Below are positions 1 through 43,856 of a stretch of DNA of 43,856 nt, piece after piece. The notes below the pieces were generated by a model. The model was not told the DNA's origin, made no database searches, and saw nothing but the letters and a program-made list of their open reading frames with translations. Where the stretch lies: IMG/VR virus record IMGVR_UViG_3300020477_000791, positions 1 to 43,856 of that record. One strand, written 5' to 3'. Position numbers and translations under genes: made by a program. Numbering within the stretch: the stretch's first letter is position 1; the number at the start of each line of letters is the position of its first letter. This DNA comes from a virus.

Positions 1-504
1 GTCTCTTTCGCTTGCTCTTTTGCATTTGGTGAAAACAAGCTTATGGAAGGGTCAGCAAAAATTATATCCCTTATCGCCAGAGATGAAAATCAACATCTCG
101 CCCTCACGCAAAATATATTAAATAACTGGAAGAAGGGTGATGATCCTGATATGGTAGAGATTTGTAAGGAAGAAGAAGAGTGGACATATAAGATGTTTGA
201 TTTATGTGTAAATGAAGAGAAGAAATGGGCGGATTATTTGTTTAAAGATGAAAGTATGATAGGATTAAATGATAGACTTCTTCATCAGTATGTTGAGTGG
301 ATTGCAAATCGTCGCCTTAGGTCTATCGGTTTGAAACCTCAGTATGATATTCCATTGAAAAATAATCCATTACCTTGGACTGAACATTGGATTTCGTCAA
401 AAGGACTTCAAGTAGCACCACAAGAAACGGAGGTAGAAAGCTATGTCGTCGGAGGAATCAAACAAGATGTCAAAAAAGACACCTTCTCAGGATTCAAACT
501 CTGA
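1..504 (+). CDS. nrdB: Ribonucleotide reductase class I beta subunit, 3' part
   Basis: C-terminal about 167 residues of the aerobic ribonucleotide reductase small subunit, which carries the diiron-tyrosyl radical used to make deoxynucleotides. The reading frame is open from base 1, so the gene starts outside the window. The segment carries the helix EGSAKIISLIARDENQHLAL, matching the NrdB region with iron-ligand Glu and His, and the family C-terminus VAPQETEVESYVVGGI, ending GFKL; this tail docks on NrdA. Phage T4 and its cyanophage relatives carry nrdA/nrdB to supply dNTPs. It is followed directly by a small overlapping ORF and glycogen phosphorylase. Confidence 0.95.
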   Translation, partial: VSFACSFAFGENKLMEGSAKIISLIARDENQHLALTQNILNNWKKGDDPDMVEICKEEEEWTYKMFDLCVNEEKKWADYLFKDESMIGLNDRLLHQYVEWIANRRLRSIGLKPQYDIPLKNNPLPWTEHWISSKGLQVAPQETEVESYVVGGIKQDVKKDTFSGFKL

Positions 505-586
505 GGAAATAGAATGGGATATCGAAGATATGAAAAGAGCAATTTTAGATGCTGCCGATGATTATGACAAACTTATAGGGGGATAA
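443..586 (+). CDS. Small acidic hypothetical protein overlapping nrdB
   Basis: A 47-codon ORF starting inside nrdB in another frame; its TAA stop shares a base with the ATG of the glycogen phosphorylase gene (TAATG), which suggests translational coupling. A second in-frame ATG at 467 would shorten the overlap. The product is acidic (EEIEWDIEDMKRAI) with a likely amphipathic helix and no recognised domain. The coupling favours it being real, but the 62-base overlap with nrdB lowers confidence. Confidence 0.45.
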   Translation: MSSEESNKMSKKTPSQDSNSEEIEWDIEDMKRAILDAADDYDKLIGG

Positions 587-2967
587 TGAAAAATAATCTT
601 TATAATGGTATTAAGGAGCGTCTTTTTTATACATTAGGAAAACGTCCTGAAATTGCGACACCTCATGATTTTTATATGGCACTGAGTTATGCTGTAAGAG
701 ATCAGATGATGACTTATTGGTTGGATCTTCCTCGCCATCCGAAGAGAGAAGTAGCCTACCTTTCCGCCGAATTTTTAATTGGTCCACAACTTAATAATAA
801 TCTTATTGGTTTGGGTATAAGGGATGAGGCAGTTAAAGCATTGTCTGAATATGATTATTCATTAGAGCAAATATTAGATGTAGCAGAAGAACCTGGACTA
901 GGTAATGGTGGATTAGGTCGCCTTGCAGCGTGTTATATGGAGTCCTTAGCCAGTCTTAAAGTACCTGCTACTGGTTATGGTATAAGATATAAGTATGGAA
1001 TTTTTAAGCAGTTAATCAAAGATAATCAACAAATAGAAATCACTGATAATTGGTTACATGGAGAATGGCCATGGGAACTGTGTCAACCAGATGAGTCTGT
1101 CTTTGTAGGATTTGGTGGGAGAGTAGAAAATTATGTGTCAGATAGAGGTAATTATAGAGTAAGATGGGTTCCTGATGAACAAGTAGTGGCGGTTCCCTAT
1201 GATGTATTACAGTTGGGATATAGAGTTAATTCTTGTAATAGATTAAGATTATGGAGAGCAGATGCTACGGAAACATTTGATTTTTATGCCTTTAATATTG
1301 GTGATTACTTGGGATCAGTAGAGCAGAGTGTATCTTCCGAGACTATCTCTAAGGTATTGTATCCTAATGATGGTACAGACCAAGGTAAGATACTAAGATT
1401 AAAGCAGCAACACTTCTTTGTAAGTGCTTCTTTACAGGATATGCTTAATAGTTTGGATAGAATGGAGGTTCCCATAGAGCAATTCTCTGAACATTGGCAA
1501 GTACAATTAAATGATACTCATCCTTCTATCGCAGTAGCAGAGTTGATGAGACTTCTGGTTGATGAACGGCATATAGAATGGGATCAGGCATGGGAAATAA
1601 CACATCAATCTATTGCTTATACTAATCATACGCTTTTACCAGAAGCATTAGAGAAATGGGATCTTAAATTGTTTAAGACTCTTCTCCCTCGACACATGGA
1701 GATTATCTATGAGATTAATCGTCGGTTCTTACAGGTAGTAAGACTTCAATATCCCGGTGATGATTCTATGTTAGAGAAGATGTCTATCATTGATGAACAT
1801 GGTAATAAGTCGGTGCGTATGGCCCACCTTGCTACTGTGGGTTCTCATCATGTTAATGGAGTTGCAGCATTACATTCTGAATTAGTTAAGACTCAATTGA
1901 TGCCAGAATTCTATGATTTATGGCCACATAAGTTTACGAATGTAACTAATGGCGTTACTCCCAGAAGGTGGGTAGCATCCTGCAATCCAGCTCTTGCAGA
2001 AGTTCTTGATGAATATGTTGGAACAGAGTGGATTACTAATATGGATTCTCTTCACTTGTTAGAGAATAAATTTGATCCTTCTCTTGTAGATAAACTGGGT
2101 GAAGCAAAAGTACTTGGGAAGCATCATCTGGCTACCTATATCTTTGATAATTTGGGTATATCAGTAGATCCTTCTAGTATGTTTGATGTGCAGGTTAAAA
2201 GGATACATGAATATAAGAGACAACATCTTTTGGCTTTATGGATTGTTTATCAATATATTAGGATTAAGAATGGTGGAGATTACGTTCCACGTACTGTTAT
2301 TTTTGGAGGTAAAGCAGCACCTGGATATTATATGGCAAAGATGATAATACAATTTATTTGCCATATAGCAGAGGTGGTTAATAATGATCCTGATATGGAT
2401 GGTAAGTTAAGAGTAATTTTCTTACCAAATTATAGTGTGAAGTTAGGAGAGAAAGTATATCCTGCTGCTGATCTGTCAGAACAAATTTCTACTGCTGGTA
2501 AAGAAGCATCAGGTACAGGTAATATGAAGTTCCAGATGAATGGTGCTTTAACTATTGGAACTCTTGATGGTGCTAATGTAGAGATACGGGATTTGGTAGG
2601 AGAGGAAAACTTTTTCCTCTTTGGACATGATGAGAAAGGCATAGCAGAATTATGGCAGAAAGGATATGATCCAAAGAGTCATATGAGTTCTGAATTATGG
2701 GATGTAATAAACCTTATTAAGGGTGGACATTTTAGTCAAGGAGATAAAGAATACTTTAAACCTTTGGTAGATAATCTTATGAATCATGATCCTTTCTGTG
2801 TCTTTGCCGATTTTTCTGATTATCTTGATGCACAGGATAGAGTAAGTAGTGCATGGAGAGATCGGAAGATATGGAATAAGATGTCCTGCATTAACATCGC
2901 AAGATCAGGATTCTTCTCATCAGATCGTTCTATAAGAGAATATTGTAAAAATATATGGAAAATTTAA
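586..2967 (+). CDS. glgP: Glycogen/alpha-glucan phosphorylase (GT35)
   Basis: Full-length 793-residue alpha-glucan phosphorylase that releases glucose-1-phosphate from glycogen using PLP. Visible family signatures are PGLGNGGLGRLAACYMESLA near residue 105, LNDTHPSIAVAELMRLL in the middle, FTNVTNGVTPRRW, VQVKRIHEYKRQ, and the PLP site EASGTGNMKFQMN with Lys648 as the Schiff-base lysine, followed by TLDGANVEI. Bacterial GlgP is about 800-850 residues, so this is not truncated; the N-terminus is slightly short. Base composition resembles its phage neighbours. It lies between nrdB and a phosphomannomutase. Inferred role: mobilising host glycogen for the pentose phosphate pathway, nucleotide synthesis or sugar-nucleotide synthesis. 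The family is certain; the role during infection is inferred. Confidence 0.97.
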   Translation: MKNNLYNGIKERLFYTLGKRPEIATPHDFYMALSYAVRDQMMTYWLDLPRHPKREVAYLSAEFLIGPQLNNNLIGLGIRDEAVKALSEYDYSLEQILDVAEEPGLGNGGLGRLAACYMESLASLKVPATGYGIRYKYGIFKQLIKDNQQIEITDNWLHGEWPWELCQPDESVFVGFGGRVENYVSDRGNYRVRWVPDEQVVAVPYDVLQLGYRVNSCNRLRLWRADATETFDFYAFNIGDYLGSVEQSVSSETISKVLYPNDGTDQGKILRLKQQHFFVSASLQDMLNSLDRMEVPIEQFSEHWQVQLNDTHPSIAVAELMRLLVDERHIEWDQAWEITHQSIAYTNHTLLPEALEKWDLKLFKTLLPRHMEIIYEINRRFLQVVRLQYPGDDSMLEKMSIIDEHGNKSVRMAHLATVGSHHVNGVAALHSELVKTQLMPEFYDLWPHKFTNVTNGVTPRRWVASCNPALAEVLDEYVGTEWITNMDSLHLLENKFDPSLVDKLGEAKVLGKHHLATYIFDNLGISVDPSSMFDVQVKRIHEYKRQHLLALWIVYQYIRIKNGGDYVPRTVIFGGKAAPGYYMAKMIIQFICHIAEVVNNDPDMDGKLRVIFLPNYSVKLGEKVYPAADLSEQISTAGKEASGTGNMKFQMNGALTIGTLDGANVEIRDLVGEENFFLFGHDEKGIAELWQKGYDPKSHMSSELWDVINLIKGGHFSQGDKEYFKPLVDNLMNHDPFCVFADFSDYLDAQDRVSSAWRDRKIWNKMSCINIARSGFFSSDRSIREYCKNIWKI

Positions 2968-3671
2968 AATTTATTTTTGATATTGATGGGACATTAACTC
3001 CTAGTAGGAGAAAAATTGATCCTGATTTTCATGAGTACTTTCTTGATTTTGCTCATAAGAATGATGTTTATCTGGTTACAGGAAGTAATAGGGAGAAGAC
3101 CATAGAACAGATAGGTGAGGGTCTGTTTAATGCCTCTCAGAGGGTATATAATTGTGCTGGTAATGATGTTTATGAAGGGGAGAAGAATGTTTATAGAACG
3201 CCATGGGAACTTCCTGATGAGGCACGGAGATTCTTACAAGATGAATTAGATTATAGTGTATTTCCCATTAAGACGGGTACTCATATAGAAAAGAGACCAG
3301 GATGTGTGAATTTTAGTATTTTGGGAAGGGGTGCTACCTTTGAAGAAAGAGATGTATATAAGAAATGGGATAAAGAAAGGGAGGAAAGAGTAGATATTGC
3401 TGGAAGATTTAATGACAGATTCCCCGATTTATATGCTTTTGTAGGTGGTGAGACAGGTGTGGATATATCTCTTAAAGGGGCTGATAAGAGTCAGATATTA
3501 AGAGATTTTAAGGAAGGGGATAATATACGTTTCTTTGGTGATAGAATGGATGAAAATGGAAATGATTATCCATTAGCCATTGCTATTGCCGAAAACCATA
3601 TGGGATATGCATTTCAGGTAGATGGTTATAAAGACGTGTGGGAGATGTTAAAAAAGAAAACCCATGCATGA
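2955..3671 (+). CDS. Phosphomannomutase, eukaryotic (PMM/HAD) type
   Basis: A 238-residue HAD-superfamily protein resembling eukaryotic-type phosphomannomutases, which interconvert mannose-6-P and mannose-1-P, rather than the larger bacterial ManB. HAD motif I is FDIDGTLTP with Asp9 and Asp11; the cap-region motif is RPGCVNFSILGRGAT; the late motif is GETGVDISLKGADKSQ; motif IV is FFGDRMDENGNDYP with Asp196. It overlaps glgP by 13 bases and the next gene by 8, so it is part of a coupled run. Mannose-1-P is the precursor of GDP-mannose, the substrate of the Gmd and GDP-mannose 3,5-epimerase homologues encoded at 10799 and 13994. Confidence 0.85.
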   Translation: MENLKFIFDIDGTLTPSRRKIDPDFHEYFLDFAHKNDVYLVTGSNREKTIEQIGEGLFNASQRVYNCAGNDVYEGEKNVYRTPWELPDEARRFLQDELDYSVFPIKTGTHIEKRPGCVNFSILGRGATFEERDVYKKWDKEREERVDIAGRFNDRFPDLYAFVGGETGVDISLKGADKSQILRDFKEGDNIRFFGDRMDENGNDYPLAIAIAENHMGYAFQVDGYKDVWEMLKKKTHA

Positions 3672-4161
3672 CTTCCCAATAAAAATTATTGATAATTTTT
3701 TAGATCCAATAGATCTTAAGAAGGTTATAGGTGAGACTAGTTGTCAGGAATGGAAGATACAACAAACTGATATTAGAAAGAGTAATCATCTACCATTTCT
3801 AATCAGAGAGGTGTCTCATGATGAGTTTTTTAATTCTTATTTGTTTAATAAAGTTAAGGACGAGTTAGATGGTGATTATAAATTAGAAAGAGTATATTTT
3901 AATGGACAATGGTATGGAAGAGAGGGATCATTTCATCAGGATGGATGTGATTTAACTGCATTGTTGTATGTACAACACTATGAGTATGGGTGGGGTGGGT
4001 TTACTGAAATTATGACATCACCAAATTCACCAACCGTTATTCATCCTTTACAGAATAGATTAGTGATTTTTCCTGGAAGGATTATGCATAAGGGGTATTC
4101 ATTTTCTTATCAGATTTGTCCTATGAGACTGAGTTTAGCATTTAAGATTCAAACTAAATAA
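3664..4161 (+). CDS. 2-oxoglutarate/Fe(II)-dependent oxygenase
   Basis: A 165-residue protein with the 2-oxoglutarate Fe(II) dioxygenase triad: FHQDG supplies His91 and Asp93, the distal His142 lies in GRIMHKG, and Arg155 in MRLSLAF is placed to bind 2-oxoglutarate. T4-like cyanophages commonly carry such small oxygenases; substrates are mostly unknown. It overlaps the phosphomannomutase gene by 8 bases. The stop codon is in the same frame as the following GIY-YIG-like ORF. Confidence 0.85.
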   Translation: MHDFPIKIIDNFLDPIDLKKVIGETSCQEWKIQQTDIRKSNHLPFLIREVSHDEFFNSYLFNKVKDELDGDYKLERVYFNGQWYGREGSFHQDGCDLTALLYVQHYEYGWGGFTEIMTSPNSPTVIHPLQNRLVIFPGRIMHKGYSFSYQICPMRLSLAFKIQTK

Positions 4162-4185
4162 GAATATGACTATAAAGATTGGAAA

Positions 4186-4653
4186 GTGGAAACCACCCCA
4201 AAGACCACAGTGGGTGAAGGAACTTATGAGAACCCCTGGACATATAAGGGTACAACTTTTACTACTGCTGATATTGACAATTTCTTCGGTTTCGTCTACT
4301 GTATTACTAATGTTCAAACAGGAAGGAAGTACATCGGGCGTAAGTATTTCTGGAAGTTTAGAACTCCGCGAGGTAAAAAAAGAAAAGTAAAATCTGAATC
4401 TGATTGGAAGAAGTATTATGGGTCTTGTCCGGAACTTAAAGAAGAGATTCAACGATTGGGCAGATCGTGTTTTAGCCGAGTTATCCTCAGCTTACATCAC
4501 ACAGCTGGCAAAACAAACTACGAAGAAACGAGACAGCTCTTTACAAACAACGTCCTCACTGAATCCCTTGACAACGGAACACCAAAGTACTACAATAGTA
4601 ACATCCTCTCCCGGTACTTTAGAAAAGACTATTATGAAGGTGGACTCGACTGA
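4186..4653 (+). CDS. GIY-YIG-like nuclease-related protein (start uncertain)
   Basis: A 155-residue product with a degenerate GIY-YIG-type N-terminus (GFVYCITNVQTGRKYIGRKY), a basic stretch (RGKKRKVKSE) and SDWKKYYGS, a pattern seen in Seg-like and related phage proteins. GTG at 4186 is the first usable start and has no well-placed Shine-Dalgarno. The frame is open back to the previous stop (4159-4161), and the codons in between read DYKDWK, which looks like conserved N-terminal sequence without a start codon. Gain of one base just after the ATG at 4166 would restore a start. It may be a truncated or frameshifted gene. Confidence 0.6.
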   Translation: METTPKTTVGEGTYENPWTYKGTTFTTADIDNFFGFVYCITNVQTGRKYIGRKYFWKFRTPRGKKRKVKSESDWKKYYGSCPELKEEIQRLGRSCFSRVILSLHHTAGKTNYEETRQLFTNNVLTESLDNGTPKYYNSNILSRYFRKDYYEGGLD

Positions 4654-4810
4654 TGATATTGTTGCTCATATTCGTGAGTGGTCAATTGATAAAGTAGAGT
4701 CAGCACAATCCATTGGTAATAAAGATGCTATATATAAAGAGTTTGAAGAATGGATTGAGTTGGAAGATGAGAATGAATTAGAAATAATTTCATTAGAACC
4801 AGACGATTAA
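4634..4810 (+). CDS. Small acidic hypothetical protein
   Basis: A 58-residue acidic protein beginning MKVDSTDDIVAHIREWSID and ending ELEIISLEPDD. The ATG at 4634 is preferred because it lies just before the end of the GIY-YIG-like gene, with AAAAGA upstream; the longer in-frame extension back to 4418 only shadows that gene. No domain is recognised. It is probably cytoplasmic and helical. A hairpin and the dTDP-glucose dehydratase gene follow. Confidence 0.6.
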   Translation: MKVDSTDDIVAHIREWSIDKVESAQSIGNKDAIYKEFEEWIELEDENELEIISLEPDD

Positions 4811-4821
4811 TTAATGGGCAT

Positions 4822-4848
4822 CGGAGACACCACCACCACCCGTCTCCG
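4822..4848 (+). terminator. GC-rich hairpin, possible terminator or processing site
   Basis: A perfect 7-base inverted repeat, CGGAGAC at 4822-4828 and GTCTCCG at 4842-4848, flanks a 13-base ACC-repeat loop in the gap between two genes. No T-tract follows directly, so a classical intrinsic terminator is not proven; it could be an mRNA stabilising or processing structure ahead of the next gene. Confidence 0.4.
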
Positions 4849-4872
4849 TGTAAGTCCCGCAAATTTTATAAG

Positions 4873-5796
4873 ATGATATTAGTAACAGGCGGAGCAGGAT
4901 TTATAGGCAGTAATTTTCTTCACTACCTTCATAAGGTAACTGATGATGAAGTTATTGTATTGGATAGTTTAACTTATGCTGCTAATGAAAAATATATTCC
5001 TGATCATTGTCATTTTATTTGGTGTGATATCAGAAATGAAGATCATGTAAATTATCTTTTTAATAAGTTTAAACCAAATAAAGTATTTCACTTTGCAGCA
5101 GAAAGTCACGTAGACAAGTCTATTACAAATTCTAATCCTTTTATTAGTACTAATATTAATGGAACGATTAATCTTTTAAATGCTAGTCTTCAAGTTAAGG
5201 TTGAGAAATTCCATCATATTTCTACCGATGAAGTTTACGGTTCTCTTGATTATGATGATGAAGAACTTTTTAAGGAAACAACTCCTTATGATCCTCGTAA
5301 TCCTTACTCTGCTACTAAAGCAGCAGCAGAACATTTTGTAACCAGTTGGCATAATACTTATGGTCTTCCTTATCTTATCACTAGCTCTTCAAACAATTAT
5401 GGTCCAGGACAACATGAGGAAAAATTAATTCCTAAGGTTGTTACCAATGCATTGAGGAATGAAATAACTTATATGCATGATGGGGGTGAACAAATAAGAG
5501 ATTGGATACATGTAGATGATCATTGTGATGCTATTTGGACTTTAGATAAACACAATATTTTAAATGAGAAATTTAATATTGGTGGTGGATGTGAATTACA
5601 AAATATTCAGGTAACCAAAAAGATTTTAGATATATTAGATAAACCTAATAGTTTAATTGGTTTTTCTAATGAGAGACCTGGAGTAGATAAAAGGTATGGA
5701 ACTGATTTTTCTAAACTTACACAGAGAACTGGATGGATTCCTACCATATCATTCGATAAAGGACTCCAAGAAACAGTGGAATTTTATAAATATTAG
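4873..5796 (+). CDS. rfbB: dTDP-glucose 4,6-dehydratase
   Basis: A 307-residue extended short-chain dehydrogenase. The NAD-binding glycine motif is TGGAGFIGSN at the N-terminus, the catalytic segment is STDEVYG, and the active-site YxxxK is YSATK (Tyr145, Lys149). NNYGPGQHEEKLIP and the later DWIHVDDHCDA are typical of RfbB/RmlB, which converts dTDP-glucose to dTDP-4-keto-6-deoxyglucose. No RmlA, RmlC or RmlD is visible in the window, so the host must supply dTDP-glucose and the next steps. Related nucleotide-sugar dehydratases cannot be excluded. Glycogen phosphorylase upstream yields glucose-1-P, the precursor of dTDP-glucose. Confidence 0.88.
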   Translation: MILVTGGAGFIGSNFLHYLHKVTDDEVIVLDSLTYAANEKYIPDHCHFIWCDIRNEDHVNYLFNKFKPNKVFHFAAESHVDKSITNSNPFISTNINGTINLLNASLQVKVEKFHHISTDEVYGSLDYDDEELFKETTPYDPRNPYSATKAAAEHFVTSWHNTYGLPYLITSSSNNYGPGQHEEKLIPKVVTNALRNEITYMHDGGEQIRDWIHVDDHCDAIWTLDKHNILNEKFNIGGGCELQNIQVTKKILDILDKPNSLIGFSNERPGVDKRYGTDFSKLTQRTGWIPTISFDKGLQETVEFYKY

Positions 5797-6099
5797 TGGT
5801 GAATAGAGATTTACAGGATGAAAAGAGATGTTAGTAGTACGATGCAGGAGTTGTAACAAAGAATTATCCAGCCATGAAACGCAATCTAAATGCTGTGGCT
5901 GTCCCAATATGACAACCGTTAAAGGAGATTCTATATCAGCGGTTGACTTAGACCAAGTAATAATGTTACAATCAGATAGTAAACCATCTAAAAGACAATC
6001 ACTCTTTTCTCCACAAGAATTACAGTTTCAAGAAGAAAGACGTAAAAGAAAAGTTCGTAAATTAGATTTTGAGGTTAGATAAGTAAATCTCTATCCACT
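5795..6099. repeat. Imperfect inverted repeat flanking the zinc-ribbon gene
   Basis: The left arm at 5795-5814 reads AGTGG, then TGA, then ATAGAGATTTAC; the right arm at 6083-6099 is its reverse complement without the three extra bases (GTAAATCTCTATCCACT). The arms sit just outside the 5828-6082 gene, so 17 bases pair across it. The arms could form a long-range mRNA stem or mark a movable cassette; no transposase is present. Confidence 0.7.
5828..6082 (+). CDS. Zinc-ribbon-like cyanophage protein
   Basis: An 84-residue protein with an N-terminal four-cysteine zinc-binding pattern (CRSCNKEL then CCGCPNMT, cysteines within residues 6-25) and a basic C-terminal helix (EERRKRKVRK). I recognise the overall pattern as one of the small conserved T4-like cyanophage proteins; the function is unknown, though nucleic-acid binding is plausible. 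It lies between two arms of an inverted repeat. Confidence 0.75.
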   Translation: MLVVRCRSCNKELSSHETQSKCCGCPNMTTVKGDSISAVDLDQVIMLQSDSKPSKRQSLFSPQELQFQEERRKRKVRKLDFEVR

Positions 6100-6118
6100 G
6101 TCGAATTCAGTTTCAACT

Positions 6119-6325
6119 ATGGATAATTACAACACCGATGCTAAACTTTATGAAAATATGGTGAAGACAAAAAAGATTTATGAGGACACTGATAAGACCG
6201 ATGATGAGGTTTATATCAGAGCATGTGAATATTTGTCTACGCATCGAAACCCTGAGGATATATACAATAAGGCTAGAGAACCTATGAAAATTGACATTAA
6301 AGATCCGCCAAATGGATTATCCTAA
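6119..6325 (+). CDS. Small hypothetical protein
   Basis: A 68-residue hydrophilic protein rich in Asp, Lys and Tyr (for example KTKKIYEDTDKTDDEVYIRA), probably soluble and helical. No domain is recognised. Its 3' end overlaps the start of the following membrane-protein gene by 14 bases in another frame. The gap before it holds the right arm of the inverted repeat. Confidence 0.6.
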   Translation: MDNYNTDAKLYENMVKTKKIYEDTDKTDDEVYIRACEYLSTHRNPEDIYNKAREPMKIDIKDPPNGLS

Positions 6326-6623
6326 TCCACAACAGTATTATAATAAAGAAGAAGTTGACGCAATGATTGCTGCGGCTGTTGCGGAGGCTCATGAGGCGGA
6401 TAGGATATTGATGGCAAAGCATAATAAGACTGCTACTATCATTAGTATGATTTTGGGAGGTTTGTGTTTAGCCTTATTTGTAGATGGATTATTAAGATTG
6501 TTAGGTATCATCCCACCTTTTGCTGATATAGATATAAGTATAGTTGATAAGATTGTTGATAAGGTGGAAAGTGATGTAATACCATTAGTACAACAAGCAA
6601 AAGGATACATCCCAAGGATATGA
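6312..6623 (+). CDS. Single-pass membrane protein, unknown
   Basis: A 103-residue protein: an N-terminal helix ([20 protein letters not shown]), one transmembrane segment around residues 43-65 ([19 protein letters not shown]) and an amphipathic C-terminal helix ([17 protein letters not shown]). The ATG at 6312 is preferred to an in-frame TTG at 6291. The stop overlaps the NdhI start, so it is translationally coupled to ndhI. The N-terminal [12 protein letters not shown] resembles small cyanophage membrane proteins; function unknown. Confidence 0.65.
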
Positions 6624-7177
6624 ATAGAGTATTTAAATATCTTAAAGAGATAAAAGATACTGCTAAATATATGCTACAAGGGTTACAAGTGACCTTTGAT
6701 CATATGGGTAGACGACCTATAACGATCCAATATCCTTATGAGAAACTCATTCCTTCTGAACGTTACCGTGGTCGTATTCATTTCGAGCTTGATAAGTGCA
6801 TTGCTTGTGAAGTATGCGTTAGAGTATGTCCAATAAATCTCCCAGTGGTCGATTGGGTATTTAACAAAGAAGCAAAGAAAAAGGAATTAAGAAACTATTC
6901 GATAGACTTTGGGGTTTGCATATTCTGTGGGAACTGTGTAGAATATTGCCCAACCAATTGTTTATCCATGACGGAGGAATATGAACTGGCTGCATTTGAT
7001 CGGCACTCACTCAACTTTGATAATGTCGCTCTTGGACGACTGCCCACTAATGTTACAACTGATCCCTCAGTTAGGGCCATGCGTGAGTTGGCTTACTTAC
7101 CAAAAGGGAAGATGGATCCCCACGAAGTACCAGCAGATGATCCCAGAGTCGGTATAGATTGGTTGATAGAAAAATGA
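6620..7177 (+). CDS. ndhI: NAD(P)H dehydrogenase (NDH-1) subunit I, 2x[4Fe-4S]
   Basis: A 185-residue ferredoxin-like subunit of the cyanobacterial NDH-1 complex, which accepts electrons from ferredoxin in cyclic electron flow and respiration. Two complete cluster motifs are visible: [12 protein letters not shown] (about residues 60-71) and [12 protein letters not shown] (about 99-110). [20 protein letters not shown] and IHFELDKC are characteristic of cyanobacterial NdhI, and the length fits. It overlaps both neighbours by 4 bases (ATGA) and leads a run of tiny membrane-protein genes. ndhI is known from a few cyanophages; the inferred role is boosting cyclic electron flow and ATP during infection. 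Confidence 0.96.
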
Positions 7178-7347
7178 GAACACAGAGTAAGGAAAATTAT
7201 TATTATGTTTTCTGGACTCTGGCAATGATTGCTTTTATAGTCCCTCAGGTGTTTACTGCGTATGCTTATATGAATATTAAAAGTCTTCTTGAAAAACCTT
7301 TTAAGATAGAGATCGTACAACCTTCTAATTTAAAATTGAGGTTATAA
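7174..7347 (+). CDS. Small single-pass membrane protein downstream of ndhI
   Basis: A 57-residue protein with one hydrophobic segment ([20 protein letters not shown]) and a C-terminal soluble tail. The ATG at 7174 overlaps the ndhI stop (ATGA), so it is preferred to the upstream TTG at 7159. It could be an accessory subunit for the same complex, but I cannot match it to a named NDH-1 subunit. Confidence 0.6.
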
Positions 7348-7457
7348 TGATTGATACATCTTGGGGATCAATTAGAATTGCTATTGCTATGGTACTTGGT
7401 GTAGTGTGGTTTTATTTGTTAAATGAAGAATTGAGAAGTAGGGATAAAGATGACTAA
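7347..7457 (+). CDS. Tiny one-helix membrane protein
   Basis: 36 codons: a short N-terminus, a transmembrane stretch (IAIAMVLGVVWFYLL) and a charged end (NEELRSRDKDD). It is coupled to both neighbours through TAATG-type overlaps. The size and layout resemble the low-molecular-weight subunits of thylakoid complexes, but no specific family is recognised. Confidence 0.5.
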   Translation: MIDTSWGSIRIAIAMVLGVVWFYLLNEELRSRDKDD

Positions 7458-7804
7458 TGGATGATTTATCTGCCCTTTTATTTGTAGTTGTATCCATATC
7501 TCTTTTGGCAGGTGCAGTGTGGTTAATAGTTAGTGCTGCTAATTCTAGACCAGTGAGAGATTTTAATGCAGGTCGCTTGACAGGTGAATGGAGTACTGAG
7601 GTAATAAAACCTGTTCATCCTGAAATGAAGGATGTGGAGCCGGGTACTAAATTATTAGGTGTTAATTTTGAGCAGAAAACTGAATGTGATTTGGAAGAAT
7701 ATAGAGATTTACAAGCAAGAATAGAAGCACTTAGATTAGAGTTGGAAGGAGAGGATGAAGAAGATGATGATGATGGTGGAGATGTGGTAATATCTAGAAA
7801 ATGA
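7457..7804 (+). CDS. Single-pass membrane protein with long acidic tail
   Basis: 115 residues: an N-terminal membrane segment (LLFVVVSISLLAGAVWLIV), a conserved-looking block (FNAGRLTGEWSTE, KPVHPEMKDVEPG) and a coiled acidic C-terminus (GEDEEDDDDGGD). The PVHPEM motif loosely recalls small cyanobacterial thylakoid proteins, but I cannot assign a family. It is in the coupled ndhI run. Confidence 0.6.
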   Translation: MDDLSALLFVVVSISLLAGAVWLIVSAANSRPVRDFNAGRLTGEWSTEVIKPVHPEMKDVEPGTKLLGVNFEQKTECDLEEYRDLQARIEALRLELEGEDEEDDDDGGDVVISRK

Positions 7805-7935
7805 TCCTTGCAGACTTTCTTATAGTGATTTGCATACCTTTTGTAGTGACAACCCTTTACTTTGGGACAAAAGGAGGGTATTATAATACTGATAAATATC
7901 AGGGCGATGGTTGTGCTCACGACGTAAAACGATGA
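7801..7935 (+). CDS. Tiny one-helix membrane protein
   Basis: 44 codons with an N-terminal hydrophobic helix (FLIVICIPFVVTTLYF) and a polar tail (GTKGGYYNTDKYQGDG). ATGA overlaps on both sides indicate coupling. I believe it is a conserved cyanophage small membrane protein, function unknown. Confidence 0.55.
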   Translation: MILADFLIVICIPFVVTTLYFGTKGGYYNTDKYQGDGCAHDVKR

Positions 7936-8030
7936 TTAAACTAGTAGCGATTCCCGTACTGATGACAATAGGGGTAGTAATATCCGTACATCAACAACTG
8001 ATGTTCTTGTCACCATTTTTTATATGTTAA
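7932..8030 (+). CDS. Tiny hydrophobic peptide
   Basis: 32 codons, hydrophobic almost throughout (LVAIPVLMTIGVVISV), starting in an ATGA overlap with the previous gene. Only size, overlap and hydrophobicity support it. Confidence 0.4.
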   Translation: MIKLVAIPVLMTIGVVISVHQQLMFLSPFFIC

Positions 8031-8047
8031 TTTATAGGAGCTTGATT

Positions 8048-8350
8048 GTGAAAGAAACTGAAAACTATGACCAACTTTTAGCTCGCTTTACTAAAAGAAC
8101 CGAGCAATTAGAAGGTAAACAATTTCAACTTGCCGATTCTCATGAGGAATGGGTTAAGATTGATAAACAACTTCATTATCTTAGAGGATGTAAAGAAACT
8201 ATTGAGTATCTCATGACAGGTAAACTTCCTAACGATGGTAATCATGATGGTATGGCACATCATAAACCTGTTTCCGTTGATTATAATGAGATAGAAAGTA
8301 GGTTAAAAAGACCAGTTCGTCATGGTAACTTAGATGCACTTGATAGATGA
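8048..8350 (+). CDS. Small soluble coiled protein, unknown
   Basis: About 100 residues, charged and helical (LLARFTKRTEQLEGK, HEEWVKIDKQLHYLRGC). The GTG at 8048 is chosen because AGGAG at 8036-8040 lies 7 bases upstream; the ATG at 8024 has no ribosome site. It overlaps the next gene by 4 bases. No domain is recognised. Confidence 0.6.
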   Translation: MKETENYDQLLARFTKRTEQLEGKQFQLADSHEEWVKIDKQLHYLRGCKETIEYLMTGKLPNDGNHDGMAHHKPVSVDYNEIESRLKRPVRHGNLDALDR

Positions 8351-8595
8351 TTGATTTTCTTCTCAACAACCATGAGTTTCTGGGTAATCATTCGATCCCA
8401 GAATTTTTAGTAGGATATATTTTTGGTGCAGCATTAATTATAGGTGCTCCAACAATATTTCTGCTCCTTGCTTTTACTAGTGCTTTGATGAAAACTAATG
8501 GTAAGATGGGTGGTTATAGAGAGTATGAAACTTATGGTCCGTCTTCTTGTAATGACGCACCACCATTTATTCTTCCCGATCCAACAAAAAAATGA
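8347..8595 (+). CDS. Single-pass membrane protein, possibly PsbX-like
   Basis: 82 residues. One membrane segment (FLVGYIFGAALIIGAPTIFL) is followed by a soluble tail ending PPFILPDPTKK. The stretch FL-x4-5-GAALII-x-P resembles the helix of photosystem II subunit X, but the protein is about twice as long and the match rests on one short segment. It is coupled by ATGA overlaps on both sides and lies next to the PsbN-like gene. Confidence 0.6.
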   Translation: MIDFLLNNHEFLGNHSIPEFLVGYIFGAALIIGAPTIFLLLAFTSALMKTNGKMGGYREYETYGPSSCNDAPPFILPDPTKK

Positions 8596-8765
8596 TTTTA
8601 GTTTTTATTATTATAGGAATTCTTTTTCTCCTCGTGGGAGGAGGTCTTTGGTTCACATTTGGACCAGGAGGTAAAGACGTTAGAGATCCAATAGCAGAAC
8701 ATGCTAGGATGCATGAACTTGGTATAGCTCATACTCATAAAGAGAAAGGTATTCAAAGACTATGA
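8592..8765 (+). CDS. psbN: PsbN-like protein
   Basis: 57 residues: an N-terminal hydrophobic helix (VFIIIGILFLLVGGGLW) followed by FTFGPGGKDVRDPIAEH, which matches the PsbN signature (helix, then A-F-G-P-P-S-K-x-x-x-DP-x-x-x-H). PsbN (about 43 residues in hosts) is needed for assembly and repair of the photosystem II reaction centre. A 14-residue His-rich extension follows. It overlaps both neighbours. The motif match is good but short. Confidence 0.65.
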   Translation: MILVFIIIGILFLLVGGGLWFTFGPGGKDVRDPIAEHARMHELGIAHTHKEKGIQRL

Positions 8766-9043
8766 CTTTCCTTATAGCAATAATGTCATTTGCAAATTTT
8801 GTATTCTATCCCCTTGTGATAGGTTCAATCATTGCAGTGATTATAGAGCAGATACTTAGAGCAAGAGGTAGTGAAGATGATCCTCAAGCCGTTAAGAATG
8901 TCATGATTTCTATGGGTATAAGAAAATATTTGATTAGACAAGCATGGCTTTTTAATATAATATGGTTTATAGGGTATGCTATACTCTTATTTGTATTGAG
9001 ACCTGGCCAACAACCTATGCCTGATATGATTTGGCAAGGGTGA
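8762..9043 (+). CDS. Two-helix membrane protein, unknown
   Basis: 93 residues with an N-terminal helix (FLIAIMSFANFVFYPLVIGS) and a second around residues 64-82 (WLFNIIWFIGYAILLFVL), separated by a charged loop. It overlaps the PsbN-like gene by 4 bases and ends the membrane-protein run before talC. No family is recognised. Confidence 0.6.
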   Translation: MTFLIAIMSFANFVFYPLVIGSIIAVIIEQILRARGSEDDPQAVKNVMISMGIRKYLIRQAWLFNIIWFIGYAILLFVLRPGQQPMPDMIWQG

Positions 9044-9070
9044 CTATATAACAATGGTATTTAAATCACT

Positions 9071-9718
9071 ATGAAAATTTTTCTTGACACTGCTGAAACA
9101 GATGTCGTTCGTAAACATTTTAAGACCGGATTAATTGACGGTCTCACCACCAATCCCACCCTTATTAGGAAAAGTGGGCATAAGCATGAGGAAGTTTATC
9201 AAGAACTAAAAGATATTGGTATTAAAGATATCAGTATGGAAGTCATTGGTAGTAAGGAAAATATGATCTCTGAAGGTAAGAGATTGCATAAGAAGTTTGG
9301 TAAGTGTGCAACTATTAAAGTTCCTTGTACTTCTGATGGTCTTGATGCATGTAGAGAACTTTCTTTGGAAGGTATTAAAGTTAATGTTACTTTGATATTT
9401 TCTGTCTCTCAGGCAATACTTTCTGCAAAGGCAGGTGCAAAATATGTTTCACCGTTTGTGGGAAGAGTAGATGACAATTCCTTTAACGGAGTGGAATTGA
9501 TTGCAAAGATTTCTTCTTTATATCAGCAACAAATGGTTACAGGAACAGAAGTTCTTGCTGCGTCTTTACGTGATGTTCATAGTGTTGCTGATTGTTTTAG
9601 TGTAGGTGCTGACATTGTTACGATGCCACCAACTGTCTTTGAGAAGATGTATAATCATATTCTTACTGATAAAGGATTAGATCAGTTTGATAAGGATTAT
9701 GCAGCAAGTATCTTATGA
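9071..9718 (+). CDS. talC: Transaldolase, short (fructose-6-P aldolase-like) type
   Basis: A 215-residue transaldolase of the small TalC/MipB class typical of cyanophages. Motifs include FLDTAETDVV, DGLTTNPTLIRKSG, and ATIKVPCT with Schiff-base Lys83; VNVTLIFSVSQAILSAKAGA and SPFVGRVDD follow. Cyanophage TalC is known to steer carbon into the pentose phosphate pathway, giving NADPH and ribose for dNTPs, in line with nrdB and glgP here. The next ORF starts within its stop codon. Confidence 0.96.
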   Translation: MKIFLDTAETDVVRKHFKTGLIDGLTTNPTLIRKSGHKHEEVYQELKDIGIKDISMEVIGSKENMISEGKRLHKKFGKCATIKVPCTSDGLDACRELSLEGIKVNVTLIFSVSQAILSAKAGAKYVSPFVGRVDDNSFNGVELIAKISSLYQQQMVTGTEVLAASLRDVHSVADCFSVGADIVTMPPTVFEKMYNHILTDKGLDQFDKDYAASIL

Positions 9719-9882
9719 CTACTATAACCATAGAGGAATATGCAAAAGATCCTGATAATGTTATTAAAAGAGTGGAAAAGGGGGAGAAGATCACAGTGAC
9801 GGATGGAGATGTAAGTGCAGTTTTGGTTCCATCCGATGAATATATTCGTCTGCATACAACAGGAGGTAGTGCAGAAACATAA
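9715..9882 (+). CDS. Phd/YefM-like antitoxin-fold small protein
   Basis: 55 residues reading MTTITIEEYAKDPDNVIKRV then EKGEKITVTDGDVSAVLVPSDEY. This matches the N-terminal DNA-binding fold of Phd/YefM antitoxins (start beta strand, helix with a xxxVxxGExxxVTxxGxxxAVLVPxxEY ending). The C-terminal toxin-binding tail is very short and no toxin gene lies beside it. Its ATG overlaps the talC stop. It could be an orphan antitoxin that blocks host toxins, or a small repressor. Confidence 0.65.
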   Translation: MTTITIEEYAKDPDNVIKRVEKGEKITVTDGDVSAVLVPSDEYIRLHTTGGSAET

Positions 9883-9890
9883 TTGTCCAC

Positions 9891-9919
9891 TTGACTTAGG
9901 CTACACGTTCCATTATAAT
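9891..9919 (+). promoter_or_regulatory. Consensus sigma-70-type promoter
   Basis: TTGACT at 9891-9896 and a perfect TATAAT at 9914-9919 with a 17-base spacer, in the gap between the Phd-like gene and the gene at 9943. This is a near-perfect host-type (early) promoter. Confidence 0.85.
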
Positions 9920-9942
9920 CTTAAAGTCAACTAACCAAAGCA

Positions 9943-10152
9943 ATGACGCTTACTTCAAAGTTTAAGAAAGACATAGGCATCCTTCGGGCTGCTGCTAATA
10001 AAGAAATTTTTCTAGATTTAAAAGATCCAAAACTTTATAAGAAGATTAAACGTTATTATCAAGATGAGATATCATATAATGATGAAGATCCAGAATCTGA
10101 TTATAGTCTTATAATCGAATGTCTTAGACAAGATCTTGCGGAGGTATCATGA
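9943..10152 (+). CDS. Small hypothetical cyanophage protein
   Basis: 69 charged residues, likely helical (KFKKDIGILRAAANKEIFLD, then EDPESDYSLIIECLRQDL). It is the first gene after a strong promoter, so probably early. I regard it as one of the small conserved cyanophage proteins, function unknown. It overlaps the next gene by 4 bases. Confidence 0.65.
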   Translation: MTLTSKFKKDIGILRAAANKEIFLDLKDPKLYKKIKRYYQDEISYNDEDPESDYSLIIECLRQDLAEVS

Positions 10153-10379
10153 ACATTATTATGGAACGGTATCCATACCGTTATGTGGAAGTAGGAACTC
10201 TGGAAAATGGTAAGCCAGATTTCCGTATTCAAAAAGAGGATTATTACACTAAGAGGTACAGAGATATGTACCTATGTGATAATGCAATGCAGATGACTAC
10301 TGCTATTGAAGATTTTGAATATACTAAATGGTTAGATCCAGAAGGAGTTCCTTGTTATGTCAAGGATGAGCCATCTTAG
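10149..10379 (+). CDS. Small hypothetical protein overlapping a tRNA
   Basis: 76 residues, rich in Tyr and Asp (YPYRYVEVGTLENGKPDF). The stop TAG lies inside the 5' part of the tRNA at 10370 (acceptor end and bases 8-10), a 10-base overlap. No domain is seen. Confidence 0.6.
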   Translation: MNIIMERYPYRYVEVGTLENGKPDFRIQKEDYYTKRYRDMYLCDNAMQMTTAIEDFEYTKWLDPEGVPCYVKDEPS

Positions 10380-10443
10380 CTCAGTCTGGTAGAGCAGGGC
10401 ATTAGTAACGCTCAGGTCGTTGGTTCAAGTCCAATAGGTGGCA
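10370..10443 (+). tRNA. tRNA-Thr-like, anticodon AGU
   Basis: A complete 74-base cloverleaf. The acceptor stem is GCCATCT with AGGTGGC; the D arm is GCTC/GAGC; the T arm is GTTGG/CCAAT around TTCAAGT; the discriminator is A; no CCA is encoded. The anticodon loop TTAGTAA places AGT (10404-10406) as anticodon, which reads Thr ACU. The anticodon stem GGGCA/CGCTC has one A-C mismatch and one G-U. Bacterial tRNA-Thr normally has UGU, GGU or CGU, so A34 is unusual and may be decay or a real variant. Confidence 0.8.
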
Positions 10444-10449
10444 TAAATA
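10443..10449 (+). promoter_or_regulatory. T4-type late promoter motif
   Basis: ATAAATA directly at the tRNA 3' end, about 31 bases before the ATG at 10481, matching the core of the T4/cyanophage late promoter (TATAAATA). Position supports use, but the motif is short and AT-rich. Confidence 0.5.
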
Positions 10450-10480
10450 ACTCAACAGTTCTATTTTATTAAAAAAAACA

Positions 10481-10738
10481 ATGGCAAGGAAAAAGTCTGA
10501 TAGCGGTTCATACATGTCCGCATATGATAATGAAGTTGAAGCAAAACTCAAAGCAATTGTAGGAGACATTGTTAAACTACAAGCAGAGATTGCTACACTG
10601 AAAGAGCATCAACATGAACCAGCAGCACCAGCTCCAGCAGGGGTTGTGGCAGGAGATCCAACTTCTGAGAGATTGGATAAAGTGGTTCAACAACTTAGAA
10701 AGCAGTTCCCAGGAAGTCCTGTATATAATACTATCTGA
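10481..10738 (+). CDS. Conserved small cyanophage protein with coiled coil
   Basis: 85 residues: an N-terminal basic region, a coiled-coil heptad stretch (EAKLKAIVGDIVKLQAEIAT), an Ala/Pro linker (EPAAPAPAG) and a C-terminal helix (SERLDKVVQQLRKQF). It may be a small structural or chaperone-like protein; no function assigned. It sits between a late-promoter motif and an intrinsic terminator, so it is a single-gene unit. Confidence 0.7.
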   Translation: MARKKSDSGSYMSAYDNEVEAKLKAIVGDIVKLQAEIATLKEHQHEPAAPAPAGVVAGDPTSERLDKVVQQLRKQFPGSPVYNTI

Positions 10739-10743
10739 GTAAC

Positions 10744-10772
10744 AGGAGGTTGACCTCAACCTCCTTTCTTTG
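10744..10772 (+). terminator. Intrinsic terminator
   Basis: A 10-base stem, AGGAGGTTGA at 10744-10753 with TCAACCTCCT at 10756-10765, a 2-base (CC) gap that would be widened by opening the top pair, then TTCTTTG. It ends the unit of the 10481 gene. Confidence 0.8.
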
Positions 10773-10798
10773 TATAATAATGTGAAAGTGTAAGCTAC

Positions 10799-11872
10799 AT
10801 GAAAACTGCGTTAATAACGGGTGTGACCGGTCAAGATGGGTCATACCTTGCTGAATTTTTATTAGAAAAAGGATATCAAGTTCATGGTCTTAAAAGAAGG
10901 AGTTCTTCTTTTAATACTGATAGGGTAGATCATATTTTTGCTAAGAATAAAAACTTCTTTATGCACTATGGAGATCTGACTGACTCCTCAAATTTAGTTA
11001 ATATTATTAATACTATAAGACCGGATGAGATTTATAATATTGCAGCACAAAGTCACGTAAAAGTTTCATTTGAGACACCAGAATACACTGCTAATGGAGA
11101 TGCCGTGGGTGTTCTTCGTATTTTGGAAGCTATTAAAACTCTGGGATTGATTGGTAAGACTAAGTTTTATCAAGCTTCTTCATCAGAGATGTATGGATTA
11201 GTTCAGGAGAATCCACAGACAGAGAAGACTCCTTTCTATCCTCGTTCTCCTTATGGAGTAGCAAAACTTTATGGTCATTGGATCACCAAGAACTATCGTG
11301 AGTCCTATAATATTTTTGCTTGTTCAGGTATTCTTTTTAATCATGAGAGTCCTCGTAGAGGAGAGACCTTTGTAACTAGGAAGATTACTAGAATTATGGC
11401 AAGGATTCATCTTGGTATGATCAAGTGTTTATATCTTGGAAATCTGGATGCCAAACGGGATTGGGGACATGCTAAGGATTATGTAAGGGCAATGTGGATG
11501 ATGCTCCAACAAGATAATGCTGATGACTATGTAATTGCCACTGAGAAGCAAATTACTGTTAGGGAATTTGTAGAGAAGACTGGTAAGGTCTTGGGTATGA
11601 ATATCGTATGGGAAGGTTCTGGTTTAGAAGAGATTGGAATTGATACTAATACAGGTAATAAAGTAGTGGGAGTTAGTCCTAGGTACTTCCGTGATTCAGA
11701 AGTGGAGTCGTTGTTGGGTGATTCTACTAAGGCAAGGAAAGAATTGGGATGGAAGCCTGAGATTACAGTAGAGCAGATGATTGAAGAGATGGTGGAAAAG
11801 GATATTAAGATTGCTAAGAAAGAGCAATTATTAATTGATAATGGATATAGTAGTTACACCTATGAGGATTGA
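10799..11872 (+). CDS. gmd: GDP-mannose 4,6-dehydratase
   Basis: A 357-residue SDR enzyme making GDP-4-keto-6-deoxy-mannose from GDP-mannose. The N-terminal motif is [19 protein letters not shown] followed by [12 protein letters not shown]; the catalytic segment is SSSEMYG with [10 protein letters not shown] (Tyr152, Lys156); [18 protein letters not shown] is the diagnostic Gmd signature. The length fits. It opens the glycan island; the next gene overlaps by 11 bases. Its product is the branch point for fucose, colitose and other deoxysugars. Confidence 0.96.
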
Positions 11873-12791
11873 AGATAAGATCTATGTGGCAGGTCATAAT
11901 GGTCTTTTAGGATCTGCTGTTGTTCGGAGATTAGGAGAAGAAGGATATAGAAACCTTATTCTTAAAACAAGTAGTGAAGTAGATTTAAGAGATTCTTCTC
12001 AGGTTAAAGATTTTTTTGAAAAAGAAAGACCTGATTATGTTTTTTTATGTGCTGCTTCATGTGGAGGAGTTCAATCTAATATTCATAATCCTGTTGGATA
12101 TATACAGGACAATTTAGATATTCAAAGTAATGTTATTAAGAATGCTCATAATTATAAGGTAAAGAAACTTTTATTTGTAGGATCTGCTGCTACCTATCCC
12201 CAGGAATGCGATCAACCTATTAGGGAAGAATCATTATTTTCTAATTATTTGTCTCCTGCTAATGAATTTTATTGTATTGCAAAGATTGCAGGGATAAAAT
12301 TATGTCAAGCCTATAAGAAAGAGTGTGGAGATAATTTTATTTCTGTTCAACCTAATAACATTTATGGTCCTAGGGATAAATTTAGTGAGTCTAAGGGACA
12401 TGTAATGGCTGCTTTGATTACAAAGTTTCATAAAGCAAAGAAGACTCGGAGTTCTGAGGTAATTTGTTGGGGATCTGGAAATGCACGAAGAGAATTTATC
12501 TATGTTGAAGATCTGGCAGATGCATTATTATTTGTAATGAATAATTATAATGATAATGAACCTATTAATATTGGGGTAGGAGAGGATCATTCAATAAAAG
12601 AAGTGGCACAAATGATATCGGATGTGGTAGAATATGATGGTAAGATAGAATGGGATATTACCAAACCAGAAGGAGTATCAAAGAGATTATTAGACTCTTC
12701 AAAACTTTTTTCCATGGGATGGACCCCTACTTATGGGTTGTTGGAAGGTCTTACTTCCACTTATGATTATTACAAATTGGAGGTAAAGTAA
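11862..12791 (+). CDS. GDP-L-fucose synthase / GDP-L-colitose synthase homologue
   Basis: 309 residues from the ATG at 11862, where homologous sequence begins ([18 protein letters not shown]); the upstream ATG at 11835 only shadows Gmd. It is an SDR epimerase-reductase: NAD motif [20 protein letters not shown], and the YxxxK site YCIAK (Tyr137, Lys141). The family makes GDP-L-fucose from the Gmd product; ColC, a homologue in colitose pathways, acts on the 3-deoxy derivative. Because a ColD-type enzyme follows directly, either role (or both) is possible. Sequence alone does not decide. Confidence 0.88.
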
Positions 12792-13948
12792 TGTATTGGC
12801 CATTAATGGAAGAAACCATTACCTTGAAGGACCGTTTAAAGATGGCAGCCTTTATTTTGACTAGTAGTAGACTTACTAATGGTCCTAAGGTTCGTCAATT
12901 AGAAGAGAAATGGTCAGAGTGGTTGGGTGTTAAGCATTCGTTGTATGTGTCTAGTGGTAGTACTGCTAATACATTACTAGTTTCTTCTATAAAGGAGCAT
13001 TATGGGTTGAAAGATGGTGATAAAGTTCTTGTTCCTGCATGTACATGGGTCACTAATATCGCACCTGTTATTCAAGCAAATTTAGAACCTATTTTTTGTG
13101 ATATTAATCTTGATAATTATTCATTCGATGAAGAAGAATTAAAATATATTGCAGAACAGCATCCAGATATTAAAGCAGTTTTTATTACTCATCTTATTGG
13201 TCTTTCATCGGATGTAGAAAAGGTTAAAGAGATCTTTCCTAATGCTCTTATTATGGAAGATGTGTGTGAATCACATGGGGTAGAAGGACCTAATGGGAAG
13301 AGAGGTAGAGATTCTGTTGGGTCTACTTTTAGTTTCTATTTTGGGCATCATATAACCACTATTGAGGGTGGTATGGTGTGTACTAATAATAGTGATCTAT
13401 ATCAGTTGATGCGTATGAAGAGAAGTCATGGTATGGCTCGTGAAGCCTCTCCTGAATTATTTAAAAAGTATTCTGCTGAGAATCCAGATGTTGATCCCGC
13501 ATTTTTATTCATGACAGAAGGATTTAATCTTCGTAATCATGAGATATGTGCGGTTTTAGGTCTCTCCCAGATGAAGAAATTGGATAAAAATATTGCTATT
13601 CGTAGAGATAACTTTGCTCATTGGTGGGTGAAGGCTAAAGCATCTTTACATCAATATTACTGTCCTCAATTCCAAAAAGGAAATAGTAGTTTCTCCTTTC
13701 CTATCATTCCTCATGATGGAAGTTTAACTCCTATTCTTAAAGGTAAATTAAAGGAGGAGGGAATTGAATATCGTCCTATCATTAGTGGCAATCTTCTTCG
13801 CCACCCTGCATTTAATAAGTATAAGTTGTGTACAGAGAGGGAAAATCCTAATGTATGCACTCTTCATCGTAACGGATTGTATGTTGGTAACAGTCAGTTT
13901 GTTAATAAGAAGAAAGTGGATAGACTTATTGAAGTTATGGGTGTATAA
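12791..13948 (+). CDS. colD: ColD-type PLP sugar 3-dehydratase (His in place of Lys)
   Basis: 385 residues, fold type I, DegT/DnrJ/EryC1 family. SSGSTANTLL, EDVCESHGVEG, and FSFYFGHHITTIEGGM are visible. In sugar aminotransferases the last motif has the PLP lysine; here His186-His187 replaces it, as in GDP-4-keto-6-deoxymannose 3-dehydratase (ColD) and the RfbH/E1 group. GIEYRPIISGNLLRHP and NGLYVGNSQF match the ColD C-terminus, and ColD is about 388 residues. It shares a base with the preceding gene. Inferred substrate: the Gmd product, giving a 3,6-dideoxysugar nucleotide. Confidence 0.85.
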   Translation: MYWPLMEETITLKDRLKMAAFILTSSRLTNGPKVRQLEEKWSEWLGVKHSLYVSSGSTANTLLVSSIKEHYGLKDGDKVLVPACTWVTNIAPVIQANLEPIFCDINLDNYSFDEEELKYIAEQHPDIKAVFITHLIGLSSDVEKVKEIFPNALIMEDVCESHGVEGPNGKRGRDSVGSTFSFYFGHHITTIEGGMVCTNNSDLYQLMRMKRSHGMAREASPELFKKYSAENPDVDPAFLFMTEGFNLRNHEICAVLGLSQMKKLDKNIAIRRDNFAHWWVKAKASLHQYYCPQFQKGNSSFSFPIIPHDGSLTPILKGKLKEEGIEYRPIISGNLLRHPAFNKYKLCTERENPNVCTLHRNGLYVGNSQFVNKKKVDRLIEVMGV

Positions 13949-13956
13949 TATAAATA
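13949..13956 (+). promoter_or_regulatory. T4-type late promoter TATAAATA
   Basis: An exact TATAAATA just after the ColD stop, 37 bases before the ATG at 13994; a TATAAT (13944-13949) overlaps it. It could restart transcription inside the island. Confidence 0.55.
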
Positions 13957-13993
13957 TCAAGGCTTATTAAATTTTTCTGAGGTTAAATTAAAG

Positions 13994-15091
13994 ATGGTAG
14001 AAAGACAAAAGACTGCTCTTGTATGTGGTGCTGGTGGATTCATCGGCAGTCATATGGTTAGGAGATTAAAGAAGGATGGATATTGGGTGCGGGGTGTGGA
14101 TGTTAAGAGTCCTGAATATTCGGAGACAGCAGCAGATGAGTTTATTCTGGGTAATCTAACTGATCCTACACTTGTTGATCGAGTAGTTAGATTTGCTGGA
14201 TATCAAGGAAACTTTTATCATTCTGTTCCAGAACAATATACAGAACCCTTTGATGAGATCTATCAGTTCGCTGCGGATATGGGTGGTGCTGGATTTGTCT
14301 TTTCTGGTGAAAATGATGCAGAGATTATGCATAACTCTGCTTGTGTGAATCTTAATATTCTTGAATCATTAAAGAAGTTGCAAGAAAGATATGGGGATGG
14401 ATGGAATCAGATTCCAGTTGATAGGCAACGTCATACTAAGATATTTTATTCTAGTTCTGCTTGCATGTATCCTGAGTATGCTCAGATGGAGGTAGAGAAT
14501 CCAGGATTAAAAGAATCTGATGCATATCCTGCTGGTCCTGATAGTGAATATGGTTGGGAGAAATTATTTTCTGAGAGAATCTATCTTGCCTATCATCGTA
14601 ACCATGGAATTCCTATTCGTATTGCAAGGTATCATAATATATTTGGTCCTGATGGAACATGGAAAGGTGGTAGAGAAAAATCTCCTGCTGCAATGTGCCG
14701 TAAGGTAGCGGAACTTCCTGCTAGTGGTGGAGAGGTAGAGATTTGGGGTGATGGTGAGCAGACTCGTTCATTCTTATACATTGATGAGTGTATTGAAGCA
14801 ACTCGTCGTTTAATGGATAGTGATTTTATGGGACCAGTTAATATTGGTTCAGAGGAAATGGTTACTATTAATGAACTTGCTGATACTGCTGCAAGAGTAG
14901 CGGGTAAACCCATCACTAAGGTACATGTAGATGGTCCTTTGGGGGTTCGTGGACGTAATTCTAATAATGATCTAGTTCGAGAGAAATTAGAATGGGATTA
15001 TTCACAGACCTTGGAAGAAGGTATTCGTAAGACCTATGAATGGATCAATGCTCAGGTAAGTGCAGATAATGTAATGCATCATCCTGTTTGA
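13994..15091 (+). CDS. GDP-mannose 3,5-epimerase-like SDR
   Basis: 365 residues. N-terminal CGAGGFIGSHMVRRLKKDGY, then QFAADMGGAGFVFS, SSSACMYPEYAQ, the YxxxK-type site in DSEYGWEKLF, NIFGPDGTWKGGREKSPAA, EIWGDGEQTRSFLYIDEC and VNIGSEEMVTINELA. These closely match plant and bacterial GDP-mannose 3,5-epimerase (GME), which makes GDP-L-galactose and GDP-L-gulose. The length (about 370) fits. It is the fourth GDP-mannose-using or linked enzyme in a row. A late-promoter motif precedes it. Confidence 0.85.
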   Translation: MVERQKTALVCGAGGFIGSHMVRRLKKDGYWVRGVDVKSPEYSETAADEFILGNLTDPTLVDRVVRFAGYQGNFYHSVPEQYTEPFDEIYQFAADMGGAGFVFSGENDAEIMHNSACVNLNILESLKKLQERYGDGWNQIPVDRQRHTKIFYSSSACMYPEYAQMEVENPGLKESDAYPAGPDSEYGWEKLFSERIYLAYHRNHGIPIRIARYHNIFGPDGTWKGGREKSPAAMCRKVAELPASGGEVEIWGDGEQTRSFLYIDECIEATRRLMDSDFMGPVNIGSEEMVTINELADTAARVAGKPITKVHVDGPLGVRGRNSNNDLVREKLEWDYSQTLEEGIRKTYEWINAQVSADNVMHHPV

Positions 15092-15093
15092 TT

Positions 15094-15987
15094 ATGAAGG
15101 TTTGTTTTCATACTAAGGGTCATCTAGGGGATTTTATTATTACAATCCCCTTTCTTAATTTGGTGATTCAAAAGTATCCTGAGAATGAATATTATCAATA
15201 TGTTCATGGGATGGAAGGGACTCGCTATCCTGATATTTTTCTTAAAGCAGTTCCTAATTTAATTCCAACAGAAGAAATAAGTGGTGATCTTATTATCCCC
15301 ACTCATTTTTGTGATCCTGTCTATGAAAAATTACATTTAGGTGGACAGGAAGCATTGGATGAATTTTATCCTTATGATATGATTTCCATTCAGAAATATT
15401 ATTGGAAGCATGTCTATAAGAATAATAATTTTGATATAGAAATACCTGCTGATCTTGGATTGGACTTTGATTATGAGAGTCTTTTAGATAAAGAAGCAAT
15501 TGATTCTATTAAAAAGATTGGTGATAATCCACGGAAGAAGATTCTTTTTGTTAATATAAAAGGAAGATCAGGACAGACTGATAATGAAGATTGGTTGAAT
15601 AGAATTTCTAATATATCTTCTCTCTATCCAGAGTGGGATTATTATTATATGAATGAAGAAAGTGTAGAAGTAGAGAATGATAATGTCATTCACACCCCTT
15701 CTATCTTTGGAACTCATCCTTCTGATTTAATTCATAATTCCTATCTTAGTACTTTTTGTGATATAATAATTGCACGGAATTCTGGTGCTTTCATGGCTAT
15801 ATCCATGCAGAATAAGAATGTAATGAATGAGAACAAGACATTCATTACTCAGACGCAGGATAATCCTCATGTACCAGACTTAGAATGTTTTTATAATAGG
15901 ACTCTTTATAAAGCAACTAATGTACATACTCATGTAAGTCAGGAAACCTTTTTGAAATTGGAGGAGATTTTGTGGTCATGTCAATAA
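15094..15987 (+). CDS. Putative glycosyltransferase (GT9-like N-terminus)
   Basis: 297 residues from the ATG at 15094 (the TTG at 15088 is less likely). KVCFHTKGHLGDFIITIPFL recalls the heptosyltransferase-type GT-B N-terminus (GDxIxTxP), and the later KKILFVNIKGRSGQTDNEDW and IIARNSGAFMAIS fit the nucleotide-binding C-terminal half. Probably a soluble GT-B transferase. The donor is unknown. It overlaps the next gene by 10 bases. Confidence 0.55.
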   Translation: MKVCFHTKGHLGDFIITIPFLNLVIQKYPENEYYQYVHGMEGTRYPDIFLKAVPNLIPTEEISGDLIIPTHFCDPVYEKLHLGGQEALDEFYPYDMISIQKYYWKHVYKNNNFDIEIPADLGLDFDYESLLDKEAIDSIKKIGDNPRKKILFVNIKGRSGQTDNEDWLNRISNISSLYPEWDYYYMNEESVEVENDNVIHTPSIFGTHPSDLIHNSYLSTFCDIIIARNSGAFMAISMQNKNVMNENKTFITQTQDNPHVPDLECFYNRTLYKATNVHTHVSQETFLKLEEILWSCQ

Positions 15988-16907
15988 AGGTAAGAGAACT
16001 TAATCATGAGGAAACTCATGCTCTTGATAAGACAGTATACCAGAGGGAAAATTGGTATCTAATGGCATGGGGGATGGGAGATGCTACGGCTGCTACTCTT
16101 TTCTTAGAGTCTCGTTCTCCTGTACCTTATAAGATTTTGTGTCAGAAGAGAGTCTATAATGGTATTAGATTTATACTTGATAACTTCTGTCCTTCTCCTC
16201 TTAAATGTGATGAGATTGTAATCTATCCTGATGACTTTCAAGATTATCTGGGTTATCCATTTGATCAAAATGAAATTGTGATGTCATGTAATGGATTTTT
16301 CCCCCAAGATCCTAAATGTATGGCACAAGCTCATCAGTATGGTAAATTAAAAGTAGCTCATATGTCTTTTAATATGTGGGATTTTTGTAGTAACATTCAT
16401 CAAACCGGAGTTCTTCAAAAAGCATATGATTATGATCTAAAAGCAACAAAAGATATAGAAGAAAAGACTTGTATTTTATTCCCTGAACGTGGAGATAGTT
16501 ATCAATTACCAGATAATTTCTGGGATAATATTGTAACTAAAATGAAGGAACGTGGTTATAAAGTCATTGTTAATATGACTAAGAAAACCAATGTCTTTAA
16601 GAATCAAAAGACGTTTGAAGGTACCGAAGCATTGGATAAGTTTGAATTGCAGGATTTGATGGATTACTTAGTAAGACATAAGAATTTAGTTGTCATGGGA
16701 CAAGCATCTGGTATATTTGATTTGTTTAAATATGCTGGATTTTTAAAGGTTATGTTCTTTATTGACTATGAGGATCCTACTATGCCTGATCCAACCAGAG
16801 CAGGGTATCCCAATGCACATCTCTGTGAAACACCTTTCACTAGAAATCATATAGATATTAAGATCTCACAGTTTGATGTGAAAGTATTAGATTTAATTAC
16901 ACCTTAG
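15978..16907 (+). CDS. Putative GT-B glycosyltransferase
   Basis: 309 residues; the ATG at 15978 is chosen within an overlap with the previous gene. The N-terminal MAWGMGDATAATLFLESRS and the later DLMDYLVRHKNLVVMGQASG give a two-domain pattern like GT9-type enzymes. No family signature is decisive. It is in the island between GT9-like and FkbM genes, so a glycan role is inferred. Confidence 0.45.
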   Translation: MSIKVRELNHEETHALDKTVYQRENWYLMAWGMGDATAATLFLESRSPVPYKILCQKRVYNGIRFILDNFCPSPLKCDEIVIYPDDFQDYLGYPFDQNEIVMSCNGFFPQDPKCMAQAHQYGKLKVAHMSFNMWDFCSNIHQTGVLQKAYDYDLKATKDIEEKTCILFPERGDSYQLPDNFWDNIVTKMKERGYKVIVNMTKKTNVFKNQKTFEGTEALDKFELQDLMDYLVRHKNLVVMGQASGIFDLFKYAGFLKVMFFIDYEDPTMPDPTRAGYPNAHLCETPFTRNHIDIKISQFDVKVLDLITP

Positions 16908-16917
16908 GAGATATATT

Positions 16918-17733
16918 ATGAGTCAACTTGGACCTTATGCATCATATAATGCGGAGACAGGATATGCAGTTCAGATAAGTCCCACTGCAGAGTATGTGGG
17001 TATTTTTGAACGTATTAATATTCAACCTAAGGGTGTAATACATATTGGTTTGTGGGATTTCTGTGAACTTTTTTGTTACACAAAATTAGTAGGTAAGAAT
17101 ATAATAGGAATCGAGGGTGATCCACGGACCTATAAGTATATGTCTAAACCGATGGCAGATAAGTGGGGAGTTCCTGCTTTTAATGAGTGTATTACTAATA
17201 CGGATGGGGAAGATAAACAATTTTATATGGATCGTGAAGGGTCTAGTTTCTTTCAAGGAAGACCAGAATTTGGTAAAGTTAATTCTATTCCTGTTAAGAC
17301 TAAATCTCTTTCTACCTTAGTAGAAGAGAATAATATTGATATGAATGAATATGATTTTCTTAATATGGATGCCGAAGGAGCAGAGTTGGATATCTTAGAG
17401 GGATTTGAAAAGTACCTTGATTATATTAATGTGATTGATATGGAGACTTCCTTTGAGGATAAGCATCTTAATGGATGTACTCATGATGCTATAGTAAAAT
17501 GGTTGGATAAGAGAGGATTTACTCTTAGAGAGATGTCTGCATCTTATCAGAGAGAGGGACAAGGAGATTCGGTATTTGTAAGGAGGGATAAAGAACATAC
17601 TCCGTTCAAAGGTGGTAATATGGGAGATGAAATTTGGGGTAAAGGGTATTTGGAGAAGCATTGTGAATACCAGGAGATGGGATCACAGCAATTCCATTGG
17701 CAAAATAACACACCAGGATTTATTGCATTATGA
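16918..17733 (+). CDS. FkbM-family methyltransferase
   Basis: 271 residues with a class I methyltransferase layout: GVIHIGLWDFCELFCYTKLV (SAM-loop region), IIGIEGDPRTYKYM, SIPVKTKSLSTLVEENNID, and YDFLNMDAEGAELDILEGFE, the hallmark of FkbM O-methyltransferases. It probably methylates a sugar of the glycan. The spacer of 10 bases after the previous gene holds GGAG as ribosome site. Confidence 0.8.
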   Translation: MSQLGPYASYNAETGYAVQISPTAEYVGIFERINIQPKGVIHIGLWDFCELFCYTKLVGKNIIGIEGDPRTYKYMSKPMADKWGVPAFNECITNTDGEDKQFYMDREGSSFFQGRPEFGKVNSIPVKTKSLSTLVEENNIDMNEYDFLNMDAEGAELDILEGFEKYLDYINVIDMETSFEDKHLNGCTHDAIVKWLDKRGFTLREMSASYQREGQGDSVFVRRDKEHTPFKGGNMGDEIWGKGYLEKHCEYQEMGSQQFHWQNNTPGFIAL

Positions 17734-18104
17734 AAATCGAAGTCGCTAACGGGGAGATAGTAGATAAACTTACTATCCTTCAAATTAAATTAGAAAATTC
17801 TAATAGTGAGGAGAAAACACAACAAATTCTTAAAGAACTTAATTATCTTAAACCCTTAGTTGAAGGATTAAATGTTCCTGATGAAATGGTTGATGAATTA
17901 AGAGCAGTCAATCAAAAGATATGGGATACAGAAGATAGTATTCGTTTATGTGAGAAGAATACTCAGTTTGATGATGTGTTTATTCAACATGCACGGGATG
18001 TTTATTATAATAACGATGAAAGATTTCATGTAAAAGCAAGGATTAATAAGCATACGGGTAGTAATTTCACTGAGCAAAAGATTCTTCCTGATTATCAACA
18101 ATGA
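17730..18104 (+). CDS. DUF6165-like protein
   Basis: 124 residues beginning KIEVANGEIVDKLTILQIKL, with a long helical middle (IWDTEDSIRLCEKNTQFDDV) and RFHVKARIN. The N-terminal pattern matches a small family often found next to glycosyltransferases (DUF6165). No enzyme activity is known to me. It overlaps both neighbours by 4 bases. Confidence 0.6.
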   Translation: MKIEVANGEIVDKLTILQIKLENSNSEEKTQQILKELNYLKPLVEGLNVPDEMVDELRAVNQKIWDTEDSIRLCEKNTQFDDVFIQHARDVYYNNDERFHVKARINKHTGSNFTEQKILPDYQQ

Positions 18105-18817
18105 AACCTTGTATAATTAAACAACCAGCAGGGATAGGAGATGTCTTCTATTGCCAGAAGATTGCTCACTATATGGTACATCATGGATTTGAGGTTATAT
18201 GGCCATTAAGACCTGATATTGCATGGATTGGTGATTATATTAAGGGATATGGTATTTCTTTTCCTACAATAGAAGATGACTTTCCAGGAAAAGATATCTA
18301 TGATAAGGCGGCAGGATATGTAATAGAGGATAAGGGTGCTTTTATTTGTCCAGCAACGGCAGATTTAACTCATAATGATGGAAAGACAATGAGTTCTAAG
18401 CTTACTATGCTTGGAATGGAGCATGAGGATTGGAGAGATTACTTTTTATTTAAAAGGAACCTTGATAAAGAGAATGATTTATACTATAATGTGTTAGGAC
18501 TGAAAGATGATTCAGAGTATGTCTTCATCAGTAATCTTTACAACACTGACATTAGGGATAGTAAATTTATTTCTAAGGATCAATTTGATCTACCAGTTGT
18601 CGAGTTACAAATTCTTGATGGATTTACACTATTTGATTGGTGTAAGGTATTAGAAAAGGCAAAGAAGATTTACACAGTTAATACTGCCATCAATTATATT
18701 ATTGATGTACTTGACACTTCCTATGATGAGTATGTAATCTATGCTCATGACGAGGAAAATGTAACTCAGATTGATTATCTATTTAAAAAACCCCATACTA
18801 TGTTATGCAGATCATAG
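18101..18817 (+). CDS. Putative glycosyltransferase (GT9-like)
   Basis: 238 residues with PAGIGDVFYCQKIAHYMV at the N-terminus (the GDxxxxxP-like start of heptosyltransferase folds) and a C-terminal DWCKVLEKAKKIYTVNTAIN. It is short for a GT-B enzyme, so it may be reduced. It overlaps the next gene by 13 bases. Confidence 0.45.
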   Translation: MKPCIIKQPAGIGDVFYCQKIAHYMVHHGFEVIWPLRPDIAWIGDYIKGYGISFPTIEDDFPGKDIYDKAAGYVIEDKGAFICPATADLTHNDGKTMSSKLTMLGMEHEDWRDYFLFKRNLDKENDLYYNVLGLKDDSEYVFISNLYNTDIRDSKFISKDQFDLPVVELQILDGFTLFDWCKVLEKAKKIYTVNTAINYIIDVLDTSYDEYVIYAHDEENVTQIDYLFKKPHTMLCRS

Positions 18818-19296
18818 AATTTAAAGGTGAGAAGTATCCTGGCTTTCAGGCATATGGTAATGCAGCTCAGTTTGCTATTCCTTATGCCAAGTATTTTTGT
18901 AATGGTACGGGGTATGATATTGGGTGTATGAAATCTGAGTGGTCATTACCTGGTTCAACTCCTATTGATTTAGACTTTGATGATCCATATCATGCAGATA
19001 ATCTTCCGGAGGGTCAGGTAGATTATATTTTTTCTAGTCATTGTTTAGAGCATGTTCCTGATTGGGCAGGTACTCTTTTGTATTGGACTGAGAAACTATG
19101 TGATGGAGGGATTTTATTTCTTTACCTTCCTCATCATGATCAAAAGTATTGGAGACCATGGAATAACCGTAAGCATCGCCATGCTTTTTTTCCTGAAATA
19201 ATAGTTGATTTTATGAAAGAAAACGGTTATACTAATATTTTTAGTAGTCAAAGAGATCTAAACCATTCCTTTATTGTAGTTGGAGAGAAACACTAA
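18805..19296 (+). CDS. SAM-dependent methyltransferase (class I)
   Basis: 163 residues: GTGYDIGCMKSEWSLPG (SAM motif I), TPIDLDFDD (acidic loop), VDYIFSSHCLEHVPDWAGTL (motif IV with the usual CLEHV) and GGILFLYLPHHD. It is a typical class I methyltransferase of cluster type. The substrate is unknown, presumably a sugar. A shared base joins it to the next gene. Confidence 0.8.
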   Translation: MQIIEFKGEKYPGFQAYGNAAQFAIPYAKYFCNGTGYDIGCMKSEWSLPGSTPIDLDFDDPYHADNLPEGQVDYIFSSHCLEHVPDWAGTLLYWTEKLCDGGILFLYLPHHDQKYWRPWNNRKHRHAFFPEIIVDFMKENGYTNIFSSQRDLNHSFIVVGEKH

Positions 19297-19928
19297 TGGG
19301 TCAATTGAATCAAGCAATTAAAATTAAAAATGTTTTAGATTACTATGACATTAAAAATTTTGTAGAGACAGGAACTGGACAAGCAGAGGTTGTGAGATCG
19401 GTATATGAAGCAAATGAAGATTTAAATATTCACACCATTGAAGTAGTTGAGGAAATATTTGATCAGAATAAAATTAAATTTTCGTATCTTAAAGATGTAA
19501 GTTGGCATTTGGGTACTTCTTTTAAGATTCTTCCTACAATCCTTCCTACCTTTGAGGGGAATACCTTATTCTGGATGGATGCTCATTTTCCTGGTGCTGA
19601 TTTTGGATTGTCTTCTTATGGTGATGAGAAAGATATGGACAAGAGACTTCCCTTGAAAAGGGAATTGGAAAGTATTATACAGAGTAGGGATGTAAAGGAT
19701 GATGTTTTTGTTATTGATGATCTTCGCATCTATGAGGATGGTCCTTTTGAAGGTGGTAATTGGGATGAAAGGTCGAAGTATGGAGGAGATGGAATAGGAT
19801 TTATTGAAGAGATGTTTGAGAATACTCATTATATTGGACGGTCTTATAATGCACAAGGATCGATTATATTATTCCCTGTAACTAAGGAGATGTCTGATAA
19901 TCTTCTGGTGGGATCTGTGGAAGAATGA
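19296..19928 (+). CDS. Methyltransferase-fold protein, unknown
   Basis: 210 residues, with NFVETGTGQAEVVRSVYE resembling a SAM-loop, IHTIEVVEEIF following, and NTLFWMDAHFPGADFG and VFVIDDLRIYEDG later. The VETGTG start plus a conserved IDD matches the class I methyltransferase-like proteins of glycan clusters (TylF/FkbM neighbourhood). Activity not proven. Confidence 0.55.
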   Translation: MGQLNQAIKIKNVLDYYDIKNFVETGTGQAEVVRSVYEANEDLNIHTIEVVEEIFDQNKIKFSYLKDVSWHLGTSFKILPTILPTFEGNTLFWMDAHFPGADFGLSSYGDEKDMDKRLPLKRELESIIQSRDVKDDVFVIDDLRIYEDGPFEGGNWDERSKYGGDGIGFIEEMFENTHYIGRSYNAQGSIILFPVTKEMSDNLLVGSVEE

Positions 19929-20779
19929 AGAAGATTGCTGTTGTTACCTGGGTAACAGATGATTATGTTGAGTACATTGGGTTGGATGAGTTAAAAAATT
20001 CATTCAAATATTTTCATCCTGATATAGATTTCTTTGTTTTTGATAGTGCAATGACTCAGAAGGCGAAGGAGAATGATTCTTGGTTGGATAATGTTTGGAT
20101 GAAACCTCCATGTGCTGCTCCTTATAAGGATGATTATGATATGGTGGTTCAGATTGATGGGGATTGTGTAGTCACTGGTCCCATGACTGAACTGTTTGAG
20201 AGTGAGGAGGATGTCATTGGAGTAAGGAATAATAATAGTTTTAATAAAGCAGGTTCACATGATGGAATTACCATTAGACATATTGAACCCTTTGGGGATG
20301 GATCTCCTATACCTATGCAAGGGTTTGTCAATGCAGGGTTAGTGGGAGTTAATAATAAAGAGTTCTGGGATGATTGGGGAGATGTAAATATGCAATCGGC
20401 TAAGATAAAGGCCAAGGTTGATCCTTATGCACACGGTATTGGGGATGAAAATGATACATTGAATCAACTATTTCATTGTGATGAATATAGTTCCAAGATA
20501 GTTGATGAGCAAGGTAGTGGAGTATCTTATGGTCTTTCTAGTTGTTGGGGTAATGATCCTAATAATCACTGGGAGAGTTGGTTGTCAATGTATGTGAAAG
20601 ATGATAGACTTTATTTGGATGATCCTGTAACCAATGAGACAATGTGTATTAAGGTTCTTCATCAGGCGGGAGGAGGTCTTGCTGCACGGTTAAATAAAGA
20701 AGCGGGTGGATTTAGAAACTGGTTATCATCTGTTGTAACGGATGAAGTTAATGATTATTTAAATGAGGTTATGAAGTAA
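19925..20779 (+). CDS. GT-A glycosyltransferase-like protein
   Basis: 284 residues. The N-terminal IAVVTWVTDDYVEYI begins a GT-A fold; VVQIDGDCVV holds a DxD metal motif; FVNAGLVGVNNKEFW is the acceptor-side loop seen in GT8-like enzymes; HQAGGG lies near the end. The donor is unknown. It overlaps neighbours by 1-4 bases. Confidence 0.65.
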   Translation: MKKIAVVTWVTDDYVEYIGLDELKNSFKYFHPDIDFFVFDSAMTQKAKENDSWLDNVWMKPPCAAPYKDDYDMVVQIDGDCVVTGPMTELFESEEDVIGVRNNNSFNKAGSHDGITIRHIEPFGDGSPIPMQGFVNAGLVGVNNKEFWDDWGDVNMQSAKIKAKVDPYAHGIGDENDTLNQLFHCDEYSSKIVDEQGSGVSYGLSSCWGNDPNNHWESWLSMYVKDDRLYLDDPVTNETMCIKVLHQAGGGLAARLNKEAGGFRNWLSSVVTDEVNDYLNEVMK

Positions 20780-21504
20780 TGCCTATACCAACTGATATAA
20801 GTCTGGTTACTTTTTCGGATATTAAAGGAAATGAAATAGATCTTTCATCTTCTGAGATTTATAAGAGTCATGCATATGCAGAACATGCTTGCGTACATGC
20901 TATTCTTACACAGTTTCATAATGATTTTTATTATTATTTAAAGGACCAAGAAGAATTAAATCTTATAGATTTAGGTGCTAATATTGGATTATTTTCCATT
21001 TATGTTTCACCTGTCTGTGAAAAAGTATTTGCAGTAGAACCTACTCCTTCTCATTTTAAAGTAATGGAGGAGATTATAGGGGTCTCTGGTAAGAATAATA
21101 TTATCCCTCATCAAGTAGCAATAGGACTTCAAGATGGGGAGGCAGAGTTTAAACTTCATGGAAGGAATTCTACCATGAATTCATTTGTTAATTGTAGAGT
21201 AGATCCGCATGTGGGAGAGAATATAAAAGTTAAGACTCAAACTCTTAATAGTTTTATTGATTCATTGGATGTAGATCGTGTAGGATTCGTGAAGATGGAT
21301 ATTGAAGGATTTGAAACAGAAGTTATTTCAGAACCTTCTTTTGAAGATGCTATGAAAAAGATTGATGCTTTGTATGTAGAGGTTCATGATTTTGAGGTAA
21401 GTGCTGGTGGAGTAGAAAGAAATTTTAATACTATTTCTGATAAGATGAGGGGATGGGGAAGGACAGTAGACAAACTTCAAGATGATTGTATGTTGGTTTA
21501 TTGA
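20779..21504 (+). CDS. FkbM-family methyltransferase
   Basis: 241 residues: LNLIDLGANIGLFSIYV (SAM motif I), FAVEPTPSHFKVMEEI, TLNSFIDSL and VGFVKMDIEGFETEVI, the full FkbM pattern. It is a second member of the family in the island, next to a GT-A transferase. The last base is shared with the transketolase ATG. Confidence 0.88.
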   Translation: MPIPTDISLVTFSDIKGNEIDLSSSEIYKSHAYAEHACVHAILTQFHNDFYYYLKDQEELNLIDLGANIGLFSIYVSPVCEKVFAVEPTPSHFKVMEEIIGVSGKNNIIPHQVAIGLQDGEAEFKLHGRNSTMNSFVNCRVDPHVGENIKVKTQTLNSFIDSLDVDRVGFVKMDIEGFETEVISEPSFEDAMKKIDALYVEVHDFEVSAGGVERNFNTISDKMRGWGRTVDKLQDDCMLVY

Positions 21505-22121
21505 TGAAAGAACTTTATAAGCGATTATTAGATATTTGTTATCAAAGACAACTTCATCATTTGGGGAGTTATTTCTCGGCATTACAAATAATAGATGAGA
21601 TTTATTCTCAGAAGAATGAAGATGATATCTTTATTCTTTCTAATGGTCATGCAGTAGTTGCTCTTTATGTGGTGCTTGAAAAGTATTATGGTTTAGATGC
21701 AGTAGAATTGCATGAGAAATATGGGGATCATCCGAAGAGAAATGAATTAGATAAACTCCATTGTTCCACAGGGAGTTTGGGTATGGGGGTTACGGTTGCT
21801 GTTGGTAGAGCACTGGCGAATCCTGATCGAGATGTGTATTGTTTATTATCTGATGGTGAATGTGCAGAAGGTTCAGTATGGGAAGCACTTAGATTTGCTT
21901 ATGAGAATAAAGTAACTAATTTAAAACTCTATGTAAATGCAAATGGATGGGCTGCATATGATGCGGTTGATTTAGATTACTTAGAGAAGAGAATTAAAGC
22001 ATTCCATCCGGATGTAAATTATGTTCGTACTACCGTTGAACATTTTGGATTGAAAGGACTTCATGCTCACTATACTAATTTTAATGAAGAGCAGTATAAG
22101 GAGGCACTCGCATCATTATGA
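21504..22121 (+). CDS. Transketolase-like N-terminal subunit (split)
   Basis: 205 residues from the ATG at 21504. It carries the thiamine-diphosphate module: SNGHAVVALYVVLEKYYGL, then HCSTGSLGMGVTVAVGRALA and LLSDGECAEGSVWEALRFA, the DGE motif for ThDP and metal. With the next gene it forms a split transketolase pair of the type found in surface-sugar clusters. It is shorter than usual (about 270 residues), lacking part of the C-terminal end of this domain. Confidence 0.8.
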   Translation: MKELYKRLLDICYQRQLHHLGSYFSALQIIDEIYSQKNEDDIFILSNGHAVVALYVVLEKYYGLDAVELHEKYGDHPKRNELDKLHCSTGSLGMGVTVAVGRALANPDRDVYCLLSDGECAEGSVWEALRFAYENKVTNLKLYVNANGWAAYDAVDLDYLEKRIKAFHPDVNYVRTTVEHFGLKGLHAHYTNFNEEQYKEALASL

Positions 22122-22594
22122 ACCAGCGACAAAGATTTAAGGAACTTTTTACCGAAGAAATGAAACAGAATGAGGATATTATTCTGTTGGTGGGAGATGT
22201 TGGATATAAAGTTTTTGATCATTTAAGAGAAGAGTTTCCTAGTCGAGTAATTAATCCGGGAGCATCAGAGCAATTGATGATGGGTATGGCAGCAGGTCTT
22301 GCGATGGATGGGAAGATACCTGTATGTTATTCTATTACTCCTTTTGTTTTATATCGACCTTTTGAATTTATAAGAAACTATTTAAATCATGAGAGTATTC
22401 CTGTGAAACTTGTAGGGAGTGGCCGTAATGAAGACTATGGTGTTTGTGGGTTCTCTCATTATGCATGTGAAGATTTGGAAGTGATGAAAATATTTTCTAA
22501 CATTGAAGTACATCATCCCCAATCTCCTGATGATATTGATATTAAGAAGTTTCTTTATTCTTCTACTCCTTCTTATATTAATTTACAAAGATGA
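22118..22594 (+). CDS. Transketolase-like pyrimidine-domain subunit, short
   Basis: 158 residues: ILLVGDVGYKVFDHLREEFP, RVINPGASEQLMMGMAAGLA (with the conserved Glu that activates ThDP), PVCYSITPFVLYRPFEFIRN. This is the pyrimidine-binding domain of the split transketolase; the normal C-terminal third domain is absent. The pair could make an unusual ketose for the glycan, or serve carbon metabolism with transaldolase. Confidence 0.8.
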   Translation: MNQRQRFKELFTEEMKQNEDIILLVGDVGYKVFDHLREEFPSRVINPGASEQLMMGMAAGLAMDGKIPVCYSITPFVLYRPFEFIRNYLNHESIPVKLVGSGRNEDYGVCGFSHYACEDLEVMKIFSNIEVHHPQSPDDIDIKKFLYSSTPSYINLQR

Positions 22595-23403
22595 ATATTC
22601 TTTTCACCGGTCAGCGGGGATTTTTAGGAAGAGAATTAATTCCTTATCTTGAAAAGAAGGGGCATGATGTAACTTCTTCAAATGTTGATTATAGTGATCA
22701 GAGAAATGTAGATCAATTTTTTCGTCATAGGGAGTTTGATTTCATTATTCATGCTGCTATTCGGGGTGGTCGGAGAATACGTAAAGATAGTGTTGATGAT
22801 TTTCATAATAATGTAAGGATGTTTGAGGTTCTTGCCTCTCAAAGGGTTCCATTAATTACTTTTTGTAGTGGAGCAGTATATGGTAGACAAGAAGACATTT
22901 ATGGTCTTTCAGAGACTGAGGTGGGGATGAGAATTCCTACGGATTATTATGGATTTGCTAAGTATATAATTGCTCAACGTGCTCGTCAATTGAGTAATGT
23001 TTATGTTCTTCGATTCTTTAATGTATTTGGACCTACTAGTCAGGAGGATATGTTTACATCAGCGAATATTAGAAATTATATTAATAAGAAAGATATAGTT
23101 ATTTTTAAAGATAAGTATATGGATTTCTTTGGTATTAGTGATACTAAAAAAGTTTTAGATCTTTATCTTGAAAAGGCAAAGGAACTTCCTAAGGATATTA
23201 ATCTAGTCTATAAGACCACTCAGACCCTCTCTGATGTGGGAAAAATGATTAATAATCTATCAGACCATACAGTGGAAATAGATATTCGTGAGAGAGGGAT
23301 GGAGAAGTCTTATTGTGGATCTGGAAATCTTCTCAGTACGTTGGGTCTTAAATTAAATGGATTGGAGTATGAACTTAATTCTACATATGAATATTTGCGT
23401 TAA
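22591..23403 (+). CDS. NAD-dependent epimerase/dehydratase
   Basis: 270 residues: ILFTGQRGFLGRELIPYLEK is the Rossmann motif; FIIHAAIRGGRR; the YxxxK site is in DYYGFAKYII; VLRFFNVFGP. It is an SDR with an unassigned nucleotide-sugar substrate. It lies between the transketolase pair and a nucleotidyltransferase, so it may finish or reduce the sugar they build. Confidence 0.8.
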   Translation: MNILFTGQRGFLGRELIPYLEKKGHDVTSSNVDYSDQRNVDQFFRHREFDFIIHAAIRGGRRIRKDSVDDFHNNVRMFEVLASQRVPLITFCSGAVYGRQEDIYGLSETEVGMRIPTDYYGFAKYIIAQRARQLSNVYVLRFFNVFGPTSQEDMFTSANIRNYINKKDIVIFKDKYMDFFGISDTKKVLDLYLEKAKELPKDINLVYKTTQTLSDVGKMINNLSDHTVEIDIRERGMEKSYCGSGNLLSTLGLKLNGLEYELNSTYEYLR

Positions 23404-23414
23404 TGGAAGTAGTG

Positions 23415-23819
23415 ATGTATAAAAAAGTCTTTGTGAATGGAACCTTTGATCTTCTTCATAGGGGTCATTTAGAACTTCTTAATTATGCACGGAGTCAAGG
23501 AGGACATGTATGTGTGGGAATTGATACGGATGAGAGGGTAAGAGAGAAGAAGGGACCTACAAGACCTATACATAACCAGGAGGAACGAAAGTTTTTTCTT
23601 GAAAGTCTAAAAGCAGTAGATGAAGTTAGGTTCTTTTCTAATGATAAAGAGTTAGAGGGGTTGGTAAAATCCTATCAACCTGATATAATGATTGTGGGAT
23701 CTGATTGGAAAGGTAAATCCGTTATCGGATCTTATTGGGCTGCTAAGTTGATATTCTTTGATAGAATAGGTGAGTATGCAACAACAAAAACAATTCAAGA
23801 TATTATTAATCGGCGATAG
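23415..23819 (+). CDS. HldE/RfaE C-domain-like nucleotidyltransferase
   Basis: 134 residues from the ATG at 23415 (GGAAG 5 bases upstream; another ATG at 23403). VFVNGTFDLLHRGHLELL holds the HxGH nucleotidyl-transfer motif (His15, His18); DTDERVREKKGPTRP, PDIMIVGSDWKGKS. It resembles the ADP/GDP-heptose nucleotidyltransferase domain and glycerol-3-P cytidylyltransferases. It overlaps the next gene by 44 bases; the kinase domain follows rather than precedes. Confidence 0.8.
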   Translation: MYKKVFVNGTFDLLHRGHLELLNYARSQGGHVCVGIDTDERVREKKGPTRPIHNQEERKFFLESLKAVDEVRFFSNDKELEGLVKSYQPDIMIVGSDWKGKSVIGSYWAAKLIFFDRIGEYATTKTIQDIINRR

Positions 23820-24558
23820 TTGTACTGATGAATATGTCTATGGAACCTGTGAGAGGTTGAATCCAGAGGCACCAGTTCCTATTTTAAAATTTAATAGAAA
23901 AGAAACTACAAGAGGAATGGCATGGAACGTAAGAGAGAATCTTATGTCATTTGGATTAGATGTTTATATACTTACCAATAAAGAACCTATTATAAAGACA
24001 AGATATATTGATGAGAAATCTAATCAACATATTTTAAGAGTAGATGATGAGGGAAAGTGTGAACCCCTCCCTTATCAACAACCATTTCTTGAGCGATCAA
24101 ATACTGATCCACCATCCGATGATTGGTATGATGCCCTTGTTATTTCAGATTATGACAAGGGTTTTTTAACGACTAAGAAGATACAAGAATTGGTTGATTG
24201 GTTTGAAGGTCCCGTCTTTATTGATAGTAAAAAAACTAAACTCCCTAAGGATGGTTGTTTTCTTAAAATTAATGAGTTAGAATCTAAGTTACTGAAAGGG
24301 AGGTATAAGAATTTAATTATTACTAAGGGTGCTGGTGGTGCTGATTATGATGGAGTAAACTATCCAGGAGAAAAGACTAAGATTGTAGATGTAGTAGGAG
24401 CAGGTGATACATTTCTTTCTGCATTGGTTTACTTTCATCTTTTCTATGGTAGAATAGAGGAAGCAATTCCTTATGCTAATAAAGCAGCAGCAATTGCTGT
24501 GCAAAATTTTGGAACTTATGTTTTAACGGAGGAAGATGTCAAAGACTTACGTGGTTGA
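23776..24558 (+). CDS. PfkB-family sugar kinase, HldE N-domain-like
   Basis: 260 residues from the ATG at 23776. KILLIGDSCTDEYVYGTCER then LNPEAPVPILK matches heptose-7-phosphate kinase (HldE/RfaE N-domain); IKTRYIDEKSNQHILRVD; VVGAGDTF carries the catalytic base Asp211. With the preceding nucleotidyltransferase it gives a split HldE-like pair. It is short for the family, with a reduced middle. No GmhA is visible in the window. Confidence 0.8.
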   Translation: MQQQKQFKILLIGDSCTDEYVYGTCERLNPEAPVPILKFNRKETTRGMAWNVRENLMSFGLDVYILTNKEPIIKTRYIDEKSNQHILRVDDEGKCEPLPYQQPFLERSNTDPPSDDWYDALVISDYDKGFLTTKKIQELVDWFEGPVFIDSKKTKLPKDGCFLKINELESKLLKGRYKNLIITKGAGGADYDGVNYPGEKTKIVDVVGAGDTFLSALVYFHLFYGRIEEAIPYANKAAAIAVQNFGTYVLTEEDVKDLRG

Positions 24559-24865
24559 TATTGATGGAACTATATGTGATTGGGAAGCAGGAAGAGACTA
24601 TACTCTGTCTAATCCCTTTCCAGAAAGAATCAAGATGATTAATAAACTTTATGATGAAGGTAATACTATTAAGTATTATACGGCGAGAGGGATGGGTCGA
24701 TTTGCAGGAAGATCGGATAAAGCAATAGAATTTTTTTATACCCTTACAGAAAGTCAGCTAGATAGATGGGGGTGTAAATACCACCAATTAATACTTGGGA
24801 AACCCTCAGGTGACTACTACATAGATGACAAGGGGATCAGTTTAGATGAGTTCTTCAAAGATTAA
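24536..24865 (+). CDS. HAD-family sugar phosphatase-like protein
   Basis: 109 residues: YVVDIDGTICDWE (HAD motif I), KYYTARG (motif II Thr), and GDYYIDDKGIS (motif IV). It is of the short type common in capsule and LPS clusters. A strong GGAGGAAG ribosome site lies just before the ATG, inside the kinase gene. It might dephosphorylate a heptose-like intermediate (GmhB role), but that is inference. Confidence 0.8.
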   Translation: MSKTYVVDIDGTICDWEAGRDYTLSNPFPERIKMINKLYDEGNTIKYYTARGMGRFAGRSDKAIEFFYTLTESQLDRWGCKYHQLILGKPSGDYYIDDKGISLDEFFKD

Positions 24866-25202
24866 GATAGTCCCAAAGGGATGGGGTTATGAGAAGTGGA
24901 TTTGTAATACAGAAGAGTATTGCGGGAAACTTTTACATATAATAAAAGGTAAGCAATGTTCATGGCATTATCATAAACTGAAGGATGAAACCTTCTATTT
25001 ACAAGAGGGAAGACTTCGAGTAAAATATTCAGATGATGATGACCGTGACAATGCAAAAGAAATGATCATGGAAAGAGGGGATAAATTCCATGTTTATCGT
25101 GGGTTGAGGCACCAAATGTTTGCCTTAGAAGATAGTGATTTGTTTGAGTTCTCTACTCAGCATTTTGATTCTGATAGTAATAGGGTGATTCCTGGAGATT
25201 GA
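24846..25202 (+). CDS. Cupin-fold protein, mannose-6-P isomerase-II-like
   Basis: 118 residues: PKGWGYEKWICNTEEYCGK, then CSWHYHKLKDETFYLQEGR (cupin motif 1 with the metal ligands H-x-H and E) and RGLRHQMFAL (motif 2). It resembles the cupin domain of type II phosphomannose isomerases and their stand-alone forms in sugar clusters. Enzyme activity uncertain. Confidence 0.75.
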   Translation: MSSSKIKIVPKGWGYEKWICNTEEYCGKLLHIIKGKQCSWHYHKLKDETFYLQEGRLRVKYSDDDDRDNAKEMIMERGDKFHVYRGLRHQMFALEDSDLFEFSTQHFDSDSNRVIPGD

Positions 25203-25203
25203 A

Positions 25204-26043
25204 ATGAGTGAACGAATTAAATTTAATCTAGTTGATAGTACGTTCAGTCATCTAGATGGTGGAAGACTTCCTATTCCTAATAAGGGATACTCTGTGCATG
25301 GAAAAGAATCTACATGTATTGAATGGGTTACTGATGGTAGTGGAGTTGGTAAGTTTTATACTGATAAAAGGATTCCAGAAGCATTTAGTGATGACTCTGG
25401 TGAGTTAAAGTTTGCATGGTTTCTAGAATCAAAAGCAATTGTCCCTGAATTATATCAGCATCTTACTGATAATATGGATGCATACTTAGAGAAGTTTGAT
25501 TCTATATTTGTTTTTGATAAAAGTTTATTGTCTATCAGTCCTAAGTTTAAATGGGTTCCTGCTCAGGGATATTGGATTCAGAAGGCACAGATGTATGATA
25601 AGACTAAGATGATCTCTATGATTGCATCTAATAAGTTGATGTGTCCTGGTCATCAGGTAAGGTTAGATTATATTGAGAAGTTTGATGGACAAGTAGATCA
25701 TTTTGGTAATGGATATACTTGGATTGATTGGAAGGAAGAAGGTCTATGTGATTATATGTTCTCTATTGCTATGGAGAATTGTGAGGTTCCAGGATACTTT
25801 ACTGAGAAAGTATTAGATTGCTTTGCTACTGGAACTATTCCTATCTATCTCGGCGATCCTACTATTGGGGAACACTTTAATATGGATGGAGTTATCTGGT
25901 TATCAGATGAATTTGACGTTTCGGATGAAATTTATTATAGTAAGATTGATGCAGTAAAGGATAATTTGGAACGAGTTAAAGAGATGGAAGTTCTTGAAGA
26001 TTATATTTGGAAGCATCACCTTAATAAACAATTTGGAAAATGA
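25204..26043 (+). CDS. GT10 alpha-1,3-fucosyltransferase-like
   Basis: 279 residues. CDYMFSIAMENCEVPGYFTE then KVLDCFATGTIPIYLGDP matches the GDP-fucose-binding motif of GT10 alpha-1,3/4-fucosyltransferases (FxxAFENS-x-PGYITEK, AGTIPIYWGDP). The N-terminal part is more divergent. The donor is expected to be GDP-fucose or a close relative made by the Gmd/Fcl pair at 10799-12791. The protein is soluble with no signal peptide. Confidence 0.8.
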   Translation: MSERIKFNLVDSTFSHLDGGRLPIPNKGYSVHGKESTCIEWVTDGSGVGKFYTDKRIPEAFSDDSGELKFAWFLESKAIVPELYQHLTDNMDAYLEKFDSIFVFDKSLLSISPKFKWVPAQGYWIQKAQMYDKTKMISMIASNKLMCPGHQVRLDYIEKFDGQVDHFGNGYTWIDWKEEGLCDYMFSIAMENCEVPGYFTEKVLDCFATGTIPIYLGDPTIGEHFNMDGVIWLSDEFDVSDEIYYSKIDAVKDNLERVKEMEVLEDYIWKHHLNKQFGK

Positions 26044-26411
26044 TTTACGTTGTTGATTTAGATGGTACTCTGTGTGAGACTTTCTCTAATCCTGATGGTC
26101 ATGGAATGAAGTACTATGAAGCTAAACCATACTATGATAGAATAGAGAAGATCAATAAACTCTGGGAGGAGGGTCACACCATCATCATAGAAACTGCACG
26201 AGGATGTGGTAGTAAGATCAATCATTATGAGGATACTTTTAATCAGTTACGTTCATGGGGATTGAAGTTTACTTCTTTAAGAACTGGTGTTAAATTTGGT
26301 GGAGATTTATTTATTGATGATAAAGGAGTAAACAGCGAGGACTTTTTTGATGGGTGTAGTAAACAAACTAATAAAGAAGACACCTTCGTTTCTTCAACAG
26401 GCTTACTATAA
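26040..26411 (+). CDS. HAD-family phosphatase-like protein
   Basis: 123 residues: IYVVDLDGTLCETF (motif I), IIIETARGCG (motif II region), DLFIDDKGVNSEDFF (motif IV). It is a paralogue in type of the HAD protein at 24536. Its end overlaps the next gene by 62 bases in another frame; the true C-terminus may be shorter in function. Confidence 0.75.
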   Translation: MIYVVDLDGTLCETFSNPDGHGMKYYEAKPYYDRIEKINKLWEEGHTIIIETARGCGSKINHYEDTFNQLRSWGLKFTSLRTGVKFGGDLFIDDKGVNSEDFFDGCSKQTNKEDTFVSSTGLL

Positions 26412-27681
26412 TCTAGTTCCATTTGAGAAAAGGTATGGTGAGGTCTATGGTAAGACCTTGCGTTCTCTTATGGAAAGTAGTGAGTGGACACAGGAACAGT
26501 TAGAAATTAAACAGTTCAAGGAAATGAAGAGTTTACTCTATCATTGTTTTTGGAATGTTCCTTATTATACCAGAATATTTTTGAAGAATAGATGGACTCC
26601 TGAGGATTTTAAAACTGTAAAAGACATAGAAAATTTTCCTGTTCTCACTAAGAAGATCATAATGGAGAATAGGGATGATTTGATTGTAAAAGAGATGGAT
26701 CATGTTAAAAGGTATCCTATTTCTACTAGTGGATCGACAGGTGATAAATTAACTTTCTTTGTTGATGATGATTGCTTGAAGAAAGAAGCAGCATTTAATA
26801 TGAGAGCATACCTTGCACAGGGTGCAGAGATGTATGACACTCCTAGTGTATGGTTAAGAAGATATGTTCCACCCAACCCAGAATCGCCTCTATGGTACTA
26901 TGATTATGAATTGAAGCGTTTGTATATGTCTGCCTATCATCTCAACTCAGAGACGATATATCAGTACATAGAGAAGATTAATGAAGGTAATTATCAGACA
27001 ATGTGTACCTATCCTTCTTCTGCCTATATCTTTGCTTGTTTATGTGAGGAGCAGAACCTTTCTCTAAGAACAATTAAAAAGATTCATACAACATCAGAGG
27101 TATTAATACCCCAGTGGTATGATAAGGTGAAGGAAGTCTTTGGTATTACTCCTTGTGGACATTATGGTCAGATGGAAAAGGTTTCTTTTATGCACCAGAC
27201 CGAAGAGTCAAGAGATATGAATCAGAATTTAGAGTATGGTATTGATGAGTTCTATGATAATGGTGATGGTACACACGGATTAATTGCTACTGGTTTTATT
27301 AATCACTTTATGCCTTTTATAAGGTATAAGACAGAGGATACTTTCGTCTTGAAGGATGGTATAGTGAAGGAAGTGAATGGTAGGACTAGTGATATATTAG
27401 TTTCTGCTGATGGATGTAGATTACCTGGTGTTAATTTTTATAGTTGGATTGATAAAAAGATGCCAGCAATTAAAATGTTTCAGATAGTTCAGAGTTCCTC
27501 AAAGGATATTGCATTTAACTATGTTCAATCTCCTGATTATAATGATGATATAACAGAGGAGATTAGAAGGGGTCTGGGTTCTCGTTTAGGGGATATGGAA
27601 TACCAAATAAATAAAGTGGATGAGATTAAAAGAAATAAAGGCACTAACAAATTTAAGTGTATTATTAACAAGGTGGCTTGA
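26350..27681 (+). CDS. CapK/phenylacetate-CoA-ligase-like AMP-forming enzyme
   Basis: 443 residues from the ATG at 26350. RYPISTSGSTGDKLTFFVDD is the adenylate-forming P-loop; LRTIKKIHTTSEVL and PFIRYKTEDTFVL follow, and a C-terminal GRTSDILV motif is in place. CapK-like proteins occur in capsule clusters and may activate an acyl or amino acid for attachment to a sugar; the substrate is unknown. Confidence 0.8.
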   Translation: MGVVNKLIKKTPSFLQQAYYNLVPFEKRYGEVYGKTLRSLMESSEWTQEQLEIKQFKEMKSLLYHCFWNVPYYTRIFLKNRWTPEDFKTVKDIENFPVLTKKIIMENRDDLIVKEMDHVKRYPISTSGSTGDKLTFFVDDDCLKKEAAFNMRAYLAQGAEMYDTPSVWLRRYVPPNPESPLWYYDYELKRLYMSAYHLNSETIYQYIEKINEGNYQTMCTYPSSAYIFACLCEEQNLSLRTIKKIHTTSEVLIPQWYDKVKEVFGITPCGHYGQMEKVSFMHQTEESRDMNQNLEYGIDEFYDNGDGTHGLIATGFINHFMPFIRYKTEDTFVLKDGIVKEVNGRTSDILVSADGCRLPGVNFYSWIDKKMPAIKMFQIVQSSSKDIAFNYVQSPDYNDDITEEIRRGLGSRLGDMEYQINKVDEIKRNKGTNKFKCIINKVA

Positions 27682-27683
27682 TT

Positions 27684-28910
27684 ATGAACATAAGTTTTAT
27701 TGGATTGGGAAAACTTGGACTTCCACTTGCATGTTGCTTGGCACAGTCAGGTAATAAAGTATTAGGAGTAGATAAGAATGAATATGTATTAGAGAAGTTA
27801 AACAATAATGAATTACCTTTTTACGAACCAGGATTAACAGATATATTTCCGCATGATAATTTAATAGGGTTTACCGATTCTTATCATAGAGCAGTAGAGG
27901 AGACAGATGCGTCTATCATATTAGTTAATACGCAGTTAGGAGACACTGGATATTCCGCAGAGTTTGTTGAGTCTGCATTGACTGACCTTGCCGTTAATTT
28001 AAAGAAGAGTACTAAGGATTATCATTTGATTGTTTTATCTTCTACGGTTCTTCCTGGTACGATTGCCCATTTAATTAAGTTAGTAGAGAAGATTTCTGGT
28101 AGAAAGTTTGAAGAAGGGTTCGGTTTCTCTTATGTTCCAGACTTTGTTAAACTTGGTAATGTAATTAAGGATTTCCTTAACCCAGAATATTTCCTTATAG
28201 GTGCTAATAATGAGAAGGATCAGCGTCAAACTGAGTCTATATGGGAAAATTTTCATAAGAATGCAACCCCTCATAAGTATCTTACATTGGAGGAGGCAGA
28301 GGTTGCTAAGGTAGCATCCAATGCATATATTGTGAGTAAGATTACTTTTGCTAATTTCTTAGGACAGTTATGTGATGATATGGAGAATGTGAATGTTCAT
28401 AAAATCACTGACACGATTGGAATCGATAAGAGAATATCCCCTCACTTCTTTGGATTCGGTACTCCATTTGGTGGTACATGTTTTCCAAGAGATACTGCTG
28501 CTTTCATTAAGTTTGCCGAGACCCAAGGTAAAGAAGCAAAGCATATTAAATTTTGCAATGAGGTCAATGAAAGTCTCTATCATGATATATTAAACAAGTG
28601 TGGAATAGCCACCAGAGTAGGAGTGATTGGTGTATCGTTTAAACCTGATTCTCCTGTTACAATTGGATCTCCTTCTGTGAGGTTGATACATGATCTTCTC
28701 AAACAGGGAAGGTTAGTCTATACGTATGATGAATTAGAAGAGACATATGATAATCTGAATGGAAGGGAGAAAAATATTAAAAAATGTGAGTCAGCAGAGG
28801 AGTGTGTAGGGAGATCGGATGTAGTAGTTTTCATGCATCCGAATAGAAAGTATGCTACACTGGATGTAAAGGGTAAAACTGTGGTTGATAACTGGGGTAT
28901 CTTTTCATAG
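27684..28910 (+). CDS. UDP-glucose/GDP-mannose-family 6-dehydrogenase
   Basis: 408 residues from the ATG at 27684. ISFIGLGKLGLPLACCLAQS (NAD motif), LSSTVLPGT, SYVPDFVKLGNVIKDF, the central helix EVAKVASNAY, and FGGTCFPRDT with catalytic Cys266; the C-terminal domain contains GVIGVSFKPDSP. It oxidises a sugar nucleotide at C6 to the uronic acid. The substrate (UDP-Glc, UDP-GlcNAc or GDP-Man type) cannot be fixed by eye. Confidence 0.88.
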   Translation: MNISFIGLGKLGLPLACCLAQSGNKVLGVDKNEYVLEKLNNNELPFYEPGLTDIFPHDNLIGFTDSYHRAVEETDASIILVNTQLGDTGYSAEFVESALTDLAVNLKKSTKDYHLIVLSSTVLPGTIAHLIKLVEKISGRKFEEGFGFSYVPDFVKLGNVIKDFLNPEYFLIGANNEKDQRQTESIWENFHKNATPHKYLTLEEAEVAKVASNAYIVSKITFANFLGQLCDDMENVNVHKITDTIGIDKRISPHFFGFGTPFGGTCFPRDTAAFIKFAETQGKEAKHIKFCNEVNESLYHDILNKCGIATRVGVIGVSFKPDSPVTIGSPSVRLIHDLLKQGRLVYTYDELEETYDNLNGREKNIKKCESAEECVGRSDVVVFMHPNRKYATLDVKGKTVVDNWGIFS

Positions 28911-28915
28911 TAAAA

Positions 28916-29956
28916 ATGGTAAAGGTAAGAGAATTTATTAAAGAACTACAAATTTATAATGTAGGTGGACGTTCTGAATTATCATCTGATTGGGAGTGTT
29001 TTGATTGGAATGAATCAGAATTTCCTCCTACTAATAAGGTATTTGAAGTTGTTCAAACTTTTTATAGGTATGAAAGATACCCTGATATTACAGCAAAGAA
29101 GTTAAAGCATAGACTGGGAGAGTATACTAATCTTCCACCCAATTTTATTGAGGTATATAATGGATCTGACGATGGTTTAAAGGATATAATGACTGTCTTT
29201 GTTGATAGAAACACTAAGGTTCTTTCTTATCAACCCTCATACACTCAGGTTAATACTTTTATTACTACTAATACAGATCAATATAAGAAGGTTAATATTG
29301 TAGATCCATTAGGAGAACATAGATATGATTTTAATCATTGTAGGGATGCTGATGTAGTCTATCTGGTTAATCCTAATAACCCTACGGGAAAACTCATACC
29401 ACCGAATGAGATTGAAGGTTTACTTTCTTCTTATCCAGAGACTCTTTTTATTATTGATGAAGCCTACTATGAGTTTGCTTTACAATCTTGTTGCGAGATG
29501 GTTTATTCATATAAGAATTTACTCGTTACCAGAACCTTCTCTAAGGCGTTTGGATTGGCATCAATGAGACTGGGATATGTTATGGGTCATCCAGACTTAT
29601 TAATACATCTTAGGAAGATTAGGAATGGTAAAGCAGTGAATGCATTAGCACAAGCATGTGGGATTGCAGCACTAAGTGATTTGGATTATCTTAACTGGCG
29701 CATAGCAGAAATGAATGATGCTAAGAAGTTTTTTATAAGAAATCTTCCTAGTGGATATGATGCTGTGAAGAGTTCTGCTAATTTTGTATTGTTAAAGACA
29801 CCCAACTCAGCAGAATTGTTGAATAAATTAAAGGAAAATAAGATTCTTATACGAGATAGAAGTTCCTTTGAAAATCTTGAAAATTGTGTTAGAATAACTA
29901 TTGGATCTAAGAAACAGATCATCAAAGTACTGGATGTAATTAATGATAGGGTATAA
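28916..29956 (+). CDS. Class I/II aminotransferase, HisC-like
   Basis: 346 residues: YLVNPNNPTGKLI, IIDEAYYEF, and TRTFSKAFGLASMRLGY with PLP Lys210. This is the histidinol-phosphate aminotransferase subgroup, often used in clusters for modified sugars or amino-acid side chains. Within the island a role in glycan decoration is more likely than histidine synthesis. Confidence 0.85.
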   Translation: MVKVREFIKELQIYNVGGRSELSSDWECFDWNESEFPPTNKVFEVVQTFYRYERYPDITAKKLKHRLGEYTNLPPNFIEVYNGSDDGLKDIMTVFVDRNTKVLSYQPSYTQVNTFITTNTDQYKKVNIVDPLGEHRYDFNHCRDADVVYLVNPNNPTGKLIPPNEIEGLLSSYPETLFIIDEAYYEFALQSCCEMVYSYKNLLVTRTFSKAFGLASMRLGYVMGHPDLLIHLRKIRNGKAVNALAQACGIAALSDLDYLNWRIAEMNDAKKFFIRNLPSGYDAVKSSANFVLLKTPNSAELLNKLKENKILIRDRSSFENLENCVRITIGSKKQIIKVLDVINDRV

Positions 29957-30869
29957 CAGATTAGGGATTAATGGCAGACTTGCTAACCAGATGTTTCAAT
30001 ATGCCTCTCTAAGGGGTATAGCAGCAAAGCATGGGTATGAATGGACTATTCCTCCTGAGGATAGAGAAACTCATAACATGGCTGACTATAATATTATGGA
30101 TGGGTTTAAGTTACCTCATCTAAAAAATAAAGGATTTGTTCCTGAGGATTGGCCAGTACATGATGAACCCTGTCATGACTTTGATCCAGAGTTTTTTGAG
30201 AATTGTCCTGATAATATAAACTTAGAAGGATTTAGACAGTCAGAGAAATACTTTAAGCATATTGAGAATGAGATAAGAGAAGATTATACTTTTATTGATG
30301 ACATTTATAATCCATGTAAGGAAATGATTGATGGTCTAGGGGACAGACCATTGTTTCTACATGTAAGAAGAGCAGATGCAACGGGTAGACCGCATCAGTA
30401 TCCCGTAGCATCTATTGAATGGTATGAGAAGATGTTAGAAGAATATTTTCCTAAGGATTTATCAGTTCTTATTCTTACTGATAAGTTGGATTGGGTACAG
30501 GAACAAGAATTGTTTAAGGGAGATAGGTTCCTTCTATCAGAACAAAGAGAATACTCAGAGACATTGGTATGGAATGGTAGAGGAAAGAAAGAACATAGTT
30601 TGTTACCATGGGTTGACCTTTGTTTGATGACTCTTTGTAATGGTGGTATAATTCCTAACAGTACCTTTGGTTGGTGGGGTGCTTGGTTACAAAAGAATAG
30701 AACTAATAATGTAGTCTATCAACATCCATACTTTGGTCCAGAGTTTACTGCCAAGCATGATTGTTTCAGAGATTTGAATGATATGTATCCAGAAGATTGG
30801 ATTCGTGGTCACCTCCCTGATGAGATGATAGATACAAAATATACAGCATCGGAGAATGAAGTTGACTAA
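29943..30869 (+). CDS. GT11 alpha-1,2-fucosyltransferase-like (copy 1)
   Basis: 308 residues: INGRLANQMFQYASLRGIA is the GT11 start, PLFLHVRRADATGR holds the HxRRxD donor-binding motif, and NSTFGWWGAWLQ is the C-terminal family motif. GDP-fucose-like donors are expected. A second, related copy lies at 32543. It overlaps both neighbours by 14 bases. Confidence 0.88.
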   Translation: MIGYNRLGINGRLANQMFQYASLRGIAAKHGYEWTIPPEDRETHNMADYNIMDGFKLPHLKNKGFVPEDWPVHDEPCHDFDPEFFENCPDNINLEGFRQSEKYFKHIENEIREDYTFIDDIYNPCKEMIDGLGDRPLFLHVRRADATGRPHQYPVASIEWYEKMLEEYFPKDLSVLILTDKLDWVQEQELFKGDRFLLSEQREYSETLVWNGRGKKEHSLLPWVDLCLMTLCNGGIIPNSTFGWWGAWLQKNRTNNVVYQHPYFGPEFTAKHDCFRDLNDMYPEDWIRGHLPDEMIDTKYTASENEVD

Positions 30870-31734
30870 TTTAGTTTACTATTCCTATAAGAAAAGTAAT
30901 CATGATCACATCAATGATCATGAACTTAAAAGGTTTGAACACAGTATCCGTACATTGAGGGAGTTTAATGATGAAATACCTGTTTATCTTTTTTGTGATG
31001 ACCCTGCTTTTATTCCCCTTTATTTCCGTACTCATTACAATGTAAATGTTCTACCCTTTGTAGAGCAAGTAAGTCATGGAATGCTTTTCATTTATAGATG
31101 GTTTAATCTTCAATACTTTGAAGATGGGGAAGGAACCTATGTGGATGCAAATATTCTTTATGTAGATTCAGATACTATTTTCTATGGAGATGTTCAGTAT
31201 CTTTTTGATCATTATAATTATGCAGAAGTATTTGGTAGGGAGGAGTTTGGTTTTAGACATGACCCCAATACAGGAGGCGGAAAGAATATAAGGAAGGCAT
31301 TGGATTATGTGGATCAGTGTATAGAAGAAGCAGGTGGTGAAGGACACATATACAAGTATTGTATGGGAGTAATGTTATTCACTAGGGGTGTTCATTTGGA
31401 TATATGTGAACGATTAGGAGAATTAGTTGAGTTGATGTTTAAGTTGAAGGATGGAAAACTTCCTTATCCTGTACCCAATCCTAGGATAATAGATGAGTAT
31501 GCTATGTGGGTTATATTAAGTAGGATGGGAATCTTTGGAGAGTTATTTGGCGTACAAGATGTTACGCAGGGATATGTAGAACAAAAGCACGAGGAGTTCT
31601 TTAATCCTATTGTGTTACATTATACTACCAAAGGAGAACAACAACTCGCTCAGGATGAAGATAGATTTAGTAATCTCCTAAGAGATGTTGATGAAGTGAG
31701 TGAGGATATAGATCCTTATCATATATTATTATGA
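30856..31734 (+). CDS. GT-A glycosyltransferase-like protein
   Basis: 292 residues. The middle ILYVDSDTIFYGDVQYLFDH contains a DxD metal motif; GVMLFTRGVHLDICERLGE and VLHYTTKGEQ recall GT8/GT32-type enzymes. Donor unknown. Confidence 0.65.
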   Translation: MKLTNLVYYSYKKSNHDHINDHELKRFEHSIRTLREFNDEIPVYLFCDDPAFIPLYFRTHYNVNVLPFVEQVSHGMLFIYRWFNLQYFEDGEGTYVDANILYVDSDTIFYGDVQYLFDHYNYAEVFGREEFGFRHDPNTGGGKNIRKALDYVDQCIEEAGGEGHIYKYCMGVMLFTRGVHLDICERLGELVELMFKLKDGKLPYPVPNPRIIDEYAMWVILSRMGIFGELFGVQDVTQGYVEQKHEEFFNPIVLHYTTKGEQQLAQDEDRFSNLLRDVDEVSEDIDPYHILL

Positions 31735-32546
31735 AGCCAATGCTTGATCTTACATTCTTAATCCCGACACGGATTGAGACAGAAGATAGGTTGAGAAATA
31801 TTATTTCTTCGGTCTCTTATTTGTTGAAGCATTTGGATGCAAAGGTGATAGTAAAGGAAGTAGCACCTCATCCTACCTTTAAGCATCGGGCAATACCAGA
31901 GATTAGAAAGTATTGCGATGATCGTAACTTAACTTATCTGTATGAAGAAACGCAAGAACTTCTTTTTTGTAAGAGTAAGGTCTTAAATGATCTTATTATT
32001 GCTGCTGATACTGAGGTTGTTGCTAATTATGATGCCGATTGTATACTCCCAGTAGAGGCATACCACCAAGCATATAGGTCTATTAAAGGTAATACACTAG
32101 ATGTAGTATATCCGTACCAGTGTGGCATTTATCAGTGGAAAGCAGCATATAATATGGACATCTATAATCGATTTGTTAATACACTTAGTACTGATGTACT
32201 AGATGAAAATAAGGAACTCTCTAATTCTACAATTGGTTGGTCTCAGTTTATCAGAAGACAGACTTATATTGATTCTTATATGATGAATGAGAACTTTGTT
32301 TCATGGGGATGTGAAGACGATGAATTCTATTTTAGAATGAGTACTCTTGGTCTGCGTATTGGTAGAACCAATAATTATGTGTATCATTTAGAGCATTCGC
32401 GTACTCATAATTCTTGGTTTAGTAGTCCCAATTTTAATAACAATTGGAACCTGTGGCACACTATAAAAACATTTGACAAAGACAAGTTGGTGGAGTATTA
32501 TGAAGGACAGGATTACCTCAAAACCCGTAGAGAACAGTTAGTATGA
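31731..32546 (+). CDS. GT2/GT7-like glycosyltransferase
   Basis: 271 residues: LDLTFLIPTRIETEDRLRNI (GT-A start), VANYDADCILPVEAYHQ (DxD), and FVSWGCEDDEFYFRMSTLG, the W-G-x-EDD-E/F motif of galactosyltransferase-C-type GT2/GT7 enzymes. It ends in an ATGA overlap with the second GT11 gene. Confidence 0.78.
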   Translation: MKPMLDLTFLIPTRIETEDRLRNIISSVSYLLKHLDAKVIVKEVAPHPTFKHRAIPEIRKYCDDRNLTYLYEETQELLFCKSKVLNDLIIAADTEVVANYDADCILPVEAYHQAYRSIKGNTLDVVYPYQCGIYQWKAAYNMDIYNRFVNTLSTDVLDENKELSNSTIGWSQFIRRQTYIDSYMMNENFVSWGCEDDEFYFRMSTLGLRIGRTNNYVYHLEHSRTHNSWFSSPNFNNNWNLWHTIKTFDKDKLVEYYEGQDYLKTRREQLV

Positions 32547-33367
32547 TAGGATTTAATGCCTTAGGGCGAATGGGAAGGTTGGCTAATCAGATGTTTCAGT
32601 ATGCCTCACTTAAAGGCATTGCAAGGAATGTAGGAACAGATATTATTATCCCATTTTGGCCTGATGAGATGGATGATGGGATGGGTAATATGTTGAGGTC
32701 GGAATTATTTGATTCTTTTGACCTTGAAGTTCAACAGGGACTTCTAAATAATGGACATGCACCTGTGGTACAAGAAAGGTTCTTTCATTTTGATGAAGAA
32801 CTTTTTAGATTATGTCCTGATCATGTAAATCTCCAAGGGTATTTTCAAACTGAGAAATACTTTAAGCATATTGAAGATGAGATTCGTAAGGATTTCACTT
32901 TTAAGTCTGAGATTTTAGAACCTTGTAAGGAGATGGTAGAAGGTGTAGACAATCCTATTGCTTTACATGTTCGTCGAACTGATTATGTAAGAAACCAAGC
33001 AAATCATAATGTTCTTTCTCTTGAATATTATCAGGCAGCATTAGAACAGTTTGATTCTGATAGGAATGTAATTGTATTTTCTGATGAACCTGCTTGGTGT
33101 ATGGAGCAAGAGATTTTTAGTGATGATAGATTCATTATCTCAGAGAATGAGGACAATAGAATTGATCTTTGTTTGATGTCTCTATGTAATGATTTTATTA
33201 TTGCTAATTCATCATTCTCTTGGTGGGGAGCATGGTTATCCACTAATAAAGATAAGAAAGTTATTGCACCTTCTCAATGGTTTGGGAAGACAGGTTATAC
33301 CAAAGACCACGATACAAAAGATTTAATTCCTGATGACTGGATCAAAATTACTGCGGGACAAGAATAA
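32543..33367 (+). CDS. GT11 alpha-1,2-fucosyltransferase-like (copy 2)
   Basis: 274 residues: GRMGRLANQMFQYASLKGIA, PIALHVRRTDYVRNQ (HxRRxD), IANSSFSWWGAWLS. It is related to the gene at 29943 but clearly diverged, and shorter. QTEKYFKHIEDEIRKDFTF is shared with the first copy (QSEKYFKHIENEIREDYTF), which points to duplication. Confidence 0.9.
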   Translation: MIGFNALGRMGRLANQMFQYASLKGIARNVGTDIIIPFWPDEMDDGMGNMLRSELFDSFDLEVQQGLLNNGHAPVVQERFFHFDEELFRLCPDHVNLQGYFQTEKYFKHIEDEIRKDFTFKSEILEPCKEMVEGVDNPIALHVRRTDYVRNQANHNVLSLEYYQAALEQFDSDRNVIVFSDEPAWCMEQEIFSDDRFIISENEDNRIDLCLMSLCNDFIIANSSFSWWGAWLSTNKDKKVIAPSQWFGKTGYTKDHDTKDLIPDDWIKITAGQE

Positions 33368-34160
33368 AGCTGCCTTTAAACTCAAAGGTCTTCCTCATAT
33401 CTATTGGTTAAACCTTGATGCGGATGTGGAGAGGAGAGAGTATATGGAAGACCAGTTTGAATACTGGCAGATAAAGAATCATACTCGTATTTCTGGATAT
33501 GATGGGAGAGATAGTGACCCCTCCGAATATCTTAAAGGACGTATACCTGATATGGTAAGTCCTGGTGAGTTGGGATGTTGTATGTCTCACCTTAAAGCTA
33601 TTAAAGAGTTTTATGAGAATAGTGAGGATGAGTATTGTATTATTGCGGAGGATGATATAAGTTTTGAGTTAGTCCATTATTGGCCCTTTACCTGGACAGA
33701 ATTTTATTCATATGTTCCATATGATTATGATTGCATTCAGATGACAACTATCTGTACAGGTGATATTCATATTAAATTGCATCATAAGTTTGTTAATGAT
33801 TTTTCTGCTGCATTTTATTTGATAACTCGTCATCATGCAGCAAAGGTATTAAAGAATCATATGCGTGGAGATAAATGGAAGTTAGATAATGGAGTTAAAC
33901 CACGAGCAGTATCTGAGGATACTATTTTAGAAACTGGGAAGACTTATACTATTCCTATTCTCCTTTATAATATGGATTTCCATAGTAGTATTCATCAAGA
34001 ACATATAGGTATTTTTCATAAAGGACCACATGATGCTTTAATGAATTGGTGGAAAGTAAATAGTTCTTCCATCAATATTCAAGAGTATATGAACTATGAT
34101 CCTTATTTTAGTAGAATCACTGAGAGTAGTGCTAAGAAAGAAGATCCACCCCAGACCTAG
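33333..34160 (+). CDS. GT25-family glycosyltransferase
   Basis: 275 residues: LPHIYWLNLDADVERREYM, SPGELGCCMSHLKAIKEF, and EYCIIAEDDISFE match GT25 (LPS beta-galactosyl/glucosyl-type), where the ExD motif binds the donor. The ATG at 33333 overlaps the GT11 gene by 35 bases; a later start is possible, since similarity begins near LKGLPHIYW. It ends the island, and the following gap holds promoters. Confidence 0.8.
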   Translation: MTGSKLLRDKNKAAFKLKGLPHIYWLNLDADVERREYMEDQFEYWQIKNHTRISGYDGRDSDPSEYLKGRIPDMVSPGELGCCMSHLKAIKEFYENSEDEYCIIAEDDISFELVHYWPFTWTEFYSYVPYDYDCIQMTTICTGDIHIKLHHKFVNDFSAAFYLITRHHAAKVLKNHMRGDKWKLDNGVKPRAVSEDTILETGKTYTIPILLYNMDFHSSIHQEHIGIFHKGPHDALMNWWKVNSSSINIQEYMNYDPYFSRITESSAKKEDPPQT

Positions 34161-34162
34161 TG

Positions 34163-34191
34163 TTGACAGTATAATATGAGTATGTTAAGAT
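34163..34191 (+). promoter_or_regulatory. Sigma-70-type promoter
   Basis: TTGACA at 34163-34168 with TAAGAT at 34186-34191 (17-base spacer), directly after the last glycan gene. The -35 is perfect and the -10 weaker. Confidence 0.5.
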
Positions 34192-34199
34192 TATTAAAC

Positions 34200-34218
34200 A
34201 ACTGTCACAGTGACAGTT
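34200..34218. repeat. 19-base palindrome
   Basis: AACTGTCAC-A-GTGACAGTT is a perfect 9+1+9 palindrome between the weak sigma-70 promoter and the late promoter. It looks like a binding site for a dimeric regulator, or a small hairpin in the transcript; only TCT follows, so it is not a clear terminator. Confidence 0.75.
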
Positions 34219-34220
34219 CT

Positions 34221-34228
34221 TATAAATA
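34221..34228 (+). promoter_or_regulatory. T4-type late promoter TATAAATA
   Basis: An exact TATAAATA three bases after the palindrome and upstream of the structured leader and the 34343 gene. Confidence 0.7.
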
Positions 34229-34260
34229 ATCTTATACAAAGGACTCGAAAGAATCGTAAC

Positions 34261-34318
34261 CCTGCGTGTAATGTAAACAGTACCCTTGTCGGGGGTGCTA
34301 ACATCCGCAGGATTTTTT
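34261..34318 (+). ncRNA. Structured leader or small RNA with T-tract
   Basis: Nested pairing: the outer CCTGCG (34261-34266) with CGCAGG (34306-34311), extended by TGT/ACA across a 2-base bulge; an inner hairpin AGTACCC (34279-34285) with GGGTGCT (34293-34299); then A and six T residues (34313-34318). This gives a terminator-like two-hairpin RNA about 35 bases after a late promoter. It could be a small RNA or an attenuator for the 34343 gene. Confidence 0.55.
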
Positions 34319-34342
34319 CTTGCGAGACACTTTCTAAAAAAA

Positions 34343-34726
34343 ATGTTTAAACCTCTTATAGCAGCTCTAGCTGCTGCTCCACTATTCGCTGGTTCTGCTT
34401 TTGCAGGTCCTTACGTTAACGTAGAAGCTAATGCTTCCTACCCAGATGGCGAATATTCAACTGCAACTACCGATCTTCATTTCGGATTCGATGGTGGTTC
34501 TGACGATGGCAAACTTGGATACTATGTACAAGGCGGTCCTGCTTTCGTTCATACTGATTCAACTGATGACACTGAGACTGAACTTTCAGGTAAGGTTGGT
34601 GTATCATATGCTGTTGCTGATTCTACAAGTCTATACGGCGAAGTTGCTGGTATCACTAACGAAGATTCCAGTGGCGATGACATCATCGACTTCTCTGGTA
34701 AGTTGGGTGTAACTTATAAGTTCTGA
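34343..34726 (+). CDS. Secreted beta-rich (outer-membrane-like) protein
   Basis: 127 residues from the ATG at 34343: signal peptide MFKPLIAALAAAPLFAGSAF with cleavage after AFA, then alternating polar and hydrophobic strands (PYVNVEANASYPDGEY, KLGYYVQGGPAFV, LYGEVAGI) ending in aromatic KF, as in small beta-barrel proteins. There is no Shine-Dalgarno; an A-tract precedes the ATG. It has its own late promoter and terminator. Function unknown; possibly exported to the host envelope. Confidence 0.75.
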   Translation: MFKPLIAALAAAPLFAGSAFAGPYVNVEANASYPDGEYSTATTDLHFGFDGGSDDGKLGYYVQGGPAFVHTDSTDDTETELSGKVGVSYAVADSTSLYGEVAGITNEDSSGDDIIDFSGKLGVTYKF

Positions 34727-34752
34727 TTTAATCAGTAAACTAACATAACTAG

Positions 34753-34780
34753 AAGGGAACCTTAACGGTTCCCTTTTTTT
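34753..34780 (+). terminator. Intrinsic terminator
   Basis: AAGGGAACC (34753-34761) pairs with GGTTCCCTT (34767-34775) around a 5-base loop; TTTTTTT overlaps the stem end and continues to 34780. A textbook terminator. Confidence 0.95.
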
Positions 34781-34784
34781 ATGC

Positions 34785-34790
34785 TATAAT
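34785..34790 (+). promoter_or_regulatory. -10 TATAAT close to a start codon
   Basis: TATAAT lies only 6 bases before the ATG at 34797; TTAACG 17 bases upstream is a weak -35. The transcript from it would begin at or near the ATG, so the message might be leaderless. Confidence 0.4.
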
Positions 34791-34796
34791 ATTCTC

Positions 34797-34982
34797 ATGA
34801 AAAAAGAAACAGCAGGAGAAGTTATAGGACATCCCTTATGGATGTTGCCGATGATGATATTGTTGATTCTTGTGCTGATAGAAACTCTTCATACTATGGC
34901 ACATTTACATCAAGAGATTGATGTACATGGAATTTGTAGACAGAATAAGGAATATATTGAGATGAAGGAGAATGATTACTAA
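34797..34982 (+). CDS. Single-pass membrane protein
   Basis: 61 residues with one hydrophobic helix (PLWMLPMMILLILVLIETL) and a His/Glu-rich soluble tail. It is a one-gene unit between a terminator and the hli promoter. No family recognised. Confidence 0.6.
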   Translation: MKKETAGEVIGHPLWMLPMMILLILVLIETLHTMAHLHQEIDVHGICRQNKEYIEMKENDY

Positions 34983-35048
34983 TATAAGTTAAGGTTATAG
35001 AAGTTATAAGAATCACTTTTGGATGTTCGGTTTTCTAGGTATTTGTAC

Positions 35049-35078
35049 TTGACAGAAAATTAATGTTTGCTATATAAT
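35049..35078 (+). promoter_or_regulatory. Sigma-70-type promoter of the hli cluster
   Basis: TTGACA at 35049-35054 and TATAAT at 35073-35078 with an 18-base spacer, 25 bases before the first hli ATG. Confidence 0.85.
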
Positions 35079-35102
35079 ATTGTTACGTTTCTTAATAAAC
35101 GC

Positions 35103-35321
35103 ATGACAAGTTCCACTTCTAGTATGGGAAGGTACACAACCACTGAGCAAGGTGGCAGACAGAATATGTTTGCTCATGAACCTCAGTTACAGGTTGATGA
35201 AACCTATCCTGGTCACTGGAAAAATGCAGAGATTACTAATGGTCGCCTAGCGATGATTGGATTCTTTGCTGCCGTGCATAACTACATCCTTTTTGGTGCA
35301 GTTATTCCTGGTATATTTTAA
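35103..35321 (+). CDS. hli: High-light-inducible protein (long form)
   Basis: 72 residues from the ATG at 35103. The N-terminal YTTTEQGGRQNMFAHEP resembles the N-terminal arm of cyanobacterial Hlips and Psb34; the helix AEITNGRLAMIGFFAA carries the chlorophyll-binding ExxNGRxAMxGF motif, and it ends in VIPGIF. Hlips bind chlorophyll and carotenoid and protect photosystem II during assembly. It has its own strong promoter and is first of three tandem hli genes. Confidence 0.93.
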   Translation: MTSSTSSMGRYTTTEQGGRQNMFAHEPQLQVDETYPGHWKNAEITNGRLAMIGFFAAVHNYILFGAVIPGIF

Positions 35322-35374
35322 GATAAAAAGGTCTCTTTCTATCGCTCTATCTAACCCTATTCAATCTAAGAACA

Positions 35375-35482
35375 ATGAACGAACAAGCAGAATTAGCCAA
35401 CGGACGTTGGGCAATGATCGGTATCATCGCTGCACTTGGTAGCTATGCCGTAACCGGAAACATCATTCCAGGTATTTTCTAA
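35375..35482 (+). CDS. hli: High-light-inducible protein (short form)
   Basis: 35 residues consisting of little more than the helix: AELANGRWAMIGIIAALGSY with the full ExxNGRxAMxG motif, ending GNIIPGIF. It is among the shortest Hlips. Its stop shares a base with the next hli ATG. Confidence 0.92.
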   Translation: MNEQAELANGRWAMIGIIAALGSYAVTGNIIPGIF

Positions 35483-35583
35483 TGGATGATCTATTAATCT
35501 GGCAGAAGGCAAACGGAAGGTTTGCAATGGTTGCTTTTTGGGCAATCATTGGTACTTATACTTACGTCAAGTACTTCACATAA
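35482..35583 (+). CDS. Hli-like protein, divergent
   Basis: 33 residues: WQKANGRFAMVAFWAIIGTY. The NGRxAM core is kept, but the Glu ligand is replaced by Gln (QKANGR) and the PGIF end is lost. It may bind fewer pigments or act as a partner. Coupled by a 1-base overlap to the preceding hli gene. Confidence 0.75.
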   Translation: MDDLLIWQKANGRFAMVAFWAIIGTYTYVKYFT

Positions 35584-35590
35584 CTAAATA
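35584..35590 (+). promoter_or_regulatory. Late promoter motif CTAAATA
   Basis: CTAAATA directly after the third hli stop and 31 bases before the ATG at 35622. Confidence 0.5.
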
Positions 35591-35621
35591 ATTACTCGTA
35601 ACTTTATCAGCGAACAAAAAC

Positions 35622-35825
35622 ATGGGCGACTTTATAGCCGCATCAGACAGTATATCACCAATAGTAGCAGTCCTCTGGGTTTTTTATCCTATGGCTGCTT
35701 TGGTGTTAATTGAATTATTACTTCGTGCATTCAGCGATGATGACGATGATGATTTTCAAGGAGGAAAAGGAGTTCGCATTGGTCAGATGGAACCCGTTCC
35801 TGTTACAGTTCCATCAGGGGCTTGA
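35622..35825 (+). CDS. Single-pass membrane protein with acidic run
   Basis: 67 residues: an N-terminal membrane helix (PIVAVLWVFYPMAALVLIEL), then a DDDDDD run and a Val/Pro-rich tail. The TGA stop lies inside the left arm of the inverted repeat at 35822. No family assigned; the hli neighbours suggest a thylakoid location. Confidence 0.65.
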   Translation: MGDFIAASDSISPIVAVLWVFYPMAALVLIELLLRAFSDDDDDDFQGGKGVRIGQMEPVPVTVPSGA

Positions 35826-35851
35826 CTAAAAGGTAAAAATACCTATATAAT
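35822..35851 (+). promoter_or_regulatory. Sigma-70-type promoter inside an inverted repeat
   Basis: TTGACT at 35822-35827 and TATAAT at 35846-35851, 18-base spacer. The -35 lies in the left arm and the -10 in the loop of the inverted repeat, so DNA or RNA structure may control it. Confidence 0.75.
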
Positions 35852-35878
35852 ATTTGTAGAGTATTTTTACCTAGTCAA
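35822..35878. repeat. Long inverted repeat enclosing a promoter -10
   Basis: TTGACT (35822-35827) and AGGTAAAAATAC (35831-35842) pair with GTATTTTTACCT (35861-35872) and AGTCAA (35873-35878); AAA is a bulge. The 18-base loop contains the -10 box. 18 base pairs in total, ending one base before the ATG at 35879 would begin. Confidence 0.85.
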
Positions 35879-35959
35879 ATGCCTCAATTAGTATTTTTCG
35901 GTCTAGTAAGCGCATACATTTATTTCAATGGACCCATTAGTTCTATCGTATTTCAATAA
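35879..35959 (+). CDS. Tiny hydrophobic peptide
   Basis: 26 residues (MPQLVFFGLVSAYIYFNGPI), one possible membrane helix, starting right after the inverted repeat. Supported only by position behind a promoter. Confidence 0.4.
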   Translation: MPQLVFFGLVSAYIYFNGPISSIVFQ

Positions 35960-36056
35960 TATATTAATTTCTACACCAGCATCTGCTCATGGGTTGCTGG
36001 AATTTGCATTCTTTGTTACTATTGGCATCACTGCCGGTTCTTTAGGATTAATTTGA
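35928..36056 (+). CDS. Tiny membrane protein
   Basis: 42 residues with a C-terminal hydrophobic helix (LLEFAFFVTIGITAGSLGLI), which resembles small thylakoid subunits in size. It overlaps its upstream neighbour by 32 bases in another frame and the next gene by 1 base. Confidence 0.5.
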   Translation: MDPLVLSYFNNILISTPASAHGLLEFAFFVTIGITAGSLGLI

Positions 36057-36244
36057 TGACAAACTCTACATTAACAGAAGAGCAGTTGGAACTGCGTCAA
36101 AAAGTATTACTTCTTCTCTTTAAGACATTTGGGGATGGGGATTATTCTAATCAGTCTATCTATGAATGTGCTGATGATTGGTGTAGTAAGCAATGTACTA
36201 CGAATGGGCTTGTCAGTTATTATAAAGCATACTATAATAAATAG
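36056..36244 (+). CDS. Small hypothetical protein, Cys/Tyr-rich
   Basis: 62 residues: a helical N-terminus (TEEQLELRQKVLLLLFKTFG) then YECADDWCSKQCTTNG with three cysteines. Soluble. The ATG at 36056 is preferred to TTG 36053. No family recognised. Confidence 0.6.
   Translation: MTNSTLTEEQLELRQKVLLLLFKTFGDGDYSNQSIYECADDWCSKQCTTNGLVSYYKAYYNK
36237..36243 (+). promoter_or_regulatory. Late promoter motif ATAAATA
   Basis: TAATAAATA at the stop codon of the previous gene, 21 bases before the ATG at 36265. Confidence 0.45.
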
Positions 36245-36264
36245 ATATTTTTATATTAAAAACA

Positions 36265-36540
36265 ATGTCGTGTCAAAAAGTAGTTAATGTACTTGCTGTT
36301 GCGTCTGCTGCTGTATCTGTTGCCGTTGTTGGCAGTGTTGGTTACGTTTATGTTAATCGGACGGCAATCATAGAAGACGTCAAAGAGAAAGCATTGGAAG
36401 CAGTTCTTGGTGGTGCTAATCCATTAGGAGGAGGAGGTCTTCCTGGTGGAGATACTCTTCCATTAGGAACTAACGATCTTGCTCCTACTGCTCCACAAGC
36501 AAAGACACCACAAGAGTCTGCTCTTACTCCTCAATTTTAA
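36265..36540 (+). CDS. Conserved cyanophage membrane-anchored protein
   Basis: 91 residues: an N-terminal membrane helix (VNVLAVASAAVSVAVVGSVG), a Gly-rich middle (GGANPLGGGGLPGG) and a Pro/Ala tail. The pattern recurs in T4-like cyanophages. Function unknown; probably a late or structural protein. Confidence 0.65.
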   Translation: MSCQKVVNVLAVASAAVSVAVVGSVGYVYVNRTAIIEDVKEKALEAVLGGANPLGGGGLPGGDTLPLGTNDLAPTAPQAKTPQESALTPQF

Positions 36541-36548
36541 ATAAACAT

Positions 36549-36584
36549 TAAGGGTGCTATATAGAAATAGTCACCCTTATTTTT
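36549..36584 (+). terminator. Hairpin with T-tract touching the next start codon
   Basis: TAAGGGTG (36549-36556) pairs with CACCCTTA (36572-36579), with an inner CTAT/ATAG; T residues fill 36580-36584 and the ATG of the next gene is at 36585. It is terminator-shaped, but leaves no room for a ribosome site. Confidence 0.75.
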
Positions 36585-37064
36585 ATGGCAGAAGAGATTA
36601 AGGAAGAAGTAGTAGAAGAAAAGCACCATGAAGAAAAAAAGAAAGGTGCTCTGGGTAAATTAAAAGATGCCATTCTACCTGATGCAGAGGAACAGGCCGC
36701 AATCATCAGTACCATGGTGAGAATTGGGGTTCTTGTGTGGTCCGGAGGAATTTTGACTTTAAATTATGTTACAATTCCAGGATTGGTACAGCAGAAAATA
36801 GATCCGACATTTATAGCTTCAGTTTTTACGGGAGTTTTAGCTAGCTTCGGAATTCAGACTGCTTCTAAGAAAGGTGACGGTACTATGAAGATGAATGGTA
36901 ACGGTAACGCTGGTGGGAGTGGTCCTAATGGTCAAATATCTAAACAGGATATGGAGAAGTTGATTGAGAAAGCATCTCAAGCAGCACCCGTACAGACTAT
37001 TAGATTAGAACAAGCACCTTTGGTAATTAATCCAGGTCAACAACAGAAACCACCAACAGTATAA
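36585..37064 (+). CDS. Membrane-anchored structural-like protein
   Basis: 159 residues: a charged N-terminus (EEIKEEVVEEKHHEEKKKGA), membrane segment(s) around residues 47-90 (GVLVWSGGILTLNYVTIPGL; FIASVFTGVLASFGIQTA), a Gly/Asn-rich linker and a C-terminal helix. Two short membrane helices would fit a holin-like topology, but this is not proven. The ATG lies directly after a T-tract. Confidence 0.6.
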   Translation: MAEEIKEEVVEEKHHEEKKKGALGKLKDAILPDAEEQAAIISTMVRIGVLVWSGGILTLNYVTIPGLVQQKIDPTFIASVFTGVLASFGIQTASKKGDGTMKMNGNGNAGGSGPNGQISKQDMEKLIEKASQAAPVQTIRLEQAPLVINPGQQQKPPTV

Positions 37065-37078
37065 TTGAGGAGATTGTT

Positions 37079-37672
37079 ATGAACAATAAGTGGAAGTGGA
37101 TATCAATCGGGACAGTGGGAAGTTTATTCGCACTGTCTCATATTGGTATGATAGGAATGATTTCTAGACAGAGTAAACTTCCTCAACTTAATCTTCCTGT
37201 AGGAGAATATACTTCTTACAGTGTAAGAGCAGGTAAGGATGGTTATGCAATTAACTATCGTGCAAACGACCCCTTGATCATGCATGTGGAACGGGATGTA
37301 AAAACCAAAGGTGGCTTTCTGGGATTGGGTACTAACACAGTTAAAACCAAAGAGCAATACACAGTCGGTAGTAAGACACATCATGGTGGACCGGTATCGA
37401 ACCATAACACCTGGATCGATCCGTCAGCACAAGGAAAAAAGCTCAGTGATAAAACCATCGCTTGTATCGAAGCAAGAGGAGGTGGTAAGTCCACGGGAAA
37501 GATTGTCGGGGGTAGCGTTGGTGCTGCTGCTGGTAGCTCCCTTAGTGGTATTCCCTTTGTTGGGTGGGTTCTTACAGGTGCTGCTACGATGATCGGTATG
37601 GATGCTGGTTCTGATATTGGTGGTAGTATGGCAGAGACGTATGCAGGATGCATAGATGAAGAAAATTCTTAG
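37079..37672 (+). CDS. Hypothetical protein with glycine-zipper-like C-terminus
   Basis: 197 residues. An N-terminal membrane anchor (ISIGTVGSLFALSHIGMIGM) is followed by a soluble domain, and the C-terminus GKIVGGSVGAAAGSSLSGIP then FVGWVLTGAATMIGMDAGSD is a glycine-zipper-like membrane-insertion segment, as in some small phage and envelope proteins. A GAGGAG ribosome site precedes it. Function unknown. Confidence 0.65.
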   Translation: MNNKWKWISIGTVGSLFALSHIGMIGMISRQSKLPQLNLPVGEYTSYSVRAGKDGYAINYRANDPLIMHVERDVKTKGGFLGLGTNTVKTKEQYTVGSKTHHGGPVSNHNTWIDPSAQGKKLSDKTIACIEARGGGKSTGKIVGGSVGAAAGSSLSGIPFVGWVLTGAATMIGMDAGSDIGGSMAETYAGCIDEENS

Positions 37673-37763
37673 GTTAATTAGAAGATGGTTGGATTTATCA
37701 CACACAGAACCCTGGAGGAAAACTAATGGGACTACCAGACAAGGCACAAAAAGTATTCGATAA
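37656..37763 (+). CDS. Tiny basic peptide
   Basis: 35 residues (KKILRLIRRWLDLSHTEPWR), basic and amphipathic, starting 17 bases before the stop of the previous gene. Weakly supported. Confidence 0.35.
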   Translation: MKKILRLIRRWLDLSHTEPWRKTNGTTRQGTKSIR

Positions 37764-37884
37764 AGCAGTCGAATGGGATAAGAAATTAATTAAAAAATGT
37801 CAAGAAAAGTTTGGATTGACAGACTATCAAGTGGTCTGTATTTCATTCGCCAAGGGATTTATTATTGGCGCGATCTTGTTGTAA
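37726..37884 (+). CDS. Small protein with C-terminal hydrophobic helix
   Basis: 52 residues: an amphipathic helix (KAQKVFDKAVEWDKKLIKKC) and a hydrophobic end (FAKGFIIGAILL). A strong GGAGG ribosome site lies 7 bases upstream of the ATG. The stop overlaps the next ATG (TAATG). Confidence 0.65.
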   Translation: MGLPDKAQKVFDKAVEWDKKLIKKCQEKFGLTDYQVVCISFAKGFIIGAILL

Positions 37885-38048
37885 TGAAGAGATCATATAA
37901 ATGGTCTGCTTATATTTTATTACCGTCTAATAGATTGCAAAAGGTGGAGTGGTTATGTGAATCTAATTTAAAACAAGATGCAGAGGCGAGATGTAAGTCT
38001 TTGTTTGGTGTAACCGATGTAAGACAAATGGTAAGAGAATGGAGTTAA
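37884..38048 (+). CDS. Small conserved cyanophage-type protein
   Basis: 54 residues (MKRSYKWSAYILLPSNRLQK, then CKSLFGVTDVRQMVREWS), soluble and basic. It is coupled by TAATG to the gene before. I think it is one of the small cyanophage conserved proteins; function unknown. Confidence 0.6.
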   Translation: MKRSYKWSAYILLPSNRLQKVEWLCESNLKQDAEARCKSLFGVTDVRQMVREWS

Positions 38049-38134
38049 ATCATTCTATAGAAATCATTTTTATATTAGTGGGATTGTTGTCCCTTCAAGT
38101 ATTAATTAATCCTCATGGAACTAAACGAGAGTAA
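38039..38134 (+). CDS. Tiny one-helix membrane peptide
   Basis: 31 residues: MELNHSIEIIFILVGLLSLQ and a short basic end, starting inside the previous gene and ending inside the Nfu-like gene. Overlap layout is like the other coupled micro-genes. Confidence 0.4.
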   Translation: MELNHSIEIIFILVGLLSLQVLINPHGTKRE

Positions 38135-38396
38135 CGTAATAGAAGTTCTTAATGAACTCCTTCCATACATTGAAGCAGATGGTGGATGGTTAGAATTTGT
38201 TGAGATAGATCGTCACCTTGACGAACAGACGAGAATGTATTATGGTGTCAAGGAAGGTGAAGGTGGCATTGTAAAGGTTAGACTAGGCGGTGCTTGTTCT
38301 AGTTGTGCAATGAGTGCTGTAACTTTGAAGCAGGGGATAGAAAAGAAGTTGATGATGGAAATCCCCGATGTAGTAGGCGTTATTCAGGTACTTTAA
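38115..38396 (+). CDS. nfu: NifU C-domain / Nfu-like Fe-S scaffold
   Basis: 93 residues: VIEVLNELLPYIEADGGWLE and VKVRLGGACSSCAMSAVTLK, with the CxxC that binds a labile Fe-S cluster in Nfu scaffolds. Cyanobacterial NfuA supplies clusters to photosystem I. In this phage it may support Fe-S proteins such as NdhI. The length fits the stand-alone domain. Confidence 0.9.
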   Translation: MELNESNVIEVLNELLPYIEADGGWLEFVEIDRHLDEQTRMYYGVKEGEGGIVKVRLGGACSSCAMSAVTLKQGIEKKLMMEIPDVVGVIQVL

Positions 38397-38397
38397 A

Positions 38398-38685
38398 ATG
38401 GCTTGGTGGAATGAGTGGTTATGGAGTTCAGATCCACAGTGGGATCCTGATAAAGTAATTTGTACTGTTGATGATGTGGAAGTAGATTGCTTTACTGATA
38501 GATTGGAATCAGAAGGATATAAGTATGATAGTGGGAATGATTGGTATGAAAGAACGTGGACTACCAATGAAGGTAAGGAGTCTATTAGAGAGGTATATCA
38601 GCAGTTAGAAAATGGTGAATGGAACAAATTGATGATAGGTTATGGTGATCAAGTCTTCTTTGAAGAGAAGGTAGGGAAACCCTAA
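38398..38685 (+). CDS. Hypothetical acidic, aromatic-rich protein
   Basis: 95 residues, Trp/Tyr/Asp-rich (WWNEWLWSSDPQWDPDK, NDWYERTW), likely a small soluble beta-rich protein. It starts one base after the Nfu-like stop. No family recognised. Confidence 0.6.
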   Translation: MAWWNEWLWSSDPQWDPDKVICTVDDVEVDCFTDRLESEGYKYDSGNDWYERTWTTNEGKESIREVYQQLENGEWNKLMIGYGDQVFFEEKVGKP

Positions 38686-38734
38686 CTCTGTCTTTGAGTC
38701 CACACTTAATTAGGTATTTTTTACTACTTTTAGA

Positions 38735-38741
38735 CTAAATA
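38735..38741 (+). promoter_or_regulatory. Late promoter motif CTAAATA
   Basis: CTAAATA in the gap before the gene at 38766. Confidence 0.45.
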
Positions 38742-38765
38742 TTGGTAGTACGGGATTGAAAGATC

Positions 38766-38996
38766 ATGCCCCTGACTCAACAGAAGCATTACACAGTCGG
38801 TTATCACGACACGCACCATCATCATTATGAGATATGTGAGTATGCAATGAGTGCATACGATGCGATACAACACAGTAAAGAGGATGTCTCTTATCTTAGG
38901 GAGCATCCTCATTTTATTGACTATTGCAATCTTAATCCAAAAGAGATTGATAATATTTCTCGGTTAATGATGGCTGGTATACCGATGGGGAGATAA
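38766..38996 (+). CDS. Small His-rich hypothetical protein
   Basis: 76 residues with HDTHHHHYEICEYAM near the start, a possible metal-binding patch, then a helical body (SKEDVSYLREHPHFIDYCN). Soluble. Function unknown. Confidence 0.6.
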   Translation: MPLTQQKHYTVGYHDTHHHHYEICEYAMSAYDAIQHSKEDVSYLREHPHFIDYCNLNPKEIDNISRLMMAGIPMGR

Positions 38997-38997
38997 A

Positions 38998-39093
38998 ATG
39001 AAACATGAAATAATGTGGTGGATGAGTAGACTCACCATCATGGGAGTATCCCTAGCACTCTCAGTTAGATTGGCTGCTGAAGCATATGTATAG
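38998..39093 (+). CDS. Tiny membrane peptide
   Basis: 31 residues with one helix (LTIMGVSLALSVRLAAEAYV), one base after the preceding stop and overlapping the next gene. Confidence 0.4.
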   Translation: MKHEIMWWMSRLTIMGVSLALSVRLAAEAYV

Positions 39094-39265
39094 TGTAGTA
39101 CACTCAGTTAATATTATGATTGCTATTCTTATTGTTGCTGTAGGAGTTGTATTATACTACATATTCATGTATGATACTTGGTATCCTAATGAGCAACAAA
39201 GTGAAGATAGCAGTATTGGAATCTCAAGTGGAGAGATTGCTGGACAAACAGAAGGAACTCACTGA
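39086..39265 (+). CDS. Small single-pass membrane protein
   Basis: 59 residues: the helix VNIMIAILIVAVGVVLYYIF and a polar Ser/Glu tail. It overlaps the next gene by 77 bases in another frame; the overlapped tail is low-complexity. Confidence 0.45.
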   Translation: MYSVVHSVNIMIAILIVAVGVVLYYIFMYDTWYPNEQQSEDSSIGISSGEIAGQTEGTH

Positions 39266-39620
39266 AAGAGTTCGTGCCAATGAGAAGGTAGTTGCTGCTA
39301 TTGGTCTCTTAGGATCGATAGCACTTGCTTTTATTGGAGCAGGATATTTCGCACCAAAAGCAGAGGCGTATCCAGAGTATTTGGAACCTCGTACACAGGT
39401 AATACCTGGATCATTACCTGAGAGTGCCTCAATGGCTAATCAGTGGATCGATAAAATTAGAGAGTGGGAATGGGAGCAAAAGAAGAAGGATCCTTCTTTT
39501 GATATAAATAATGCACTTGCGGAATATTTCAATGGGAGCGATGACCCCACCGAGCAGGAAGAGCTGCTACAACTTCAGAGTGATAAAAGTGGACAAAGTA
39601 TTGGATGGCGATACGATTGA
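39189..39620 (+). CDS. Membrane-anchored coiled-coil protein
   Basis: 143 residues from the ATG at 39189: an N-terminal coiled coil (VLESQVERLLDKQKELTERV), a membrane helix (VVAAIGLLGSIALAFIGAGY) and a soluble acidic C-terminus. Topology recalls small lysis or spanin-like proteins, but no cysteine lipobox is visible. The end overlaps the thermonuclease gene. Confidence 0.6.
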   Translation: MSNKVKIAVLESQVERLLDKQKELTERVRANEKVVAAIGLLGSIALAFIGAGYFAPKAEAYPEYLEPRTQVIPGSLPESASMANQWIDKIREWEWEQKKKDPSFDINNALAEYFNGSDDPTEQEELLQLQSDKSGQSIGWRYD

Positions 39621-39996
39621 TGTCACTATTGATTTAGGTTTCGATCTATATAAAAAAGAAAGAGTTAGGGTGGCAGGAGTCGATACCCCTGAGAAACGTA
39701 CAAGAAACCTTGAAGAAAAGGAATTAGGAATCGATGCAACCAACTGGCTCAAGAAGGAACTGGAAGATGTTCTTGCTGGCGATGACGAGCTCATTGTTCG
39801 TACTGAGCTTCATGGCGGCGTTGGGAAGTATGGTAGGCTTCTTGGGTGGTTATACGTGGGCGACGAAACAGTGTCTCTCAACGAACAAATGATTACACAA
39901 GGATATGCTCATCCTTATGATGGAGGAACCAAGGATATGAACCTTGAGGCACTCCGTGAGATTCGTAGATCACATGGTACACTAATGGAAGGTTAA
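39532..39996 (+). CDS. Thermonuclease (SNase)-like protein
   Basis: 154 residues from the ATG at 39532. The OB-fold nuclease signature is visible: VLDGDTIDVTIDLGF, RVRVAGVDTPEKR (Asp and Glu metal site), GIDATNWLKKEL, GKYGRLLGWLYV and LNEQMITQGYAHPYDGG. This matches micrococcal-type nucleases, common in T4-like cyanophages. No signal peptide, so it is probably cytoplasmic. It overlaps the preceding gene by 89 bases. Confidence 0.88.
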   Translation: MGAMTPPSRKSCYNFRVIKVDKVLDGDTIDVTIDLGFDLYKKERVRVAGVDTPEKRTRNLEEKELGIDATNWLKKELEDVLAGDDELIVRTELHGGVGKYGRLLGWLYVGDETVSLNEQMITQGYAHPYDGGTKDMNLEALREIRRSHGTLMEG

Positions 39997-40000
39997 ACAA

Positions 40001-40243
40001 ATGGCAGCATTAACAAAAGGATTTAACGGTGGTCTCTGGGCATTCCGTTTAGTATTCGCAGTAGTAGTAGCAGAACTTGCTATTGTTGGAGGAACTGTAG
40101 TTGGATGTTTTGCTGAAGACATCTGTAATGAAGCAGATACTCAAGCAATTAAAGAAACGATGCAAGGATTAGCAACCAAGAGTTTCGCACTCTATGCTGC
40201 GGAGAAAGGTATTAAATCCAACAGTAAAAAGGACGAGGAATAA
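40001..40243 (+). CDS. Small membrane protein
   Basis: 80 residues: a hydrophobic helix (FRLVFAVVVAELAIVGGTVV) and an alpha-helical Lys/Glu-rich tail. It shares a base with the next ATG. Unknown; likely a late gene. Confidence 0.6.
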   Translation: MAALTKGFNGGLWAFRLVFAVVVAELAIVGGTVVGCFAEDICNEADTQAIKETMQGLATKSFALYAAEKGIKSNSKKDEE

Positions 40244-40509
40244 TGGATATACAAAAGGTCACCACAGGTGTAACAGCAGCAGCAGTTGTTGGCACCGGTG
40301 GTATCGTGGGTGGTGGCCATCTCATTGATCAGCAAACTGGTGGTCCTGAAAAGAGAGCCAAGGCACAGGAAACTGAATTAAGAATGATAGTAAGAGAAGA
40401 ACTTAAAAATGTATTATGGGAAGCATGGCCAGAGAAAACTGGGGGTGTAAAAGGATTAGAAAAACCAAAACCTAATGCTGATTATAGAGAGACTACACCT
40501 CAACGATAA
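40243..40509 (+). CDS. Small hypothetical protein
   Basis: 88 residues: a Gly/Ala-rich N-terminal segment (GVTAAAVVGTGGIVGGGHLI) and a charged helix (AQETELRMIVREELKNVLWE). It overlaps neighbours by 1 base on each side. Unknown. Confidence 0.6.
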   Translation: MDIQKVTTGVTAAAVVGTGGIVGGGHLIDQQTGGPEKRAKAQETELRMIVREELKNVLWEAWPEKTGGVKGLEKPKPNADYRETTPQR

Positions 40510-41462
40510 TGATTCCTGAGATTCGTATTAATAACATTGGCGTTGGGAACGTTGGTATTGGTGATGTTCAACAAGTTGATGTTGGTGATGTTCAACCGAT
40601 TGGTATTAGGAGTCCTCAGACAATAAGAGTTGCTGATAATCGTATATGGGTGGTTAATCCTCCTAATGCTACGCAGTTAGATCCTCCTGTGGTAGTACAG
40701 GTGGGAACCCCAGTTGTTAATATTGCTGGTTGTGTTGAGGTTCATAAAGAGAATGCGAGAGAAAGAAATAGGAATAAGCAGTTAGTAGATAATGATCCTA
40801 AAGGTAATACAGTACTGTGTGATGCAGGAGCTCCAAGTTTTAGAGCACTTGATTATCAATCTAATAGGTTGAAGTGGGAAACTTTTTATGGAGATCCTCC
40901 TGATGTAACATCTGGGGTAGATGTAGGTGATCCTCCTCCTACACCTACTCCACAGACTCCTGAACCTCCTAAAACACCTTCAGAGACAAAGGAAGACCCT
41001 CCTTGTCCTGGTCCTATGGCACCTCGTATAGGTGATGTAGCACAGAATATGAAAGAGAAGGTTAGTGGGTTTGAGTTGCAAAGGGATCCTAGAAACCCTG
41101 ATGGGGAAAAGATATGTGTTACTTTATATGAGGATATTGGAGCAGTAGAAGCCTTTCTTCCAACACCTCAAGTGGTTACGACTACGGCAGTGATTGCGAC
41201 GGTGGCAACTGGATCGGCCCTCCTAGCAAAGCCGCTGGCTGATCTTCTTCTACGGGTGGTGAAGCCTGCCGTGAAAAAGGCCATCGGAACCATCCAGTCG
41301 AAACTGGGGAAGTCTCCTTATCGGATGACTCCTCAGGAGATTCGGACGAATGAGTATCGGAAGAAGAAGGGGTTACTGGAGATAAACTTTGCGAAGGAAC
41401 ATGCGAAGAAGGAGAAGAAGAAGAAGGAGAAGAAGAAGGAGGAGGAGAAGAAGAAGAAATAG
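40509..41462 (+). CDS. Large structural-type protein, Pro- and Lys-rich
   Basis: 317 residues: a repetitive N-terminus (NNIGVGNVGIGDVQQVDVGD), a middle with Pro-rich linker (DPPPTPTPQTPEPPKTP), a hydrophobic stretch (VVTTTAVIATVATGSALLAK), SPYRMTPQEIRTNEYRKKKG, and a Lys/Glu tail. It looks like the large structural-type proteins of cyanophages. The last 281 bases lie opposite the 3' end of the minus-strand gene. Confidence 0.7.
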   Translation: MIPEIRINNIGVGNVGIGDVQQVDVGDVQPIGIRSPQTIRVADNRIWVVNPPNATQLDPPVVVQVGTPVVNIAGCVEVHKENARERNRNKQLVDNDPKGNTVLCDAGAPSFRALDYQSNRLKWETFYGDPPDVTSGVDVGDPPPTPTPQTPEPPKTPSETKEDPPCPGPMAPRIGDVAQNMKEKVSGFELQRDPRNPDGEKICVTLYEDIGAVEAFLPTPQVVTTTAVIATVATGSALLAKPLADLLLRVVKPAVKKAIGTIQSKLGKSPYRMTPQEIRTNEYRKKKGLLEINFAKEHAKKEKKKKEKKKEEEKKKK

Positions 41463-42501
41463 GATTACCAATAGACATTGGTGTTAAATCATCAGCAGTT
41501 CCATTTGCTTGGGGCTGTTGTATTTCTTTTGTATCATTAGTTGTAGTATCTTCACTAAATGTAGGTCTAGGGAAGTCATGACTATGAGGTATGATAGTTC
41601 CTGGAGGTGTTGAGACTACTACGTCTGCACAGATAGCAGCATAAGGAGATCGTGGATGGAACATGATGCCCTTTTGCATGAGTTCACCACAATTTTTGAG
41701 ACGTGCGATCTCAAAATCCAATCTTTTGTTAGCAGTAATTTGTTGCTGTTGTTCTATCTGAGTGGTGGCAGCTTGCTTACAGAGGTTTTGTAATTTTCTA
41801 TCCAGTGGTAGGGATAGAGTAGCAGAAATTCCGATATTAAAATTATTATTGGCACTCATATCTGTTCGTACTGGTTTATTCCATACAACTTGACCGGGAT
41901 TGTCAGGTACACCATCAGGACCATCTACTTCCATTTCAATTTGCATATCAGCACCATCCTCCCAGTATCTTTGAGGATTGCCATCATCATCTAGGATAGG
42001 ATCACCATTTGCGTCTTCTTTAACAGCATCGTTATACCAGTTTTCTTCAATGGGTATTTTATTTCCATCATCATCTAAAAGGTAATCACCCATTGTACCA
42101 TCAGCATTATTAGGACCTCGTGCATATCCATCATACCAAGGATAGTTCTTTACGGTGACAGTTTGTGTAGTAGTACGTCCTGTAAAGTCATTGTTATTAT
42201 ATTGTGGTTGCATATAATGTCTTTCAAATGGATCTTTCCATGAGTTACTGTACTGAATATATGGGGTAAAGTTAGCAGTAGGACCTTGACAACTTATCTG
42301 GTTACCATAAGTGTTAGTTATATAAGGACCTTGTAAAACTTGAATTGCCTGGTTGGTGACTGAGCCAGAACTATTGGCGATAGGATTAGCAGTCGCAGAA
42401 ACACCGCCGACACTTTCAGCAAGTGCAGCGGTAGGATTAACTATTCCAAGTAGTGCTAATGCTATTGGGTAAAGACGCTGGTTGTATCTGTGACGCTTTC
42501 T
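41182..42501 (-). CDS. Secreted structural-type protein; start codon unclear
   Basis: About 439 residues. A signal peptide (LYPIALALLGIVNPTAALAE) precedes GSVTNQAIQVLQGPYITNTY, a pattern I know from conserved cyanophage proteins; a middle domain (PLDRKLQNLCKQAATTQIEQ) and a Ser/Pro tail follow. No ATG, GTG or TTG lies close to the signal peptide in this frame (the nearest upstream is ATG 42777, inside the next gene's span), so the 5' end given is approximate. The last 281 bases run opposite the plus-strand gene at 40509. Confidence 0.75.
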   Translation of the reverse strand, partial: RKRHRYNQRLYPIALALLGIVNPTAALAESVGGVSATANPIANSSGSVTNQAIQVLQGPYITNTYGNQISCQGPTANFTPYIQYSNSWKDPFERHYMQPQYNNNDFTGRTTTQTVTVKNYPWYDGYARGPNNADGTMGDYLLDDDGNKIPIEENWYNDAVKEDANGDPILDDDGNPQRYWEDGADMQIEMEVDGPDGVPDNPGQVVWNKPVRTDMSANNNFNIGISATLSLPLDRKLQNLCKQAATTQIEQQQQITANKRLDFEIARLKNCGELMQKGIMFHPRSPYAAICADVVVSTPPGTIIPHSHDFPRPTFSEDTTTNDTKEIQQPQANGTADDLTPMSIGNPISSSSPPPSSSPSSSSPSSHVPSQSLSPVTPSSSDTHSSESPEESSDKETSPVSTGWFRWPFSRQASPPVEEDQPAALLGGPIQLPPSQSLP

Positions 42502-42935
42502 ATGGTGGTTACTCTTTGTATGATCGTCTGGTTGGTCATACCTGGTCCTTGATAACTCTGGGTGAATTGAAAGGCTCCACCAGGTTCGGATATCGTATAA
42601 CTTCCTGCGCTGTCCATGTCGAGTGAGTCGAAGGAGCTCGTTAAAGTTCCTGTTACTGCGTCGTTTCCACCCGTTGTTCCGGTTGAGGGTGTTATTGATA
42701 CTGAACTGGCGTTCACGTCGGGATTGATGGGTTGGCCATTGTTCTCTACCCCTACCCCGGTCACTGTGTATTCCCATCCTGTCCTATAGTCAATTGAATT
42801 AATAGTCTCCGTCACGGTGGAGGATGTCTCCGTATGGGTAGTCATAGATCCCTGTGTAAAATTAGGGACCACAGGTACTGCCTTCACAGCAGTACCACTA
42901 CCTAGTAATAACAACAAAAGTATATAGCGTTTCAT
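42462..42935 (-). CDS. Secreted structural-type protein
   Basis: 157 residues: a signal peptide (MKRYILLLLLLGSGTAVKAV) and a Ser/Thr-rich body (TETSSTVTETINSIDYRTGW, then VSITPSTGTTGGND). It is of the export-and-bind type seen as minor cyanophage virion proteins. It overlaps the next minus-strand gene by about 40 bases. Confidence 0.75.
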   Translation of the reverse strand: MKRYILLLLLLGSGTAVKAVPVVPNFTQGSMTTHTETSSTVTETINSIDYRTGWEYTVTGVGVENNGQPINPDVNASSVSITPSTGTTGGNDAVTGTLTSSFDSLDMDSAGSYTISEPGGAFQFTQSYQGPGMTNQTIIQRVTTIESVTDTTSVFTQ

Positions 42936-42944
42936 AACACTATT

Positions 42945-43439
42945 TTAGTCCACGGTAATCTCGGTGACGAATTGACCTGTAGCCGTTGTGCCAGCCCCAC
43001 CAGCTGTCACAGTCAAAGCACCTTGCGAAGTGACAGTACCAGCTAGGTTTCCAGCAGATCCAGCAGCAGTAGATAACTGATCAGAGTATGCTGAAACATC
43101 TCCGATGTCCGGACCAGTTGTATCAATAGCATCACCTTGGATAAATGAAGTTGTAAAGCTAAATGATTCGCCGGGGTCGTCTTGGGTAACAGAAATAGTA
43201 CCAGGTCCATAGACACCACTACTTATAGCACCAGCACTAACTGTGTTAGCAGTGGTTCCATCAGTTGTATCCACGTTATTACCAGAGATACTATAAGAGT
43301 TTCCCACTCTTTGCATTTGTGTTGCAGCAGCATTAACTTGCAACTGAACACTGGAGGTCATTCTTGATGTAATATCAGCACGAGCCGCAAGGGGTGTAGC
43401 TGCCATCACTAACATAATGAAAGGAACTAGTCTTTTCAT
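42945..43439 (-). CDS. Secreted Ala/Thr-rich structural-type protein
   Basis: 164 residues: a signal peptide (MKRLVPFIMLVMAATPLAAR), then DITSRMTSSVQLQVNAAATQ and a Gly/Ala/Thr-rich body. It is similar in type to its minus-strand neighbour, and I associate it with conserved cyanophage virion-associated proteins. Nine bases separate it from the next gene, so they form an operon. Confidence 0.78.
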   Translation of the reverse strand: MKRLVPFIMLVMAATPLAARADITSRMTSSVQLQVNAAATQMQRVGNSYSISGNNVDTTDGTTANTVSAGAISSGVYGPGTISVTQDDPGESFSFTTSFIQGDAIDTTGPDIGDVSAYSDQLSTAAGSAGNLAGTVTSQGALTVTAGGAGTTATGQFVTEITVD

Positions 43440-43467
43440 TTATAATTTGAGATAATATACCTATCGT

Positions 43468-43474
43468 TATTTAG
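43468..43474 (-). promoter_or_regulatory. Late promoter motif on the minus strand
   Basis: Reads CTAAATA on the minus strand, about 29 bases upstream of the ATG at 43439, well placed to drive the three minus-strand structural-type genes. Confidence 0.6.
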
Positions 43475-43516
43475 CAAAACAGATGTTAATATATGTGTAC
43501 TAGGTGAGTTATGATA

Positions 43517-43539
43517 CCACTCCATGTAGTGGCACATGG
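43517..43539 (+). other. Overlapping alternative hairpins
   Basis: CCACT (43517-43521) can pair with AGTGG (43528-43532), or CCATGT (43522-43527) with ACATGG (43534-43539); both cannot form at once. They lie just upstream of the psbA -35. Confidence 0.45.
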
Positions 43540-43542
43540 GGC

Positions 43543-43571
43543 TTGCCATTTGCTTAACATTCCTTTATAAT
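43543..43571 (+). promoter_or_regulatory. psbA sigma-70-type promoter
   Basis: TTGCCA at 43543-43548 and TATAAT at 43566-43571, 17-base spacer. An overlapping ATAAATA (43570-43576) could give late use as well. The leader from here to the psbA start is about 145 bases. Confidence 0.8.
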
Positions 43572-43648
43572 AAATAAATCGGGTGAGTATCTGCTCATCA
43601 TTACTTCCCCCTAACCGAGATCATGGGGTCATAATATCTCTCATCCTA

Positions 43649-43673
43649 CCTTCAGGTTAAAGGGTACTGAAGG
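43649..43673 (+). other. Hairpin in the psbA leader
   Basis: CCTTCAG (43649-43655) pairs with CTGAAGG (43667-43673) around an 11-base loop, about 50 bases before the psbA ATG. It could act in message stability or translation. Confidence 0.6.
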
Positions 43674-43722
43674 ATACCTAAGTTCCGCTGACTCCCTATC
43701 AGCTCTACTTAAAGTTGGACTC

Positions 43723-43856
43723 ATGACAACTCTTCAAAAAAGAGAGAGTGCTTTATTACAAGGATGGCCACAGTTTTGCGAGTGGGTAACATCAACCGAG
43801 AATAGAATCTATGTCGGTTGGTTCGGGGTTCTAATGATCCCATGTTTACTTGCTGC
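43723..43856 (+). CDS. psbA: Photosystem II D1 protein, 5' part
   Basis: The first 44 codons of D1, cut by the window edge: after [20 protein letters not shown] comes [14 protein letters not shown]1 binds the reaction-centre cofactors and turns over fastest in light; phage D1 keeps photosystem II running in infected cells. It is preceded by a consensus promoter and a structured leader. Confidence 0.97.

Follow-up and report, generated by a model that had tools for sequence, protein, structure and literature searches.

The open reading frame at positions 13994-15091 of the window (the whole stretch of 43,856 bases analysed here, positions 1 to 43,856 of IMG/VR virus record IMGVR_UViG_3300020477_000791) near certainly encodes a GDP-mannose 3,5-epimerase (GME), to judge by its sequence and modelled fold. 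Our preferred reading, to which we give a probability of about 0.8, is that this genuine GME makes the sugar donor for glycosyltransferases of families GT11 and GT10 in the surrounding glycan cluster, the use of its product by these enzymes being what we infer from gene content. The source is a virus of marine cyanobacteria: the window carries genes typical of T4-like cyanophages (an nrdB fragment, a TalC-like transaldolase, a high-light-inducible-type protein) and its homologues lie mainly in Kyanoviridae, and a search for nucleotide-level relatives among sequenced phages returned two short matches only. The glycan cluster extends from 10.8 to 34.2 kb on the plus strand and is nearly gap-free. 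The features discussed below are the following.

2955-3671, plus strand: HAD-type phosphomannomutase-like protein (PF03332, 75.2 bits; PDB phosphomannomutase, E=1.5e-25)
10799-11872, plus strand: Gmd (TIGR01472, 570.8 bits, above the equivalog cut-off of 415)
11862-12791, plus strand: Fcl/GDP-fucose-synthase-like SDR, 309 aa (best PDB matches GDP-fucose synthase, GFS)
12791-13948, plus strand: ColD-like, putative PMP-dependent GDP-4-keto-6-deoxymannose 3-dehydratase, 385 aa (PDB ColD 2gms, E=5.7e-55)
13921-13956, plus strand: putative sigma70-type promoter of GME, TAGACT (13921-13926), 17 bp, TATAAT (13944-13949)
13994-15091, plus strand: GME, ATG to TGA, 365 aa, no internal stops
25204-26043, plus strand: GT10-family glycosyltransferase, candidate GDP-L-sugar user (PF00852, 32.2 bits)
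29943-30869, plus strand: GT11-family glycosyltransferase (PF01531, 56.6 bits)
32543-33367, plus strand: GT11-family glycosyltransferase (PF01531, 103.5 bits)

The GME frame is intact, its start codon agrees with the starts of its homologues, and a possible ribosome-binding site, GAGG, lies at 13979-13982. The original prediction of a GME is borne out by sequence, residues, tree and fold alike. The best phmmer match in the PDB is Arabidopsis GME 2c59 (E=1.6e-84), the first five matches are plant GME sequences (E from 1.6e-84 to 3e-81) and the next SDR class, the UDP-sugar epimerases, follows at E=1.5e-21. Eight residues separate GM35E from GFS and GalE (PMC8787198), and all eight are kept in the window protein and invariant across the 84 phage and 80 bacterial homologues aligned: in Arabidopsis numbering, the acid/base pair Cys145/Lys217 (here C157/K229), Ser143 with the YxxxK residues Tyr174 and Lys178 (S155, Y186, K190), the Cys-acidifying Arg306 (R321), the diphosphate-contacting Arg243 (R258) and Asn203 (N215). 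The phylogeny with plant and bacterial GMEs that had been proposed as a check placed the window protein on the GME side, where plant, bacterial and phage GMEs fall together (SH-aLRT 100, GFS as outgroup). Phage GMEs form one group (support 99 in a tree built by a quick method, with a single support value, many open forks and Arabidopsis on a long branch), which also holds a SAR11 GME and a sequence from a MAG labelled Bifidobacterium that is possibly mis-binned. The AlphaFold2 model (pLDDT 80.7, pTM 0.83) retrieves plant GME as all of its top 14 Foldseek chains (E down to 1e-34), with the next class at 6e-23. That the gene encodes another extended SDR instead, a UDP-glucose 4-epimerase or a GDP-fucose synthase, is very improbable. 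Most database records are annotated as UDP-glucose 4-epimerase, the Rossmann fold is common to these SDRs and the PHROG family is no more precise than "nucleotide-sugar epimerase"; however, the additional Cys/Lys pair is missing from GalE (PMC8787198), the base is His in GFS and Lys229 here, GFS forms a separate branch in the tree, and about 60 orders of magnitude divide the best from the next family in the PDB search.

With respect to Arabidopsis GME (2c54/2c59/2c5a/2c5e), the phage protein has identical catalytic and diagnostic residues and, by prediction, a similar fold, and differs by two loop insertions (34 versus 16 and 30 versus 14 residues). The first loop has 34 residues in 83 of the 84 phage GMEs, against 16 in Arabidopsis and 16-22 in bacteria, and the model places it between helix 58-64 and strand 88-92; the sole exception, S-SCSM1, lacks the 17-residue insertion. 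Methylacidiphilum GM35E (PMC6678494), a further close known system, presumably has these residues and this fold too. The nearest published comparison is the GME of cyanophage S-SCSM1 (ORF123; Wang et al. 2022, PMC9602691), which is 61% identical and comes from a similar cyanomyovirus setting. As in the window, it adjoins Gmd and a GDP-fucose synthase gene and belongs to a glycan cluster with GT11; unlike in the window, no ColD lies between Fcl and GME. The wcaG RNA annotated near GME in S-SCSM1 and S-SCSM2R had no Rfam match in the window, where Rfam gave only a tRNA and one sub-threshold chance match.

The view that GME is known mainly from plants and some bacteria is outdated, since homologues at 56-63% occur in many bacterial phyla and a scan of viral contigs gave at least 600 relatives. 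Among annotated phage records, 37 carry a GME at 61-75% identity, nearly all of them Synechococcus or Prochlorococcus phages or marine single-cell viruses, and the usual label is "UDP-glucose 4-epimerase" or "nucleotide-sugar epimerase"; S-SCSM1 is the only one labelled GDP-mannose-3',5'-epimerase. Because its GME has already been reported and discussed (Wang 2022, PMC9602691) and many phage records carry the gene, cyanophage GME is a known kind of gene, and its presence in the virus of the window is not unusual. Being common and under wrong names, phage GME has probably led to viral L-galactose biosynthesis being missed in marine virus surveys. No cyanobacterial GME appeared among the best 80 cellular loci. 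The SAR11 sequence inside the phage group (Pelagibacteraceae AG-893-M03) is, at 63% identity, among the closest cellular ones and lacks the 17-residue loop insert of phage GMEs; SAR11 as a common GME donor was rejected, GME being present in only two of 53 genomes of its family. In that SAR11 genome, GME and Gmd-like genes adjoin (6001-8072 of locus L089). In phage S-B43 (MN018232.1), GME is split into two pieces (55814-56212 and 90624-91262), which lie on opposite strands with 34 kb between them and a tail-fibre-like gene beside one end; this is an inversion or an assembly artefact.

Gmd, the Fcl-like gene and the ColD-like gene do lie head to tail upstream of GME, as had been claimed. The idea of four consecutive GDP-mannose-related enzymes thus holds for the row of genes, and is only partly right for four working enzymes because the Fcl-like protein lacks its catalytic Cys. 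In the alignment it retains S107, Y136, K140 and H179 and has Ala in place of Cys109 (GSAATYP), so that of the Cys109 acid and His179 base of GDP-L-fucose synthase it keeps the His and not the Cys. It scores 384.6 bits against NF047922 (cut-off 500), a model under whose cut-off seven full-length Fcl proteins of other phages also fall (422-473 bits). Cys109 is present in all other aligned phage Fcl proteins, including those adjoining ColD and that of S-SCSM1, except in one 100% identical contig (L009/L193), the only close relative of this variant that the scan gave, which may come from the same virus population as the window. Since a review names the Cys as the catalytic acid of the enzyme class (PMC8787198), normal GDP-fucose synthesis is doubtful here, and the originally predicted repertoire of several L- and deoxy-sugar donors is reduced accordingly: GDP-L-galactose is plausible, and GDP-fucose or colitose is weakened by the Ala at position 109. 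The Fcl-like protein also has Ser for the Lys of the AAAK motif, and a Sphingomonadales homologue likewise has Ala at position 109. In the ColD-like protein, for which ColD is the nearest match, a His replaces the Schiff-base Lys (GHHITTIEGG versus SHHIATMEGG).

The orders Gmd-Fcl-ColD-GME or Gmd-ColD-GME recur in L010-L016, L036 and L046, some of these loci having one extra gene between ColD and GME, and the window GME belongs with them and L022 to an 11-row clade (support 95). Synechococcus phages ACG-2014f and S-CAM7 have Gmd, Fcl and ColD homologues ordered as in the window; unlike in the window, their cassettes have no GME and GT11 follows directly after ColD. In L010 (11814-14803), an RfbH-like 3-dehydratase gene adjoins one for an acetolactate-synthase-like TPP enzyme, a pair that presumably resembles genes for branched-sugar (yersiniose-type) synthesis.

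The link between GME and the glycosyltransferases comes from their co-occurrence. We searched 28 cyanophage genomes whole, a chosen and not a random sample (13 picked for GME, seven from GT11/Gmd match lists and eight well-known isolates off those lists), and found GT11 in 13 of 13 GME-positive genomes and Gmd above the cut-off in one of them. The six GME-negative, GT11-positive genomes included five with Gmd and full-length Fcl, and one, B23, with neither pathway; S-SKS1 has Gmd, Fcl and GT10, and the eight well-known isolates have no GME, Gmd, Fcl, GT10 or GT11. GME and GT11 genes adjoin in S-PRM1, Bellamy and the S-CAM9 group. Of 51 GME loci on metagenomic contigs that continue for 7 kb or more downstream, 30 have GT10 or GT11, 20 of these 30 without nearby Gmd, Fcl or ColD, and 21 have neither glycosyltransferase within the available stretch. 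GDP-L-colitose, GDP-L-fucose and GDP-L-galactose all serve as donors for the bacterial colitosyltransferase WbgN and for human FUT2, which both refuse donors of other stereochemistry (PMC11987014), and in Arabidopsis mur1 a shortage of GDP-fucose leads to L-fucose being replaced by L-galactose (PMC4844278). Most simply, GME and Gmd/Fcl would be two alternative sources of GDP-L-galacto-type donors for one set of enzymes; against this, GDP-fucose may be supplied by the hosts of these phages.

By homology to characterised enzymes, GME with bound NAD+ would oxidise C4 of GDP-D-mannose, the Cys157/Lys229 acid-base pair would epimerise C5 and C3, and C4 would be reduced again, to give GDP-L-galactose as the main product and GDP-L-gulose and GDP-D-altrose as by-products. 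GT11 and GT10 would then transfer L-galactose, during infection, to a glycan on either the infected cell or the virus particle, and the proposed link thus predicts L-galactose on virions or on infected Synechococcus or Prochlorococcus cells. Gmd, ColD and the Fcl-like protein may make related 6-deoxy or 3,6-dideoxy donors, with the Fcl-like step altered or dead in this virus. As a lead only, the phosphomannomutase-like gene could support the supply of GDP-mannose; phosphomannomutase is also present in GME-positive S-SSM7 and P-TIM68. This gene shares 13 bp with a glycogen phosphorylase gene (586-2967; PF00343, 1030 bits), of which the only close relative among annotated cyanophage records is in S-SCSM2R (72%). 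A broader proposal, which we hold as possible and less probable than even, is that cyanophages swap GME and Gmd/Fcl donor modules before the same GT11/GT10, so that the "fucosyltransferases" of GME-bearing phages would act as L-galactosyltransferases; in the lineage of the window, GME would have removed the need for the Fcl step, and the Fcl without Cys109 would remain as a reductase-only or single-epimerase variant that makes a different deoxy sugar.

Among other uses of GME, the least improbable is that its product goes to other glycosyltransferases of the cluster, or that the product used is GDP-L-gulose or GDP-D-altrose. The enzyme makes three products (PMC8787198), many cluster proteins lack an assignment and the 21 contigs without GT10/GT11 in the flank fit such a use, which we nevertheless consider unlikely given the presence of GT11 in every GME-positive genome examined whole and the adjoining gene pairs. 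Members of the window's GME clade mostly have ColD close upstream, and L010-L013 are Gmd-ColD-GME loci with no Fcl, as might be expected if GME took the place of a missing or damaged Fcl/ColC to complete a colitose-type sugar; characterised GMEs, however, give back their own hydride and perform no net reductase chemistry, and ColD is absent beside most phage GMEs, which makes this role decidedly improbable. Plant GME serves ascorbate and the cell wall. A plant-like function in L-galactose or ascorbate metabolism can draw on that role in ascorbate synthesis, and it is the most improbable of all the readings in a context of glycosyltransferases and sugar-modifying enzymes, where a Pfam scan of the cluster proteins gave no match to GDP-L-galactose phosphorylase or the HIT family. 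Supplying GT11 and GT10 with GDP-L-galactose is the use of GME that we prefer.

GME probably has its own promoter, of sigma70 type. This agrees with the original prediction in that a promoter-like element of its own precedes the gene, and departs from it on the "late" class. The string ATAAATA (13950-13956) directly follows TATAAT, in the only gap of more than 15 bp in the cluster, and of its nine plus-strand matches in the window, six lie no more than 80 nt before a start (positions that make up 10% of the sequence, counted from a hand-drawn gene list). A T4-type late promoter would be expected to show a conserved TATAAATA-like element upstream; the string is present in the window and was rejected as a conserved element, because ATAAATA precedes GME in only two of 80 relatives, against 20 of 764 controls. 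An element like TATAATATATA, with at most two mismatches, lies within 80 nt upstream of GME in 60 of 80 phage loci versus 40 of 808 control starts, an enrichment that is large and partly circular, since the pattern was picked by eye from the upstream regions of some of these very loci. In the relatives, TATAATATATA is found near -30, and TTGACA/TTGCAA-like boxes stand some 17 nt before it; the window copy has one mismatch and lies at -50. Because TATAATATATA is conserved and ATAAATA is not, the sigma70-type promoter is preferred, which leans towards early or middle expression of GME.

Three further loci of the window deserve mention. A 4Fe-4S dicluster protein with Fer4 domains (6620-7177) is NdhI-like by reading of its sequence. 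A transketolase-like protein (21486-22594) is encoded as two adjoining frames, a pair kept in other GME loci (e.g., L011, L034 and L080). HldE-like heptose-phosphate adenylyltransferase and kinase domains (23403-24558) are encoded by two separate genes, which suggests a heptose donor.
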